Source: Alcanivoracaceae bacterium (lineage in GTDB: Bacteria; Pseudomonadota; Gammaproteobacteria; Pseudomonadales; Alcanivoracaceae). From it: a DNA stretch of 64,000 bases. The stretch covers positions 248,001-312,000 of the forward strand of contig JARGPN010000009.1 of assembly GCA_029213045.1 (NCBI GenBank), read 5' to 3'. Each line of letters begins with the position of its first letter. Within the stretch, counting starts at the first letter, position 1. The notes beneath the pieces are model-generated. The model saw only the letters and a program-made list of their open reading frames with translations. It made no database searches and was not told the DNA's origin. The translations under genes were made by a program, and so were the position numbers. Positions 1 through 64,000 of this stretch are shown one piece after another.

Positions 1-1068
1 ACGAGCGTATTTTTACTGCTACTCACCGTCGTCACTGTGCTGGCATCTTTAGCGAATTTACTTTTCCCCGAAGGTTCGGCACTACACGTCTCAACCTACA
101 CGCTGGGCTTGCTAGGTAAATACATGACCTATGCGCTACTCGCCGTCGCAGTCGATTTAATATGGGGTTACTGCGGCATTTTGAGCCTCGGACATACCGC
201 GTTCTTCGCGCTTGGCGGTTACGCCATGGGCATGTACTTAATGCGCCAAATCGGCAATCGCGGCGTCTACGGCGATCCTGTTCTGCCTGACTTTATGGTG
301 TTCTTAAACTGGGATACGTTGCCGTGGTATTGGCATGGCTTCGATATGTTTTGGTTCGCTGCACTCATGGTGTTGGTAGCGCCCGCTATTCTCGCCTTCG
401 TATTTGGTTGGCTTGCGTTCCGATCACGGGTGACCGGCGTGTACTTTTCTATCATCACCCAGGCCCTTACCTATGCGTTGCTGCTCGCCTTTTTCCGCAA
501 CGAAATGGGATTTGGTGGCAACAACGGGTTAACCGACTTTAAAGACTTGCTGGGCTTCGATTTGCAGGCTAATACCACACGAGTAGCTCTGTTTATTTCC
601 TCGGCCGTCGCGCTCGCTGCCGGTGTTATTGCGTGTCGATTTATTATCAGCTCGCGTTTCGGGCGCGTTATTCAAGCAATTCGTGATTCAGAAAGTCGTA
701 CACGTTTTATTGGTTACCGCGTCGACAATTACAAGCTTTGGCTGTTCGTCTTCTCGGCCATGCTCGCTGGCATCGCCGGTGCGCTATACGTGCCTCAGGT
801 GGGCATTATCAACCCTGGTGAATTTGCCCCCATCAACTCTATTGAAGCGGTTGTTTGGGTAGCGGTAGGCGGTCGCGGCACGCTCTACGGAGCCGTCATC
901 GGGGCATTCCTAGTGAACTACGCAAAGACCTATTTCACCATAGCGTTGCCGGAAATTTGGCTGTACGCGCTTGGCGGGTTATTTGTCATATCCACCCTTT
1001 TCCTACCTCAAGGTGTTGTTGGCTTAATGAATAAAGTGATGCAACGCAAGCAGGAGGCCCGTGTATGA
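1..1068 (+). CDS. urtC: Urea ABC transporter permease UrtC (5' truncated)
   Basis: Inner-membrane permease of the branched-chain-amino-acid-type urea importer; UrtC pairs with UrtB to form the channel powered by UrtD and UrtE. The reading frame is open from base 1 with no stop, so the N-terminus lies outside the window; a GTG at 37 is in frame but is probably internal. The visible part is strongly hydrophobic with several membrane segments and the LivM-type signatures GYCGILSLGHTAFF and AVVWVAVGGRGTLYGA near the C-terminus. It overlaps urtD by four bases (ATGA), which indicates translational coupling. The identity as UrtC rather than LivM rests on the urtD and urtE sequences that follow. Confidence 0.88.
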   Translation, partial: TSVFLLLLTVVTVLASLANLLFPEGSALHVSTYTLGLLGKYMTYALLAVAVDLIWGYCGILSLGHTAFFALGGYAMGMYLMRQIGNRGVYGDPVLPDFMVFLNWDTLPWYWHGFDMFWFAALMVLVAPAILAFVFGWLAFRSRVTGVYFSIITQALTYALLLAFFRNEMGFGGNNGLTDFKDLLGFDLQANTTRVALFISSAVALAAGVIACRFIISSRFGRVIQAIRDSESRTRFIGYRVDNYKLWLFVFSAMLAGIAGALYVPQVGIINPGEFAPINSIEAVVWVAVGGRGTLYGAVIGAFLVNYAKTYFTIALPEIWLYALGGLFVISTLFLPQGVVGLMNKVMQRKQEARV

Positions 1069-1898
1069 AGCTTCCAAATGCACTTGAAAAATTTGCTGAC
1101 CGCGAACATGTTTTTGATTTCGTTAACACAGGCACCCAAGGCCCCAAGGTTGATATCAGCCACAACGTGATTTTGTACTTGGAAGACATCAGTGTCAGTT
1201 TTGACGGTTTTAAAGCACTGAACGACTTAACCATGTACATCGGCGCTGGAGAATTGCGCTGCATTATTGGACCCAATGGTGCTGGCAAAACCACCATGAT
1301 GGACGTGATTACCGGAAAGACGCGCCCCGACACAGGCACTGCGTGGTTCGGTCAAAGCATTAACCTTTTGCAAAAAAGCGAACCGGAAATTGCCGAAGCA
1401 GGAATCGGTCGAAAATTCCAAAAACCTACGGTGTTTCAAATGCACTCCGTGTTTGAAAACTTGGAATTGGCGATGGCCGGTAATAAATCTGTCTGGACCA
1501 CGTTGTTTGCACGGATGACGCCCATGCAACTTGAGCGCATTAATGAGGTGATGGAAATTATTGGCCTGCAAGAACACCAGCACGCCTTAGCCGGAAGTTT
1601 GTCACACGGACAAAAACAGTGGCTCGAAATCGGCATGCTGCTAATGCAAAACCCAACACTGCTGTTAGTCGATGAGCCTGTCGCTGGCATGACCCCGCAA
1701 GAAACAGAGCGCACTGCTGAGCTGCTTGTTTCATTGGCGGGCAAACATTCTGTGGTGGTGGTTGAGCACGACATGGACTTTGTTCGCTCTATTGCGCGCA
1801 CGGTGACGGTACTGCACGAAGGCAGCGTACTGGCGGAAGGCCCTATCGACGTGGTGCAAAACGATCCACGCGTTATCGAAGTGTATTTAGGGGAATAA
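1065..1898 (+). CDS. urtD: Urea ABC transporter ATPase UrtD
   Basis: Cytoplasmic ATPase of the urea importer, 277 aa. It has the Walker A motif GPNGAGKTT (about residues 69-77), an ABC signature of the UrtD type LSHGQKQWLEIG, Walker B LLLVDEPVAGM and the H-loop VVVVEHDMDF. The degenerate signature (SHGQ instead of SGGQ) with the QWLEIG tail is characteristic of UrtD and separates it from LivG. The N-terminal stretch of about 35 residues before the ABC fold is longer than the family minimum. The ATG overlaps the urtC stop and urtE begins two bases after its own stop, so the three are one transcript. Confidence 0.92.
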   Translation: MKLPNALEKFADREHVFDFVNTGTQGPKVDISHNVILYLEDISVSFDGFKALNDLTMYIGAGELRCIIGPNGAGKTTMMDVITGKTRPDTGTAWFGQSINLLQKSEPEIAEAGIGRKFQKPTVFQMHSVFENLELAMAGNKSVWTTLFARMTPMQLERINEVMEIIGLQEHQHALAGSLSHGQKQWLEIGMLLMQNPTLLLVDEPVAGMTPQETERTAELLVSLAGKHSVVVVEHDMDFVRSIARTVTVLHEGSVLAEGPIDVVQNDPRVIEVYLGE

Positions 1899-1899
1899 C

Positions 1900-2607
1900 G
1901 TGACTGACACCATTCTCGATCTTAAATCCGTTAACCAGTTTTACGGTGGCAGCCATATTTTGTGGGATGTAGATCTGGCCGTAGAAAAAGGCTCCTGCAC
2001 CTGTTTAATGGGACGTAACGGCATGGGCAAAACCACCCTGCTTAAATGCGTAATGGGATTGCTACCCATCGCCTCTGGCGAAATGATTTTTCAGGGCAAT
2101 AATCTCAACAAGCAAATTGCCGAAGCACGCGCAGGCTTGGGCATTGGTTATGTACCACAAGGCCGTGAGATTTTTCCGCGCCTGACGGTTGAGGAAAACC
2201 TTCGCGTGGCCGTCTATGCCCGTAAAGATAAATCCGCAGCCATACTTGAAAAAATCTACGGCATCTTTCCTGTGCTGAAACAAATGCGCAAACGGCGCGG
2301 CGGCGACCTCTCTGGTGGCCAGCAGCAACAGTTAGCGATTGGCAGAGCCTTGGTATTGGAGCCCAGTTTGCTGGTGTTAGACGAGCCCTGCGAGGGCATT
2401 CAGCCAAACATCGTTGGTGAGATCGGCGATCTAATTATTAAGTTGAACAAGGAAGAAGGCTTAACCGTATTGCTGGTCGAACAGAAACTGCCTTTTGCGC
2501 GCAAAGTGGCCAGCGAATTTCGGATTTTGGACAAGGGTCGCGTGGTCGGCAGTGGAGCAATTGGCGAACTCAGTGATGATCTGATTAAACATCACTTAAC
2601 GGTTTAA
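1900..2607 (+). CDS. urtE: Urea ABC transporter ATPase UrtE
   Basis: Second ATPase of the urea importer, 235 aa, GTG start one base after the urtD stop. Walker A is GRNGMGKTT (about residues 38-46), the signature is LSGGQQQQLAIGRAL, and Walker B is LLVLDEPCEGIQPNIV; the CEGIQP extension is typical of UrtE. It is the last gene of the unit, since a strong hairpin terminator follows within 100 bases. Urt genes often stand beside urease genes, but no urease gene follows here. Expression is probably nitrogen-controlled from a promoter upstream of the window, which cannot be seen. Confidence 0.93.
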   Translation: MTDTILDLKSVNQFYGGSHILWDVDLAVEKGSCTCLMGRNGMGKTTLLKCVMGLLPIASGEMIFQGNNLNKQIAEARAGLGIGYVPQGREIFPRLTVEENLRVAVYARKDKSAAILEKIYGIFPVLKQMRKRRGGDLSGGQQQQLAIGRALVLEPSLLVLDEPCEGIQPNIVGEIGDLIIKLNKEEGLTVLLVEQKLPFARKVASEFRILDKGRVVGSGAIGELSDDLIKHHLTV

Positions 2608-2667
2608 GCTGATGGGAGATATCAGTAAAGGAAGAGGCGTTGCATTGCATGCCGCTCGATACTTCTG

Positions 2668-2703
2668 AAACAAAAACGGCGCCTTTCGGCGCCGTTTTTG
2701 TTT
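2668..2703 (+). terminator. Rho-independent terminator of urtCDE
   Basis: Perfect 16-bp inverted repeat: AAACAAAAACGGCGCC, a TTTC loop, then its exact complement ending in a T-rich run. It lies about 60 bases after urtE. Because A and T tracts flank the GC core it could work in both directions, also stopping readthrough from the minus-strand tRNA genes. Confidence 0.9.
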
Positions 2704-2741
2704 GCTAGCCATTCAAACGCACTGAATAACTAACACTTTGT

Positions 2742-2817
2742 TGGAGCGGGAAACGAGGTTCGAACTCGCGACCTCAACCTTGGCAAGGTTGCGCTCTACC
2801 AACTGAGCTATTCCCGC
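2742..2817 (-). tRNA. tRNA-Gly (anticodon GCC)
   Basis: The minus strand gives a 76-nt cloverleaf. The acceptor stem GCGGGAA pairs with TTCCCGC, the D-arm contains AGCTCAGTTGGTAGAGC, the anticodon loop CTTGCCAAG carries GCC, the T-arm has GTTCGAAC, and CCA is encoded at the 3' end. It is followed on the same strand side by tRNA-Glu 55 bases away, so the two are likely cotranscribed in the order Glu then Gly. Confidence 0.97.
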
Positions 2818-2872
2818 TTTTACTGCTTACCGCATCAATGCCGCCATTTGGCCGCGCTGTTCGGCGAAATAA

Positions 2873-2948
2873 TGGCGTCCCCTAGGGGAGTCGAACCCCT
2901 GTTACCGCCGTGAAAGGGCGGTGTCCTAGGCCTCTAGACGAAGGGGAC
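2873..2948 (-). tRNA. tRNA-Glu (anticodon TTC)
   Basis: A 76-nt minus-strand cloverleaf: acceptor GTCCCCT pairing with AGGGGAC, anticodon loop CCTTTCACG with TTC, T-loop GTTCGACTC and an encoded CCA end. It reads into tRNA-Gly(GCC) downstream, forming a small tRNA operon between the urt terminator and the GST gene. Confidence 0.97.
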
Positions 2949-3089
2949 GCGGACTGCTTCGGGTACCCCCGAAAGCGGCGCAAAGTCTATGGGCGCACTG
3001 GCAACCCGTCAAGGAGAAATTCTCGTCATTGACCGAGTTTTTGAAAGTTGTTGAGATAGGCATCCTATTTCTGATCAGCGGAGACCCGC

Positions 3090-3770
3090 GTGACCTATAA
3101 GCTTCATGGCGCAATTCTGTCACCCTACGTACGTAAATGCCGCGCATATTTTCTTGAAAAACAGATACCGTTTGAGTCGATTCACGTCGATCCTGGCAAT
3201 ATCCCCAGCGATTACGAGAAGCTCAATCCACTCATGCGCATTCCTGCGCTGGAGCACGGCGATCTGCGATTGGCGGATTCATCTGTCATCTGCCAATACA
3301 TTGAGAAACTACATCCCACCCCCGCGCTCTTCCCCACCGATGCGGGAGATTTCGCCCAAGCGCTATGGCTAGAAAAATATGCCGACTACGAACTCGGACC
3401 GCTTTGCACCTTCGGTGTATTCCGCGAGCGATTAATTAAACCGCTGCGCGGCCTAACCAGTGACGAAAGCCGCGTAGAAAAAGCGTTAGAGAAGTTACCG
3501 CCGCTTTTCGACTACCTCAATGAGCGGTTGGATGGCCGAGAATGGTTCGTGGGTGATCAAATTTCCATCGCGGATATCGCCGTGGCGTCTCAGTGGGTAA
3601 ATTTCCAGCACGGCGGCGAACAAATCGACGCAGCCCGGTGGCCGCATTTGGGCGCACACCGAGATCGCGTTCATACGCGCCCGTCCTTTGCTGAAAGCCT
3701 GGCACAGGAACACGCGCTCATTGGAAAAATTCGTCACAAGCTTGGCTTACCGCCGATTACCCCACCGTAA
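3090..3770 (+). CDS. Glutathione S-transferase family protein
   Basis: Soluble GST-fold protein, 226 aa, with a GTG start preceded by a GGAG at good spacing. The N-terminal thioredoxin-like half (about residues 1-80) has the SPYVRK segment with the usual catalytic Ser/Tyr region and the RIPALEHGDL cis-proline and ADSSVICQYIE glutathione-binding motifs. The C-terminal half (90-220) is helical with the N-cap box IADIAVASQW. It fits the bacterial detoxification and dehalogenation GST groups; the substrate cannot be inferred. Its 3' end overlaps the convergent glycosylase gene by 14 bases. Confidence 0.88.
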   Translation: MTYKLHGAILSPYVRKCRAYFLEKQIPFESIHVDPGNIPSDYEKLNPLMRIPALEHGDLRLADSSVICQYIEKLHPTPALFPTDAGDFAQALWLEKYADYELGPLCTFGVFRERLIKPLRGLTSDESRVEKALEKLPPLFDYLNERLDGREWFVGDQISIADIAVASQWVNFQHGGEQIDAARWPHLGAHRDRVHTRPSFAESLAQEHALIGKIRHKLGLPPITPP

Positions 3771-4425
3771 AGGCTAAAACGCGGCTGATATGAGACTGCG
3801 GTCGGCCGCTTTCCTCCTGCCATTGATTAAAAGCCTGCTGTGCGGCCTTCTGGTCACGCTGGCTGGCCGCAGACTTATCGATCACCCCCTGCCCCACTAA
3901 CGCTGCAACAACGTCGCGGGTGGGCACCCAGCTATCGCGCTCGACCATACGCAAAAACATCGGCGCAGAGTTACCGCCCAACTGCTTTCCCTGTTTAGAT
4001 AGCACCCGCCACAACCCCACGGTGTCGCTAACCGGCCATTGCGCCAGAAACCGCCCAAACCCACCGTGTTCGCGACTCAAGTCGAGCACCATCTGGGCAT
4101 TGGGACGAATCGCCTTCATTTTGCCCCAGTGCCGAATCAGACGAGCATCTTGCATACGCTCATCCAACATCGCATCCGGCATTAGCACGAGCTTTTCGGG
4201 ATCAAATCCAAAGAAGGCTTCTTCGAAAGCGGGCCACCGAGCATCGACCAAGGAGTGTTTTAAACCAGCTCGAAAAATTCGACGGGTGATCGCCGACATA
4301 TACCAAGCATCACTTCGGTTACTCAACTTCCGCGCACCTGCCACCGCAGGAAAGGTCGCTTCAATCGGCGCCATGCCTCCTTTGCGCAGGCAGGCGGTTT
4401 CTAATATTTCATCGAACTTCAACAT
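3757..4425 (-). CDS. DNA-3-methyladenine glycosylase I (Tag) family protein
   Basis: About 222 aa. The start is taken at the ATG opening MLKFDEIL, because the codons upstream in the frame look non-coding and rich in Arg and Val. The central part (FRAGLKHSLVDARWPAFEEA, then GFDPEKLV, then DARLIRHWGKMKAI) aligns by eye with the Tag glycosylase core, which excises alkylated bases. The Cys/His zinc pair of E. coli Tag is not obvious, so this is a divergent member and its base specificity is uncertain. It is convergent with the GST gene and divergent from alaA. Confidence 0.72.
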   Translation of the reverse strand: MLKFDEILETACLRKGGMAPIEATFPAVAGARKLSNRSDAWYMSAITRRIFRAGLKHSLVDARWPAFEEAFFGFDPEKLVLMPDAMLDERMQDARLIRHWGKMKAIRPNAQMVLDLSREHGGFGRFLAQWPVSDTVGLWRVLSKQGKQLGGNSAPMFLRMVERDSWVPTRDVVAALVGQGVIDKSAASQRDQKAAQQAFNQWQEESGRPQSHISRVLAFTVG

Positions 4426-4562
4426 GACATGTCTCTCACAGCTGACCCTGACGGCGTTGCGCCAGACCCTTAACGGTATGCTAACAACACGGCAAACGCG
4501 CCGCACGCGTATACAGCGATTCCAGCACCACGTTAGAATGCTGCCTCACTTCACCGGAGCCT

Positions 4563-5801
4563 ATGGTTGGCCATATGACTACTGAGCATCGCGTTATTAA
4601 AAAATCGGACAAACTTAAGGGCGTCTGCTACGACATCCGTGGCCCGGTGTTGCGCGAAGCCAACCGTATGGAAGAAGACGGCCATCGAATCATCAAACTA
4701 AACATCGGCAATCCAGCGCCGTTTAGCTTTGAGGCACCCGAAGAAATTCTGCAAGACGTTATTCACAACCTGCCCGACTCGACCGGCTACTGTCATTCCA
4801 AGGGACTATTTCCCGCACGCAAAGCAGTGATGCACGAATGCCAGCGCAAAGGCATTGAAGGCGTCACGTTAGACGACATTATTATTGGCAACGGCGTATC
4901 AGAATTAATTGTGATGGCCATGCAAGCGCTAGTGAACAACGGCGACGAAATTCTTATTCCGGCACCGGACTATCCCCTATGGACGGCGGCTGTACGATTA
5001 GCCGGCGGCACCCCAGTACATTATTTATGCGATGAAAAACAAGACTGGCAACCCGCGCTGGATGATATTCGCAGCAAAATCAATTCACGCACACGCGCTT
5101 TGGTATTAATTAACCCGAACAACCCCACCGGCGCGTTATACAGCCGGGAAATGTTGCAGGAATTAATTCATATTGCCCGCGAACATGACCTGATTGTGTT
5201 TGCCGATGAAATTTACGACAAGATTCTGTACGACGAACAAAAGCACATCTCCATTGCCTCAATGGCGGATGACCTTCTGTTTGTGACGTTCAATGGTTTA
5301 TCAAAAAGCTATCGCGCAGCCGGCTTTCGTTCGGGCTGGATGATTATTTCTGGCGCCAAGCATCGCGCAGTGGATTTTATCGAAGGCTTGGACATGCTCG
5401 CGTCCATGCGCCTTTGCGCAAATGTCCCGTCTCAACACGCCATACAAACCGCACTAGGCGGCTACCAAAGCATTGACGATTTAGTGTTGCCAACAGGCCG
5501 TCTGGGTAAGCAACGTGATCTTGCATGGAAAATGCTCAACGATATTCCTGGTGTAAGCTGCGTTAAACCCGCTTCAGCGCTGTATTTATTTCCGCGCCTT
5601 GATCCAGAAATTTATAAAATCGAGGACGACGAAGCGTTTGCGTTGGATTTATTGCGCCAAGAAAAAGTCCTCGTGGTGCAAGGCACCGCCTTTAACTGGC
5701 CGACGCCGGATCATTTCCGCATTGTCTTTTTGCCACGTGTGGATGATTTGGAAGAATCTATTACGCGCATCAGCCGTTATTTAGAACGGCTGCGAAAATA
5801 A
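4563..5801 (+). CDS. alaA: Glutamate-pyruvate aminotransferase AlaA
   Basis: Fold-type I PLP aminotransferase making alanine from pyruvate and glutamate. It is 412 aa from the ATG at 4563, close to the 405 aa of E. coli AlaA. Visible are the N-terminal IRGPVLREANRMEEDGHRI stretch typical of AlaA, substrate loop NPNNPTGALY, PLP-binding DEIYDKI, and the Schiff-base lysine in GLSKSYRAAGFRSGW (about K248). A second in-frame ATG at 4575 is possible; the GGAG at 4556-4559 sits only three bases from the first ATG. It is separated from the next gene by 44 bases. Confidence 0.92.
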   Translation: MVGHMTTEHRVIKKSDKLKGVCYDIRGPVLREANRMEEDGHRIIKLNIGNPAPFSFEAPEEILQDVIHNLPDSTGYCHSKGLFPARKAVMHECQRKGIEGVTLDDIIIGNGVSELIVMAMQALVNNGDEILIPAPDYPLWTAAVRLAGGTPVHYLCDEKQDWQPALDDIRSKINSRTRALVLINPNNPTGALYSREMLQELIHIAREHDLIVFADEIYDKILYDEQKHISIASMADDLLFVTFNGLSKSYRAAGFRSGWMIISGAKHRAVDFIEGLDMLASMRLCANVPSQHAIQTALGGYQSIDDLVLPTGRLGKQRDLAWKMLNDIPGVSCVKPASALYLFPRLDPEIYKIEDDEAFALDLLRQEKVLVVQGTAFNWPTPDHFRIVFLPRVDDLEESITRISRYLERLRK

Positions 5802-5845
5802 GCCCGTTATTCATTCACCAATACAAACAGAGTGCAGAGTAGTAC

Positions 5846-6340
5846 ATGGCTGATATTCATATCGATGACTTTTGTCGCGACGCCGCGCTAACACTTTTGC
5901 ATCTTTATTCTGCCTTCCCGCGCCGCACCTCTGTGTACGTCGAAGACATTGCAGGCCCCGACCAACCCGATGAAGTGGGACTGCACTCAGATCGGCATAT
6001 GGGCTGCCTAGGCGCCATGCTGTGGCTGGCAGAGGAAGGTTATATTCGCTACGACGCTATGATCTACCAAGACGGCGTTGACCAAGCTGTACTGACGGGA
6101 AAATCTTTTACGCTTTTATCGTCGCTCTCGGAAGTGCGCTACGAAGACCCGGCGCCGGAATTGCCCGATGCAGTCGCCGTGGAAAAAATGACATTGGTTG
6201 AACAAATGCGCGCCGCGTTACGCTCCGGCGAGTCGAGAAAGATCACTGCCATCATGCGCTACCTTCTCTCGTCTCCCGTCACCACTTCGCGCTTACCTGA
6301 TGTACCACTGCCTACGCGAGACGTAGGCTGCGATATTTAA
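5846..6340 (+). CDS. Hypothetical protein, 164 aa, possibly winged-helix-like
   Basis: Not recognised. A soluble acidic protein without signal peptide or membrane segment. The N-terminal 80 residues (DAALTLLHLYSAFP, then GAMLWLAEEGYIRYDAMI) have a helix-helix-strand pattern that could be a winged-helix fold, in which the LWLAEEGYI segment resembles the recognition part of MarR-like proteins. The middle (about 90-125) is acidic and the C-terminus is a short helix followed by a flexible Pro/Thr tail. It lies 44 bases after alaA in the same direction and might be cotranscribed. It is convergent with the methyltransferase nine bases away. Confidence 0.6.
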   Translation: MADIHIDDFCRDAALTLLHLYSAFPRRTSVYVEDIAGPDQPDEVGLHSDRHMGCLGAMLWLAEEGYIRYDAMIYQDGVDQAVLTGKSFTLLSSLSEVRYEDPAPELPDAVAVEKMTLVEQMRAALRSGESRKITAIMRYLLSSPVTTSRLPDVPLPTRDVGCDI

Positions 6341-6349
6341 CACTCCAAC

Positions 6350-7276
6350 TTATAAATCATCTGGACGCTGGTATTTATAATGCAGCACTTTTAAGCCCGC
6401 CTGCGGATTTTCGTCAACAAAGCCCGGCGCAAAAGGAAGCCGTTGCACTTTTTCTGCGCCAGCCAGATTCTGCGCCACGATCTCTTCAAGAAAATCCTCG
6501 CCCAACCACGGTGCGTTCAAACAAATAAGCAGCTCCGCTTCCGGCTTTAATAAACGATGTAAATGGCGCAATAACTTTTCATAATCCTTACGCGCGACAA
6601 AGCTTCCTTTTTGCTCCGTTGGCGGATCAACGATGATTAAATCGTATCGACCAAGGCTATGTAGTTTTTTCCATGACCGAAAAATATCATGCGGCAAAAA
6701 ATGCAATCGGCTTTTATCTAAATTATTGAGTCGATGACTACGCTGACCTAACGCCAGCGCTGGCTTACTCAAATCAATATTCACCACTTGCGCCGCGCCT
6801 GCCGCTGCCGCCACCACTGAAAATGCGCAGGTAAACGAAAATAAATTCAGTACATTTTTCCCTGCGGCACGCTCGGATAACCATCGACGGGCAGGCACCA
6901 TATCAGCAAAGAAACCGATATTTTGACCACGCTGAAAATCCAAAATGAACTGCAAACCGTCTTCAGTCGCCGTGGGCAAATCCGGCAACTCGCCAACCAC
7001 TATGTCCGTCTTCGCCTCGCCACTATAGCGTTGCTGCATGACCAACACGGAGCACGACAACGCCTGCAAGCTGTCACGCAGCACACTTTCCAGTTCAGCC
7101 ATCACGTCGGCATCCTGCGGAGCAAAGGTAGTCGCCACGACAATGGGGCAATAACGATCCACCGTTAACCAATCAAGCCCTGGTACGGTGCGCCCTCGCC
7201 CGTGAAAAAGACGATGCTGAGATGGGTCGCTCGGCGGAACCAGAAACGGCTTTAAAGGGTCTATCTGTGAAGTCAT
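6350..7276 (-). CDS. Class I SAM-dependent methyltransferase (RlmI/PF10672-like)
   Basis: 308 aa from the ATG opening MTSQIDPL at 7276. It has the RlmI-like catalytic half: [20 protein letters not shown] motif [19 protein letters not shown], motif [15 protein letters not shown], and the DPP motif [15 protein letters not shown]. The family methylates rRNA bases or is uncharacterised. The PUA domain found in RlmI is not evident and the Cys nucleophile of m5C enzymes is not apparent, so the substrate is open. Its start region diverges from the htpX region with 115 bases between the two start codons. Confidence 0.8.
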
Positions 7277-7391
7277 GTTGGGGGCCTCGTTTTGCGCGGG
7301 AGTATCTTGTCTACACCTCTTGAAATCAACCAAGGCGCCCACATTAATTGGTTACTGGGCGCTCTGCCCCGCTAAAGGAGTCACACACCCA

Positions 7392-8288
7392 ATGATGCGT
7401 ATTGCATTGTTTTTGCTGACCAACATCGCGGTCATTTTCGTCGCAAGCATTAGCCTTAGCCTGCTCGGCGTAGATAGCTACTTGCAACAAAATGGCTCCG
7501 GCTTAAACCTCACCAGCTTACTCATTTTTAGCGCCGTGTTCGGCATGGGCGGCGCGTTTATATCACTGCTATTGTCGAAAAAAATGGCGGCGTGGTCAGC
7601 CCGTGTAAAAATCATCAAGAGTCCTAACTCCGCATCAGAGCGCTGGTTAGTCGACACCGTTGCCGAACTCGCCCAGAAGGCCGGCATTGGCATGCCCGAG
7701 GTTGGCGTGTTTCCCGCTCAGCAGTCGAATGCCTTCGCTACGGGCTGGAACAAAAACAGTGCCTTGGTTGCTGTGTCGGAAGGCATGCTGCAGCGCTTTA
7801 AAGCAGACGAACTTCGCGCGGTTCTCGCGCACGAAATTGGCCACGTGGCCAACGGCGACATGGTGACGTTGTCGCTCATTCAGGGCGTGGTGAATACCTT
7901 CGTGATTTTTGCGGCACGCGTATTGGGCTACCTGATCGACAGCTTTATGCGTCGCGATGGCGGCAACGGGTTAGGTTTTGGCTATTACATTGTCGTGTTT
8001 GTTGCGCAAATCGTTTTTGGCATCGCAGCATCAACCATTGTGATGTGGTTTTCACGCTTTCGCGAATATCGGGCCGACGCCGCTGGCGCACAATTGGCTG
8101 ACCGCAACGGTATGATTCAGGCGTTACAACGTTTAAAAGCTGAGCAAGGCGTGCCAAACCAAATGCCTGAAACATTGGTCGCATTTGGTATTAATGCGGG
8201 CGTAAAAGAAGGGTTCGCCGCGTTGCTACGCTCGCATCCGCCTTTGGATGATCGTATTCAAGCGCTCACTGAACAGCGTTTCGGTTAA
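7392..8288 (+). CDS. htpX: Membrane zinc metalloprotease HtpX
   Basis: Inner-membrane M48 protease that degrades misfolded membrane proteins together with FtsH. It is 298 aa (E. coli about 293) from the ATG at 7392, preceded by AAGGAG at 7375-7380. There are two N-terminal membrane segments (residues 3-25 and 40-62), the zinc motif HEIGH (147-151), two further hydrophobic segments, and the third zinc ligand Glu of SRFREYRAD (about E225). It stands alone and is closed by a terminator. In E. coli htpX is under the Cpx envelope-stress system; no CpxR box was identified here. Confidence 0.95.
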
Positions 8289-8302
8289 GTGATTTAACGA
8301 CT

Positions 8303-8330
8303 AAAAAGGCCCGCGATATCGGGCCTTTTT
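8303..8330. terminator. Terminator between htpX and the NAD kinase-like gene
   Basis: AAAAAGGCCC, an 8-base loop and GGGCCTTTTT form a 10-bp stem with A and T tracts on both sides, so it can serve convergent htpX and the minus-strand gene ending at 8330. Confidence 0.88.
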
Positions 8331-9478
8331 TATTTCTCTTGCAACGAAGCGTCCACGGCCACCCGATATAAAACACGATCTTCATATCCAGTAATCACTG
8401 AGACAAACCCGCACAACTGCTGATCCAATGTTGCATCACCGCTGTCCACTAGTAGTGGCCGCCCTTGCAGTGTCTCCAACTTTAGCCTACTGGCCAAAAT
8501 CAAAAAATTGTCGAGCCCAATGGTGCGCACCACGTCGGGACTAAATTGCTGATTTCCACGACCGAGCAAATGCCCTTGCCCCCCAATAACGGTGACCACG
8601 GCTTTTACCCCCGCCGCTTTGACATCCTCTTGCTCGCACGCTACCAACAATTCTGTTGCCGTGACATCGGCATGAATCACCTCGCCGTCGCGAATGATAT
8701 CCACGCCGAGCAAGGTGTTCGGCAAGCCTAATTGCGTCATTACTTCCGCGACGGTCGATCCAGAGCCCATGGCATAGGTGACACCGGGCTCTAGTGATTC
8801 CACGACCCACGCGGCGATTTCGTTGACTTGCAAATCTTCCTGCTCACGGCCGCCGCACTTCACTTGCTGAATAAATCGTGACGACGAAGGCACTTTCAAC
8901 GTGCCGTAGTGACGAGCCCGTACCACGCCATCGCGAAACGCCTGCTCATCAATATCCCGCACATCCGCGTCAATTAGACCAACCAACTCACCTCGTGCTA
9001 GCTCCGCCAGCAGGTGGCCCGCCGCTTCAGGATTGACGGCATACACGGCCGAATGCATTTTGCATCCAGCGGGAATACCCAGCACGGGTAAAGACTCCCC
9101 GACTGCATCGTAAATATCGCGCGCGGTGCCATCGCCGCCGGCAAACAGTAAAATATCCACCCCTTTGTTTCGCAGCGCGGCCGCCGCAAGGCGGGTATCC
9201 GCGGATGTGGACGGATGCTGGCCCGAACCGACCACCGTGCAGGGCAACCCCGCACTTTGGCAGCTCGCCTCGCCCATCTCTCCAGCCCAAGTCAGAAGCT
9301 CAAATTTGTTACTGCATATTGCAGCGGCCAATGCCCTTGCCGCGCGCGCAGCCGCCTGTGCCTGAGCCCCGCGCTGCAAGGCCTCTCGCACAGTTTCCGC
9401 GCCGTCGCTGCCCTTCAATCCGACCGCTCCTCCGAGGCCGGCGAACGGATTTACGATCAATCCAACACGTAAAGTCAT
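8330..9478 (-). CDS. ATP-NAD kinase family protein (AcoX-like)
   Basis: 382 aa. It opens with RVGLIVNPFAGLGGAVGLKG, the conserved N-terminus of the long ATP-NAD kinase-like proteins often annotated AcoX or 'ATP-NAD kinase', and has the nucleotide-binding motif FAGGDGTARD (GGDGT at about 114-118). These proteins are longer than housekeeping NadK (about 290 aa) and their physiological substrate is not settled; phosphorylation of NAD or a related diol is plausible. Its stop lies in the arm of the htpX terminator. It diverges from the PA1571-type microprotein. Confidence 0.82.
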   Translation of the reverse strand: MTLRVGLIVNPFAGLGGAVGLKGSDGAETVREALQRGAQAQAAARAARALAAAICSNKFELLTWAGEMGEASCQSAGLPCTVVGSGQHPSTSADTRLAAAALRNKGVDILLFAGGDGTARDIYDAVGESLPVLGIPAGCKMHSAVYAVNPEAAGHLLAELARGELVGLIDADVRDIDEQAFRDGVVRARHYGTLKVPSSSRFIQQVKCGGREQEDLQVNEIAAWVVESLEPGVTYAMGSGSTVAEVMTQLGLPNTLLGVDIIRDGEVIHADVTATELLVACEQEDVKAAGVKAVVTVIGGQGHLLGRGNQQFSPDVVRTIGLDNFLILASRLKLETLQGRPLLVDSGDATLDQQLCGFVSVITGYEDRVLYRVAVDASLQEK

Positions 9479-9579
9479 ACAGATGTCATATCCCGAAACA
9501 ACAATGCTCTTGCGACGAAATAGCGTGTGCCATTAGCGTAGATCGTCCGCTCAAACTGGAAATGAAAAAGGAGGCGCAC

Positions 9580-9762
9580 ATGATGCCAACACACACTTCA
9601 AACTTAAACGCGCAATCCAATGCGGACTTCAACGGTGCAGCAATCATTGATGCTAAAGGCCGTGAGATCCCGATTACAGAAGAAATGGTACGCGAAGCTT
9701 GCTCTAAGCTAGAGCAAAACTGGGCGTTCCCGGCTACAGCCACGCAATGCCAAGCTGGCTAA
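9580..9762 (+). CDS. PA1571-family small protein, 60 aa
   Basis: Tiny acidic protein with the family core FNGAAIIDAKGREIPITEEM followed by a short helix that ends in LEQNW. The family is known from Pseudomonas (PA1571) and has no assigned function. The start is chosen at 9580 (a second ATG follows at 9583) because a near-perfect Shine-Dalgarno AAGGAGG lies at 9568-9574. The frame stays open upstream but that part overlaps the N-terminus of the divergent NAD kinase-like gene and looks non-coding. Its 3' end overlaps the convergent pdxB gene by 29 bases. Confidence 0.8.
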   Translation: MMPTHTSNLNAQSNADFNGAAIIDAKGREIPITEEMVREACSKLEQNWAFPATATQCQAG

Positions 9763-10852
9763 GAACGAGCCGCCAAGCAACATCTACTTGTTCCGCCACA
9801 GTGACACCTGAAAGCTCGTGGCGCTGCGGATACTGACGACGAAGTTCGTCAAAAGCGCGCGCCGGGTCGGCGGAGCTCAATGAGTCAGCCAGACGTTCGT
9901 GATCAGCGAGCATCGCATATCGGTGCGCGAGAAGAGCGAGCAATTCTTTTTGCGTTGTCACCGGCGCCCGCCAAGTACTTTGCGGCGCAATAGGCTCGGC
10001 GACGTTAGCGTCTAATCCCTGCCAACCGAAAAACGCGTCCAGCACCATTTTGCTGCCGCGTAGCTTACCTTCCGCGGAATACCCCGCGATATGAGGCGTT
10101 CCGACGAACACCTTCTCAAATAACGCCCTCGGCACAACCGGCTCAGACTCCCACACATCCAACACCACTGTCGGCGCATCGGCGTGAGCCAAACGACTGA
10201 GCAATGCTTGGTTATCAATCACCGGCCCACGACAGGTATTCAATAACAGTTGTTCGCTTGTTAGCCCACCGAGACGGTCAGCGTCGAGCAGATGATGTGT
10301 CGCATACGGGCCGTCTTTAAGCAACGGAACATGCAGAGAAACCACGTCGCAGCCCAGCACATCCTGCAGCGATTTCCACCCAGCAGGTGCCGTCTCACCG
10401 GCGTCTTGCTTGGGCGGATCACAAAGCACCACCGTACAGCCTAGCGTACCAAACAAGGCCGCCACTCGAGCGCCAACGTTGCCCACGCCGATCACACCAA
10501 TTGTCATTTCTTTCAATAACTTACTGCGTTCAATAGCCCAGCGTAACGAGGCCTGGAGAACATATTCCGCCACCGCCTGGGCATTACAACCAGGCGCATG
10601 AGCAAAGCCAATGGCCTGATTCTCCAGCCACGACGTATCAACATGATCCGTTCCAATGGTGGCCGAACCAACAAACCGGACCGAGGAACCTTCCAATAAG
10701 CTGGCGTTCACAGTGGTCACCGAGCGGACAAACAAGGCATCGGCGTCGCGAACCATTTCGCCCGTCATGGTGCGCCCAGGGAACCGCCGCACCTCTGCCA
10801 CACCGTCCAGTGACGCCAAACCGGGCATATTTTCATCTGCTACGATCAGCAC
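9734..10852 (-). CDS. pdxB: Erythronate-4-phosphate dehydrogenase PdxB
   Basis: Second enzyme of de novo pyridoxal-phosphate synthesis, oxidising 4-phosphoerythronate. It is 372 aa with a GTG start. It has the N-terminal D-2-hydroxyacid dehydrogenase half, the Rossmann motif GVIGVGNVGARVA (about 119-131), and the catalytic trio at the same numbers as in E. coli: Arg208 (NTCRGP), Glu237 (DVWESEP) and His254 (GTPHIAGY). The C-terminal part (about 290-372) is the PdxB-specific dimerisation domain. The nearest gene on its 5' side diverges toward the envelope-machine operon. Confidence 0.95.
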   Translation of the reverse strand: MLIVADENMPGLASLDGVAEVRRFPGRTMTGEMVRDADALFVRSVTTVNASLLEGSSVRFVGSATIGTDHVDTSWLENQAIGFAHAPGCNAQAVAEYVLQASLRWAIERSKLLKEMTIGVIGVGNVGARVAALFGTLGCTVVLCDPPKQDAGETAPAGWKSLQDVLGCDVVSLHVPLLKDGPYATHHLLDADRLGGLTSEQLLLNTCRGPVIDNQALLSRLAHADAPTVVLDVWESEPVVPRALFEKVFVGTPHIAGYSAEGKLRGSKMVLDAFFGWQGLDANVAEPIAPQSTWRAPVTTQKELLALLAHRYAMLADHERLADSLSSADPARAFDELRRQYPQRHELSGVTVAEQVDVAWRLVLSQLGIAWL

Positions 10853-11013
10853 CGTGAAATCTCCAACATTTGCTTGTGTTTGACGTGACCGCGCATACTA
10901 GCCCCGAATCCCCTTTTTCGCACCGGCAGTCGGCTCAATTAAGATCTTTTTGCTCCTGTAACAGTCGTACACTTGATTTAGGGCTTTCTTCTCATTACAA
11001 ATAGGCATCGCTA

Positions 11014-11042
11014 CGGCATCAGGCACTACGCCGTCCTATAAT
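11014..11042 (+). promoter_or_regulatory. Probable sigma-70 promoter of the envelope-machine operon
   Basis: A consensus TATAAT lies at 11037-11042, 28 bases before the ATG at 11070. The hexamer 17 bases upstream (CGGCAT, 11014-11019) is a poor -35 box, so the promoter may be weak or activator-dependent. It is the only good -10 in the 217-base gap between pdxB and the operon. Confidence 0.45.
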
Positions 11043-11069
11043 AAAAAACGTCTCAGACTAGGCAGTAGT

Positions 11070-11588
11070 ATGACTAATTTTCTTCGACGCTTTGCTGTAG
11101 GGGCGTTGCTCGCCCTGTGTAGTACACAAATTCTGGCGGCTGACGAGGGCCTTTCTCGGCAAATTCAACAGCTCAAACAAGGGGTATTAGACCTCAACCG
11201 TGACCTGACGCTACTCGAAGGCGAGCTCCTCTATCCTAGCTCGCAAACAGCTGTGTTGGTGTCCGTGGATGTTGGTTCGCCCGTGCGCCTGGTGGATGTA
11301 AACCTCACGCTCGACGGCAAACACGTCAGCTACCATTTTTATACTGAGCAAGAATTTTCTGCCCTGACAAAAGGCGGCATCCACCGCCTGTACGATGGCA
11401 ACATCACCAGCGGCAAACACACCATCGAGGCGACTATTACGGGTTACGACCCGCGCGGTAAGGATTACCAGAAGAACGCCACGTACACATTCACCAAAGG
11501 ACCGGGCCGCAAAATGATCGAACTGCGGGTGCAGGATGACCTCGCCACCAAGCAGCATCGATTTGAATTTCGCGAATGGACTGAATAA
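11070..11588 (+). CDS. Secreted protein, first gene of the Glt/Tol-like operon
   Basis: 172 aa with a clear signal peptide (residues 1-23, cleavage after QILA). The mature part starts with a coiled-coil helix (about 28-55, QIQQLKQGVLDLNRDLTLL) followed by a beta-rich domain (60-165) that resembles an immunoglobulin-like or PEGA-like fold: VRLVDVNLTLDGK, then GKHTIEATITGYD. I do not recognise a named family. It is periplasmic, starts the operon and ends only three bases before the next gene, so it is probably a structural accessory of the complex built by the genes downstream. Confidence 0.72.
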   Translation: MTNFLRRFAVGALLALCSTQILAADEGLSRQIQQLKQGVLDLNRDLTLLEGELLYPSSQTAVLVSVDVGSPVRLVDVNLTLDGKHVSYHFYTEQEFSALTKGGIHRLYDGNITSGKHTIEATITGYDPRGKDYQKNATYTFTKGPGRKMIELRVQDDLATKQHRFEFREWTE

Positions 11589-11591
11589 TCC

Positions 11592-13535
11592 ATGGCGCGC
11601 CCAATTCGGGTAAACACGCGTCGCAGAGCAAAGCTTGCCGCTCTCGCCACGGGCATTTACCTCAGTCTTAATCCTTTTGCTCATGCGGGCATCGTTATCA
11701 TTGGTGACGACTTGCCGCCAGAGCCGATGGTGCTCGATCAAAGCGCCAAACAAGAACTCGCCTACGGGGAAATTCTGTTTAGTTTTTACGGCGAGCATAA
11801 ATTTGACGCCATGACGCGTTTGCTGGCCGGACAAAAAACTGAACTGTTCAATACCGATTCAACACAGCCCGAACTATTATTGGGTAACCTGTACGTTGAA
11901 CTTGGCGTACCAGACAAAGCGGAGACCATTTTCGACCGTTTACTGCAGCGCGATATTCTCTCGCAACTACGTGCCGAAACGTGGTTCCAAAAAGCCTCTC
12001 TCGACTATCGCCGCGGCAATTACGAATCTGCGGCCCGCATTTTAAATAGTGACCGCGTAAAAGGGCTATCTCCTGAACTAGATGCTCATCGCCACCTAAT
12101 GCTCGCTAACGTGCGCATTGGCCAAGAGGAATTTGGCGAAGCGTTAGCAAGTTTATACGCCATTCCTACCGGCACACGTGAAGGCTCCTACGCCACCTAT
12201 AACATGGGCGTCGCGATGATTCGCTCAAAGCATACTGACGAAGGCGTAAAACTACTCAACAGCGTAATCAATTTGCCCGAAGGCGAAGATGAAATTAACG
12301 CCCTAAAAGACCGCGCGGCATTAGCCGTCGGCTTAACTGAATTAGGACGCAAAAATTTAGACGCATCACGCAACGCCTTAGTGCGAATTCGCGTTGACGG
12401 TCCATTCTCAAACGAAGCCCTTTTGGCGCTAGGGCTAACCAACTTCGAACGCGGAGAATTCAAAAAGGCCCTACCGCTTTGGCTCGAACTGGTCCGTAGA
12501 AACCCCGGCCACCCTTCGGTGCAAGAAGCACTCATGCTAGCGCCACGCGCCTATGAAGAACTGCGCGCCATGCCCCAAGCGTTGGCAGGATATCAGTTCG
12601 CTGCGCAAACCTATCGTTCAGAGCTTAAACGCGTCGAACTGGCAATTCGTGATATTGACCGCAAAGGCTGGCTCGACAAACTCACCGGACAAAAACAATC
12701 GGATCACATCAGCGTTGATCCCATGGCCCCAGTCAAAGATTACACGGCGAGCGAAGGTCCAGAGATGACCTATCTCTATAAGCTATTCGCCTCACACGAC
12801 TTTGCCGAGAACTTCCGTCAGTACAACGAACTTCAGCGCCTGCGCGCCATGCTAGTGAATTGGCTAGATGAAATTCCTGCGCTCCAGCAGGCGTACGCTA
12901 ACCAACAGGCACATCTACAAAGCGTGCTGCCAACGGTCCGCAACCGACTGATCACGCTGCGCCGAGACCAGAAAACGCTAATGGAAAGCTCCGCCGTATT
13001 GGCCTCCAGCATTCCAAACCAACTGGACATGCGCCAGCCACAAGACCTGGCCAGCTTTGACCAGTTGCAGCTATGGGAAGTCATAGAGGCCCTACAGAGC
13101 GGAAAAAATAAGAGCAATGCTCAGTATCGTGAACGGCTTCGCCGCGTGCGCGGCCTACTCCTGTACGATATTGCCCGCGATGCACCGCAAAACCGAGCCG
13201 TACAGCAACAGGACGCAAGCAAAGTTCTAGAGCAGGCCGAAGTGGGCGCTGTACGCACGGATGCAGTGGAACAACTAGTACGGGAAGCAACGTTGCATAT
13301 TCGAGGCAACATCGGCGAGCGTATTGGCGGCAAGCGAACACAAATAGAAAAAATGATAAGTAACACCGATCAATTACTGGACCAGCTTGGCCAGATTCTA
13401 AAAAACGATGCACTACGAGTATTAGCGCAGTCTCGCCTACAACTGGGTAACCAGCTCGGCGAAGCGCATCTCTCCATGGCTCGTTTGCAAGATGCGTCGG
13501 TAGTACAAAAAATTGAACAAGGGGCGGCTCAGTGA
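11592..13535 (+). CDS. Large periplasmic TPR protein (GltD/GltE-type)
   Basis: 647 aa with an N-terminal signal peptide (RRRAKLAALATGIYLSLNPF, cleavage near residue 32, AHA). Residues 50-330 form helical repeats of tetratricopeptide type (LLGNLYVELGVPDKAETIF, then KDRAALAVGLTELGRKNLDA); residues 410-640 look like long coiled-coil helices (RNRLITLRRDQKTLMESS). It is a periplasmic scaffold protein. Position and architecture fit the TPR components that accompany AglRQS-like motors in Myxococcus and in gammaproteobacterial relatives; which Glt protein it matches cannot be fixed by eye. Its stop overlaps the next start (GTGA). Confidence 0.8.
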   Translation: MARPIRVNTRRRAKLAALATGIYLSLNPFAHAGIVIIGDDLPPEPMVLDQSAKQELAYGEILFSFYGEHKFDAMTRLLAGQKTELFNTDSTQPELLLGNLYVELGVPDKAETIFDRLLQRDILSQLRAETWFQKASLDYRRGNYESAARILNSDRVKGLSPELDAHRHLMLANVRIGQEEFGEALASLYAIPTGTREGSYATYNMGVAMIRSKHTDEGVKLLNSVINLPEGEDEINALKDRAALAVGLTELGRKNLDASRNALVRIRVDGPFSNEALLALGLTNFERGEFKKALPLWLELVRRNPGHPSVQEALMLAPRAYEELRAMPQALAGYQFAAQTYRSELKRVELAIRDIDRKGWLDKLTGQKQSDHISVDPMAPVKDYTASEGPEMTYLYKLFASHDFAENFRQYNELQRLRAMLVNWLDEIPALQQAYANQQAHLQSVLPTVRNRLITLRRDQKTLMESSAVLASSIPNQLDMRQPQDLASFDQLQLWEVIEALQSGKNKSNAQYRERLRRVRGLLLYDIARDAPQNRAVQQQDASKVLEQAEVGAVRTDAVEQLVREATLHIRGNIGERIGGKRTQIEKMISNTDQLLDQLGQILKNDALRVLAQSRLQLGNQLGEAHLSMARLQDASVVQKIEQGAAQ

Positions 13536-16500
13536 AATCCTGGCACAGTCATAAAATTTGCTTGTTAACGGCATCCATCGCGATCGCCGTAGCAGGCTGT
13601 GCATCGCAAAAAGCAACACAACAAGAAGTCGTTAACGAAGCGCGCTATAGCGGTACAACGCTTGCCGATTTGGAATCAACCGACATCACCATTGAAGCGC
13701 AAACACTCGATAACGTATCGGCGGAAAATGCGCTAGAAAGTTACCGTCGCGCCGTGGAGCTTTTCCAAGACCCGGAAAAACGTAGTCAGTCACTGCGTCG
13801 CATGGCTGATTTGGCGCTAGCTGCCGCCGAAGAAAAATCAGTGAATACGGAGTCGGCACAAGAAACCAAACCCGCTAACGCAAACAGACTCGTCGAGCAG
13901 CCAAACGTTTCAAATGAAGATCTGGACCGTGACGTCGACAAGATGCTTTACGAAAACTTTATGCGTGAAGCAAAAGCAACCGATAACCGTGAAGAGAAAT
14001 ATGCACTATTGGATTTGGCCGGCAACGTTCGCTCAAACCTCGAAGGCGCCAATCTAGAAACGGACTACAGCACAGCCATCCTGCTCTACAAAGAATTGCT
14101 CGACACCAGCACCAACCCAGCAGAACGTGGCGAAGCCTATTACCTACTGGCAAAAGCCTATGCGCTTGCCGGCGATCTAAACAGTTCACGAGCAGCACTA
14201 GACTCGCTCGTCACCGAATACCCAGACAGCCCTTTTTATACAGAAGCCCAATTTCGCCGCGGCGAATTGTTATTTTCTGAAGGTGATTTTGAATATTCCG
14301 CTCTCGCCTATCGCGAAGTGGTCAAAGTCGGTACAAGCAATGACTTTTATGGCCAAGCGCAATACAAACTCGGTTGGAGCGAATACAAGCTTGGCGAGTA
14401 CGAAAAGGCGCTCACTCAGTTCTTAGCGTTGGTCGATACGCTCTATGGCAAGTCAGAGCTGGATAACCCAAAAACCATGGAAGCGAAGTTGTACGCCGAC
14501 ACTCAGCGTGCCGTCAGCCTTGCCTTCTCAAATCTAGATGGCGCCACCTCGGTTAAACGTTGGTTCGCCAGCAAAGGCCACCGCGAATACGAAAAAGATG
14601 TGTATCGCGCGTTAGGCGAAGTCTACCTACAACAAGAACGTTTCCGCGACGCCGCCGAAGCCTTTGAAATGTTTGTCACGGTGTACCCAGACAGCGCCTT
14701 CGCACCAGAATTTTCTACGCTTAGCATTCAAGCCTATGACACAGGCGGCTTCCCAACAGAAGTACTTCCTGCAAAAGAGCGCTTTGCATCGCGTTACGGC
14801 ATTCGCAGCACATACTGGCAATCACACCCCGATGTACGCGAAGGCTATGTCCCACTGCTGAAAGGACATTTGTTAGATTTAGCTAAGTACTATCACTCAC
14901 AAGCGCAGCGCTCGAAAAAGCCCAGCGATTACGACAAGCCGGCAGCATGGTACCAAGAATACCTAGCAACACCTCCTGCGGGTCCAGAAAACGTCGACAT
15001 CAACAACTTGTACGCCCAATCTCTCTTTTCGGCACAGCATTATGCGCAAGCCGTAACAGAGTTCGAGCGTACCGCGTATCAATACAATACGCCTGCTAAC
15101 GTTGAACAAACGCCAGAACAACTAGCACAGAAAAACACACTGAGTTCTGAAGCAGCCTATTTCGCGTTAGTTGCCTATCAAAAACATATCGCCACATTAC
15201 CCAACAAAACGGAAGCGGATAAAAAGCAGCTCACTGAATGGCGTAACCGTCGTATCACCAGCAGCTTGAAATTTGCCGCCACCTACCCTGCTCACGATAA
15301 AGTGCCGTCGGTGGTGTACAACGTTATCGAAGATCAGCTAGCCAACGGCGATAAAGAAGCAGCCATTAAAACAGCAGGCGTGTTAGTAAACCGACAGCCA
15401 CCGCCGGAAGAAAAGCTACTGGTCTATGGCTGGGCGACAATCGCCAATGGCGAATACGATTTAAATCGTTTTAAAGTCGCGGAATTTGGCTATACCAAAT
15501 TGCTACAGTTCCCGTCCGTTAACGCCCAAGACCGTAAAACGTACCAAGAACGTCTTGCCGCCTCCGTGTACAAACAAGGTGAAGAGCTGCAAACGGCAGG
15601 ACAACTTGCCGCCGCGGCAGCTATGTTTATGCGTGTTGGAGACGTTTATCCAGATGCCTCCATTCGTAAGAACGCAGAGTTCGACGCCGCGACTATTTAT
15701 CTGAACTTGGATCAGACCGACGCAGCCATTCCTATCTTGGAATCGTTCCGCAAGCGTTATCCGGGCGACCCGCTGAACGAAACTGTTCCAGATAAACTGG
15801 CGCTTGCCTATGAGAAAACAGGCAACTTCGGGGCTGCGGCACTTGAGCTAGAAACCATTGCATCGCGATACGGTAGCGACGACAAAGAAAACCAAGAACT
15901 CGCCCGCCAAGCTTTGTGGCAAGCCGCAGAAATGCAAGATCGCGCAAAGCAGCCCGAAGACTCTATTCGTTTGTACAAAAAGTACGTGCAAACCTATCCT
16001 CAGCCGTACGACTTCCGCGCAGAAGCGCAGTACCGCTTAACCGGCTTCTATCAAGAAACCGGCAATATGGAAAACCGAGAATACTGGCTGAACCAGCTAA
16101 TCAAAACGTATAACGACGCGGGCAACGACGGCAACGATCGCGTCGCATGGCTTGCCGCGTGGGCAGCCTTCTCTCTCGCTGAGCCGACTTACGATGAATT
16201 TGCATCGATCAAGTTAACGCAGCCATTGAAGAAAAGCCTGACCGCCAAAACCACGGCGATGAAAGACGCACTAGGAAAATATGAAAAAGTCGCGGCAATT
16301 GGCGTCTCCGAATATGCCACCGCGTCTAATTATAAAATCGGGCAAATGTACCGTGTCCTAGCGAAAGATATGATGGAGTCGGAGCGTCCTAAAGGACTTA
16401 ACGACCTCGAAACGGAACAATATGACTTGTTGCTCGAAGAACAGGCCCTTCCCTATGAAGATCAGGCCATCGACATTCTTATCGCCAACACGGATTTGGT

Positions 16501-16618
16501 TAAAGAAGACATTTACGACAAATGGGTAAAACAAAGTTTTGCAGAACTTGCACAACTGCTACCCGGTCGCTACGCAAAAACAGAACAGGTAGAAGACTAT
16601 GTCGACATCATCTATTGA
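13532..16618 (+). CDS. Giant TPR outer-membrane lipoprotein (1028 aa)
   Basis: GTG start overlapping the previous stop by four bases. The lipobox AVAGC places the lipid Cys at about residue 23, and Ala at +2 predicts outer-membrane sorting. The rest is an array of TPR-like repeats: tandem helix pairs such as AYYLLAKAYALAGDLNSS, AQYKLGWSEYKLGEYEKA and ALGEVYLQQERFRDAAEAF, many with the YPDSP/YPGDP turns seen in BamD- and CpoB-type TPRs. It is probably the long periplasm-spanning partner of the complex. It ends inside the next gene (20-base overlap), indicating tight coupling. Confidence 0.85.
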   Translation: MKSWHSHKICLLTASIAIAVAGCASQKATQQEVVNEARYSGTTLADLESTDITIEAQTLDNVSAENALESYRRAVELFQDPEKRSQSLRRMADLALAAAEEKSVNTESAQETKPANANRLVEQPNVSNEDLDRDVDKMLYENFMREAKATDNREEKYALLDLAGNVRSNLEGANLETDYSTAILLYKELLDTSTNPAERGEAYYLLAKAYALAGDLNSSRAALDSLVTEYPDSPFYTEAQFRRGELLFSEGDFEYSALAYREVVKVGTSNDFYGQAQYKLGWSEYKLGEYEKALTQFLALVDTLYGKSELDNPKTMEAKLYADTQRAVSLAFSNLDGATSVKRWFASKGHREYEKDVYRALGEVYLQQERFRDAAEAFEMFVTVYPDSAFAPEFSTLSIQAYDTGGFPTEVLPAKERFASRYGIRSTYWQSHPDVREGYVPLLKGHLLDLAKYYHSQAQRSKKPSDYDKPAAWYQEYLATPPAGPENVDINNLYAQSLFSAQHYAQAVTEFERTAYQYNTPANVEQTPEQLAQKNTLSSEAAYFALVAYQKHIATLPNKTEADKKQLTEWRNRRITSSLKFAATYPAHDKVPSVVYNVIEDQLANGDKEAAIKTAGVLVNRQPPPEEKLLVYGWATIANGEYDLNRFKVAEFGYTKLLQFPSVNAQDRKTYQERLAASVYKQGEELQTAGQLAAAAAMFMRVGDVYPDASIRKNAEFDAATIYLNLDQTDAAIPILESFRKRYPGDPLNETVPDKLALAYEKTGNFGAAALELETIASRYGSDDKENQELARQALWQAAEMQDRAKQPEDSIRLYKKYVQTYPQPYDFRAEAQYRLTGFYQETGNMENREYWLNQLIKTYNDAGNDGNDRVAWLAAWAAFSLAEPTYDEFASIKLTQPLKKSLTAKTTAMKDALGKYEKVAAIGVSEYATASNYKIGQMYRVLAKDMMESERPKGLNDLETEQYDLLLEEQALPYEDQAIDILIANTDLVKEDIYDKWVKQSFAELAQLLPGRYAKTEQVEDYVDIIY

Positions 16619-17360
16619 TCGTCGCCTCATCACGATAATTCTCAGCGGCGCGCTACTGGGGTTGGCTGGCTGTGCCAGCAAACAAATCGACACCGGCTTA
16701 GATAGCAGCGGCGAAAAGCATGTATCGAAATATGCAGCCGAGCGGGAAGCAGCTGGTGATGTCAACGAAAGTGACGCCGTGCATATTCCGCCCGTCCCGC
16801 ATTCCCCTGCGGCGGAAGCGGCCGCGCAGAAAGCGCTGCCCGAATACGCCCGTGCATTGCAAACCATGCGCGCGGGCCAGCTCGATCAGGCGCTGGTCAT
16901 GCTGCAGTCACTGGGAGAGCGTTACCCTCAATTGTCCGGTCCGTTCGTAAACCAAGGCCGTATTTATTGGCAGCAGAAAAAATTCAAAGAAGCTCAAGCA
17001 GCGCTAGAAAAAGCCTTGCAGGTCAATGATCGCAATCCTTACGCGCACAATCTGCTAGGTATGGTGCTGCGCGAAGAAGGCGAATTTGATAAAGCGCTAA
17101 CTCATTACCAAACAGCAGTACAACTTGATCCCAAATACGCCAGAGCACATTTTAACCTTGGCGTTTTGGCCGAGCTATACATGCAGGACTTGAACCTCGC
17201 CCTTAATCATTTTCGCGCGTATCAAGCCCTTCAAAAAGAGCCCGACAGTACTGTCAAAAACTGGATTGTGGATTTAGAAAGACGTGCCCCAGCGCCCACC
17301 GCGGCACCAGCGGCCATAGCGGCACCGGACGCCGCGAACAATAACCAGGAGGTGAACTAA
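16599..17360 (+). CDS. TPR lipoprotein (GltC/PilF-like)
   Basis: 253 aa. Lipobox GLAGC with Cys at about 25 and Ala at +2, predicting an outer-membrane lipoprotein. Residues 85-215 hold three to four canonical TPRs (ALVMLQSLGERYPQLSG, then AQAALEKALQVNDRNPYAHN, then ALTHYQTAVQLDPKYARAHF), similar to PilF and NlpI. The C-terminal 25 residues are an Ala/Pro tail. Its ATG lies within the end of the 1028-aa gene, and the next gene starts one base after its stop. It could be a pilotin-like factor for an outer-membrane part of the machine. Confidence 0.82.
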   Translation: MSTSSIDRRLITIILSGALLGLAGCASKQIDTGLDSSGEKHVSKYAAEREAAGDVNESDAVHIPPVPHSPAAEAAAQKALPEYARALQTMRAGQLDQALVMLQSLGERYPQLSGPFVNQGRIYWQQKKFKEAQAALEKALQVNDRNPYAHNLLGMVLREEGEFDKALTHYQTAVQLDPKYARAHFNLGVLAELYMQDLNLALNHFRAYQALQKEPDSTVKNWIVDLERRAPAPTAAPAAIAAPDAANNNQEVN

Positions 17361-17361
17361 T

Positions 17362-17655
17362 ATGAAAGCTCTACTGCTTATTAGTCTGCTCGTAGCCAGC
17401 CCAGCTTGGGCGGCCGACGAAGCCACAAAAGAAAACACAACCGGCACCAACGTTATCGGCACACAAGAAGCGCCGACGGTTTTGAACGTTGTGCCCTGGA
17501 AGGACAAAGAAGTCCAGCTCGAAAAGAAAGATCCGACATCGTCGCTATTGAATCGCGTATTAGAACCGCTGGATCAAGAAGTGTTGCTGCGCGAAGTTGA
17601 GTACTACCGAATCCTCAACCAAGAGCAGAAAGGCGACGATTTGTTTTTGGAGTAA
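17362..17655 (+). CDS. Small exported protein, 97 aa
   Basis: Signal peptide MKALLLISLLVASPAWA followed by about 80 charged residues. The centre reads TVLNVVPWKDKEVQLEKKD and the C-terminus is a helix EVLLREVEYYRILNQEQ. No family recognised. It stands between the TPR lipoprotein and the stator gene in an unbroken operon, so it is probably a small periplasmic subunit. A 126-base gap separates it from the ExbB-like gene; an internal promoter there is possible but not evident. Confidence 0.7.
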   Translation: MKALLLISLLVASPAWAADEATKENTTGTNVIGTQEAPTVLNVVPWKDKEVQLEKKDPTSSLLNRVLEPLDQEVLLREVEYYRILNQEQKGDDLFLE

Positions 17656-17781
17656 TTATTAGCGTTCCTTTGAACTCAGCTAATGCATACCAGAACATTT
17701 TCTGATACAACAACAGCCATATCGTCTGGGTGACGGCCTTAGCTGCGCCAGAAAAACAATAACATTTTCAGGAGAACCTCC

Positions 17782-18498
17782 ATGTCGAACACCGTATCTT
17801 TGGATCCCGCAGCGGCTCAAGCTGCTATTGAACCGAGCATCGTTCAAACGATGATCAGCTTTATCCAAGATGGTGGTTTTTTCATGTACCCCATTCTTAT
17901 CGTGCTCGCCATCGGTCTAGGTATCGTACTTGAGCGCGTGATTTATCTTCAGATCACGAAAAGCCGTAATAAGAAAATCTGGGATCAAATTTTCCCAATG
18001 ATTGCTAAAGGTCAGTTCCGCCAGGCCATGGAAAGCGTAAAGGATAGCCCTGCCGGCATCGGTCGCGTTATTGCATACGGCCTTGAGCGTTCACGCATTA
18101 GCCGTCGCCACGACGACATCGAATTAGCCATGGAAGAAGGCTTGATGGAAGTGTTGCCACGACTGGAAACACGCACTTCTTACATTTCTACGCTAGCGAA
18201 CATCGCTACCCTGCTCGGTCTGCTTGGTACCATTATTGGTTTGATCCAAGCATTTACAGCCGTAGCTAACGCTGACCCAGCAGAAAAAGCAGATCTACTT
18301 TCCGCTTCTATTTCCGTTGCGATGAACACCACTGCATTCGGTTTGATTGCTGCGATTCCACTTCTGCTTTCGTTTTCCTTTATCACATCGATGACAGGCA
18401 AGCTGGTCGACAGCATGGAAATGGCTTCAGTGAAATTCCTGAACGCATTCCGTCAAGTTGTTGCTCAGCAGGAACAACGCGGCAACGACGGCCAATAA
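17782..18498 (+). CDS. TolQ/ExbB/MotA-family stator subunit (AglR-like)
   Basis: 238 aa, inner-membrane proton-channel protein. There are three membrane segments (about residues 33-55, 138-160 and 175-200) and the MotA/TolQ/ExbB core PRLETRTSYISTLANIATLL followed by GLLGTIIGLI. A good AGGAG lies at 17770-17774. In this superfamily five copies surround two ExbD/TolR subunits and turn proton flow into motion. Two ExbD-like genes follow directly, as with the AglR, AglQ, AglS trio of Myxococcus. ExbB or TolQ identity is also possible, but no tolB, pal or TonB-dependent receptor is nearby. Confidence 0.92.
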   Translation: MSNTVSLDPAAAQAAIEPSIVQTMISFIQDGGFFMYPILIVLAIGLGIVLERVIYLQITKSRNKKIWDQIFPMIAKGQFRQAMESVKDSPAGIGRVIAYGLERSRISRRHDDIELAMEEGLMEVLPRLETRTSYISTLANIATLLGLLGTIIGLIQAFTAVANADPAEKADLLSASISVAMNTTAFGLIAAIPLLLSFSFITSMTGKLVDSMEMASVKFLNAFRQVVAQQEQRGNDGQ

Positions 18499-18541
18499 AA
18501 AACGCCGTTGTATTCCGTTAACCTGTTGTAAAGGAGCCGAT

Positions 18542-19063
18542 ATGCGGCGTAAGCGTTCGCGTATTTCCGAAGAAGAGCTGAACATCACAACCTTCCTTAA
18601 TTTGATGGTTGTTTTGATTCCGTTCCTTCTGCTTAACGCAGTGTTCGCGCAAGTCTCCATCTTGCAGCTGAACCTGCCGTCGAGCGAAGTGACACCGCCC
18701 TCGGAAAACGAAAAGCCCAAGTTAGCCCTCGAAGTGCTGATCTATAAAGACCGTTATGAGGTCGCAGATCGCACATCGGGTAGCGTTCTAAAAATTGTCC
18801 GCAATACCGCAGACGGCGCCCACGATGCCGACGGATTGCGTTCATTCCTCGCTAAAGAAGTGAAGTCTCGCTTTGAAGACATCACTTCAGTGACCTTACT
18901 GTGCGAGGATGACACCCCTTACGACTTGATGATCCGAACCATGGACTCAGTGCGGTACTACCGTGCGCTAGTGAATGGTCAAAGCATCAAACGTGAGCTG
19001 TTTCCCGATATTGGTATTGGCTCTGCCCCTGCCGATTCATCCACAGCGGGAGGTGATGCATGA
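18542..19063 (+). CDS. ExbD/TolR-family protein 1, membrane Asp replaced by Asn
   Basis: 173 aa from the ATG at 18542, preceded by AAGGAG at 18531-18536. Short cytoplasmic N-terminus, one membrane helix (about 15-37) and a periplasmic domain (45-165). Where ExbD and TolR have the proton-carrying Asp (E. coli TolR D23), the helix reads ITTFLNLMVVLIPFLLL: position 20 is AAT, Asn. The paralogue directly downstream keeps Asp. The protein therefore probably acts as the non-protonatable partner of a mixed dimer. Four-base overlap (ATGA) with the next gene. Confidence 0.9.
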   Translation: MRRKRSRISEEELNITTFLNLMVVLIPFLLLNAVFAQVSILQLNLPSSEVTPPSENEKPKLALEVLIYKDRYEVADRTSGSVLKIVRNTADGAHDADGLRSFLAKEVKSRFEDITSVTLLCEDDTPYDLMIRTMDSVRYYRALVNGQSIKRELFPDIGIGSAPADSSTAGGDA

Positions 19064-19572
19064 AAAAATCATCTCGCGCGAAACGGATGGACAGACGCCA
19101 TGCGCGTAACAAAGCCGGTGCATCACTTAGCCTAACGTCGCTGATGGATATCTTTACTATTCTGGTGTTCTTCTTGTTGGTGAACTCTTCCAACAATCAG
19201 CAACTACCAGACAATAAAGACATTTCCTTGCCGGAATCCACCGCACAAGAAGTGCCTAAAGAAGTGCTAACCATTCAAATTAGCGCTGGCGACATTATTG
19301 TTCAGGACGTACGCATCGCCTCCTCGCAAGAAATACTCGCGCTGGAAGACGACGTGGTTCCTGCGTTGGTTGAGGAATTAAATTTCCGCGCCAGCCGCAG
19401 CCAGCCTGTGTTGAATGAACAAGGTCTGCCTGAACGAGAAGTGATGGTGCTTGCCGATAAAGCAACGCCCTACTCGCTCATCAAGAAGGTAATGGTCAGC
19501 AGCACTCAAACTGAGTACAGCAAAATCTCCTTTGCCGTCCTGCGTAAAGCGGACGAGGAGGAGCAAGAATGA
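19060..19572 (+). CDS. ExbD/TolR-family protein 2 (with conserved Asp)
   Basis: 170 aa. A basic cytoplasmic tail (KKSSRAKRMDRRHARNK), then the membrane helix SLTSLMDIFTILVFFLLV with the conserved Asp at residue 30 that carries protons in ExbD/TolR/MotB proteins. A periplasmic domain follows (50-165), ending in YSLIKKVMVSSTQTEYSKI, the typical ExbD C-terminal element. It overlaps both neighbours by four bases. With the preceding Asn-variant it forms an AglQ/AglS-like pair. Confidence 0.92.
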   Translation: MKKSSRAKRMDRRHARNKAGASLSLTSLMDIFTILVFFLLVNSSNNQQLPDNKDISLPESTAQEVPKEVLTIQISAGDIIVQDVRIASSQEILALEDDVVPALVEELNFRASRSQPVLNEQGLPEREVMVLADKATPYSLIKKVMVSSTQTEYSKISFAVLRKADEEEQE

Positions 19573-20504
19573 CGCAAAATAAAAATAAGAATATTCAGTT
19601 GATCATGGACGGTACATTGCCGTGGGATAACCTCCCGGGCGACCGCGTCCGCCAATGGGTTATTTTGTTTGTTCTTGCGCTGTTATGTCTGCTGTTAATG
19701 ATCGTCATCCAGACCACACCACGTATTGAAAAAGATCGCTATGCAGAACAGGAAGTTCCTGACCGCCTAGCCAAGCTCGTGTTAGAACGTAAAAAAGAAG
19801 AACCACCACCGCCACCTCCTCCACCGGAAGAAGTGCCGGAAGAAAAACCCAAAGAAGAGCCGAAGCCTGAAGAGAAGCCGAAGGAAGAGCCTAAGCCTAA
19901 AGAAGTTCAACAGGCTCGGGAAAAGGCGAAAAAAGAACTCAAAGTATTTGAGGACTCCCTCGCAGGTTTACGCGATCTAGCGCCAGTGGTGAACAACCAG
20001 CCTCTGCGTAAGGGTGGTGGCGAATCGACCAAAATTGATACGCAACGCAATTTAATCACCAGTCGTGCCGGCTCAGGCTCCGGCGGCATCTCCGTGTCCA
20101 ACGTCTCTAGTGGCGGTGGCGGTGGCGGCACACTTGAAGCAGGCAATGTTGCTCAAGTGGAAAGCTCCATCAACGAAGAAGCGACCACGGTGAAAAAATC
20201 TGCGGATGGCAAAAGCCGTCGTACCGACGAGCAGTTACGTCGCGTATTCGACCGCTACGGCGGTAAGTTCCAAAGCGCCTATCAACGCGGCCTACGCAAC
20301 AATCCTGCCATGCAAGGTACAGTGATATTGGTATTGGAAATTGCTGCTGACGGTTCTGTCACCAAGGCGAGCATTAAATCAAGTGAGCTGGATGATCCGG
20401 ATCTAGAACGTAAGATTTTGGTTATCGCACAGACCATGGACTTCGGCGCATTCTCGGTTGAAGTGTGGAAAGGTGACTGGCCACTTAACTTCTTCCCCCG
20501 TTAA
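19569..20504 (+). CDS. TonB-like energy transducer with AgmX/PglI-type C-terminus
   Basis: 311 aa. Cytoplasmic N-terminus of about 30 residues, one membrane helix (WVILFVLALLCLLLMIVIQ, about 30-48), a Pro/Glu/Lys-rich spacer (about 78-112: eight prolines, then EEKPKEEPKP repeats), a Gly-rich linker (about 170-190), and a C-terminal domain (215-311) with RRVFDRYGGKFQSAYQRGL and GTVILVLEIAADGSVTKA, the pattern of the AgmX/PglI C-terminal domain. It should span the periplasm and link the stator to the TPR lipoproteins. Last gene of the operon, followed by a terminator. Confidence 0.88.
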   Translation: MTQNKNKNIQLIMDGTLPWDNLPGDRVRQWVILFVLALLCLLLMIVIQTTPRIEKDRYAEQEVPDRLAKLVLERKKEEPPPPPPPPEEVPEEKPKEEPKPEEKPKEEPKPKEVQQAREKAKKELKVFEDSLAGLRDLAPVVNNQPLRKGGGESTKIDTQRNLITSRAGSGSGGISVSNVSSGGGGGGTLEAGNVAQVESSINEEATTVKKSADGKSRRTDEQLRRVFDRYGGKFQSAYQRGLRNNPAMQGTVILVLEIAADGSVTKASIKSSELDDPDLERKILVIAQTMDFGAFSVEVWKGDWPLNFFPR

Positions 20505-20510
20505 TGTGGG

Positions 20511-20546
20511 AATAAAAAAACGCCGCTTCTGCGGCGTTTTTTTATT
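20511..20546. terminator. Terminator of the envelope-machine operon
   Basis: Perfect 16-bp inverted repeat AATAAAAAAACGCCGC, TTCT loop, and its exact complement with seven T residues. It lies seven bases after the operon's last stop and 41 bases before the convergent epmC stop, so it can serve both. Confidence 0.92.
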
Positions 20547-20586
20547 GTCGAGTCGAATGTTTGAAAACTCGTTGAAGCCCGCTAAT

Positions 20587-21180
20587 TCACCAAGCAGTAA
20601 AGACCTGCCCTATCCACTCCCGCTGAAACCCAGCCGTACGACGATAATGCAGCGCTAACATTTGCACCCACAGCCAACCGCGCCCCCGCGGCACAGTACG
20701 CAATAGCTTCTTCGCTTGCTCAAAAACAGCCTCTTCAAAGTCAGAGACGTCACAGGGGGAATTATCAAGGTTATCCATGGATACCCGAAACGGATGCGCG
20801 CTCGCTGCGCAGAACAATAATTCCCACGCCTGCGGCATCACTTCCACTTTCTCAAACTCGCGCTGCTGCTCTGCATCGCGACCATCCGGCGCATACCAAT
20901 AGCCATAATCATCACGTTGGCGACGGTCGTCACCCGCCACGCACCAATGCGCGATCTCATGCAGCGCGGAGCGAAAATAATCGTGGCTAAAGTGAATCTC
21001 AGCGGGATTGCCCTCATGCGTCGCACGATAAAACGGCTCCTCAGCACCGCCGACTAGCTGAGTATTGAACTGTTTTGCAAAGCATTCATCGAACAACGCT
21101 TCAAGCTGCTTCGCAGTCTGATTCTCGGCATTGCCTTGCTGACCATTACGGTCGATTTGCGTTAAGGTAGCGGCCCTCAT
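20587..21180 (-). CDS. epmC: Elongation factor P hydroxylase EpmC
   Basis: 197 aa (E. coli EpmC 182). It hydroxylates the beta-lysylated lysine of elongation factor P after EpmA and EpmB have acted. The metal motif HEIAHW (H74 to H78) is followed by the family block DDYGYWYAPDGRDAEQQ and FEKVEVMPQAWELLF. Its start codon is only 16 bases from that of the divergent MATE gene, so the two must share or overlap promoter elements. epmA, epmB and efp are not in the window. Confidence 0.93.
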   Translation of the reverse strand: MRAATLTQIDRNGQQGNAENQTAKQLEALFDECFAKQFNTQLVGGAEEPFYRATHEGNPAEIHFSHDYFRSALHEIAHWCVAGDDRRQRDDYGYWYAPDGRDAEQQREFEKVEVMPQAWELLFCAASAHPFRVSMDNLDNSPCDVSDFEEAVFEQAKKLLRTVPRGRGWLWVQMLALHYRRTAGFQREWIGQVFTAW

Positions 21181-21196
21181 TCAGGAACCTCTGCTG

Positions 21197-22549
21197 GTGT
21201 TCAGTTTTTTGTCACACAGGCGCACCGAATTGCGCGCCCAACTTGCTCTTGCACTACCCATTCTGGGTGGCCAATTGGCGCAAACCGCTAATGGGTTTGT
21301 GGATACCGTCATGGCCGGTCGCGTTTCCGCAATTGACCTTGCCGCTGTCGCTGTCGGCGCCAGCATTTGGGTACCCGTCTATCTGTTTATGACGGGCGTG
21401 CTGATGAGCGCGACGCCCGTCATCTCTCGTCATCTAGGTGCAGGGTCGCTGCACCGCGTCAATCCGCTCACACAGCAAAGCTTGTGGCTGTCATTGATAC
21501 TCGGGGTACTCATGGCCCTGGTGCTCCGCAGCATGGCCCCCGTCCTGCAATGGCTCGATGTCGACCCACAACTTCGACCTATGGTCATCGGCTACCTCAA
21601 TGCACTCAGCTGGGGTATGCCTGGCGTCGCCCTGTTCTTGGCGCTACGCAGCTACACAGAGGCCATGTCACATACGCGCCCAGTGCTACTCATTAGCGTT
21701 GCCGGTCTACTTATCAACATCCCCAGCAACTACGCCTTGATTTACGGGAAACTCGGCCTGCCCGCGCTTGGCGGCGTTGGCTGCGGCTGGGCCACCACCA
21801 TCGTGATGTGGGCCATGCCAGCGATGATGGCACTTTACGTTGCTCGGCACCCAAGCTACGACGAAGCACGTCTCAATCTACGCCATCCAACCTTAGAGCC
21901 GCGCACTTTATGGTATTTCACCCGCCTCGGGTTGCCCGTTGGCCTATCCATATTTTTCGAAGTTAGCATCTTTGCCGTGATCGCCCTGCTTATTAGCACC
22001 CTTGGACCGACCATTGTTGCGGGGCATCAGATTGCACTGAACTTCGCATCACTTATTTTTATGATTCCGCTAAGCCTTGCTCTCGCCGTAACCGTACGCG
22101 TAGGTCGCGCACGGGGCCGCGAAGACCGTGTCTCAGCGAGACTAGCCATCACCACGGCAATGGCCTTAACGCTCTTTATCGGCGTAACAGCGGCGGCTCT
22201 GCTTCTGCTGTTACGCCATCAAGTGCCGGCGGTGTATACCGACAATCTAGAAGTACAATCGCTGGCCGCACGGTTACTCTTATTCGCAGCGCTGTATCAA
22301 ATTTCAGATGCGTGGCAAGTCACCGCAAACGGCGCACTGCGCGGCTATGAAGATACCGGCGTACCGATGGTAATTACCTTGATTGCGTATTGGGGAATTG
22401 GCTTGCCGGTGGGCTATGTTTTGGGGCTCACCGATCTGTGGCGCCCGGCCATGGGACCTGATGGTTTTTGGATAGGATTACTCTGCGGACTCAGTGCTGC
22501 GGCGGTGCTACTCAGCATTCGCCTCTGGCGACATGCGCACAACCATTAA
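21197..22549 (+). CDS. MATE-family multidrug efflux transporter (NorM-like)
   Basis: 450 aa, about 12 membrane helices in two six-helix halves. N-terminal LALPILGGQLAQTANGFVDT and MAGRVSAIDLAAVAVG, and in the second half FFEVSIFAVIALLISTLG, are the NorM subfamily hallmarks. The start is taken at the GTG at 21197, behind AGGAA at 21183-21187. It exports cationic drugs in exchange for Na+ or H+. Divergent from epmC. Confidence 0.92.
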   Translation: MFSFLSHRRTELRAQLALALPILGGQLAQTANGFVDTVMAGRVSAIDLAAVAVGASIWVPVYLFMTGVLMSATPVISRHLGAGSLHRVNPLTQQSLWLSLILGVLMALVLRSMAPVLQWLDVDPQLRPMVIGYLNALSWGMPGVALFLALRSYTEAMSHTRPVLLISVAGLLINIPSNYALIYGKLGLPALGGVGCGWATTIVMWAMPAMMALYVARHPSYDEARLNLRHPTLEPRTLWYFTRLGLPVGLSIFFEVSIFAVIALLISTLGPTIVAGHQIALNFASLIFMIPLSLALAVTVRVGRARGREDRVSARLAITTAMALTLFIGVTAAALLLLLRHQVPAVYTDNLEVQSLAARLLLFAALYQISDAWQVTANGALRGYEDTGVPMVITLIAYWGIGLPVGYVLGLTDLWRPAMGPDGFWIGLLCGLSAAAVLLSIRLWRHAHNH

Positions 22550-22569
22550 CATGTAAGCACATTAAAAAA

Positions 22570-23031
22570 TTATTCCGACAAACACGGGCTGTTTCGAAGC
22601 TGCTGATAATATTCGTTCGGCAACCAGGGGCGCCCTGCCAACAAATGATTTAGATACCAACGCGGCGGCAATAAATGATCTGTCTGCCACTGCGCATTCG
22701 CGATATACACCCACGTTTCAATTCTCTCGCCACACTGCGTTATCACAGGCCGAATTTCTCGGCGGTAACGCACCGGCCAATTTTCATACGGGTCCATCCG
22801 AAAAATCTCATCCGCGTGCGCTAATTGATACAGCACTCCCGGCACAACGGCGCTGTCTGCCGCCACAATATTTGCAAACCCGGCGCCGGGAAAATCTGCC
22901 GAACGCTTATTAAACTGTAGCTGCCATCCCGCCAATTTCGCCGCAAAAGTGGTGCGAGTACGCATCCCGCGCGCAGCCATGCGCGCAGGGTCCATATTGC
23001 TGCCGTAAGCAAAATAAAATTCACAGGCCAT
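22570..23031 (-). CDS. Gamma-glutamylcyclotransferase family protein
   Basis: 153 aa from the ATG at 23031. It starts with FYFAYGSNMDPARMAARGM, the YGSN substrate-binding loop of the GGCT fold, and later has VPGVLYQL and DPYENWPVRYRREI. The proton-acceptor Glu of the family probably lies in the middle region (ADEIFRMDPYE). Such proteins cyclise gamma-glutamyl amines to 5-oxoproline; the exact substrate is unknown. Convergent with the MATE gene with 20 bases between stops. Confidence 0.85.
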   Translation of the reverse strand: MACEFYFAYGSNMDPARMAARGMRTRTTFAAKLAGWQLQFNKRSADFPGAGFANIVAADSAVVPGVLYQLAHADEIFRMDPYENWPVRYRREIRPVITQCGERIETWVYIANAQWQTDHLLPPRWYLNHLLAGRPWLPNEYYQQLRNSPCLSE

Positions 23032-23133
23032 CAAACTCTACCTTGCGCGTTAAATGCTACTTTTCAGTGCAATGCTTAACGCAACCTTCACACAGATCGC
23101 CTAGCGAACAAAACAGGCCGTTCATCAAAAATT

Positions 23134-23181
23134 CCTCTTGTCACTAAACGTTAGCCGGTTTAGGGTTGAAGTGACAGGAGG
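23134..23181 (+). promoter_or_regulatory. Long hairpin in the leader of the 229-aa protein gene
   Basis: CCTCTTGTCACT (23134-23145) pairs with AGTGACAGGAGG (23170-23181): 12 bp with one G-U wobble and a 24-base loop holding a smaller possible stem. The right arm contains a Shine-Dalgarno-like GGAGG, but the next ATG is 72 bases further on. It has no T tract, so it is more likely an operator or RNA element than a terminator. Confidence 0.4.
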
Positions 23182-23252
23182 CGCTGTACGCGACGTCCCT
23201 TGATCTCGCTGCAGACACTTGTCAACGCCTGGTTACGCTAAAGGATAATCTC

Positions 23253-23942
23253 ATGCGCCTCCAGCATTCGACCGAGTCAGTGCGCAGCAATGTTATTCCG
23301 TTGTTCTCAAATGAACAGCCTGCCCGTCCCCGCGTTCTTCGTCTTTCCCCTGAATGCGACGGACTCGAACTTCTCTACTCCAACGACAACCATCCCGACA
23401 AACTTTTTTCACTCAAAGTATTGTGCTGGGCTATTCGTGATGACGACGACGTTATTGCCATGGTGCCTTGGCTGGGAAAAATTGTTGCCGCAAGTGAACT
23501 CGAAGACCCACTCAATGGCCGCTGGGAAGGCTACCGCCTGCCCGACGGCGACCACCTTTTTAGCACCGCACCTCGGCATAAATTTGACGAACTCCAAGCA
23601 GCCCTAGGTTTTTTCGGCACAGCGCCAGAAAGCCAAGCTGTTATTCAGGAAATTCCCGACACCATCGGCACACATGCAGTGTTTTCTACTGACGATTTTC
23701 AAACAGTGCAACTCGTTGAAGTAGTGAGCTGGCGACTTACCGGCGAAGGCGAACTACTTGCCATGATTGCCAATGAAACAGAAGTCACTAACACGCCTGT
23801 GCTCGCGGGCGACCCTTGTCTGCACCCTGCACAAAAACAAGAAGGCTTTCGCTATTTCTTCCAGCACAACATAGCCAACCGTATTAAAGAACGTGATCCA
23901 GAAGCCCTTGCCGCGCTCGCAATGCTTGGTGAAGATGAATAG
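23253..23942 (+). CDS. Hypothetical protein, 229 aa
   Basis: Not recognised. ATG preceded by AAGGA about eight bases upstream. Acidic, soluble, with no signal peptide or membrane segment. Features: a flexible N-terminus with SNVIPLF, a beta-rich middle (KLFSLKVLCWAIRDDDDVIA, then MVPWLGKIVAASELEDPLNG) and a C-terminal helix (IKERDPEALAALAMLGEDE). Similar conserved proteins of unknown function occur in pseudomonads, as far as I can judge. It is a single-gene unit closed by a strong terminator, preceded by a long leader with a hairpin. Confidence 0.65.
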   Translation: MRLQHSTESVRSNVIPLFSNEQPARPRVLRLSPECDGLELLYSNDNHPDKLFSLKVLCWAIRDDDDVIAMVPWLGKIVAASELEDPLNGRWEGYRLPDGDHLFSTAPRHKFDELQAALGFFGTAPESQAVIQEIPDTIGTHAVFSTDDFQTVQLVEVVSWRLTGEGELLAMIANETEVTNTPVLAGDPCLHPAQKQEGFRYFFQHNIANRIKERDPEALAALAMLGEDE

Positions 23943-23950
23943 ATATGGTT

Positions 23951-23996
23951 GATTGAAATAAAAAAGGAGCCTAGTGGCTCCTTTTTTATTTCAATC
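23951..23996. terminator. Bidirectional terminator, 21-bp perfect stem
   Basis: GATTGAAATAAAAAAGGAGC plus C pairs exactly with its complement around the loop TAGT (arms 23951-23971 and 23976-23996). A and T tracts lie on both sides. It separates the 229-aa gene from the convergent antiporter gene. Confidence 0.92.
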
Positions 23997-24001
23997 GCGC
24001 T

Positions 24002-25078
24002 TTATGCTTCTCGGCGAAGATCCCGTATAAACAATGCCAAGGTTCCGATAACCAAAGCGGGCATAAGAACGGAGAGAGAGATATAAGCCATCCACTCCGC
24101 AGCCACTGTGAATTTCACGGTGCAAACAAGATAAATCAAATACCACGCATACGCCGCTAAAAACACCATGCCTTTGGCGCGCGTAATTTCATAGCCACTT
24201 CGGAACATCGGCAAACACAATAACGTAACAGCCAACATAATCGGAATATCGACACGCAGAGCATCAGCTGATACCGGCACATTGCCCATTGCCGCCACAC
24301 TGGTAAACCCAAGAACAGACAAAATATTAAATATGTTCGAGCCAACAATATTACCAACGGCGATGTCGCGCTCACCACGACTGGCGGCAACAACAGAGGT
24401 GGCCAGTTCTGGCAATGATGTGCCGATGGCAAGAACGGTAAGACCAATAATTAATTCACTGACGCCCAGTGCAGTAGCGATAGACACAGCGCCCGTCACC
24501 AATAGCTGCGAGCCTCCAACCAAACCCACCATGCCAATCAGCACCCAAAAAACACTGCTCAATGACGAGTGCGGCTTGGCGGCATCTTCATTCAGTTCGT
24601 CGTACTCCGCCAGCACCAGAGGATCTTTTTCGCGACGGCTTTCTACAACCAAAAAGATAACGTAGCCAACAATACACGACGCCATCAGCGCGCCATCCCA
24701 CAGATTCAAATTTCCATCGAGGGCCAGCACATAAAATAACACCGACGCCCCCAGCATAATCGGTACGTCAATACGCACTAATTGCTGATGCACCACCAAA
24801 GGCGCAACCAAAGCTGACACGCCAAGAATTAATAAAACATTCGCAATATTTGAACCAACAACATTACCCACCGCGAGATCAGCTTCACCGCCAAGGGCGG
24901 AAGTGACGCTCACTGCGAGTTCCGGCGCACTGGTGCCAAAGGCAACAACAGTTAAGCCGACAATTAAAGGCGTGATACCAACGGACAATGCTAATCGAGA
25001 GGCACCTTTTACTAACCAATCTGCTCCGATCACCAACGCGACAAAACCTGCCGCGATCATTAACACGTCCTGCAACAT
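24002..25078 (-). CDS. Calcium/sodium antiporter (YrbG-like, CaCA family)
   Basis: 358 aa, about ten membrane helices in two homologous halves. Each half carries the alpha-repeat signature: TVVAFGTSAPELAVSVTSA and GNVVGSNIANVLLILG in the first, TVLAIGTSLPELATSVVAA and GNIVGSNIFNILSVLG in the second. The acidic cytoplasmic loop of about 30 residues between halves (KDPLVLAEYDELNEDAA) is typical. It exchanges Ca2+ for Na+ or H+ across the inner membrane. It starts two bases after the tusA stop and is the last gene of a four-gene minus-strand operon. Confidence 0.93.
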   Translation of the reverse strand: MLQDVLMIAAGFVALVIGADWLVKGASRLALSVGITPLIVGLTVVAFGTSAPELAVSVTSALGGEADLAVGNVVGSNIANVLLILGVSALVAPLVVHQQLVRIDVPIMLGASVLFYVLALDGNLNLWDGALMASCIVGYVIFLVVESRREKDPLVLAEYDELNEDAAKPHSSLSSVFWVLIGMVGLVGGSQLLVTGAVSIATALGVSELIIGLTVLAIGTSLPELATSVVAASRGERDIAVGNIVGSNIFNILSVLGFTSVAAMGNVPVSADALRVDIPIMLAVTLLCLPMFRSGYEITRAKGMVFLAAYAWYLIYLVCTVKFTVAAEWMAYISLSVLMPALVIGTLALFIRDLRREA

Positions 25079-25080
25079 TC

Positions 25081-25326
25081 TTAAGCCTCTTTCTTGCGAA
25101 TTAAATAACGAAAATCATCGTCGCGCTTTTCATGCAGCACTAATGTATGACCAAGAAATTGACAAAAACGAGGAATATCCCGTTCGGTAGAAGGATCCGT
25201 CGCAATTACCTCTAGCACATCTCCTGGCTGCATATCGCGCACTTTGTTATGCAGTAGCATCACTGGTTCTGGGCACAACAGGCCAGTCGCGTCGAGATGG
25301 TGAGTGGCCTCTCTTTGATCAGTCAT
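25081..25326 (-). CDS. tusA: TusA-family sulfurtransferase
   Basis: 81 aa (E. coli TusA also 81). Core [20 protein letters not shown] with the sulfur-carrying Cys18 in the CPxP motif, and the end RYLIRKKEA. TusA relays persulfide sulfur from IscS for tRNA 2-thiolation and other uses. It overlaps the upstream permease gene by eight bases, which is an unusual partner for tusA; shared transcription is likely, shared function unproven. Confidence 0.93.
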
Positions 25327-26566
25327 GTATCGCTCGTTTCCAAAAAATCGCAGGCATTATAGCGGCCAGCGCCAGCGCTGCCGATAGCAGAAAATGGGCG
25401 CTGAATCCCCACTGTGCTGCGCTATATCCGCTGACCAACGTAAACAGCCCTGACGACATGAGTACCAAACATGCCTGCATGGTGTAATCCACGCCTTCGT
25501 GCCCTGCCCTACAGCGATCCATCATCATGGTAAAAAGCGCGACCGTCGACAGTCCATCAGCAAATTGTTCGAAAATCGCCGCAAACAATACCTGTTTTGC
25601 CACGCCGACATCCACCAATCCCCACGCCAGCAGCCCCGCTGCTTGTAACGCGCCAAATAACACCAGAGCAATGATACGTGGCATGCGCATGAGTAAAAGC
25701 CCCGCCAATGCCGCGCCAACTAAACCGACTAACGACGACACTAAATCCAACATGCCGATTTGCGAGAACGTCCAGTCGTACTTCACCAGCATCGGCTTAA
25801 TCATACGCGAACCAAAGCTGTCGCCAATGCGATAGCCAATCAACAACAAAAACCAAAGGCCCATACCTTTGCGCAACCAGAAACGCACTAACTGACGGGC
25901 CCACCATTTAAATGACGCGGTTTCGCGTGGCGGCACATTTTCAATTGGCTCGGCAAATCGCCATACCGGCAATAAAAACAACAACAATCCCGCTGCAAGA
26001 AGCCATAACGTAGCGCGCCAGCCGATCACCTGCACCGCTATTAGCATCGCGGCACCGCCAGCGATCATGCCCGCTTTGTAGCCCCCACTTTGCAAACTAT
26101 TACCAATACCACGCAAAGACGCAGGCAGTAGCCGCACGGCTAATCCATCGCTGGCAATGTCATGGGTGGCGAAAAGAAAGTTAAGCAAAAAGAGCAGCAG
26201 CAACAAATACCCAATACCATCGACAAATAACCATTGCGGAGAAAAACTGCCGATCACTAATAACAACCCAGCTGCGCAACACTGGCTTCCCACGATCCAA
26301 CGCTTACGATGATTCGGCCTGCCGCGACCCCATCGATCTACCCACGGCGACCACAAAAATTTAAGCGCCCAAGGAATCGCCGCCAAGGCGAGCAAACCAA
26401 TATATTCCGTCGGCAAACCGGCCTTGCTCAAAATCGCAGGCAAGCTTTTCACCAACAACCCGAACGGCAAACCTTGGGCGAAATACAGCAGGCCCAAAAT
26501 CAGCACCAAACGGCTGTTCAGCGCCAACGTGTTGTTGTTTGATTTACCGTTCGACGACACACTCAT
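25319..26566 (-). CDS. MFS permease of the AmpG/RhtX type
   Basis: 415 aa from the ATG at 26566 (a TTG one codon earlier is possible). About 12 membrane segments; the start [20 protein letters not shown] and the loop [20 protein letters not shown] are hallmarks of the AmpG/acetyl-CoA transporter branch, which includes the muropeptide permease AmpG and the siderophore permeases RhtX/FptX. Substrate cannot be told; no siderophore or peptidoglycan-recycling gene is adjacent. It follows rlmM by eight bases and overlaps tusA. Confidence 0.85.
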
Positions 26567-26574
26567 CAAAATTC

Positions 26575-27597
26575 TCAGGCACGCTCAACAGGCATGACTA
26601 CCACCGTAATTTCTTCTCGGTCGTAATACAGCTGCGCGGCGCGAATGATGACCTTACGATCGCCCAACGCTGTCTCCAGTCGTTGCAATAGCGTTTGCAC
26701 CGTGGCGAAACGCTGCTTCATTGGCAGCTTCAAATTAAACAACGCCATGCGCGCCCAACCGTTAACCAGCCATTTCTCCATGCAGGCTTCCGTGCGCGCA
26801 GGTTTGTCCACCACATCGCACACCAACCAATCGACTGTTTTAGGCGGACGATACGTGTAGGCATCGGCAGACACATGCTGCACCGGATATTCATCCATCA
26901 GCGACTGTGCAAGCTTACCGTGATCCACCCCCGTCATTTTGATGCCGTGACGCGCCAGCTGCCACGTCCAACCACCCGGTGCCGCACCGAGATCGACGCC
27001 AGTGCGCCCTTCGCGCAACCAGTGCGAGCGCTCGGCCTCCGTCATCAGCTTTAACCAAGCTTCTTCAATCTTCTGTGCAGAGCGACTCGGGGCAGCGCCC
27101 GACAAGCGCAGTCGAGGAATGCCCAGTTCCCAGGGCCCGGCCTCGCCATCACTCGATACACCAATGACGCCATTGCACGAGTCATGAAAGAAAATGTGCA
27201 AAATCCGCTGCCCATTACCGGTCACCACCCGCTGCTGCTTCAACGCGTGCTCGAGAGATCCTCTGAAGCGCTTTAGAAAGCGCTGCAAGCCTCGACCTTC
27301 GTTTGTATCGGCATACTCCAAGCGTAACTCAGCAAACGTTCCTAGCGGCTCTATTGCCGCCATTAGCGGCGTTAGCCGGTCTGACTCGGATAATTGAGAA
27401 AACTCGGACGTTTGACGAAAGCCAGTACGAGGGAAAATCAGTCGACGGAGGTCAATCGCAGCGATGTCAGCAGAATGCCAGTGTAAATAACCGCTATTCG
27501 CGACCGCGCGGGCGTATCCAACGAAATCCAGCGAGGCTAGCTCTGCCGCACAATCGGCCTCGAAACCGGGGCGACAGAGCAGCATTAATGCGTCCAT
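26575..27597 (-). CDS. rlmM: 23S rRNA 2'-O-methyltransferase RlmM (C2498)
   Basis: 340 aa from the ATG opening MDALMLLCRPGFEADCAAEL at 27597; the open frame upstream lacks similarity. It has an N-terminal THUMP-like half, then a Rossmann methyltransferase with GVDLGAAPGGWTWQLARHG as SAM motif, DWLVCDVVDKP and the catalytic lysine stretch LFNLKLPMKQR (K-D-K-E type). It methylates the ribose of C2498 in 23S rRNA. First gene of the operon rlmM, permease, tusA, antiporter; it diverges from the outer-membrane protein gene with 107 bases between starts. Confidence 0.94.
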   Translation of the reverse strand: MDALMLLCRPGFEADCAAELASLDFVGYARAVANSGYLHWHSADIAAIDLRRLIFPRTGFRQTSEFSQLSESDRLTPLMAAIEPLGTFAELRLEYADTNEGRGLQRFLKRFRGSLEHALKQQRVVTGNGQRILHIFFHDSCNGVIGVSSDGEAGPWELGIPRLRLSGAAPSRSAQKIEEAWLKLMTEAERSHWLREGRTGVDLGAAPGGWTWQLARHGIKMTGVDHGKLAQSLMDEYPVQHVSADAYTYRPPKTVDWLVCDVVDKPARTEACMEKWLVNGWARMALFNLKLPMKQRFATVQTLLQRLETALGDRKVIIRAAQLYYDREEITVVVMPVERA

Positions 27598-27704
27598 CGG
27601 CTGCCTCCGCCGCTGAGTGGGCGGTAACGGATCTGATACATGAAATGTGTCGCCCCTTGGGTACAATGGGCGCCTATTCTGGCTGGTAACTTGATAAATA
27701 CAAT

Positions 27705-28364
27705 ATGAAAAGCCTACGACTAACCCTTTGGGTTCCTTTATTTCTTTCTTTGAGTGGACACGCCGCAGCATACCAAGACGATCTGCAGCCGCCTGACGTC
27801 ACCATATATGCAGAGCTGCACGGTGTGCGCAGTGACTTCTCCGATTTCGGTGCTGACAAACAAGACGGCTGGCGCGGCCGTGTCGGCTTAGAACTTAATG
27901 ATTCAAATTTAGGACGCTGGAAGTGGCGCATTGAAGGTGGCCTCAACCAATTTGGTGAAAGCGACCAAGAGTATTCCTCCACTACGTCCGGCGGTTCATC
28001 CCCTGGAGTGTTTGCCACCACCAGAACCACCAACGAATCAACGCGTATCAACGGCTTTGAATTTGGCGCACGTTTATACGATGGCGAAATGTTTTATCTG
28101 CGTACAGGCGCGATGATTTATAGCCAAAAAATAAATCGCGACATCACGATTACCGAGCGAGACTTTACCGGCAATATCGTTAACACCCCCTACAAGCTAA
28201 CCCCCGACTCCGACAGCAAAAGCGGCTTTGCGCCGTACGCGGGTGTGGGCATCGAATTTCCCTTTATCGATGAATCCGCAAAAATCTTGCTCGAATATAA
28301 TTACTACATCATTGATACAACCAAACTCGATAATTTGGCCCTAGGCTTTCAGTTCCGCTTTTAA
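27705..28364 (+). CDS. Small outer-membrane beta-barrel protein
   Basis: 219 aa with signal peptide (LWVPLFLSLSGHAAA, cleavage near residue 22) and alternating amphipathic strands: RGRVGLELND, WKWRIEGGLNQFG, NGFEFGARLY, EMFYLRTGAMIYSQ, KILLEYNYYIID. It ends in LGFQFRF with the terminal Phe recognised by BamA. The size suits an eight-stranded OmpW/OmpX/OmpA-like barrel. No named family recognised; function unknown. Single gene, terminator 20 bases downstream. Confidence 0.8.
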   Translation: MKSLRLTLWVPLFLSLSGHAAAYQDDLQPPDVTIYAELHGVRSDFSDFGADKQDGWRGRVGLELNDSNLGRWKWRIEGGLNQFGESDQEYSSTTSGGSSPGVFATTRTTNESTRINGFEFGARLYDGEMFYLRTGAMIYSQKINRDITITERDFTGNIVNTPYKLTPDSDSKSGFAPYAGVGIEFPFIDESAKILLEYNYYIIDTTKLDNLALGFQFRF

Positions 28365-28383
28365 GGCAAATAAGTTGGGCATA

Positions 28384-28420
28384 AAAAAGCCGCCGAAGTG
28401 ACCCACTTAGGCGGCTTTTT
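28384..28420. terminator. Terminator after the beta-barrel gene
   Basis: AAAAAGCCGCC pairs with GGCGGCTTTTT; inside, AAGTG pairs with CACTT, leaving a small loop. A and T tracts on both sides make it bidirectional between the barrel gene and convergent purU. Confidence 0.9.
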
Positions 28421-28479
28421 CGTTCTAGGTTTCGCAATATTCGCCCCCTCATCAGGCAGGTGAATCAGCTGCATTAAGG

Positions 28480-29352
28480 TTACTTCACAAATACCACCGT
28501 TTTGGTACCGTCTACGATCACGCGATCTTCCAAATGCCATTTCACTGCCCGCAGTAACACACTGCGCTCAACATCCTGGCCCAGCGATTTTAAATCAGCC
28601 GCGGAATGACGATGAGAAACTCTCTGCACATTCTGCTCAATGATTGGGCCTTGATCTAAATCGTCAGTCACATAGTGGCTGGTAGCACCAATCAATTTAA
28701 CGCCCTTCTCCCAGGCTTGCAGATAGGGGTTTGCACCGACAAATGCAGGCAGAAAGGAATGATGGATATTAATAATTTGATGCGGAAAATGAGAGACGAA
28801 GTCTGGCGTCAGAATTTGCATGTATCGCGCCAACACGATGACATCGACCTTACCTTCCAATAACGACACCATTTGCGCATAAGCATCGGCTTTATTTTCC
28901 GACGTTACCGGCACATGGTGATACGGAATACCAAAACGCTCTACTTCCCCGCGCAAATCTTCATGGTTACTGATAACCATTGGAATCGTCGCTGCCAAAT
29001 CGCCACGCATGGTGCGCCACAGCAATTCCATTAAGGCATGATCATGCTTGGACACCAGAATTGCCATGCGCTTTTTATCGCGAGCATAGGTTAAACGCCA
29101 ATCCATTTCATATTCGGCTGCAACGCGCGCGCGAAAGTTTCTTTCCAGAGCGTCTAACGAACAATCCAAACCCGGCGTTTGAAATTCCAAACGCAGAAAA
29201 AACTTTCCGTCTTGCGACTCGCTTGAGTGCTGATCGAAGTCGGTAATATTGGCGCCGTGATGATATAAAAATGTACTGACGGCACTAATAATGCCTGGCT
29301 GATCTGGGCACGTTATCAGTAGTCGTGCCGTCGTTGATTCCCCATCGACCAT
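28480..29352 (-). CDS. purU: Formyltetrahydrofolate deformylase PurU
   Basis: 290 aa. N-terminal ACT domain (about 8-85, [18 protein letters not shown]) and C-terminal formyltransferase-type hydrolase (about 95-285) with [18 protein letters not shown] and [11 protein letters not shown], which hold the catalytic Asn, His and Asp of the family. It releases formate from 10-formyl-THF, balancing the one-carbon pool. Its ATG overlaps the stop of the AraC regulator gene by one base, so it is translated from the regulator's transcript. Confidence 0.95.
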
Positions 29353-30365
29353 TACATCACTCCAAAATGCTCACGCCGGTACTGTGACGGCGTTTTCCCT
29401 GTCCACTTTTTAAATGCCCGATGAAATGAGCTGGCCTCACTGAATCCCATCAGCAGCGCAATTTCATCGATAGAGAGTTCAGGTTTAGATAAGTAATAAA
29501 TTGACGCTTCTTTGCGCAATGAATCTTTAATTTCTTGGTAGCTGGTGTTCGCATCTTTTAAGCGACGACGCAAAGTTTGCGGTGTCATATTGAGCTTTTC
29601 GCAAACCTCGGAAAAATCCGGGAAATTATTACCGTACTCTTTTGAAATAATGGCTCGAATTTGCGCAGGCAGCCCCACGTTGTGAACGTTGCCTTCCCAC
29701 AACTGCGTTAACGAGTCCTTCAGAAACCGCGACAGCGAGATTTCATTTTGCACCAGCGGTAAATCCAAATAATCCGCCGAAAAGATAATGCGGTTTAGAT
29801 CACGGTCGTATTCCACCGGACATTCAAACTGCGAGCGATATTCATCATCAATGCCGCGCGAAAAATCCAACTCAATGGATTCAGGCTCAATGGCCTTACC
29901 GACGAGCCAACTCATAAAGCGCAGCGACAAAAAGATCATCGCCTCAATAATTGCTTCACGAAAATCCAAACGATCACTCGCCTGTACTCGAAGCTCCGCC
30001 GTGTCCTCGTTGCGCACCAGCGCGGAGTGTAAATCAAGATCGAACAATTCATAAAAGCGCAAGCCGCGCTCAACCGCTTTTTCTAAGTTGGCACAGTTAA
30101 TCACCGCGTGCGCCATCATACTAAAGGTGCCCGGCTTAGACTTGCGTCCTTGGCCAAAACCTAGAAACTCGTCTTGCGTTTGCTGCATCACCATCAGCAT
30201 CAGCTTTAAGAACGTATCGCGCTCAATACGCGCCGTTGAATCTTCTAGCGTAGTCCGCGAAATCCCCAAGTCTGCCAGCAAAGCCGGAATATCTGCACCG
30301 GAGCGCGCAGCCCCCTGCAAAACTTTAATGACCTGTCCTATCGCTATGCTATTGCGATGCTTCAT
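29352..30365 (-). CDS. AraC-family regulator (OruR/VirS-type), coupled to purU
   Basis: 337 aa. The N-terminal 'arabinose-binding' type ligand domain (about 20-210) has [20 protein letters not shown], a pattern of regulators of fatty-acid or amino-acid catabolism; the C-terminal double helix-turn-helix (about 235-335) reads [18 protein letters not shown], then [20 protein letters not shown] and [10 protein letters not shown]. It diverges from the acyl-CoA dehydrogenase across 312 bases with palindromes, so that gene is its likely target. It also leads the purU transcript. Confidence 0.9.
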
Positions 30366-30503
30366 CCGAAACCCTATGGCTTGAAAACCTGTCGCCCCTA
30401 AATTCCGCAGCGCCCAACAACCGCAGCAAACTGCCGAACTGAGCCATCATCCAACTCAAATCGGAGCCAATGATAATTAATGTCAGGCAAATTGGCACTT
30501 CGT

Positions 30504-30592
30504 GTCATGGCGCGCTCAAACGAGCGTTTGAATAATGCCATGACTTAATAGTCGTGACCTTCTTTATTTCAGGCCGCTTTCTTTCCAGCGGC
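30504..30592. promoter_or_regulatory. Nested palindrome in the AraC / acyl-CoA dehydrogenase divergent region
   Basis: The region 30366-30677 between the two divergent starts holds an outer inverted repeat GTCATGGC (30504-30511) / GCCATGAC (30537-30544) enclosing an inner one TCAAACG / CGTTTGA (30516-30522 / 30525-30531). A further repeat GCCGCT / AGCGGC lies at 30573-30592, closer to the dehydrogenase. These are candidate operator sites for the AraC protein or another regulator such as a TetR or FadR type. No T tract follows, so a terminator is unlikely. Confidence 0.5.
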
Positions 30593-30677
30593 TAGGCACC
30601 ATCAGCCTAAATCACGGCGGATTATCACGCGAACTCGTCTACACAGCTACTCGACCCTGATCACCACTGGAGCCATC

Positions 30678-31805
30678 ATGAAGCGCGATCTCTTTGAGCA
30701 AGACCACATTATCTTCCGCGACAGCTTCCGCCAATTCTGCGAACGCGAAGTAAGCCCGAACATCGAGCGCTGGACGGAGCAAGGCATCGTTGATCGGGAA
30801 ATTTGGAAGAAAGCTGGTGATAACGGCTTCCTCGCCCCCTTCGTCGACGAACAATACGGCGGCCTCGGCTTAAAAGATTTCCGCTACTCACAGATTATGA
30901 TCGAAGAGCTGGCCCGTACGGGTGATTCGGGCTTCGCCCTGAGCCTGCACAATGATGTGATCGCTCCTTATATCGACACCTACGGCACAGAAGAGCAAAA
31001 AGCCAAGTTCTTACCGGGCGTTGTCAGCGGCGACACCATTCTTGCCATTGGCATGACTGAACCCGGCACAGGCTCTGATCTTCAGGCCATCAAAACAAAC
31101 CTCGAAGATAAAGGCGACCACTACGTACTAAATGGCCAAAAAACCTTTATCTCTAACGGTATCCTCGCCGACCTGGTCATCGTGGCAGCAAAATCTCCAG
31201 AAGGCATTTCACTGGTGCTGGTCGAGCGCGGGATGGAAGGCTTCAGCCGCGGACGCAATCTGAAGAAGATGGGCTTGAAAGCGCAAGACACCGCAGAGCT
31301 GTTCTTTGAAAACGTCATCATTCCTAAGGAAAACCTGCTGGGTCAGCCTGGCATGGGCTTTATCTACATGATGCAAAAGCTCGCGCAGGAGCGCATCGTC
31401 GTAGCCATTGGCGCCATTGCTGGGGCGTGGTTCGCCTTTGATTGCACGCTCGAATACGTCAAAGAGCGCACCGCTTTTGGCAAACCTATCGGCAAGTTCC
31501 AAAATACGCGCTTTAAAATGGCCGAAATGAAAACGGAAATCACCATCGGCCAGCACTTTATCGACAACCTAACCAAGCAACACCTCAACAACGAGCTATC
31601 GCCAGAAGAGGCGTGCATGGCGAAGTATTGGTGCACCGATTTGCTGAACAAGGTGGTAGACGAAGGCGTACAGCTACATGGCGGGTACGGATTTATGTGG
31701 GAATACCCCATTTGCCGCGCCTACGTGGATGCACGCATCTCCCGCATCTTTGCCGGCACCAATGAAATCATGAAAGAAGTCATTGGTCGCGGAATGGGCT
31801 TATAG
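30678..31805 (+). CDS. Acyl-CoA dehydrogenase
   Basis: 375 aa, FAD-dependent first enzyme of a beta-oxidation or branched-chain acyl-CoA route. The flavin motif is IGMTEPGTGSDLQ, the C-terminal four-helix part contains KERTAFGKPIGKFQNTRFK, and the end is RISRIFAGTNEIMKE. The usual catalytic Glu at the YEGT position is Ala here (FAGT), as in long-chain and isovaleryl-CoA dehydrogenases, where the base is a Glu on helix G; E238 in KLAQERIV is the candidate. Substrate is therefore long-chain or branched rather than short-chain. Divergent from its likely AraC regulator. Confidence 0.92.
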   Translation: MKRDLFEQDHIIFRDSFRQFCEREVSPNIERWTEQGIVDREIWKKAGDNGFLAPFVDEQYGGLGLKDFRYSQIMIEELARTGDSGFALSLHNDVIAPYIDTYGTEEQKAKFLPGVVSGDTILAIGMTEPGTGSDLQAIKTNLEDKGDHYVLNGQKTFISNGILADLVIVAAKSPEGISLVLVERGMEGFSRGRNLKKMGLKAQDTAELFFENVIIPKENLLGQPGMGFIYMMQKLAQERIVVAIGAIAGAWFAFDCTLEYVKERTAFGKPIGKFQNTRFKMAEMKTEITIGQHFIDNLTKQHLNNELSPEEACMAKYWCTDLLNKVVDEGVQLHGGYGFMWEYPICRAYVDARISRIFAGTNEIMKEVIGRGMGL

Positions 31806-31955
31806 AAACTGAATTAATGCCTCTCGCAAGGCGCTTCGCGGAAACCTATTCATGTCCGCCGAGCGCCTGACCAAGGCTTCGAGACGGCAAATATATAATT
31901 TTGTAATAACTTTGTGATTCATCCCTTGCCGGATTTCTGCTTAAGGGTAGACTCC

Positions 31956-32327
31956 GTGTCTATGAATGTACTTATTGTCGAAGACAACAAGCCTGTCAGC
32001 CTACTGATTTCTCGTATTGCAGAGGAATCGGGGCACAGCTACTTTATCGCCGCCGACGGCGAGCTGGCCTTACGTCTATACAGCCAGCGTGACATTGACC
32101 TTGTCATTGTCGACGTCGAATTGCCGGGCATAGACGGCTATCAAGTGGCTCGCGAAATTCGCAATCACTGCACACAAATTCCAATTGTGGTGATTTCAGG
32201 TAATCAAGGAGAGTCTTGGCATCAGCAGGCTATAGACGCCGGCGCAAATGAATTCTTGCCGAAGCCAGTACGCCCTTCTTCGCTACAATCATTGTTGCAA
32301 CGCTATCTGGCGACCAGTCTGACATAG
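31956..32327 (+). CDS. Single-domain CheY-like response regulator
   Basis: About 123 aa, receiver domain only, with no output domain. The start is either GTG at 31956 or ATG at 31962, which gives MNVLIVEDN. Counting from the ATG, the acidic pair is E7/D8, the phospho-acceptor is D51 in VIVDVELPG, the Thr/Ser switch is in VVISGN, and the lysine is K101 in LPKPVRPSS. No histidine kinase lies nearby, so its partner is elsewhere. Such proteins act as phospho-relays or modulators. Confidence 0.88.
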   Translation: MSMNVLIVEDNKPVSLLISRIAEESGHSYFIAADGELALRLYSQRDIDLVIVDVELPGIDGYQVAREIRNHCTQIPIVVISGNQGESWHQQAIDAGANEFLPKPVRPSSLQSLLQRYLATSLT

Positions 32328-32374
32328 CGTCACAGCATGACCTAGCGCGTCCAGATCATCACGTCAGAAAATCG

Positions 32375-32590
32375 TTAAGACGTAGTGGACGTTGGCTTAA
32401 GGCCAAAATTTTCTTTTTCTCGTAAATCACGCAGATACATCATTAGCTCCTGCTCCGCGTCTTCGCGAGAGTCAAAAGGCCCGCCAATAGTGTTTTCTCG
32501 CGTGGTGTAATACCACTTATTCCCCTCATTAAAAAAACGCTGAGAGCGAAACCAAGACTTGGTTGTCCCGTCTTTCTCACGTTGATCCAT
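32375..32590 (-). CDS. DUF6316-type small protein
   Basis: 71 aa, soluble, charged. The core is WFRSQRFFNEGNKWYYTTRE followed by GGPFDSREDAEQELMMYLRD. This matches the pattern of small conserved proteins annotated DUF6316 in Pseudomonas and relatives, with no known function. The GGPF-x-EDA segment resembles the GYF-like substrate-binding folds only superficially. It is convergent with the response regulator. Confidence 0.75.
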   Translation of the reverse strand: MDQREKDGTTKSWFRSQRFFNEGNKWYYTTRENTIGGPFDSREDAEQELMMYLRDLREKENFGLKPTSTTS

Positions 32591-32863
32591 GGCACTTTCC
32601 TCTTCTATTTATCTTCTTCCGTGAAGGTATTATCGCTTGAGCGCTTCTTTGCAGAGGACGCTGTCCCAACACATACGCCTTCGCCGCCGTCCCACACAAA
32701 GCGGCAAATTACCGGTATGTCGTAACTCGTTCATATTCGAAAATATCACTCTCTTCCTCTATTTGACCAGTTGCAGAGAAAGCGGGCCGACAAGCGGCCA
32801 TACCCCACGCCCCTGAGGACAAACAATATCATTTATTTTCAATAACTTGGCGGAGCTCATCGC

Positions 32864-32891
32864 TTGCATTTGCGCTTTTTCTAGCTACACT
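32864..32891 (+). promoter_or_regulatory. Possible sigma-70 promoter in the 32.6-33.0 kb gap
   Basis: TTGCAT (32864-32869), 16 bases, then TACACT (32886-32891). It would drive the small membrane protein gene from 33000. The rest of the 409-base gap (32591-32999) shows no gene or repeat. Confidence 0.35.
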
Positions 32892-32999
32892 CCGAACGAC
32901 TTTTTCGACGTTGAAATCGCTCGCTGATCGCCGTCAAACGATGTGCGTTTACCCCCTTCGCCGCGAGCAAAGGCCAAATTAAGAATGGAGTCTTACCCT

Positions 33000-33368
33000 A
33001 TGGAAATGGAAATCAGCCCTGCCCTCGCCGCATTTCTAGGCACCGTTTTGGGTGCCATACTTGGCGGCGCCATTAGCTTTTTACTTAATGCGCAGCAGCA
33101 TCGTTATCAACTCAGCGCACTGCGAGAGCAAAACAAAGTGGATTTTATGGCGGAAGAGACCGCCAAGCACTTCTTAAGCCATAAGAGCTACACAGACCGG
33201 TCCTTCGATACTTTACAAAAACATCTTGGCGGATTTAGTAGCGATGAACTTCGCAAGATACTTGTACGTGCAGGGGCAATTCGAACCTACCGTGACGATG
33301 GCAGTGAATGGTGGCGTTTGTTGTCGCGCATGGATGAATATATTCAAAATAAAAACGTGCGCGACTAA
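33000..33368 (+). CDS. Small single-span membrane protein, 122 aa
   Basis: The start is placed at ATG 33000 because GGAG at 32987-32990 is nine bases upstream. One N-terminal membrane helix (about 8-28) rich in Gly and Ala (LAAFLGTVLGAILGGAISFL), then a basic coiled segment and a cytoplasmic part containing RSFDTLQKHLGGFSSDELRK and SEWWRLLSRMDEY. The latter looks like a small winged-helix domain (helix, turn, AGAIRTYRDDGSEWW). Family not recognised. Confidence 0.62.
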   Translation: MEMEISPALAAFLGTVLGAILGGAISFLLNAQQHRYQLSALREQNKVDFMAEETAKHFLSHKSYTDRSFDTLQKHLGGFSSDELRKILVRAGAIRTYRDDGSEWWRLLSRMDEYIQNKNVRD

Positions 33369-33443
33369 ATTGAAGCAAGGCAACGCATTAGGCGTCTATG
33401 ACGTTGCCTTTAAACATTCGCATAGATACTGCCTAGCGGATCG

Positions 33444-34208
<765 letters not shown>

Positions 34209-34273
34209 AGTCTCTCCTTGCCTCTTTTTTTTACAAATATCCGCCTAGCGACTAAAGCTTCATGGCACGTCAA

Positions 34274-35299
34274 TTACTCACCAGCAATAATCGCCGCACC
34301 TAACGCGGCCAGCACGGCTGTTTGACGCCCAGTTTCCAATGCACGCTCGTTTGATGCATTACCATCGAGTGCACGGCGCATCACACCTTGGCATATCGCA
34401 GCAAGTCGAAAAAAACTAAATGCCAGATAGAATTCCCAATTCTCGATGGTTGTAATATTTCGCAGCATACAATATTGCGCCACAATCTGTTCTTCTTCAG
34501 GCAGACCTAGCGCAGAACGATCAAGCCCTGCAAGACCACGAGGAAAACCGGACACGGGCAAACGCAAACACATACACAGGTAAGCCAAATCTGCTAACGG
34601 ATGCCCTACTGTTGATAACTCCCAGTCCAATACCGCTTTTATGGAGGCATGCTCTTTTGCGAAGATAAAATTGTCTAATCTAAAGTCACCGTGAATTAAA
34701 CTTACCTGCCCGTCATCCGACGGCATATTCCTTGGCAGCCAATCGAGCAACACTTCCATATCAGCAAGGCGTTCCGTTTCCGCGGCACGATACTGCTTAC
34801 TCCAGCGACCAATTTGACGCTCAAAATAATTTCCCGGTTTGCCGTAGTCCGCTAGCCCCACTTTATTCACATCAACATTGTGCAACGCGGCTAACACCCG
34901 CACCAATTCCGTAAAAATCGGCGCCCGCTCCGCGGCGGCTAGTTCCGGCAATGCGGGATCCCAAAATATGCGTCCCGCTTCATAGCTCATCACATAGAAC
35001 ATACTGCCGATAATGTCATCGCTCTCGCAAAGCAAAAGTGGCTTTGCGACGGGAACATCACTGCCATGTAATGCCCGAAGTACACTAAACTCTCGGTCCA
35101 CGGCATGTGCAGAAGCAAGCAGCTGACCGTGCGGCTTACGACGCAACACATACTGACCGCTCGACGCCGTCAGCAAAAAGGTTGGGTTCGACTGGCCGCC
35201 CGAGAACTTCTCCGCAGACAAAGGCCCTTTAAATCCAGCAAGATTCTTCTGCAAATAGGCTTCAAGCGACGCCGTATTCATATCAGCCACATCACTCAT
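34274..35299 (-). CDS. APH-family phosphotransferase (ACAD10/11 kinase-like)
   Basis: 341 aa. Protein-kinase-like fold with GGQSNPTFLL and YVLRRKPHG (Lys for ATP), the catalytic Brenner motif LIHGDFRLDNFIF and the metal-binding VLDWELSTVGHPLADLAYL. This is the family fused to an acyl-CoA dehydrogenase in human ACAD11 and encoded by lvaA in the levulinate pathway of Pseudomonas putida; it phosphorylates the 4-hydroxy group of 4-hydroxyacyl-CoA. The dehydrogenase-like partner is the gene immediately upstream, separated by 27 bases. Confidence 0.85.
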   Translation of the reverse strand: MSDVADMNTASLEAYLQKNLAGFKGPLSAEKFSGGQSNPTFLLTASSGQYVLRRKPHGQLLASAHAVDREFSVLRALHGSDVPVAKPLLLCESDDIIGSMFYVMSYEAGRIFWDPALPELAAAERAPIFTELVRVLAALHNVDVNKVGLADYGKPGNYFERQIGRWSKQYRAAETERLADMEVLLDWLPRNMPSDDGQVSLIHGDFRLDNFIFAKEHASIKAVLDWELSTVGHPLADLAYLCMCLRLPVSGFPRGLAGLDRSALGLPEEEQIVAQYCMLRNITTIENWEFYLAFSFFRLAAICQGVMRRALDGNASNERALETGRQTAVLAALGAAIIAGE

Positions 35300-35326
35300 G
35301 GAATAATTTCGCCTTCCGTCTTTTTA

Positions 35327-36541
35327 TTATTTACCGCCATAACGTTTCGCTAATAAACGGCCCAGCTGCATCATATGCACCTGATCCGGTCCATCCGCGA
35401 GGCGCACCGTGCGCGCGTAGTTATAGGCTTCTGCAAGAAAATAATCTTCCGTCAGGCCGCCCGCGCCATGCATTTGCATCGCACGATCAATCACATCGCA
35501 GGCCATATTGGGCGCAACAATTTTAATGGACGCAATGAGATCTAAGGCGTCTTTGTTGCCGACCTTATCCATTTGGTCTGCGGCTTTTAACGTTAACAAA
35601 CGGGCCTGCTCAATCTCGCAAAAGCTGCGCGCAAGATCCTCGCGTACAGATTGATGCTCGCTGAGTTTTTTACCAAAGGTAGTGCGTTGCTCAACTCGAC
35701 GGCATGCTGCTTCCAAAGCGCGCTGCGCCAAACCGATCAAACGCATGCAGTGGTGAATACGGCCCGGCCCCAAACGGCCTTGCGCAATTTCAAAGCCACG
35801 TCCTGGGCCGAGCAAGATATTCTCGGCGGGTACGCGTACTTGATCAAAATGCAATTCCGCATGGCCTAGCGGCGGATCGTCATACCCCAGCGTGCTTAAC
35901 GGCCGAACCACTTTCAGACCGGGAGAATCCATCGGCACTAATATTTGCGACTGCTGCGCGTGCCGGTTTTCGTTCTGCGGATCTGTTTTGCCCATCACAA
36001 TAAGAATTTTACAGGCGCTGTTCATCGCACCGGTAATAAACCACTTGCGACCATTAATTACATATTCATCACCATCACGCGTAATGGAAAGCGAAATATT
36101 AGTGGCATCAGACGAAGCAACATCGGGTTCCGTCATCGCAAAACCAGACCGAATTTCACCTGCCAATAAGGGCGTTAACCATTGCTTTTTCTGCGCCTCA
36201 GAACCGTATGTGGCCAGCACCTCCATATTACCCGTGTCCGGCGCGTTGCAGTTAAACACCTCCGGCGCCCACAACACTTTGCCCATGATCTCGGCCAAGG
36301 GGGCATATTCCAAGTTATTTAATCCCGCCCCATGCTCAGAACTTGGCGAAAAAAGATTCCACAAACCCGCATCCCGCGCCTTTCGCTTCAGCTCTGCCAT
36401 AAAAGGCGGCGAGCTCCATCTGTCGTCAGCTGTTTTGAAATAGTCGTGATAAGTTTTCTCAAGCGGATAAACATGCTCATCCATAAATGCGTTCAGTCTC
36501 TCTATAAAAGATTGAACGCGTTCGCTATGCTGAAAATTCAT
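35327..36541 (-). CDS. Acyl-CoA dehydrogenase family protein (ACAD10/11-like)
   Basis: 404 aa. Flavin motif [53 protein letters not shown], and [19 protein letters not shown] near the end. An Asp replaces the YEGT glutamate, as in ACAD10/11, whose reaction eliminates phosphate from 4-phosphoacyl-CoA instead of simple dehydrogenation. With the kinase downstream this gives a route for 4-hydroxy fatty acids or levulinate-like acids. First gene of its unit. Confidence 0.87.
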
Positions 36542-36637
36542 GATGCCTCGCTACACTTAATTTAGGCTGGCTATTTCCCACACGTGTTTCACAACGAGGG
36601 GGCAGAAAATTATTCTGGCGACATTAGGTTGAATGAG

Positions 36638-36830
36638 GGCTGTATCGCTTGCAGGAAAGCTCCCACAAAGTACAAAAACACACACCCCACATGACACAAA
36701 TCTCGGCCAACGTGGGAGCTTGCCTGCAAGCGATACAGCCCCAATTAAAAACCAAGCCGCCAGCAATCAGACCAGAAAGCGAGGGGCCTTAGTGTTTTCG
36801 AAGCACTACCTCGTGCAAATAAGCGCCCAC
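36638..36830. repeat. REP doublet (REPIN), copy A, with a degenerate extra arm
   Basis: Left arm 36638-36666 and right arm 36712-36740 are 29-base inverted repeats (core GTGGGAGCTTGCCTGCAAGC) with one mismatch and a 45-base spacer. A tail follows (with CCGCCAGCAATCAG) and leads into a degenerate left arm at 36807-36830. It resembles the REP doublets of pseudomonads, mobilised by a RAYT transposase that is not in this window. It sits between two 5'/3' gene ends in the 460-base gap 36542-37003. Confidence 0.85.
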
Positions 36831-36940
36831 AAAGACAATTAACCTTAATGTATCGCATTTTTTCTTGCTGATTCATCCTAGAGGGATTGGTCTAAATGTC
36901 TACCATTTGGCGAGTGCAGAACCCGCAGAAGTGTAAAGGC

Positions 36941-36967
36941 AAAAAAAAGCCCCAGCATGGCTGGGGC
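36941..36967 (-). terminator. Terminator of the PF10118-type protein gene
   Basis: On the minus strand GCCCCAGC, CAT loop and GCTGGGGC form an 8-bp GC stem followed by eight T residues. It lies 37 bases after the stop at 37004. Confidence 0.9.
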
Positions 36968-37003
36968 AACTTCTATCGCTCTCTCAAATTCACTTATCGA
37001 ACA

Positions 37004-37927
37004 TCAGTGCGGCAAACCTTGTGCTAACTCCGGCTTATTCAGCATCTTCGCTAGCTGTTTCAATCCAGCATCACGAAGATGCTTCTTGTCTCTCTTGGCA
37101 GGATGAAAGTCCCGCTTGAAATATGCCAAATACGCAGGACGCAGTTGATTCAACCACCCCTTCCGACCAATCAACCAGCTGATGCCACTGCGCACAGCCT
37201 TCCAATCAGTTTTATCATCCATTTCACGGCGTAATTGAATGTAGTGGAAGATAGTAAAGCCAAGAAACTCCACCGTCGTCATGGCCATTTCACTGGTGCG
37301 CACCCAGTAGTTATCCACTTGATCTTGGAAGACATCAAACGCTACAGACTTGTGTTCACTTTCCTCTACCGCGTGCCACATCCATAAGGGCACAAGGCGC
37401 TCATCCATGCCTTCAATAAATTCAGGGTTTTCGAGAATTAATTCAGCCAGCATCGCGGTGAAGTGTTCAAGCGCACAAGTTTTCGCCAAACGGCGCGCCG
37501 GAGAAAGACGTTTTTCCTGCCAGCGAATACCGTTGTAGACGAACTTTTCTACGATATCTGTTGGAATGCCCTTGTCGCGTAAAAAGGCGTTAAAGACTTC
37601 ATGCTCATTGCCATGATGCGCTTCCTGACCGATAAAGCCTTTCACTTCTTCTTTTAGCTTTTTGCTGGTCAGCGCATTTTGGTAGTGGCGGACGGAACGG
37701 ACGAAGAAACGCTCACCTTCTGGGAAGGTCGACGACAACGCCGTCAGCAAAATCGTTTTAAATTGATCGTCGGCAAACCAATAGCGATTGATCGCGGGAT
37801 CGAATTCAAAATCCATCCGCCGTGGCTGAATGTCACTCTCATTGATTTTCTTAGCGTCAACCTTCTTAGGGTTACGTTTTTTTGGTTGATCCGAATTATT
37901 CGGAATGGCATTTGCTTTCGCGTTCAT
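37004..37927 (-). CDS. PF10118-type metal-dependent hydrolase
   Basis: 307 aa from the ATG opening MNAKANAIPNNS at 37927; the 42 codons upstream look non-coding. It has a basic N-terminal 35 residues, then a helical domain with metal-ligand-like residues: FIGQEAHHGNEHEVF, CALEHFTAMLAEL and WHAVEESEHKSVAFDVF, that is the E, ExxH spacing of ferritin-like di-iron proteins. The family is annotated 'metal-dependent hydrolase' but biochemical proof is thin; a di-iron oxygenase role is a fair alternative. It lies downstream of the patatin gene with 189 bases between coding parts. Confidence 0.78.
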   Translation of the reverse strand: MNAKANAIPNNSDQPKKRNPKKVDAKKINESDIQPRRMDFEFDPAINRYWFADDQFKTILLTALSSTFPEGERFFVRSVRHYQNALTSKKLKEEVKGFIGQEAHHGNEHEVFNAFLRDKGIPTDIVEKFVYNGIRWQEKRLSPARRLAKTCALEHFTAMLAELILENPEFIEGMDERLVPLWMWHAVEESEHKSVAFDVFQDQVDNYWVRTSEMAMTTVEFLGFTIFHYIQLRREMDDKTDWKAVRSGISWLIGRKGWLNQLRPAYLAYFKRDFHPAKRDKKHLRDAGLKQLAKMLNKPELAQGLPH

Positions 37928-38116
37928 AAACGTCGAGCTCCCGTCTGTCTCTCCATGCCTAAAGCATGACTGGAGTAATGACTCGCCGTGAGGTCTCGCC
38001 GTGCCATTAGAAAATCTGTGCAAACGAAAGGATGGCCCAAACTGACCGCACAAAAAGGCTACGTTCGCTCAGTCAGACACGAAATGCCGGCAGCGCGCCG
38101 GCTGTGGGGCCGCACA

Positions 38117-39100
38117 TCAACTGAGTGAAAGCTGAGCGCCTTCAGGCCGCTCCGCCGACTGCAAAGACTTGCTTATTGCGTTCGCAACAGCAGCAGGCGC
38201 CGTGCTACAGGCCGTAGCAAATACACGCTCGCGGCGATGGGGGTCCATCATATTAAACCCAAATGCGCCGAGATCTTCCGCCGTGGGCTCCAACCTAATC
38301 ACCCTTATGCCCGCGCGCTCTAATTGGGCAATTTCACGATTCACTACATTCGTCATATAACGCCGGACCCGCCGCTCAATTTTTTCCAAACGCGAGCGTG
38401 GATTGTCCATCGACGCAGCCGCCATGGGTGTCAGGACAATGGCCTCTTCGATATCGGTACCGATCAACATATCCGCTGACGCCGGCGACGCAATGCCACC
38501 ATCCAAAAACTCGCGTCCTGCCCAACTTACCGGCGGGCACCAACTCGGCACCGCATAGGACGCACACACGGCGCGGTTCAAAGGAATATCCGCTGCGTAA
38601 TCACGCCCCAACACCACACGCTCGCCGGTTGCGGCATCAACCACAACAATCCAAGTCGCCTTATGTTTTGTCCACTGACCCGCAGGCACCACTGAATCAA
38701 TTAAATCCATAAAGGGCTGCATGTTCATATTGCCGCGTGGCAACAATCCAGCAATCGCGGTGATCGGACTGACTTCGCCTTTGATGCCTTTCCACAGCAA
38801 CGGCATCGCAGTGAACTGTCCTTTCGGCACTGGCGGAAAAGCACCACCTGTGTCCGTGTCATGATTCCAGAAACAATCAGCGGCGGTATTTTTCTCACTT
38901 GCCACCATTCGCTCAACAGAGACACCGGCGGAAAGCAGCGCCGCCAATACAGAACCCGCAGACGTGCCAATTAAAATATCGGCACTTCGCGCGTCCCAAT
39001 TAAGTTGTTTTTGCAACGCTTCAAGAGTCGCTATTTGCCATGCCGCGCCTGCGACACCGCCACACCCTAGTACTAACGCTCGCTTAGGCTGAAGCACCAA
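38117..39100 (-). CDS. Patatin-like phospholipase
   Basis: 327 aa. Start at TTG 39100 or GTG 39097. Oxyanion-hole glycine motif LGCGGVAGAAW, nucleophile S47 in GTSAG and catalytic Asp (about D200) in LDGGIASP make the Ser-Asp dyad complete. No signal peptide, so it acts inside the cell on lipids or acyl esters. It overlaps the monooxygenase gene by 17 bases. An esterase cleaving the ester made by a Baeyer-Villiger enzyme would fit this pairing. Confidence 0.9.
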   Translation of the reverse strand: MVLQPKRALVLGCGGVAGAAWQIATLEALQKQLNWDARSADILIGTSAGSVLAALLSAGVSVERMVASEKNTAADCFWNHDTDTGGAFPPVPKGQFTAMPLLWKGIKGEVSPITAIAGLLPRGNMNMQPFMDLIDSVVPAGQWTKHKATWIVVVDAATGERVVLGRDYAADIPLNRAVCASYAVPSWCPPVSWAGREFLDGGIASPASADMLIGTDIEEAIVLTPMAAASMDNPRSRLEKIERRVRRYMTNVVNREIAQLERAGIRVIRLEPTAEDLGAFGFNMMDPHRRERVFATACSTAPAAVANAISKSLQSAERPEGAQLSLS

Positions 39101-40679
39101 CCACCTCCGAATTCTGCTTAGATAATGACGTGATATTCTCGTCTAAACTGCTTTCTAGTTCGGGCATGATAAAATAATTCTCTTCGTCAAATTTATCCAA
39201 TAAGCGCTTCATGGTCAGCGTGCTCCACGGAAAACCAATACTGTTTTTTCCATTGGCATCAATATAGTAGCTGGAGCAGCCGCCAGTATTCCAAACCGTG
39301 CCCTGTAATGCCGCCTGAACTTGTTCGTTGTAGGCGGCCTGTGCCGAGCCGCGCACTTCAATACGCATTAACTGTCGTTCTCGCATCGTACGCAGCGCAC
39401 TCATGGCATATTTTAACTGCGCCTCAATCACAATAAAGGCAGAATTATGACCAATCGCCAAATTGGGCCCGAGGATTAAAAACAAGTTAGGAAAACCAGA
39501 AATAGTGCTTCCCCGATATGCCTCTGGGCTTCCAGCCCATACTTCGGATAGCAAACGACCATCCTTACCGCGAACATGATGCGCAATCGGCTGGTCAGAC
39601 ACATGGAAACCTGTGCCAAGAATAATCACATCCACTTCGCGTTCACTGCCGTCTTCACCGATCAGTGTATTTCCGCGAATTTCTTTTACGCCTGTCGCGA
39701 ACACCTCAACATTCTGTTGTGCTAACGCGGGATAATAATTATTCGACATCAATACGCGTTTGCAGCCCAAGGTATAATTAGGTGTGACGATGTCGCGAAG
39801 CTTAGGATCTCGTACCGCCCAACGAATATGCGCACGTGCCAATCTTTCAACCTGCTTCAACAACGTTGGGCGACGAAAACCAATACCAAAGGTTTCAAAA
39901 CCCGCGTAAATGGCATTGCGCAGTGCTTCTTTTACCATCGGTAAGCCGAGCAAACGTCGCTGCAAGGGCGGCAATGAACTATCCATTTTCGGCAGAATCC
40001 ACTGCGGGGTGCGCTGATAAACCTTTAACTCGCTGACTAAAGGCTGAATCTCAGGAACGAACTGAATAGCTGACGCCCCGGTGCCAATCACCGCCACACG
40101 CTTACCGGTTAGATCAACGTCATGCTTCCAATGAGAGGAATGAAACATCTCCCCAGAGAATTCATGTAGGCCTGGCAAATTAGGGATGATCGGCGCATGG
40201 AGGTATCCAGTGCAGGAAATAATACTGCGTGCATGCCAAGTCGCTTTCGCCGTGGTCACAACCCAATGACACGCCTTGTCGTCCCAGTAACTCTCTTGCG
40301 CAGGTTCACCAAAACGAATAAACGATTCAATCTGGTGACGACGCGCAGTGTCTTCCACGTAATCAAGAATTTCCGGTTGGCCCGCAAAAACACGAGTCCA
40401 GTCAGATTTCTGTGCGAACGAAAAAGAGTACAAGGCGGACGGCACATCACACGCACAACCAGGATAGGTATTGTCGCGCCAAGTTCCGCCTAGTGACTTC
40501 GCCTTTTCCAACACAACAAAATTAGAAACGCCTTCTTTCTGCAAACGAATTGCGGCACCGATGCCACTGATGCCTGCACCCACGACAAGCACCTCTACTT
40601 CTTTTATGGGTAAAGATGCGTTTTCCACTTTACGTTTAGATGAGGTTACGTTGCGGGGCTTCGTTTTAGCAGCCGTCAT
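39084..40679 (-). CDS. Flavin monooxygenase, Baeyer-Villiger type
   Basis: 531 aa. A basic 25-residue leader, then the FAD Rossmann motif VVGAGISGIGAAIRL, GGTWRDNTYPGCACDVPS typical of BVMOs, the fingerprint FSGEMFHSSHW (FxGxxxHxxxW), and the NADPH Rossmann motif VAVIGTGASAIQF. It inserts oxygen next to a carbonyl, giving an ester. Genes on both sides (SDR to make the ketone, patatin to cleave the ester) form a plausible alcohol, ketone, ester, acid route. Confidence 0.92.
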   Translation of the reverse strand: MTAAKTKPRNVTSSKRKVENASLPIKEVEVLVVGAGISGIGAAIRLQKEGVSNFVVLEKAKSLGGTWRDNTYPGCACDVPSALYSFSFAQKSDWTRVFAGQPEILDYVEDTARRHQIESFIRFGEPAQESYWDDKACHWVVTTAKATWHARSIISCTGYLHAPIIPNLPGLHEFSGEMFHSSHWKHDVDLTGKRVAVIGTGASAIQFVPEIQPLVSELKVYQRTPQWILPKMDSSLPPLQRRLLGLPMVKEALRNAIYAGFETFGIGFRRPTLLKQVERLARAHIRWAVRDPKLRDIVTPNYTLGCKRVLMSNNYYPALAQQNVEVFATGVKEIRGNTLIGEDGSEREVDVIILGTGFHVSDQPIAHHVRGKDGRLLSEVWAGSPEAYRGSTISGFPNLFLILGPNLAIGHNSAFIVIEAQLKYAMSALRTMRERQLMRIEVRGSAQAAYNEQVQAALQGTVWNTGGCSSYYIDANGKNSIGFPWSTLTMKRLLDKFDEENYFIMPELESSLDENITSLSKQNSEVVGASA

Positions 40680-40713
40680 AAGTGTTTCCTTTCTACTAAG
40701 ATTTAGAAAAAGA

Positions 40714-41556
40714 TTAATTACGCGATTTTTCTAATGAGTTTATCCGTTTGGTATAGCTAGCACGGGCTGTGTGATCGATATCTTCAAGAATGCGTCGATC
40801 CCCAAAGAACCGGCGCGCACTTCGTAAAACCCAACTCGGAGTAATCCCCTGCAACGCAGGCACTGCATCGAGATAACGCGGCACCGTTACCGTCGTTAAA
40901 TTTTTTGTAAGTGCTTCAACGACAGCATCCGCCACGTCTTCGGGTGATGCTGTTGGAATACCGCGCCCTGCGTCATCGGTACCAGACGCTAATTCAGTAG
41001 TTACCTTTGACGGGCACACCGCAGTGAAATGTAAACCGCTATCGCGATATTCCTCGCGCAAGGTTTCGGTTAATCCCATTACCGCAAATTTAGTAGCGCA
41101 GTAGACCGCCAAACCGGGTACCGCTATGTGCCCCGCTAACGACGCCACGTTGACGATATGCCCACGTCGTCGCTGAATCATGCTGGGCATGACCACCTTG
41201 CAACCAATAATCACGCCACGAAGATTAATGTCGATTTGCGTATCGCTGGTGACATCGGTTTCCGCCAAAAAATCACCCGCCGGCATAATGCCCGCATTGT
41301 TAATCAGAATATCGATTGCGCCGAGTGCCTTTTCAGTGGACTGAATAAAACCTTCGAACGACGCGCGATCTCGCACGTCTAACGCAAACCCTTGGCCATT
41401 TAATTCGGCCGCAGCACGCTTCGCCAAATCGGCATCAATGTCACCAATACTAACTCGCGCTCCCACAGCCGCGAGTGCCTGAGCAATGGCCAAACCAATA
41501 CCGCGACCACCACCAGTAACCGCGACCACCGCTCCTTGAAGCTTCTCTCCAGACAT
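40714..41556 (-). CDS. SDR-family oxidoreductase (SadH-like)
   Basis: 280 aa. TGGGRGIGLAIAQAL coenzyme motif, NNAGIM, catalytic Ser in NVASLAGHIAV, YCATKFAVMG with Tyr and Lys, and a longer C-terminal tail (about 230-280) than classical SDRs, as in the SadH-like members of mycobacterial mymA clusters. First gene of the minus-strand unit SDR, monooxygenase, patatin. Divergent from the AraC regulator across 410 bases that hold REP repeats. Confidence 0.9.
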   Translation of the reverse strand: MSGEKLQGAVVAVTGGGRGIGLAIAQALAAVGARVSIGDIDADLAKRAAAELNGQGFALDVRDRASFEGFIQSTEKALGAIDILINNAGIMPAGDFLAETDVTSDTQIDINLRGVIIGCKVVMPSMIQRRRGHIVNVASLAGHIAVPGLAVYCATKFAVMGLTETLREEYRDSGLHFTAVCPSKVTTELASGTDDAGRGIPTASPEDVADAVVEALTKNLTTVTVPRYLDAVPALQGITPSWVLRSARRFFGDRRILEDIDHTARASYTKRINSLEKSRN

Positions 41557-41707
41557 ACTTTCGACTCCGATGACGACCCGTTATGAATATTGTCATTGAT
41601 GGATGGCAGTGTAGACACCTTGTAGCGCTCCCCGTGATACCCACAAACGCCATATTGCATATCATTATGGGCCACATATATGATGGCCTGTAATGCTAAG
41701 CACTCGT

Positions 41708-41897
41708 GTCGGAGCTTGCGTGCAAGTGATGACGGCACCAATCAAAAAACCAAACCGCCGGCAATCAGGCGGGGAAACGAGAAGCTTGAGTATTTGCCAA
41801 CGCACTATCGCTTGCGGGCAAGCTCCCACAAAACGCCAAAAGCACACCCACACCATAAAAAAGTCTCGGCCCATGTGGGAGCTTGCCTGCAAGCGAT
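41708..41897. repeat. REP doublet (REPIN), copy B, with a degenerate right arm upstream
   Basis: Left arm 41806-41829 and right arm 41875-41897 are inverted repeats (22 of 24 bases, core GTGGGAGCTTGCCTGCAAGC) with a 45-base spacer, the same spacing as copy A 5 kb away. A degenerate right arm at 41708-41730 matches 20 of 23 bases and is followed by the same tail (CCGCCGGCAATCAG). After 41897 a third, weaker tail copy reads GCCGCCTGCAAACAG. The element lies in the promoter region between the SDR and AraC genes (gap 41557-41966). Confidence 0.85.
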
Positions 41898-41966
41898 TAC
41901 CACGCTCATTAAACTCAGTGCCGCCTGCAAACAGGTGCCAACACAAAACGAAAAACCGGAACTGCC

Positions 41967-43022
41967 ATGCGCACACCTAAACACCCATTCGATTTTAATC
42001 GCCCGACCATTTCCATTGCCTATTTGCAGTTAATGGTCGAGCTAATGAACGAACGCGGCATTTCAGCGCAGGCGCTCCTACGAGATATTCCTCTTGATAT
42101 CGCATTCCTTGAAAAGCCCGAAGCACGAATGTCTTCTTACCAATGGTCGCTGGTTATTCTGCGCGCGCAGCTGCTCAGCCGCGAACCGGGTCTAGGTTAT
42201 GAATATGGCCTTCGTATGCGCCCTACTGTTCACGGCGTATTAGGTTACGCAGCAATGAGCGCCGCATCGCTTCGGCAAGCACAAGAAATTTCCATACGCT
42301 ACATGCAAGTGCGGCAATCGGGTTTCAGCATGCAATGCCGCGAGCAAAACGATATGGCCGAACTGTGCGTCACCGAAACGTCACCCATTCCCATTCTTCG
42401 CACGTTTTACTACGAAAATATTTTGCTTGGGATTGCGCGAACCACTGCTGTATTACTCGGCAGAGAACTGGAATCTTTTAATGACATCGAAATTTGTTTC
42501 GATTGGCCGGAGCCAGACTACTTCAATAGCTGGCGCGAAAAATTGCCCACTGTTCACTTCGGTCAGCGCGAAAATCTAGTGCGCTTCCCCCAGCATTACC
42601 AAGATATGCGTCCTGTACTGGCCGACCCGCTTGCCTCACAGCAAGCAATCGCGTTATGCGAAACCGAGCTTTCACTGGCGGTAACCCAACAAGCAGACAT
42701 CACACTCAGAGTCCGCAACGCGTTAATGTTGCGACGTGAAAACGGCTATCCGAACCTCGACGATATTGCGCAGCAGCTCCACCTTTCCACGCGCACACTC
42801 AAACGCAAACTTCAGCAGCAAGGCACTTCATTTTTATTATTGTTAGAGGAAGCACGCCGTCGAGATGCGCAGAATTTATTGCTGCATTCGAAGATGGCCA
42901 TTCAGGCAATTGCCTCCCGTTTGGGCTACCAAAACCCAGCCAACTTCTCCCGTGCGTTCAGCAAATGGACCGGCGAAGCCCCCGCGCACTACCGCCAGCG
43001 CATGCGTCCTAGCCTCACGTAA
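41967..43022 (+). CDS. AraC-family regulator (VirS/OruR type)
   Basis: 351 aa. The N-terminal ligand domain (about 20-215) contains LGYEYGLRMRPTVHGVLGYA, seen in VirS-type regulators; the C-terminal AraC DNA-binding domain (about 245-345) has IAQQLHLSTRTLKRKLQQQG and IASRLGYQNPANFSRAFSKW. It diverges from the SDR, monooxygenase and patatin genes, as virS does from mymA in mycobacteria, and is their likely regulator. Confidence 0.9.
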   Translation: MRTPKHPFDFNRPTISIAYLQLMVELMNERGISAQALLRDIPLDIAFLEKPEARMSSYQWSLVILRAQLLSREPGLGYEYGLRMRPTVHGVLGYAAMSAASLRQAQEISIRYMQVRQSGFSMQCREQNDMAELCVTETSPIPILRTFYYENILLGIARTTAVLLGRELESFNDIEICFDWPEPDYFNSWREKLPTVHFGQRENLVRFPQHYQDMRPVLADPLASQQAIALCETELSLAVTQQADITLRVRNALMLRRENGYPNLDDIAQQLHLSTRTLKRKLQQQGTSFLLLLEEARRRDAQNLLLHSKMAIQAIASRLGYQNPANFSRAFSKWTGEAPAHYRQRMRPSLT

Positions 43023-43340
43023 TCAACCCGATATGAAATGATCACAAAATAAACAGTGCTATTAGTGTGATGGCTGTGTTATCGTGCCGCCGCCTTATCC
43101 GATCCAACGAACGGATAACGCCAGCGACATCGTTATTGCCTGCCTTGTATTACTTCTCGCGCAGCGCTCCCCCTCTCGGGAACCCATACCGGATGCCGCA
43201 CACGCCCTTCAACGCTTAACAGCGAACTGCGGCGACTAACCGGCAAAGCGGCGACCCGAACTGATTCAGCTCGACCAACTGCCCCGCCAAATTCATCCTA
43301 TATTCAGGCCCGAGCTTTCGCGCCTGCGAGGAATCGTTTC
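43023..43340 (+). other. Long untranslated stretch before rhlE
   Basis: 318 bases without a gene. A 7-bp hairpin TTATCCG / CGGATAA lies at 43095-43118 soon after a run that could hold a promoter. The remainder is GC-rich with no T tract. RNA helicase genes often have long regulated leaders; that this one does is only a guess. Confidence 0.35.
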
Positions 43341-44642
43341 ATGTTATTTACCGAACTCGGTCTATCCGAACCATTGCTACGCGCCATTACTGAAAAAGGC
43401 TACACACAGCCATCACCTATTCAGGCGCAAGCTATTCCCGTTATTTTAAAAGGTGGCGACCTAATGGCCGCAGCCCAAACCGGCACAGGTAAAACCGCCG
43501 GCTTTACGCTGCCATTGCTGCACCGTCTTGCCTCCGGCAAGCGCGCTCGCAGCAACCATGCTCGCGCACTTGTGCTCACCCCTACGCGCGAACTTGCCGC
43601 GCAGGTACACGACAGCGTTGAAGCCTATGGCAAAAACTTGCCGCTCAATTCAGCCGTGGTATTCGGTGGCGTCAAAATTAATCCACAAATGATGAAGTTG
43701 CGTAAAGGTGCTGACATTCTTGTCGCGACGCCAGGTCGTTTGTTGGATTTATATCAACAAAACGCGGTGAACTTTGACGACCTAGAAGTGTTGGTCCTCG
43801 ACGAAGCGGATCGCATGCTCGACATGGGCTTTATTCGCGACATCAAAAAAATCTTGGCGTTGCTGCCTAAGCGCCGTCAAAACCTTTTGTTCTCTGCGAC
43901 CTTCTCTGATGACATTCGCGGCCTGGCCAAAGGGCTATTGAACGATCCAGTAGAAATCAATGTTACGCCCCGCAATACCACCGCTGAAACAGTGCAACAC
44001 AAATTGCACCCAGTTGATCAGCGTCGTAAAGCCGAGCTGCTTATTCAATTGATTCTGGATAACAATTGGCACCAAGCATTGGTGTTTAGCCGCACCAAGC
44101 ACGGCGCAAATAAATTGGCCACTCAATTAGAGAAAGCCAATATTCCTTCTGCCGCGATTCATGGCAACAAAAGCCAAAACCAGCGCACAAAAGCCTTGGC
44201 CGATTTCAAGCAAGGCAAAGTGCAAATTTTGGTGGCCACCGATATCGCCGCTCGCGGTATTGATATCGATCAACTGCCGCAAGTTGTTAACTTCGATTTA
44301 CCAAACGTGCCTGAGGATTATGTGCATCGCATCGGTCGTACTGGCCGCGCTGGCGCAACAGGCAAAGCGATCTCGTTGGTAAGCGTTGATGAACGCAAGC
44401 AACTGCGTGATATCGAACGCCTGCTGAATAAGCCGATCGAAAAGGAAACCATTGCCGGGTTTGAGCCGCAGGATGCGCCGTCAAACAATCCAGCGCCGAA
44501 TCGCTCAAGCAAACCACGCACGAGTAATCGCCGTAATGACGCCAATGGCCGTCGCACTAGCTCCCCACAGGGCCAGCGCACCTCTCGCGGCAACGCGCAG
44601 AATGGCCAACAAGCGCGTCAACGCACCGCCCGCGCTAGCTAA
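43341..44642 (+). CDS. rhlE: ATP-dependent DEAD-box RNA helicase RhlE
   Basis: 433 aa. Q motif [14 protein letters not shown], motif [10 protein letters not shown], Ia [32 protein letters not shown], and motif [12 protein letters not shown] are all intact. The C-terminal 60 residues are a basic, Asn/Arg/Gln-rich disordered tail ([19 protein letters not shown]) that binds RNA. It acts in ribosome assembly and mRNA turnover. RhlE rather than SrmB or DbpA by the opening [16 protein letters not shown]. Confidence 0.93.
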
Positions 44643-44658
44643 ACGAAGCGAACGTGTA

Positions 44659-44690
44659 AATGTCGTGGGGCGTTCGTGCCCTACGACATT
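44659..44690. terminator. Hairpin after rhlE
   Basis: AATGTCGT pairs with ACGACATT and GGGGC with GCCCT (one G-U), giving about 13 bp around GTTCGT. There is no T run, so it is a weak terminator or a 3'-end stabiliser. It starts 16 bases after the rhlE stop. Confidence 0.5.
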
Positions 44691-44835
44691 CATTGATAGC
44701 TGTTCCGCTAACCTCTAATACCCGCCAGTTCACACTCCTTATCGATTTGCTCATTCAGACTTTCATCGCCGCAATAGAAAGCGGTAGGCTAAGCACCTCG
44801 CCGCCCATTCATTCGTCGAAGAAACTCTGTCCGCT

Positions 44836-45537
44836 ATGAAAAGAATTGTGATCGCACTCATTACCACACTGCTTTGCCAACTGGCATCAGCGTCCGCGTC
44901 CGCGAACTGGGAGCTTGTGCGCGAAGCCAAACAACGCGACGACGTTAAAACGTGGGAGCGGCCCGTCCCTGGCAACTCGCTCAATGCCTTTAAAGGCATT
45001 ATCGAAGTGCCGCACAACATGCTCACCGTGCTTGCTGTACTTGGCGATATCGAAAAATTTCCCGAATGGGTTTATCAATGCGATGGCGCCAACCTGTTGC
45101 CGGAATTTGGTCACGATGTTGCCTATGTTCATATCGCCGGCATTTGGCCCGTGAGTGCACGAGATATCGTCACACGAACCAAACTGTCACAAGATCCAAA
45201 CACTCTCACCATCACCATGCACTCCGTTGCAGAACCCGACCTACTGCCCAAACAAAAAGGCACTGTAAGACTGCCGGCTCTGGATAACAGTTTTGTTCTC
45301 GAGCCAATGGCAGACGGCTGGACGCGTGTGACCTTCGAAACCTTCGTCGATCCGGGAGGCTTTATTCCGTCATGGCTAGCAAACGTTGTCGCGACACGTG
45401 CACCGCGCGATACGCTAAAAGGCATGTATAAAATGATGGCGGACGAGAAATATCACATTGAGTCAGCCGAACAGCTACCCGAACAATTCGAAGGCACAGA
45501 AAAAATGGCCTTTCCTGACAGCAAGGTCATTCAGTAG
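44836..45537 (+). CDS. Exported START-domain lipid-binding protein
   Basis: 233 aa. Signal peptide (MKRIVIALITTLLCQLASASASA) and a START/polyketide-cyclase fold: NWELVREAKQRDDVKTWER, IEKFPEWVYQCDGANLL, ARDIVTRTKLSQDP and WTRVTFETFVDPGGFIPSWL. These periplasmic proteins bind sterols or other hydrophobic ligands. No family beyond START can be assigned. The next gene is convergent; the flavin monooxygenase downstream could share a hydrophobic substrate. Confidence 0.85.
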   Translation: MKRIVIALITTLLCQLASASASANWELVREAKQRDDVKTWERPVPGNSLNAFKGIIEVPHNMLTVLAVLGDIEKFPEWVYQCDGANLLPEFGHDVAYVHIAGIWPVSARDIVTRTKLSQDPNTLTITMHSVAEPDLLPKQKGTVRLPALDNSFVLEPMADGWTRVTFETFVDPGGFIPSWLANVVATRAPRDTLKGMYKMMADEKYHIESAEQLPEQFEGTEKMAFPDSKVIQ

Positions 45538-45598
45538 TGATAGCGTGGTCTCCGCCCCCCACTGATTCGCATTAATATGCGCTTGCTGATACATACCG

Positions 45599-45850
45599 TT
45601 ATTTCCCAGAGACACACCACAGCGCTATCAGAGGCGCTAAATTAAACAGAAAAATAGCTATTTTATACGCCGCAATACCGCCGTAATTCACCGCGTGAAA
45701 CGTTGAAAGCGGCACATCAAACATTCTTTTATGCAGCCGATACATCCAATCCCGCGCAAAAAAGTACATGCCTGACCAAAGCAACAGAACGGCATAATTA
45801 ATCAGAGCGCAGTACAGCAGCACCTGAATTAACCCGTTAAAATGGCTCAT
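45599..45850 (-). CDS. DUF6868-type small membrane protein
   Basis: 83 aa from the ATG opening MSHFNGLIQVLLYCALINYA at 45850. Two membrane helices (about 8-28 and 58-80) separated by the conserved RDWMYRLHKRMFDVPLSTFH. It matches the pattern of DUF6868 proteins in gammaproteobacteria, which have no known role. A 13-codon extension upstream lacks similarity and was not used. Confidence 0.78.
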   Translation of the reverse strand: MSHFNGLIQVLLYCALINYAVLLLWSGMYFFARDWMYRLHKRMFDVPLSTFHAVNYGGIAAYKIAIFLFNLAPLIALWCVSGK

Positions 45851-46059
45851 CACATTCTTCCCTTCGCTCGCTAACACCAGTGCACACAGCATACTCTCCT
45901 GCCTTGCGAACGCGTAAACACTTGTAAATCAACACTCTAGTGGGTTCTGCTTGGCGTGTTGTGACACCCGAATGGCCTGTTTGCGCAGGGACTCAACGCA
46001 TGGCGCTGTGGCAGTATGGTCGGCCTATAAAGAATTGATTCACGTTGGGAGAGAATACC

Positions 46060-47556
46060 GTGGCAACTGAACATGTTGATGTACTGATTGTAGGCGCCGG
46101 CCTATCCGGTATCGGAGCGGCTCGCCATTTGCAGCAGGAATGCCCGAATAAATCGTACGCCATTCTTGAAGGCCGCAGTGCCATGGGCGGCACCTGGGAT
46201 TTATTCCGCTATCCTGGCATTCGTTCCGATTCCGACATGTACACGCTCGGTTATAACTTCCGTCCTTGGACCAATAAAAAAGCCATTGCTGACGGTTCTG
46301 ACATTCGCCAATACGTGAAGGATGCGGCCAAAGAATACGGTATCGATCAACAGATTCGCTTTAACCATTTAGTCAAAGACAGCAGCTGGTCTAGTGAAAC
46401 ATCCCAATGGACGGTAAAAGCTGAGCATAACGGGAAGAGCGTTACTTTTACCTGCAACTTTTTAATGATGTGCAGCGGCTATTACCGCTACGACAAAGGC
46501 TACACGCCAGACTTCCCAGGCCTTGATCAATTCAAAGGCCAAGTGGTCCACCCTCAGCACTGGCCTGAAGATTTAGATTACAACGGCAAAAAAGTCGTCG
46601 TGATTGGCAGTGGCGCGACAGCCATTACCCTCATTCCATCGATGACCGACAAAGCAGCACACGTCACCATGCTGCAACGCACGCCTACCTACGTTTTGTC
46701 TATTCCTGGCAACGATGCACTGGCTAACGGCATGCGTAAATTCTTGCCAGAAAAACTAGCCTATCGCTTAACTCGCGTTAAAAATGTATCGCTCGCCACG
46801 TTCTTGTACGAGCTGAGTCGTCGTCGGCCCGAATTTGTGAAGAAAATTATTCGCACGCAGCAACGCGCACTACTTGGTAAAGATTTCGACATCGACAAAC
46901 ACTTTACCCCGCCCTATAACCCATGGGATCAACGCATGTGCATCGTTCCCAATGGCGATTTATACAAAGCGTTGCGCAAAGGCAAAGCGTCTATTGCGAC
47001 AGACCATATTGATACGTTCACCGCAAACGGCATTAAATTGAAATCCGGTGAAGTGCTTGAAGCCGATATCGTCATCACCGCTACCGGCCTCGATCTTGTT
47101 GCACTGGGCAACACCAACATGTCTGTAGACGGCGAAAAAGTGGTTCCCGCCAACCACTTTAGCTACAAAGGCATGATGCTCAGCGATGTACCGAACATGG
47201 TCTCCGTGATCGGGTACACTAACGCGTCATGGACACTCAAAGCAGATTTAACCAGCGAATACACGTGCCGTTTAATCAATCACATGGATAAAAATGGTTT
47301 CACCTATTGCGCTCCTCGCAATACGCACGGTGAAGAAGCCGCAGCGCCACTGCTAGATTTAAGCTCTGGCTATGTTCAGCGCTCAATTGACCAGTTCCCC
47401 AAACAAGGCAATGAAGCACCGTGGAAGGTTTATCAAAACTACGCCCTAGACTTAATGAAAATGCGTCATTCGAGCGTTGTTGATGAGTTTATGGAATTTG
47501 GTAAATCGGCAAAAAAATCTAGCAAAGAAAAATCGCGAGAGCGGCTAGCGAGTTAA
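46060..47556 (+). CDS. Flavin-containing monooxygenase, Baeyer-Villiger type
   Basis: 498 aa from GTG 46060, behind GGGAGAG; a TTG five codons earlier is less likely. FAD motif IVGAGLSGIGAARHL, GGTWDLFRYPGIRSDSDM, BVMO fingerprint FKGQVVHPQHWPED and NADPH motif VVVIGSGATAITL. The GGTWDLFRYPGIRSDSDM form places it with the EthA/MymA-like branch rather than with the monooxygenase at 39.1-40.7 kb. It oxidises hydrophobic ketones or aldehydes. Single gene with its own terminator. Confidence 0.92.
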   Translation: MATEHVDVLIVGAGLSGIGAARHLQQECPNKSYAILEGRSAMGGTWDLFRYPGIRSDSDMYTLGYNFRPWTNKKAIADGSDIRQYVKDAAKEYGIDQQIRFNHLVKDSSWSSETSQWTVKAEHNGKSVTFTCNFLMMCSGYYRYDKGYTPDFPGLDQFKGQVVHPQHWPEDLDYNGKKVVVIGSGATAITLIPSMTDKAAHVTMLQRTPTYVLSIPGNDALANGMRKFLPEKLAYRLTRVKNVSLATFLYELSRRRPEFVKKIIRTQQRALLGKDFDIDKHFTPPYNPWDQRMCIVPNGDLYKALRKGKASIATDHIDTFTANGIKLKSGEVLEADIVITATGLDLVALGNTNMSVDGEKVVPANHFSYKGMMLSDVPNMVSVIGYTNASWTLKADLTSEYTCRLINHMDKNGFTYCAPRNTHGEEAAAPLLDLSSGYVQRSIDQFPKQGNEAPWKVYQNYALDLMKMRHSSVVDEFMEFGKSAKKSSKEKSRERLAS

Positions 47557-47565
47557 ATCGGCAGT

Positions 47566-47599
47566 AAAAAAGAACGCCTCAAATGAGGCGTTCTTTTTT
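47566..47599. terminator. Terminator after the second monooxygenase
   Basis: AAAAAAGAACGCCTC, AAAT loop, and its exact complement (15 bp) with a T run. Bidirectional with respect to convergent ada. Confidence 0.92.
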
Positions 47600-47619
47600 T
47601 TCATCAGTCATCGCTATTA

Positions 47620-48711
47620 TTAGCGCTTTTTTGCTTTCATTTCGTTTTCAAGCAACGCCCGCTTTCGCTCCACCCCCCAGCGATACCCCGACAGACCACC
47701 ATCCATTCGCACCACCCGATGACACGGCACGGCCACCGCCAGAGGGTTTGCAGCGCAGGCTTTGGCAACTGCACGCGAGGCATTCGGCGAGCCAATTATT
47801 TGTGCCAACTGCGAATAGCTCACTGTGTTGCCCGCCGGTATTTTCTGCAATGCGGCCCAAACGCGCTGCTGAAAGGCTGTGCCGCGAATGTCTAGCGGCA
47901 GGTTTATGCCTTTATCGGGCTGCTCAACAAAACCAATCACTTGCGCAACAATTTTCTCGAAATCTTTATCGGCACCGATCAACTCACTCTTTGGGAAGCG
48001 ATCCTGTAAATCATTGACTAAAGCGTGCGGATCATCGTCCATTAAAATCGCGCACACGCCTCTCTCACTTTGCGCGACCAGTATTGCGCCTAATGAACAT
48101 TGACCTACTGCAAAACGAATTGTCATTTCAGCCCCACCTTGACGATACTGGCCCGGCGTCATGCCCAACCGAGACGACGACTGCGAATAAAAATGGCCGC
48201 TTGAATTAAACCCCGAGTCGTACATTGTCTGCGTCACGGATGCCTTGCGAGTAAGATCGCGCTGTACCCGCATTTTCCTATATGCATCAGCATATTGTTT
48301 CGCTGTCACGCCAGTAACGGATTTAAATAGGCGGTGCAGATGATGCCGACTTAGGTTGGCTCGATCAGCTAGCATTTCAAGCGTTGGCGCTTTCTGTTGG
48401 TCATCCAACGTTGTCTCAATAAAACGACTCAGCTCTTCTACCAACGCGGCTTGTCGTGTCACCAGCGGCGCCTCATCGGGCAAACACCTTTTGCAGGCTC
48501 TAAATCCCGCCTCACTCGCTAGCGCCGACGTTGTGAAAAATCGTACATTTTCACGCTTGGGCAAACGAGCGGGACATGACGGTCGGCAATACACACCGGT
48601 GGTGACCACGGCAAAGACAAAACAACCGTCCGCATGCACGTCACGCTGCTGCACTGCGGACCATCTCGAATTATCCTCGGCGAAAACTAACCCAGATTCA
48701 CTCTTAGCCAT
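47620..48711 (-). CDS. ada: Bifunctional Ada regulator / O6-methylguanine-DNA methyltransferase
   Basis: 363 aa. N-terminal zinc domain (about 1-80) with four Cys, C42 and C46 (GVYCRPSC) and C73 and C76 (RACKRC), one of which accepts methyl groups from DNA phosphate and activates the protein. The AraC-type DNA-binding part (about 95-180) contains LSRHHLHRLFKSVTGVT, and the C-terminal methyltransferase (about 190-355) has the active-site Cys330 in VPCHRV. It controls the adaptive response to alkylation; no alkB, alkA or aidB is adjacent. Confidence 0.95.
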   Translation of the reverse strand: MAKSESGLVFAEDNSRWSAVQQRDVHADGCFVFAVVTTGVYCRPSCPARLPKRENVRFFTTSALASEAGFRACKRCLPDEAPLVTRQAALVEELSRFIETTLDDQQKAPTLEMLADRANLSRHHLHRLFKSVTGVTAKQYADAYRKMRVQRDLTRKASVTQTMYDSGFNSSGHFYSQSSSRLGMTPGQYRQGGAEMTIRFAVGQCSLGAILVAQSERGVCAILMDDDPHALVNDLQDRFPKSELIGADKDFEKIVAQVIGFVEQPDKGINLPLDIRGTAFQQRVWAALQKIPAGNTVSYSQLAQIIGSPNASRAVAKACAANPLAVAVPCHRVVRMDGGLSGYRWGVERKRALLENEMKAKKR

Positions 48712-48945
48712 CTTTATCTAAGGCGCCTCATCAGTACCCGTAATGTGGAGTTACGATGCTAAAGGATACTCACGCGCAGAACACTCCAAATGTTGCTTTC
48801 AAATTCTACCGTCAACATTTGCCGTTAAAGCAGACCTTCAGTAACGCCTACACACAGCCGGAACCCCCCATAAAAAAACGGCCTTACGTGGCCGCTTTTG
48901 TGTGCACTCTCTGAGTGCTCGATAGTGCGAAAATCTAATCATCAT

Positions 48946-48971
48946 AAAAAAGCCGGCCTAAGTAGGCCGGC
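48946..48971 (-). terminator. Terminator of the secreted hydrolase gene
   Basis: GCCGGCCTA / TAGGCCGGC (9 bp, AG loop) preceded on the plus strand by six A residues, so on the minus strand it ends in a T tract. It lies 15 bases after the hydrolase stop. A weaker stem (CGGCC / GGCCG, 48879-48894) sits farther downstream. Confidence 0.88.
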
Positions 48972-48986
48972 AAACTTCTAGGCAAA

Positions 48987-50852
48987 TTACTGATTGAGAA
49001 TAAAGCGTGTGATCCACTCCTTCTGCGCTTTGTTAGCCTGAAGTCGAATAAACGACAAATGTGCCGTTGATCCAGTTAGCGCATCGCCTAATAAAAATTC
49101 GAACCCCGCGGCTAATGCAGGCACCTGACGAACACCAAAACCAAGATCATCATAATCATCAAGCTTCACTACCCCTCTCATTGGGAACAATTCCTCGCCC
49201 ACCAACGGCATTTCAACAATTTGCGCCAAGGCTATCGTTCCGTCGTTTGGCACAATCGAATCGCCATTCCCGGCAAACACCATCATGGGTCGAATGGGAC
49301 GTCCATCACTGGGGTAACGCATGGTTTCGATATAGTTAATTGAGTCGCCATAGTCCAACAGTTGTTGTACCGCTCCTTTTAGCATCACCGCTTCCGCACC
49401 ATTCGCAGCAGGCGGCTCCAGCCCAGAAAATGCGCTTTCCCATAAAATCGAACCGGCTAAAATGCTCGTCACGCCGACGCCGGTCACATGAAATAAGGCG
49501 CCATCAAGATCCGGTGACAGTGCGGCATAAGACGAGCCCAACACCCCACCCAACGATGTGCCTTCCATAAACACGCGCGTTGTATCCATATCGGCGATGC
49601 CGTCAGCGCATTTCCAGCACCAGCTGCTCCACGTCAGCCTTCCCAACACATCTAAATCGGCCATACCGATTAGCGCTTTATGCGCGGCGGCGAAATCAAT
49701 GGTGTGCTGTGTCATCATGCCAATTTCGCGGGACAGCTTGCTCACTTCCAAATTGTCGAAAACACCACCGCCATCAACCTCTTTACGATCACCGTGATTC
49801 GGGAAGTCCACGCTAAACGTCGCAATGCCCAACCCTGCATTGGAAGTTGTCACCAGAGCATCCATGCTTTTATCAGCGCCCAATCCATGTGCGTAGAACG
49901 CAACAGGCACCTTGCCACTGGTGTGCGCGGCTTGCGGCAACGTCAACCGAAAGGTAATCCATTGCTCTTTTGGCGTCGCATCGAAATCAACCATGCCGAT
50001 GCCGCCTTCACGACGATAATTATCAGTGCGTAACTCACCGGTAATCAGTGCCGCTTTTTTACCGGAATAGGTTTTGTAGTCCACCTCGATGTTGCGCACG
50101 GGGTGATCTTGAGAAAACGTCCGCTCTACTAGCATTCTCATCGGACCAACCACTTCTTCCTGATCGCGCACGGTAAATATTGTGGCCGACCGCACATTGG
50201 ATTCCGCAATACCAGCTTGCGCTAATCCGCTAGATAACTTCGCCAAATAGGCTTTCTCCGATTGCCCCGATGCACTATCAGCAAGCGATTGAAAATCCTT
50301 CGTTTCACCGCTGATTTCAAGAGATTTAGTCACCGCCACCACTATTCGATGGCCAAAATTCCAACGAGAAACCGGATACACCTCCAGTACATTTGCGGGT
50401 GCACTAACGTTATTCCCCTTCGCGTAGTCACTGATCTGCGCTCGCACATCGACAAACTCACCGGCATCCAGATCGTACGCAATAACTACATTTTCAGCGT
50501 ATTTAGGCAACGAACCCGGATCAGGTGCGTGATCAAATTCAAATACCACCGCGCTCGCCGCAGAGAACCCATGCGCGCCGTTGAAGATTCCCTCAACACT
50601 AATACCTGTTTCTGCCGGCAATTGGTCCGCGACTTCTTGGCGAAGTAGAGAGGAGGTCATCTCCAACGAAACACCAGTAGGCGAACTCGCATCCGCGTTC
50701 GCCCAGTAGTTCGACGGGAAAGGAATCGTACAAGTTTGCAGACTAAGTGGATTGCAGCCGTTAGCGGCCTGAGCAGTCATGGAGAGTAATGACGTCGATA
50801 GAGCCGTCAATGTAGCAAATAGAATGGGGGTTCTAACAGAACTGGCCGGCAT
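48987..50852 (-). CDS. Secreted alpha/beta hydrolase (lipase/esterase-like), 621 aa
   Basis: Signal peptide (TPILFATLTALSTSLLSMTA, cleavage near residue 29) followed by CNPLSLQTCTIPFPSNYW, a start typical of large exported bacterial lipases. A beta-rich N-terminal domain (about 30-300), then an alpha/beta hydrolase domain with the oxyanion-side YAHGLGADKS, nucleophile in MEGTSLGGVLG, and candidate Asp in FAGNGDSIVPND. The C-terminal His is not certain. The protein is probably secreted or surface-bound and hydrolyses lipids or polyesters. Confidence 0.82.
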   Translation of the reverse strand: MPASSVRTPILFATLTALSTSLLSMTAQAANGCNPLSLQTCTIPFPSNYWANADASSPTGVSLEMTSSLLRQEVADQLPAETGISVEGIFNGAHGFSAASAVVFEFDHAPDPGSLPKYAENVVIAYDLDAGEFVDVRAQISDYAKGNNVSAPANVLEVYPVSRWNFGHRIVVAVTKSLEISGETKDFQSLADSASGQSEKAYLAKLSSGLAQAGIAESNVRSATIFTVRDQEEVVGPMRMLVERTFSQDHPVRNIEVDYKTYSGKKAALITGELRTDNYRREGGIGMVDFDATPKEQWITFRLTLPQAAHTSGKVPVAFYAHGLGADKSMDALVTTSNAGLGIATFSVDFPNHGDRKEVDGGGVFDNLEVSKLSREIGMMTQHTIDFAAAHKALIGMADLDVLGRLTWSSWCWKCADGIADMDTTRVFMEGTSLGGVLGSSYAALSPDLDGALFHVTGVGVTSILAGSILWESAFSGLEPPAANGAEAVMLKGAVQQLLDYGDSINYIETMRYPSDGRPIRPMMVFAGNGDSIVPNDGTIALAQIVEMPLVGEELFPMRGVVKLDDYDDLGFGVRQVPALAAGFEFLLGDALTGSTAHLSFIRLQANKAQKEWITRFILNQ

Positions 50853-52157
50853 GATGCGATCCTTCTCATTATTGTTATCGCGATAAATCTTTTCTCCAAG
50901 TATTTCTTCACCTGGACAAGATCGGTTAAAAATAAAAAATCCTAACAGACGCTAACAAAGGAAGGCATAGAGAAACTAGCGGGCATTTACCTGAGTACAT
51001 TCAATACAGCTATCTGCTTAGATCTTGCACTAAATGACAAAAAATAATTCTAATGTTTAATATCCAACCACAATGGCGGGACGCCACAATTATTTGAAGG
51101 GATATAACAAGGGGGCTTTGTCAATTTCGACAGAAAGGCACCTCTAAGGAAATGGAATACTTATATTTATTTACGCACTGTCTCAATTTCTCATTTGCCA
51201 TTGTCTTTTTCGCACATGGTGTACTGAATTTTTAGCCCGTCAGCGATGTTCTTTTTCTAAGAAACGTTAACTAGCTAGTTTTTTCATTCTTTTCGCATGC
51301 GCTATTAAATGGTCAACGCGGTAGCAAATCCTGAACCACACCATCAACGCACGGCTAAAGCACCTCAGCGTCGCTACCGAACATACCAATGAAACGGCTA
51401 TAGCGACCGAGCAAGGTCTTCTATTACTCAGCTCCCTTAGAAAAGAGTGCCCTCGGTAGAAGTACCCGCCCCGCCACTTACCTGTCGCACCGCAAGCATC
51501 GAGGGTGGCAGCGCTGCGCAAATCACATGATGTTCTGACAACATCATATTATGCGCCACCGACAGCTTTGATTTGCCACATATGGATTTTTTATTATTAT
51601 TAATCAATGACTTACATAACTCCAACAGAGACATATTGCTCTAAGCTTATTTTCGTATATGCTTAAAAAATCATCTGATCCAAAAGGTGTAGCGCAAAGA
51701 GCCTACTCAATCTCGGTGCGATACCCACCACCTAGCAAACGCTTCGACGATCAGAATCGCAGAGCATGAAACATAACAAGCCATAAAAGATGGGCATAAG
51801 CCCAACCAAAACAAAAAGTTTCCGCCTAACTGCTACTGCATAAGCGAACGCCGGAGACAAAAATATGAAAGCTGGGCCGTTTCAGGTGAAACATAGAAGT
51901 ACATAGAAAACAGTAAAAGAAATGACGATGTCGTGATCCCACACATCCTTGTCGCGCATTCAAAATTAATGGTGCACAGAGATCACAAAATCGAGATATC
52001 CGATTCAATTTGTTAAACAAAAGGATTTTTTTTGTGACGTCACTGACCTTTTCTAGCAAAATGCCATCAAGGGAAGCGGCGTCACATCAACAACGCAAAC
52101 CAATAATTCTAATACTTAAAAATATGCGTTTTACGCTGAAAGGAAGGGGCCCTCACA
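50853..52157. other. 1.3-kb stretch without a recognisable gene
   Basis: Visibly AT-richer than its surroundings. Short open frames on the minus strand near 51267-51521 and 51437-51634 have no ribosome binding site, look compositionally random and overlap each other, so I do not call them. No tRNA, terminator, direct repeats or riboswitch core was recognised. The last 20 bases hold AAAGGAAGGGG, the Shine-Dalgarno of the first cyclase. It may contain a decayed gene and the regulatory region of the cyclase array. Confidence 0.6.
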
Positions 52158-54521
52158 TTGAGAGGTAACATTTTTAAATCCATTCGATGGAATCGCGTCG
52201 AACGAGGTTGCGCGCCTGTCACGCAAATCTTGGTAATCGGTGGCGTTTATCTTTGGGGCTTGCTGCACCTCCTCGCCCGCGACGATCGCGCGCTATTCAT
52301 CAACGTTGAAGTCGCCGAAACCCAAACCCTTGTCGTAATAGCGCTGATGCTAGGTGCTGCCGCCCTGTTAGGCTTAGGGCTGATACTTCGCGTTCACCGC
52401 CCAAACTCCATACTCTATCAATACACTGGCGCTTTATTTTTTGCGTTATCGATGGTTTGGGCGGGATATATTACCGGCGCGCATAGCTTTGCCGCTGGCG
52501 TTGTACTGATAGGCTCAGGTTTATCCGGATATGTTGCGCTAGAAAGGCGCGTTATCGCCCTTGGCGTCGGCGTTTCCTTCGTCATTATATTGGGGTTGAA
52601 CCTCGGCGCAGCATACGGAAAAATCCCCTACTCTCCTCTCCTGCTAGAACCCCACGACACCACAAGTCGGGTATTTTGGACAAATGTATCGCTGTTTCTA
52701 GCGTTACCTCCGCTGATCATGAACCTCGCCTTGATGGGCATCATGCTGCATTTCTGGCGTAAGGCGGAAAATGAAATTCTTAAACTGAGCCTTACCGATG
52801 TTCTGACCGGCTTACCCAATCGTCGCAGCATTTTAAGTCAAATCAAAAAAGAAGCTGCGCGCACTAAGAGACACGGACCGCCGCTAGCAATTGTGATTAT
52901 AGACCTCGATGGCTTTAAGAAGATTAACGATCATTGGGGACACCCCACAGGCGACAAAGTGCTGCAAAGAGCAGCCCAATGTTTGCGCAATAATATTCGC
53001 GAGTGTGATGTAGTCGGCCGTTTCGGTGGCGAAGAATTTTTGCTTTTACTCCCCGATACAAACTCCTCTGGCGCCATGGCATTGATGGAGCGTTGCCGCC
53101 AAGCACTAGAACAAATCTCGCTTTATGGCGATGACAACGAACGCATTCCTGTGCACGGAAGCTTCGGTATTGTTTGCAATGAGGAAAATCTTTCCATAGA
53201 TACGGATACCCTTATCAGCGCCGCAGACCAAGCGCTTTATCACGCAAAAGAAACTGGCAAAAATCGAATCGTGCTCGCTAACCTCGAGGAGTACAAAATT
53301 CCTCTGGAAGAAAAAAAACGAGAACTCGGTGAGGACAAAGCCACGTTTTCTCTCGCACATCTGATTGATGACCTTATCCACGAAGGCCCAACTTGGACAC
53401 CAGTTGCCAAATCAATGCTTTCCATGCTTTTAGGCGCCAGTCAATTTTTGCTCTACGCATCCTGGGGCCTACTGCTATTAATTCCCGATAATCGTCAAGA
53501 ATTAATTAACGTTGAATATGTTCTTGCCATAATCCCATATGTGCTTCCCGTTATTTTAGGACTGCTAGTGTTGGTAGGCATTGGTTGGCGCGTGAACCTG
53601 CACAATCCAAACTCAGCGTGGTATCAATTCGTCACGCAACAATATTACGGCGTTGCCTTGGTCTTCTCCGGCTACTTGATTGGTACGATGTCACTCCCCG
53701 TTGGATTAATTCTTGCCGGCGGCCCATTGATCGGATTCATTTTTTTCCGCGCTCGCTACATTATTGCAACGATGATTACCTCGATGGCAACGCTCATCAC
53801 ATTGACATACCTAAGCGCACAAGGCGTCATTCCGTACGCTCCGGTAATGCCAGTGGGCCAGAACTCATACCACACGATTACGCCGCTGTGGCTTCTCGCG
53901 TTCTATCTATTTCTAACCCCACATATGTTTATCGTGCTCGCATTAGGAGATAAAACATTTGGTCATTGGCGCGAACGCTGGTTAGAAATTCGCGTACTTG
54001 GTCGAACTGACCCGCTAACACGCATTCACAACCGGCGCAGCATTCTTTCTCTACTAGACAAAGAAATCGCACGGACATTGCGCCACGGACCGCCGCTTGC
54101 CATTGCGTTATTGGACATGGATTACTTTAAAAAAATCAATGATACTTGGGGTCATCCAACCGGCGACCGCGTACTAAAACGGGCGGCGAAGATTTTGCAA
54201 GAAACGATTCGCGAATGCGACGCGGTCGGCCGTTTTGGCGGAGAAGAGTTTATGCTCTTGCTGCCTGACACAAGCTTGGAAGGTGCGCGCATTTTAACAG
54301 AGCGCTGTCGTGAGGCACTTTCTGCCAGCACAGTGATGACGGAAAACGGTGAGAAAATTTCCATTACGGCGAGCTTCGGACTGACCAGCAATGAAGGCAA
54401 TCTTAATTTAAACAGCACAGAGCTAGTCAAAGCAGCCGATGATGCCCTTTATACAGCAAAAGATGAAGGTAGAAATCGAGTTTCCATCGCGGCGCCAGAA
54501 GCAATGTCGATGAGAGCTTAA
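52158..54521 (+). CDS. Double diguanylate cyclase 1: two [6TM-GGDEF] units in one chain
   Basis: 787 aa; TTG start behind AAAGGAAGGGG. Two repeats of the same plan: six membrane helices (about 20-200), then a GGDEF domain (210-375); a linker; six more helices (about 420-605), then a second GGDEF domain (612-780). Both active sites read GGEEF (290-294 and 694-698) and both keep an inhibitory RxxD site five residues before (RECD, 281-284 and 685-688). It should make c-di-GMP from two GTP with product inhibition. The two halves resemble each other closely (for example RECDVVGRFGGEEF against RECDAVGRFGGEEF). Confidence 0.9.
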   Translation: MRGNIFKSIRWNRVERGCAPVTQILVIGGVYLWGLLHLLARDDRALFINVEVAETQTLVVIALMLGAAALLGLGLILRVHRPNSILYQYTGALFFALSMVWAGYITGAHSFAAGVVLIGSGLSGYVALERRVIALGVGVSFVIILGLNLGAAYGKIPYSPLLLEPHDTTSRVFWTNVSLFLALPPLIMNLALMGIMLHFWRKAENEILKLSLTDVLTGLPNRRSILSQIKKEAARTKRHGPPLAIVIIDLDGFKKINDHWGHPTGDKVLQRAAQCLRNNIRECDVVGRFGGEEFLLLLPDTNSSGAMALMERCRQALEQISLYGDDNERIPVHGSFGIVCNEENLSIDTDTLISAADQALYHAKETGKNRIVLANLEEYKIPLEEKKRELGEDKATFSLAHLIDDLIHEGPTWTPVAKSMLSMLLGASQFLLYASWGLLLLIPDNRQELINVEYVLAIIPYVLPVILGLLVLVGIGWRVNLHNPNSAWYQFVTQQYYGVALVFSGYLIGTMSLPVGLILAGGPLIGFIFFRARYIIATMITSMATLITLTYLSAQGVIPYAPVMPVGQNSYHTITPLWLLAFYLFLTPHMFIVLALGDKTFGHWRERWLEIRVLGRTDPLTRIHNRRSILSLLDKEIARTLRHGPPLAIALLDMDYFKKINDTWGHPTGDRVLKRAAKILQETIRECDAVGRFGGEEFMLLLPDTSLEGARILTERCREALSASTVMTENGEKISITASFGLTSNEGNLNLNSTELVKAADDALYTAKDEGRNRVSIAAPEAMSMRA

Positions 54522-54655
54522 TAATCAACATGCTAAATCGTGGCCTTCCCTCCCTCAAATCATACCGCTCATCCCAATGACTCTGTGAACAGTTGCCCCA
54601 AATGTCTACCGCTCTACACTTAAGCAACTAATAATTAGAATACAACGGTGCTGTC

Positions 54656-57058
54656 ATGCGGCAGGGAATTACATTAACCAAGCTGCGGCAACCTTTAACA
54701 ATAATGGATTGGAGTTTCGTCGCGCGCGGCAGCCTGCCTCTGATCATTCTTATAGTTCTTTGGCTTTCACACGGAACCTGGGCCTTCTTATCATTATTCT
54801 ATTTCAACGGAAAGAAAGTATTCAGCCTCGAGCAACTGTGGGTGCAAGCACCCGTTATTCTATTCATTATTCTCGGTGCATTTTCCATATTAGCGCTTGG
54901 CCTGCTACTCAAACGTAGGAATTTAGAACCCGTTTGGTTTCAACATCTTACTGCTAATTATTATGGACTTTCTCTCGTGTGGGGAGGATCTCTGGTTGGC
55001 TCCCTTAATCTAGCTAGCGGCGCGGTTCTAATGGGCGCGCCCCTTATCGGCTTCCTTATCCTTGAACGCCGCGTTGTATTCTTTGCATTTATTGTCGCCT
55101 TCACCGCGCTTCTTCTTCTCAATGTAGCTTCAGCCCTTAACCTTATTCCCTACGCACCCTTTATACGCTCACCCAATGAAGGCGGTGATACGCTATTGTG
55201 GACACACAGTCAGCTATTAATGGCCGCTCCACACATTGTGATCAACGTTGCACTGGCCGCTCTCGTATTAGGTCAATGGCGTCTTCGCGAAGCCAACGTC
55301 CGCACACTGGGATTAACAGATCAGCTTACGCTTCTACCAAATCGCCGTGCGATATTAATGCAGCTGCGAAGAGAGTTATCACGTGCGCATCGCCAAAAAA
55401 GGCCTCTTTGTGTCGTACTACTAGACTTAGATCATTTTAAATCAATTAATGATAAATGGGGCCACCCCAGTGGCGATGAAGTGCTTCGTCGTACGAGTGA
55501 AATAATTAGAAATGAAATTCGTGCAGGAGACTATATCGGTCGCTTTGGCGGCGAGGAGTTCTTACTTTTGCTTCCACAGGCAGCCCCCGAGGAAGCCCGC
55601 GAAATTATCGAGCGTATACGTCTAAAGTTAAATCACGAACCTATTGCTGTAGGCGCAACGACGCCCATACACGTAAGCGCCAGTTTTGGAATTTCTTGGG
55701 CCTGTGGCTCAAAACCGTGCGATATCACCACCATTTTAGCGGCGGCGGATCTGGCGCTATATCGCGCAAAAGAGCGCGGACGCAATCGACTTGAGCTAGC
55801 TGAAAAATCTTGCTCATCACCGAAAGAAAATCAAAAAACATATCCGCGCGTTAGCGTCGAAAACCATTTCAACTTAGGCAAGGTCACCAACGCTCGTTGG
55901 TGGCGAGAATTTCTGATTGGCATTCTAGACTGGACGCCTGTTAACAAAGCGAGACTCATTGCTGGAATACTACTTTTAATATCAGTTAATTTCATTGCTA
56001 CTCTGGAATTTATTTCATCAATTCACTCTGGAAAAATTCGGGTAGATATCCAAACTGCCAGGTTACTCACTGATCTTTCTATCGGTCTTAGTCTTCTTTG
56101 TTTTTTTTCTATTTGGGCTGGACGCTACATCAACATACGCTGGCCGGGATCACGCTGGTATCAGATATTTGTATTACAAATGTTCGGGCAATCTTTGGTT
56201 TTTTATGGCTATATGCTCGGGATAATGTACATGCACACTGGCATCATGCTTCTTTGCTCACCCATTGTTGGATTTATTCTTTTTGAACGCCGCATTGTTC
56301 TTCAGGTGTTTTTCACGTCGGTAATCGGTGTGTTGGCCTGCTCATACGCGAGTGCCTACGGGCTACTTCCCTACGCTCCACTTATCTCCGTTGGCGCTCC
56401 AGCATGGCAGATCAACACACCATTCTGGACATTGCTCACCTACTTTATTTGCACATACATTTTGATTGTTACATTCATCTTAATCGACCACGTCCTCGGA
56501 CGCTGGCGCGAACGAGAAGCAGAGATTCGCGTAATTAGCATTACCGATGCGCTCACGAATGTGCGCAATCGTCACAGTATTTTGCACCAACTCGACGTCC
56601 TTCTCGAAACGGCAATTAGGCACGAGCAACCCTTGTCCATCGCTGTACTGGATCTCGATAAATTTAAATACATTAACGACACATGGGGGCATCCGACCGG
56701 CGATGAAGTCTTGCGTGTTACTGCGAAGGCACTCACCAAATGCTTACGTGACGGCGATGAAATGGGTCGATTCGGCGGAGAGGAGTTTCTCATACTGCTC
56801 CCAAACACCGACCTCGTCGGCGCGACCGCATTAGCGGAACGCTGCCGCCGTTCGTTAGAAGCAATCGAACTATTTGCTCCTAACAAGGCAGCGGTATCAA
56901 TCAGCGCGAGCTTCGGTATTGCATCCATGGAAAACGCTAGCGCCTCGGCCTCCTTCAACGGAGACCCAGAGCAACTTATCAAGGCGGCCGATGAGGCACT
57001 CTACACCGCTAAAGAAAACGGCAGAAATCGTGTTGAGGCTGTTCTAGTGCACGATTAA
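54656..57058 (+). CDS. Double diguanylate cyclase 2
   Basis: 800 aa. Same plan as cyclase 1: membrane module (about 25-205), GGDEF (220-380), linker (385-425) ending in WTPVNKARL, membrane module (430-610), GGDEF (625-795). Active sites GGEEF at 298-302 and 707-711; I-sites RAGD (289-292) and RDGD (698-701). Its first half matches the first half of cyclase 3 and its second half the second half of cyclase 3 better than they match each other. An inner ATG at 54704 (MDWSFVARG) aligns with one in cyclase 3 and could be the true start. 134 bases after cyclase 1. Confidence 0.9.
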   Translation: MRQGITLTKLRQPLTIMDWSFVARGSLPLIILIVLWLSHGTWAFLSLFYFNGKKVFSLEQLWVQAPVILFIILGAFSILALGLLLKRRNLEPVWFQHLTANYYGLSLVWGGSLVGSLNLASGAVLMGAPLIGFLILERRVVFFAFIVAFTALLLLNVASALNLIPYAPFIRSPNEGGDTLLWTHSQLLMAAPHIVINVALAALVLGQWRLREANVRTLGLTDQLTLLPNRRAILMQLRRELSRAHRQKRPLCVVLLDLDHFKSINDKWGHPSGDEVLRRTSEIIRNEIRAGDYIGRFGGEEFLLLLPQAAPEEAREIIERIRLKLNHEPIAVGATTPIHVSASFGISWACGSKPCDITTILAAADLALYRAKERGRNRLELAEKSCSSPKENQKTYPRVSVENHFNLGKVTNARWWREFLIGILDWTPVNKARLIAGILLLISVNFIATLEFISSIHSGKIRVDIQTARLLTDLSIGLSLLCFFSIWAGRYINIRWPGSRWYQIFVLQMFGQSLVFYGYMLGIMYMHTGIMLLCSPIVGFILFERRIVLQVFFTSVIGVLACSYASAYGLLPYAPLISVGAPAWQINTPFWTLLTYFICTYILIVTFILIDHVLGRWREREAEIRVISITDALTNVRNRHSILHQLDVLLETAIRHEQPLSIAVLDLDKFKYINDTWGHPTGDEVLRVTAKALTKCLRDGDEMGRFGGEEFLILLPNTDLVGATALAERCRRSLEAIELFAPNKAAVSISASFGIASMENASASASFNGDPEQLIKAADEALYTAKENGRNRVEAVLVHD

Positions 57059-57240
57059 AATTTGATCCTGCCCGATTACAGTGACGTGGTGCGTCAGGAA
57101 AGAATATGCCGCGGTGCCTAGCGGTACCATCCAATTCCATATTAATACCGCCGATCATACCCATATTGCCGCGCTGCTGGGATTGCATCAGGCTTAGCTT
57201 AATAAAATTATAAAAATCCTTTATTTACATCGGGCTTTTA

Positions 57241-59682
57241 ATGCAAAAAAGCTGGTTTAAACGCATATCCTCGGTGATGGAGTGGAGCTTTGTAGTCCGC
57301 AGCGGCTTTCCGCTAGTGGGCCTCATCTTCCTTTGGTCCTTCCATACTGCTTGGGCTGCGATCGTGCTGTTCTCAATAGATGGTGGCGACACCGTCTATT
57401 ATCTTCCCAACTATTTCTGGATGTTAAAGACCATTCTTTTCATCATCGCAGGGGCGGCACTCCTGCTCGCGTATGGTTACCGCTTGAGCCAACAACAACG
57501 CGAACCGATGTGGTACCAATATGTCTGCGCCACCTATTTTTCACTCGGTTTAGTCTGGGGCGGCTATATTACCGGCTCTCTAAGTATCGCCAGTGGTGTG
57601 GTGCTAATGGGAGCCCCCTTGTTTGGATTCCTAATTCTTGAACGCCGCGTAGTGCTTTTTGCATTTGTCTGCGCGTTCGTTGCACTATTAATTCTTAATT
57701 ACGCAAGTGCCTATCACATTATTCCTTATGCGCCCTTCACGCAGCCCCCTTCCGATCAGGCGAGCGCGCCCCTTTGGGCGTTATGCCAAATAATGATGGC
57801 TGCACCACACTATGTCGTCGACGTGACACTCTGCTCACTCGTATTGATTCAATGGCTTCGCCGAGAAACAGCGGTAATGAAGTTAAGCCAAACGGATCCA
57901 TTAACGGGCACAAAAAATCGACGTAGCATGCTCACCCAGCTACGCCGAGAAATTTCCCGCGCGCAGCGCCAGAACACAGCGCTGTCCTTGGTGATACTTG
58001 ATTTAGACCATTTTAAAAGCATTAACGATACGTTTGGCCACCCTGTCGGAGACGACGCGCTGCGCAAAGCATCCCAAGCCATCGGTGATGAAATCCGCGC
58101 GGGCGATAGCTTGGGTCGCATTGGCGGAGAGGAGTTTATGCTTCTCTTACCGCGCACCACGCCCGAAGAAGCGGCCATTTTGGCGGAGCGGTGCCGACAG
58201 AGATTAACCAGCATTGCTATTGATGCACCCACCAACAAAAAATCCAGCGATGCGCCTGCAAGCGTTCACCTGAGTGGCAGCTTCGGCGTTTCCTGGATTA
58301 ACCAGGGCGAGCCAAGCGATGACAAAGATATGGTAGCTACTGCCGATGAAGCGCTATATCGCGCCAAGCGCAATGGTAGAAACTGCGTAGTATTTGCCAA
58401 ACAATCGTGCCGTGTCGAAAACGCCTGCCCCACATACAGTGTTGCACCGACAAGAAATACTCCAAGGCGCAGGCTAAATTGGCAAAGCATGAATTATGAA
58501 ACCATTGTGCGCGGCGTTCTTAGCGCCGCTATTAAATGGTCGCCCGTCAATAAAGCGCGAGCAATCCTTAGCTTGGGACTCTTCGTCGCCAGCAACTTTT
58601 ACCTTTGGCTATTTTCTTCCGTACTACTAATGGAACCGAACACACATTTAAACCTAGAGGTTGCGCTTTACTTACTGAATATCGCGCCGATCGCATTAGC
58701 CCTTCCAGCTCTTACAATTTTCGCGGGAAAATATACTAATCGATACCGGCCAGCCTCAGCGGCGTATCAGGTTTTTGCAATTCAAATGTTCGCCATGAAT
58801 TTAATTTTCATCGGTTATTATATCGGCATTGCGAACATCACCGCCGGCGTCATGCTAGTCTGCATCCCCATCGTTGGCTTTATGATTTTTGAACGCGCTT
58901 ACGTTATTCAAGTGATGATCACTTCAGTCCTCGCCGTTATTGCCCTGCTCTTCGCCAGTGCCTACAACGTATTGCCGTACGCGCCATTGATTTCCATTAA
59001 TAGATCAGAATGGCAGCTCAGCTCTCCTTATTGGGTTACCACCAACTACCTCGCGTCCATTTATATTATCGTCGCTGTGTTGGTTTTGGTGGATCATATT
59101 CTCGGTCGCTGGCGCGAACGTGAAGAAGAAATTCGTATCCTCAGCATTACCGACGCACTCACCGGCGTGAATAACCGTCACAGCATTATTGAGCATTTAC
59201 AAAGCAACATCGAAACAGCCACGCGACATGAATCACCTATCGCCGTCGTCATGCTTGATCTGGACAGGTTCAAAAATATCAATGATCGCTGGGGACACCC
59301 GATTGGCGACGAAACGCTAAAACTAACCTGCAAGGCGCTGACAGTGTGCCTACGGGAAGGCGATATCATAGGACGTTTTGGAGGAGAAGAATTTTTATTG
59401 GTATTGCCTAATACAACGCTTGATGGCGCCGCGCAACTGGCAGAGCGCTGCCGAAAAAAAATCCAAGCGATCACACTCTGCTCTCCATCCGGTGAACGGA
59501 TACAGATTACAGCGAGCTTGGGTATTTCGTCATCCGAATGCACAAACTCTTATTCAAGCGATGCTCTTATCAAACTAGCCGATGACGCGCTTTACGCAGC
59601 AAAAAATTCGGGAAGAAACCGTGTTGAGTTAGCGCAGCCTCTCAACAAAAATCGCAACACTCCGGCGTCACAGCTGTGCTGA
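57241..59682 (+). CDS. Double diguanylate cyclase 3
   Basis: 813 aa. Membrane module (about 20-205), GGDEF (218-385), linker (385-425) ending in WSPVNKARA, membrane module (440-620), GGDEF (635-805). Active sites GGEEF at 295-299 (in GRIGGEEF) and 714-718; I-sites RAGD (286-289) and REGD (705-708). An inner ATG (57277, MEWSFVVRS) parallels that in cyclase 2. The 182-base gap before it holds a 38-codon open frame (57081-57197) of unclear meaning. No EAL or HD-GYP gene is near. Confidence 0.9.
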   Translation: MQKSWFKRISSVMEWSFVVRSGFPLVGLIFLWSFHTAWAAIVLFSIDGGDTVYYLPNYFWMLKTILFIIAGAALLLAYGYRLSQQQREPMWYQYVCATYFSLGLVWGGYITGSLSIASGVVLMGAPLFGFLILERRVVLFAFVCAFVALLILNYASAYHIIPYAPFTQPPSDQASAPLWALCQIMMAAPHYVVDVTLCSLVLIQWLRRETAVMKLSQTDPLTGTKNRRSMLTQLRREISRAQRQNTALSLVILDLDHFKSINDTFGHPVGDDALRKASQAIGDEIRAGDSLGRIGGEEFMLLLPRTTPEEAAILAERCRQRLTSIAIDAPTNKKSSDAPASVHLSGSFGVSWINQGEPSDDKDMVATADEALYRAKRNGRNCVVFAKQSCRVENACPTYSVAPTRNTPRRRLNWQSMNYETIVRGVLSAAIKWSPVNKARAILSLGLFVASNFYLWLFSSVLLMEPNTHLNLEVALYLLNIAPIALALPALTIFAGKYTNRYRPASAAYQVFAIQMFAMNLIFIGYYIGIANITAGVMLVCIPIVGFMIFERAYVIQVMITSVLAVIALLFASAYNVLPYAPLISINRSEWQLSSPYWVTTNYLASIYIIVAVLVLVDHILGRWREREEEIRILSITDALTGVNNRHSIIEHLQSNIETATRHESPIAVVMLDLDRFKNINDRWGHPIGDETLKLTCKALTVCLREGDIIGRFGGEEFLLVLPNTTLDGAAQLAERCRKKIQAITLCSPSGERIQITASLGISSSECTNSYSSDALIKLADDALYAAKNSGRNRVELAQPLNKNRNTPASQLC

Positions 59683-59823
59683 AGATTTAGACTAGGTGCG
59701 AAATCGCCATGCAAACGGCATCGAAAAAAGCACTCCACCTGATACTGTCTTTTTATATACATCTCCAGCAGAGAGAAGTGCACAAAAAATTTCAATCTAA
59801 AAGATCACTCATCTAATTTCCAT

Positions 59824-60492
59824 TCAATGGCGTTGTATCTCAAATTTCACACCAATACGACGCGCTTCCTCAGCTAACCGTTTCTGCCGTATTTTTGGAT
59901 CAGGCTCCAAATCCGATAACAGAGTTAATTGAATTCTCTGCGCTTGTGATTTATCCATATCTTGCGCCGAGAGCCTTGCAGGCAAACTATTCAGCAAGTG
60001 CTCCGCAATTTCATTACGCTTTGATTTCTCACTGCCTGTGCTACCGCTCAGGGCCTCCCACAACTCCATTTGCTTAATGAAACGAAAATTATTGACCAAT
60101 CGCGTTAACTCTTTCTCTGGATTCGGGCTTCTATCTGCCACGCCGTTTACAACATACCACTCAACAGGCGAGATAAAATCTGGGCGCTCAGAGACCACCC
60201 CCACATATTCTGGCTGATCAATATTCTTTCCGGCCATCTCCGCAGCATGTAGCTGCATGGCAGTTACCGTATCTTCGTCAAGCGTTTTCAAATCTTCCAA
60301 GGTTAGCTCTGACTCCGCATGACGCTCTGAAACTCGGTCACCGGAGGTGTCGAAGGAAGAAAATCTCGAAGCGCTTTGCTCTCCCGCCCACCAGAAAAAT
60401 GTCGAAAATAGTGCAGCGACAATACATATTGAGGTAATGATAAAATTCTTATTCATAATGTTTTTATATTGTGCCGTATAAGTTTCGGACAT
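59824..60492 (-). CDS. Membrane-anchored protein beside the secretory lipase
   Basis: 222 aa from ATG 60492, chosen because AGGAAGG lies four bases upstream; the codons above it are Gly/Lys-rich and atypical. One N-terminal membrane helix (about 13-33, FIITSICIVAALFSTFFWW) and a helical, charged periplasmic part (60-222: LEDLKTLDEDTVTAMQLH, EKELTRLVNNFRFIKQMELW). No family recognised. Position downstream of the lipase gene on the same strand, 153 bases away, suggests a chaperone or accessory role like that of other lipase helper proteins, but the Lif motif is absent. Confidence 0.6.
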   Translation of the reverse strand: MSETYTAQYKNIMNKNFIITSICIVAALFSTFFWWAGEQSASRFSSFDTSGDRVSERHAESELTLEDLKTLDEDTVTAMQLHAAEMAGKNIDQPEYVGVVSERPDFISPVEWYVVNGVADRSPNPEKELTRLVNNFRFIKQMELWEALSGSTGSEKSKRNEIAEHLLNSLPARLSAQDMDKSQAQRIQLTLLSDLEPDPKIRQKRLAEEARRIGVKFEIQRH

Positions 60493-60645
60493 CTTACCTT
60501 CCTCATCTGCTACTTGATTAGGCTTACCTTCGCCGCCGCCTTTTCTCATGGATATTGCGACGACGAAGGAATCAAGTTTAGTAATTCCACTTTGTTATTT
60601 TTATTCGTGTACCAATCGCATTAAATACTATCAACAATCAACGTA

Positions 60646-62451
60646 TTACCACGCTTTTGGCGCTGGCGGCGCAATGTTAAAGCTATACTTTTGCCCAGGT
60701 CCGGACATCAGCAAGGTAAACATACCGTTAAACAAGCCACAGCTTTTCATGCTTGGGAAAGTAGTTTCACCACCAAAGGTGAAATTGCCGTTACCCAACG
60801 ACGAAATAGGACCGTCAAAGTTAACGGGAAATTCAACAGCCGTTTCGGTTTTGCAACCAAATGGAATTTGCAACCAACCAAAACCGGCAGATTTGATAGT
60901 AATGTCGGCCAGCGCATCGCCATGTACGCTTAGTTGACCGTTATTATCCAGACTAGCAGAACCCGTGGTGCGACCTACAGGAACGACTGAAAGCTTCACA
61001 TCCAATGGCAACAAGATGTTTAACTTGGCCAAAAACTCTGGAACAGCCAATGTGCCATCAAGGGTTCCAGCCGTCATGTCTGTGTCTGCCGTAAACGCAG
61101 AACCTTCAGGCAGCACAACATCTTGTCCCAGCGTTTTCAGCTTAATCGTTGCATCCAATGGCCATTCGTCTAACGACACAACAAAGTTCCCACCACCAGG
61201 ATTAGCCGTAGAGCTCGGCTTTTTATTAAAGGTTAGGCAAGTGCCTGCGGTATTTTTATTCGCAAAACGATCACCTAGCCAAGACAGCACATAAGGTGCC
61301 GCTTGGAATTGCGTCACGATATGCTCACTAGGGTAAGTTGCAAAAGTCGCGTTGGTAAACTTACGGCAGTACTTCCCTTTCAAATCGGTGTGCTGATCAA
61401 GAGGAATAAACTCATCCGCCTGACCGTGATACATGTAGATCGGCACCGATACTTTTTTGTTGCCCAGTTGCTGAGCACTCAAGGTATCGCTAACCGAACT
61501 TATTTGAAGAAGCTGTTGCAACGACTTATTGCCAACAGTGTATTTAGAAATACTGGTGTTCATGTATGGGAACAACGCGTCGAAAACACAATCATTGGCG
61601 ACGACCTGATCAATAGTCGCTTTACCTAAATTGTTAGCTAGGTCATCCACTGGAATGCCCTGTGGATATTGTTCACCTAAACCTACAACAGCTTGCAGCA
61701 AGAAAGATGATCCAGCGCTGCCGTCTAAGTAGTACGCGGTTTCAACGAAGTCTGCTGGCGTGCCGCCCGCAGCGATACCAACAACATTTAAGTTCGATGA
61801 ATATGAGCCAAGCATTTCGCCCGCCCATGCTGCAGTTTGACCGCCCTGCGAATAGCCCCACACCGCTGTCGGTGCATTCGTGCTAATACCCGCACTAGGA
61901 ATTTGTGCCGCCGCCGCAACGATGTCCAATGCAGCATGACCTTGTGCCTTACCGGCTAAGTAAGTTGGCACCTTGCCAGTGGTATAACCTGGGTTGTCCG
62001 TCACTAACACGGTGTAGCCTGCTCGTAGTGCGGCAGCGATGTTGGCGTTTTCATAATCAGTACCCGCCGCAATTTGACGCGACGGGGCGCAATGCTGCGC
62101 CAAACCGTGAGTGCCGACCGCATAGCTAACCACTGGGCGATTACCGGCTCCCGACCAAGGTGTCGAAGGCACTAATACCGTCCCTGTTACAATGTTGCTC
62201 GCGTCCAACGCGTCTGTGGAGTGGTACATCACGTTCCACGCTTGCACCGCTGGTGCGTTCGCGCCGAGGTTTGCGGCGGCATTGCGATACCAAATCAAAT
62301 CGCCATGCGCACCGCCCGCCATCACGGGCGGTTGATAGAAAGACTCCCCCGAAGGGCCCATCACTGGTGCCGCGTGTGCAGCCATCATAGGGAATGCCAA
62401 CGACGCGGCGACTCCCCACATCATTGCTTTAGTTGGACGTAAGATTTTCAT
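60646..62451 (-). CDS. Secretory lipase (LIP family) with extra C-terminal domain
   Basis: 601 aa. Signal peptide (residues 1-27, AAHAA). Residues 50-400 are a secretory-lipase alpha/beta hydrolase: nucleophile Ser in WGYSQGGQTAAW, Asp in HGQADEFIP, His in PSEHIVTQFQ, giving a complete triad, and the lid/cap region around FVETAYYLDGSAG. Residues about 415-601 form a separate beta-rich domain (FVVSLDEWPLDATIKLKTLG, then FNGMFTLLMSGPG) that resembles repeats seen in actinobacterial exported proteins. Such a fusion is uncommon in Gammaproteobacteria. Confidence 0.82.
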   Translation of the reverse strand: MKILRPTKAMMWGVAASLAFPMMAAHAAPVMGPSGESFYQPPVMAGGAHGDLIWYRNAAANLGANAPAVQAWNVMYHSTDALDASNIVTGTVLVPSTPWSGAGNRPVVSYAVGTHGLAQHCAPSRQIAAGTDYENANIAAALRAGYTVLVTDNPGYTTGKVPTYLAGKAQGHAALDIVAAAAQIPSAGISTNAPTAVWGYSQGGQTAAWAGEMLGSYSSNLNVVGIAAGGTPADFVETAYYLDGSAGSSFLLQAVVGLGEQYPQGIPVDDLANNLGKATIDQVVANDCVFDALFPYMNTSISKYTVGNKSLQQLLQISSVSDTLSAQQLGNKKVSVPIYMYHGQADEFIPLDQHTDLKGKYCRKFTNATFATYPSEHIVTQFQAAPYVLSWLGDRFANKNTAGTCLTFNKKPSSTANPGGGNFVVSLDEWPLDATIKLKTLGQDVVLPEGSAFTADTDMTAGTLDGTLAVPEFLAKLNILLPLDVKLSVVPVGRTTGSASLDNNGQLSVHGDALADITIKSAGFGWLQIPFGCKTETAVEFPVNFDGPISSLGNGNFTFGGETTFPSMKSCGLFNGMFTLLMSGPGQKYSFNIAPPAPKAW

Positions 62452-62745
62452 TGTTTTAGCTCCGCCAAAATATTGTTGTTTTCATCAAATTGCCGGCGTG
62501 GCCGGTGTGATGTCTGAGGGAAAATAGGCGTGTGCCGGCTAAACGTCCGGAGAAAACCGGACAGTAATCGGTAAATTGTGGCCACTGGCCATTTTGGAAC
62601 GATGCTTGTCCGCAGTGGAGGCATCAAAGGATTAGGAGAAATCTTACTAAAAGTCAGCCACTTACGGCGAAAGGATGAGGCGTGCAACCAGCGCAACCTG
62701 CGTGAATGGCCAGTTAAAACCGGCCACCGCTCAACGCAGCGTCGC
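62452..62745. promoter_or_regulatory. Gap between AraC regulator end and lipase start, with palindromes
   Basis: It holds hairpin GTCCGG / CCGGAC (62545-62562, loop AGAAAA) about 100 bases upstream of the lipase ATG, and a 10-base inverted pair ACTGGCCATT (62584-62593) and AATGGCCAGT (62705-62714). These are candidate operators for the neighbouring AraC protein; the region also carries the lipase promoter, which was not pinned down. Confidence 0.4.
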
Positions 62746-63873
62746 TTAGAGGTTGTCGTTCAATGGCGTAGCGTTGCTGCCGTCGTCCGGCCCCGCGCGG
62801 CGCTCTAAAAATTCCGAGGGCGACATGCTTGTCCAGCGACGAAATGCCTTAGCAAAGGCAGAGGAATCAGCAAAACCCAACATCAACGCCACTTCAGTAA
62901 TGGATTCTCCTCCACGGGCAAAGTATTCCCGCGTGAGCTTTTCCCTAACGCGATCCAATTCTTGCTGATATGTGGTGCCATCTTCTGCCAATTTGCGCCG
63001 TAACGTTCGGCCACTCATGCCCAACTCACTGGCCGCATTTTCTAGCGACGGAAAAGCACCGTAGTAACGCACCAGCAAACGTCTTAACCGCAAAGGCAAA
63101 AACCGAATGGCTTTGGTCGGAATATTTTCAAAAAGGTTTTTTTCTGCCGACATCGCCATCAAGCGATTGGCTAACGGCAACTCATAGTCCCCCAGCTCTG
63201 GGCTTCCTCTCAAGCAAGTCTGAGGCTGATTGAACCTTACAGGACAGCGGAAATAGCGACGATAAATATGCCCCCACGCCGGTTCGGGATAGCTGAAATC
63301 TGCACTAGTGAGTTCGTATTCTCCCGCCACCAAATGCTGAAAAATATTATAGAAACTCACCATGTTCAGTTCGAGAAAGAAATGCGTGTACGGTGCCAGC
63401 GAAATAACCTCATCAATAACAAATGCCGCTTCGCTATCACCAACAAAACCAGTCATTTCCAACGGCGGGAACAGCTCCATACAAAAACGATGAATCGTAT
63501 CCAAGCATGTCTTCAAAGTAGGTTGCGTTACAGCGGCCACGCCAGCCATGCCGTGATGGGAAATGGTCATCAGGTTACCCATGGCCAACCCTAAATAAGG
63601 CATATCCAAGGCTTGAACAGCTTGATCAACGAGCGCCACCGTTTGCTTTGCACTGATAAACCTATCGGACTCGCCTGGGCGATAATCAATGCCCGCGTTG
63701 CGATAAAATTCTTCTTGATTCAGACCTATAATATTTTCAAGGATCTCGCCTGGATTATTCAGATTCATCAGGCTTTTTTTCTGCAGCCAGTCCGCTTCTA
63801 GCACCAAACTTTTACGCAAATCAAAATAGGTTTGGATATGACCGAGGGGGATGCATTCTGTGGTGATGTCCAT
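62746..63873 (-). CDS. AraC-family regulator next to the secretory lipase
   Basis: 375 aa from ATG 63873 (MDITTECIPLG); an in-frame ATG 16 codons upstream is less likely. OruR/VirS-type ligand domain (about 30-230, GLAMGNLMTISHHGMAGVAA), then the AraC DNA-binding domain (265-360) with ASELGMSGRTLRRKLAEDG and LMLGFADSSAFAKAFRRW. It reads in the same direction as the lipase and probably controls it in response to a fatty acid or related ligand. Confidence 0.88.
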   Translation of the reverse strand: MDITTECIPLGHIQTYFDLRKSLVLEADWLQKKSLMNLNNPGEILENIIGLNQEEFYRNAGIDYRPGESDRFISAKQTVALVDQAVQALDMPYLGLAMGNLMTISHHGMAGVAAVTQPTLKTCLDTIHRFCMELFPPLEMTGFVGDSEAAFVIDEVISLAPYTHFFLELNMVSFYNIFQHLVAGEYELTSADFSYPEPAWGHIYRRYFRCPVRFNQPQTCLRGSPELGDYELPLANRLMAMSAEKNLFENIPTKAIRFLPLRLRRLLVRYYGAFPSLENAASELGMSGRTLRRKLAEDGTTYQQELDRVREKLTREYFARGGESITEVALMLGFADSSAFAKAFRRWTSMSPSEFLERRAGPDDGSNATPLNDNL

Positions 63874-64000
63874 GGGCTCGCTCACGCAATGACTATTATT
63901 ATTTATATACGTACAGAACAATTCCAGAAACTAGAGCAATGTCGTAGTTAGCTCTTTTGGCCTAGCTCTTGGCACTCTATGGCAACAGTGGGTTGCGCCA

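Follow-up and report, generated by a model that had tools for sequence, protein, structure and literature searches.

Three tandem genes encoding putative membrane diguanylate cyclases with a doubled 6TM-GGDEF unit

GGDEF cyclases are understood as dimers that are switched by bringing two domains together, and one c-di-GMP molecule needs two GTP half-sites. The locus studied here raises the question of how a single chain that carries two such domains, each behind a membrane module of its own, would work. Three consecutive, intact plus-strand genes in the window (the whole stretch of 64,000 nucleotides that was analyzed, C10:248001-312000) encode proteins of 787, 800, and 813 amino acids (aa) with zero internal stops on reading of the open reading frames (ORFs); gene 1 is separated from gene 2 by 134 bases and gene 2 from gene 3 by 182 bases. 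These intact ORFs, with two Pfam GGDEF domains each, bear out the original prediction of three tandem genes in which a membrane module plus GGDEF occurs twice, whereas its word "giant" was too strong for chains of ∼800 aa. The features, in window positions, are as follows.

52158-54521, + strand: double cyclase gene 1; 787 aa, TTG start, intact ORF; two GGDEF stretches (E = 9.6e-97)
52158-52778, + strand: gene 1, membrane module A (module profile A1)
52791-53267, + strand: gene 1, GGDEF A with RECD and GGEEF (Pfam and motif reading)
53376-53993, + strand: gene 1, membrane module B (module profile A1)
54006-54479, + strand: gene 1, GGDEF B with RECD and GGEEF (Pfam and motif reading)
54656-57058, + strand: double cyclase gene 2; 800 aa, ATG start; two GGDEF stretches (E = 1.1e-91)
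54683-55303, + strand: gene 2, membrane module A, modeled with six helices (module profile A1; structure model)
55316-55789, + strand: gene 2, GGDEF A with RAGD and GGEEF (Pfam and motif reading)
55892-56530, + strand: gene 2, membrane module B (module profile A1)
56540-57031, + strand: gene 2, GGDEF B with RDGD and GGEEF (Pfam and motif reading)
57241-59682, + strand: double cyclase gene 3; 813 aa, ATG start; two GGDEF stretches (E = 6e-92)
57241-57876, + strand: gene 3, membrane module A (module profile A1)
57889-58383, + strand: gene 3, GGDEF A with RAGD and GGEEF (Pfam and motif reading)
58510-59136, + strand: gene 3, membrane module B (module profile A1)
59146-59622, + strand: gene 3, GGDEF B with REGD and GGEEF (Pfam and motif reading)

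The TTG codon at 52158 was taken as the start of gene 1 because later starts would cost part of the first helix: an in-frame TGA lies upstream, at 52137, and that helix already contains the next candidate starts, at 52230 and 52260. PF00990 (GGDEF) scored 305 to 322 bits per whole protein, against a curated cutoff of 23.8, with two stretches in each. Pfam and the module profile together placed the parts of all three chains in the order membrane-catalytic-membrane-catalytic, and the linker from GGDEF A to the conserved start of module B, measured in four of seven doubles, spans 48 to 54 residues. Promoter and terminator patterns showed no excess over shuffled expectation. The gap between genes 2 and 3 (57059-57240) holds a short coding-like frame ending ...INTADHTHIAALLGLHQA, which may be a remnant of another gene.

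Stop-free double frames recur in four further genomes (G040, G044, G045, and G625), which rules out a frameshift artifact as well as the assembly fusion of separate genes that the original prediction had named as a finding that would refute it. The total is eight double genes in five genomes, counting G040 gene 1, which was deduced from two contig ends, and the double of G044, whose start lies beyond the contig end. Among the matches listed for 46 genomes of the family, long double ones came from the window genome, G040 (same genus), and G044 and G045 (another genus), and from no other. The complete double of G040 is 54% identical to gene 2 over residues 11 to 795, and gene 3 is 51% identical to gene 2 over residues 14 to 795. 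A likely orthologue of gene 1 is split in G040, its N-terminal part ending contig C3, where the genes at 40.7 to 45.5 kb of the window are syntenic, and its C-terminal part beginning contig C17, 8.7 kb before the complete double. A class-wide search added G625, from another order, with one double that is 42% identical to gene 2; this position in a distant order suggests horizontal transfer, and no match came from three other genomes of the G625 family and order, of which two have a completeness of 63% and 73%. The fused form is spread over three genera and two orders, at 38 to 52% full-length identity to gene 2 and with both GGEEF motifs kept. None of the five matching plasmid records spanned 80% of a double.

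Single-unit relatives are stand-alone genes of ∼390 aa, present in part of the order. The membrane profile, which was built with rows from many of these same family genomes, matched 24 of the 46 (E ≤ 1e-10). With scoring confined to the top 7 or 8 candidates of each genome, matches came from 26 of 390 genomes sampled across the order (E ≤ 1e-20) and, at E ≤ 1e-15, from 2 of 369 at the level of the class and 2 of 398 at that of the phylum; the window genome is included in all four counts. The other matches retrieved carry one GGDEF motif each, apart from L012 of the window's own genome, which has none by pattern and a GGDEF domain by Pfam. Two Acinetobacter proteins share a homologous module and have one such unit, against two here, in ∼390 aa. 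That of Acinetobacter venetianus (L015:7779-8969) was a BLASTP match from five of the six window modules (E ≤ 1e-5); its profile score was not counted, since it lies within the profile. That of A. baumannii (L136:2722-3915), which is absent from the profile, aligned over 201 residues with an HHalign probability of 99.9. The annotation of the latter is just "GGDEF domain-containing protein." In a rough base rate from 80 named loci, picked via gene 2 peptide patterns, the GGDEF motif occurred once in 84 ORFs and twice in none. Open frames of 819 and 843 aa in two genomes (f29) were rejected as fused genes, as they are adjacent single genes. In the window's own genome, L014:2075-4329 (contig C10, near 568-571 kb) holds a pair of adjacent single GGDEF genes that overlap on the minus strand; the one upstream has GGEEF and no RxxD (SGRD in that position). 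Unfused adjacent singles occur in all six genomes of genus g61, from another family of the order (L105-L110), as tandem pairs in five and as a triplet in one. Within this family, then, the unit occurs in single genes, in tandem pairs, and in fused doubles, three of which stand in tandem in the window.

Each half of these proteins begins with a membrane module of ∼210 residues, in which a 19-residue hydropathy window delineates five or six segments. A model of gene 2 module A from seven sequences (pLDDT 74.6, pTM 0.71) has six long helices (residues 21-49, 58-87, 93-114, 119-135, 138-160, and 179-224), the sixth of which points toward the GGDEF domain. The full-length AlphaFold2 model, from four sequences, is too poor for assessing pairing (pTM 0.37, modules mostly at pLDDT < 50), though its secondary structure also has six long helices per module; six helices per module are thus what the alignment and the models show. 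Module alignment A1 features a nearly invariant W, two invariant G residues, and a conserved YAP. Scanning 43 modules against Pfam and NCBIfam retrieved no family matching more than one member, the best single-module matches being EcsB (4.9e-5) and MetS (0.0011), and no MASE family was among the 17 Pfam families listed for these modules at E ≤ 1. The module is a sensor-like domain without a Pfam or NCBIfam model. Its profile found nothing among solved chains at E ≤ 1 but one 30-residue fragment, and a piece of Escherichia coli DgcC spanning the N terminus into the GGDEF domain did not match it. With the module model as the query, Foldseek yielded zero matches at E ≤ 0.001, the top one being Rv1625c (E = 0.21, probability 0.84). 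VIA-align ranked the mammalian adenylyl cyclase AC8 (Z 10.0; 189 aligned, 7.8 Å) and Rv1625c (Z 9.7; 179 aligned, 5.3 Å) as the best matches, followed by an unrelated chain (Z 8.0) and ImcA (Z 7.4; 168 aligned, 6.8 Å), so that membrane cyclases are three of the first four rows; all of these scores lie below the Z of ∼13 under which, as the tool cautions, helical bundles can match through common arrangement. The modeled fold is, only suggestively, most like that of membrane adenylyl cyclases.

Two known systems frame the interpretation of these chains. ImcA of Pseudomonas aeruginosa (PDB 8wcn) likewise has a 6TM domain followed by GGDEF, with one unit per chain in a homodimer, whereas the window proteins have two units per chain; this homodimer buries an interface of ∼2,656 Å2 with symmetric TM contacts, and activity requires the TM domain (PMC10904736). 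The first half of gene 2 retrieved ImcA with phmmer (E = 2.4e-22, residues 140-382), mostly over GGDEF plus the last module helices, and the ImcA module was unmatched by the A1 profile at E ≤ 1. In that structure, the GGDEF domains of ImcA move flexibly without polar contact (PMC10904736), so being tied in one complex need not give a fixed active pair. The architecture at our locus is a real, conserved, and unusual one, a doubled unit of this known 6TM-GGDEF cyclase type. Mammalian membrane adenylyl cyclases (6TM-C1-6TM-C2; AC8, 8buz) have the same order of parts. They and the single-unit Rv1625c/Cya (7yzk) have a class III catalytic domain, whereas the window proteins have GGDEF, and no class III cyclase family appeared in the Pfam scan of the three proteins at E ≤ 10. 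The mammalian enzymes are described as pseudoheterodimers of two 6TM-catalytic units, derived from a bacterial single-unit cyclase through duplication and fusion (PMC9552081), and the TM region of Rv1625c is reported to guide catalytic assembly (PMC9433096). The route is alike in both cases, from a single 6TM-cyclase through duplication and fusion to a pseudoheterodimer and further gene duplication (PMC9552081), and the series from single gene to tandem pair, fused double, and three doubles parallels the one inferred for mammals. GGDEF-EAL tandem and MASE-type proteins are also multidomain membrane c-di-GMP proteins; unlike them, the window proteins have neither an EAL domain nor a MASE match. 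The titles and abstract beginnings listed from open-license PMC papers describe no chain with two membrane-GGDEF units, and the GGDEF pair of PMC5588039 consists of two separate proteins.

We regard it as fairly probable that each chain joins two ImcA-like 6TM-GGDEF cyclase units covalently as a dimer, with A and B paired within the chain; by analogy, the best reading is that of a putative c-di-GMP counterpart of the mammalian 6TM-C1-6TM-C2 cyclases. Two ImcA-like subunits, from related genes, would have been joined in one chain, and their six-helix modules would pack alongside each other as a 12-helix membrane unit with pseudo-twofold symmetry, holding the GGDEF domains so that they face one another. 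With one GTP bound to each domain, the pair would yield one c-di-GMP per cycle, and a single chain could work as the whole enzyme. The signal sensed by the membrane unit is probably lipid-like or comes from the membrane, and it would shift both stalk helices; the product would inhibit at RxxD. Pairing within the chain, sensing, feedback, and activity are what we infer for this enzyme. With both halves in one chain, the idea that the domains must meet becomes directly testable, half by half, and the locus may reveal what is gained by fusing a membrane cyclase dimer, be it integration of two signals, concentration-independent dimerization, or uneven feedback.

Each double protein is predicted from its motifs to be a membrane diguanylate cyclase that synthesizes c-di-GMP. 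The six GGEEF and six RxxD motifs that had been reported for the window genes were all recovered, RxxD ending five residues before GGEEF. DxDxFK, FKxxND, and GHxxGD are complete in all six window halves, and these three motifs and GGEEF occur in all 16 halves of the eight double genes from five genomes (half A of G040 gene 1 being counted from two contig-end pieces treated as one gene). KxxGR was found in five of the six window halves and, across the seven doubles that were read whole, in 13 of 14 halves. The exception is half A of gene 1 (KxxGK), which may mean a changed half-site in that gene; the single-unit protein G168s3 also reads KxxGK. The inhibitory RxxD is retained in 8/8 B halves, in the 28/28 singles of the tree described below, and in 5/8 A halves. 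It was lost from half A of G044 (EQPA), G045 (PAEA), and G625 (SEGD), that is, in every genome with doubles outside the window's genus (n = 3). Parsimony suggests two loss events, a number too small to establish a preference for A. A more ambitious version of the favored reading would have these proteins as an independently evolved bacterial counterpart of the mammalian adenylyl cyclases, i.e., an obligate A:B pseudoheterodimer with a 12-helix receptor, whose halves divide labor (B always keeping RxxD, A having lost it twice, in G044/G045 and in G625) and which radiated into three isoforms in the window's organism; we put this forward tentatively and with some doubt. In mammalian adenylyl cyclases, complementary residues have been lost from C1 and C2, unlike in the window proteins, where both half-sites are intact by motif.

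The conservation of both halves bears on how they pair. GGDEF proteins usually pair as homodimers, and two chains could accordingly form an obligate dimer through A:A' and B:B' contacts, an assembly of four GGDEF domains and two active sites with high output or cooperativity. Such an arrangement would need no new interface, and motifs intact in both halves are equally expected from it. One half decays in many two-domain c-di-GMP proteins, however, and independent sites would permit such decay, yet GGEEF persists without exception across the double family. In an obligate A:B pair, neither half is expected to decay because two half-sites are needed. We consider the dimer of chains unlikely.

Half A of gene 2 is 51% identical to that of gene 3, and the B halves of these genes are 47% identical, against 41% (gene 1), 35% (gene 2), and 33% (gene 3) between A and B of one protein; the split of A and B therefore predates the duplication of genes 2 and 3. 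In a tree of 44 half-proteins (8 A, 8 B, and 28 singles chosen by us from the matches; L012 was left out because its motif pattern did not match), the eight A halves formed one clade (100/98) and the eight B halves another (99/92). Each of these clades splits into gene 1, G040 gene 1, G044, and G045 on one side and G625, gene 2, gene 3, and G040 gene 2 on the other. The only discord concerns gene 3, which groups with gene 2 among B halves (98/91) and with G040 gene 2 among A halves (88/27). Separate, nearly mirrored clades indicate a single fusion of the pair and a later duplication of the fused gene, and the halves have stayed together since, as their branching agrees but for the weak place of gene 3. 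Most simply, one fusion would have come first, and the duplication that followed it would predate the separation of the genera.

The same tree lends itself to a different account, in which fusion fixed a heterodimer of two subunits that had once been separate and differed in their sensory modules. Two inputs would then converge on one output, and independence from oligomer formation would not be the point. Modules A and B share 23 to 30% identity, compared with 50% between the A modules of genes 2 and 3 and 31% between that of gene 1 and the other A modules. A and B are separate clades, two singles join the A clade (94/89), and constraining A and B to one clade was nearly rejected (p-AU 0.06). 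Genus g61 moreover holds distinct paralogues side by side: in the three g61 genomes in the tree, pair members are split between two fully supported clades, and the triplet has two members in one clade and one in the other, which makes these tandem singles candidate heterodimers. The branch uniting A with the two singles is not a starred one, however, and neither module has a known ligand; signal integration as the reason for the fusion seems to us quite improbable. As for the A:B dimer within one chain, the self-contained pseudodimer of the original prediction likely stands, to judge from sequence, in that it fits the 16/16 GGEEF motifs, two lineages kept since one fusion, the single-unit relatives, and the ImcA dimer; its pairing within the chain is the part that is deduced rather than observed.

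Throughout the genome, 30 GGDEF, 8 EAL, and 2 HD-GYP places exceeded the cutoffs, 24 of the GGDEF places lying outside the three genes. The original prediction had also noted that no phosphodiesterase is nearby, in agreement with zero EAL or HD-GYP (PF13487) matches in the window; the only matches on its contig are at C10:80119 (EAL) and C10:395927 (HD-GYP). A "striking c-di-GMP output" of the array, which had been proposed as well, is unsupported in a genome with this many other GGDEF, EAL, and HD-GYP places. So many GGDEF places, and the recurrent tandem duplication of single units in g61, would suit accidental fusions kept without a new property as ordinary, redundant cyclases, but the persistence of the fused form across genera and orders, at such divergence and with both GGEEF motifs intact, makes this highly improbable.

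The window neighbors of the array encode an Ada-type repair protein, a secretory lipase, a distant lipase-like protein, FMO-like monooxygenases, and AraC-type regulators. Comparison by Pfam of 14 neighbors in G040, G044, G045, and G625 with 13 window genes disclosed no shared family suggesting an effector or ligand partner; the doubles of both G040 and G044 have a GGDEF gene nearby. In the sister species G040, the likely orthologue of gene 1 has a REC-PAS-GGDEF gene (L005:1757-3049) immediately after it, at the place taken by gene 2 in the window. The array flanks have a lipid-related look (48987-50852, 59824-60549, and 60646-62451), with below-cutoff VolA/Pla-1, weak PlcR, and secretory lipase (LIP) matches. 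A START-domain protein is encoded at 44836-45537, and two adjacent large TPR-repeat proteins of 647 and 1,028 aa are encoded at 11592-16618.
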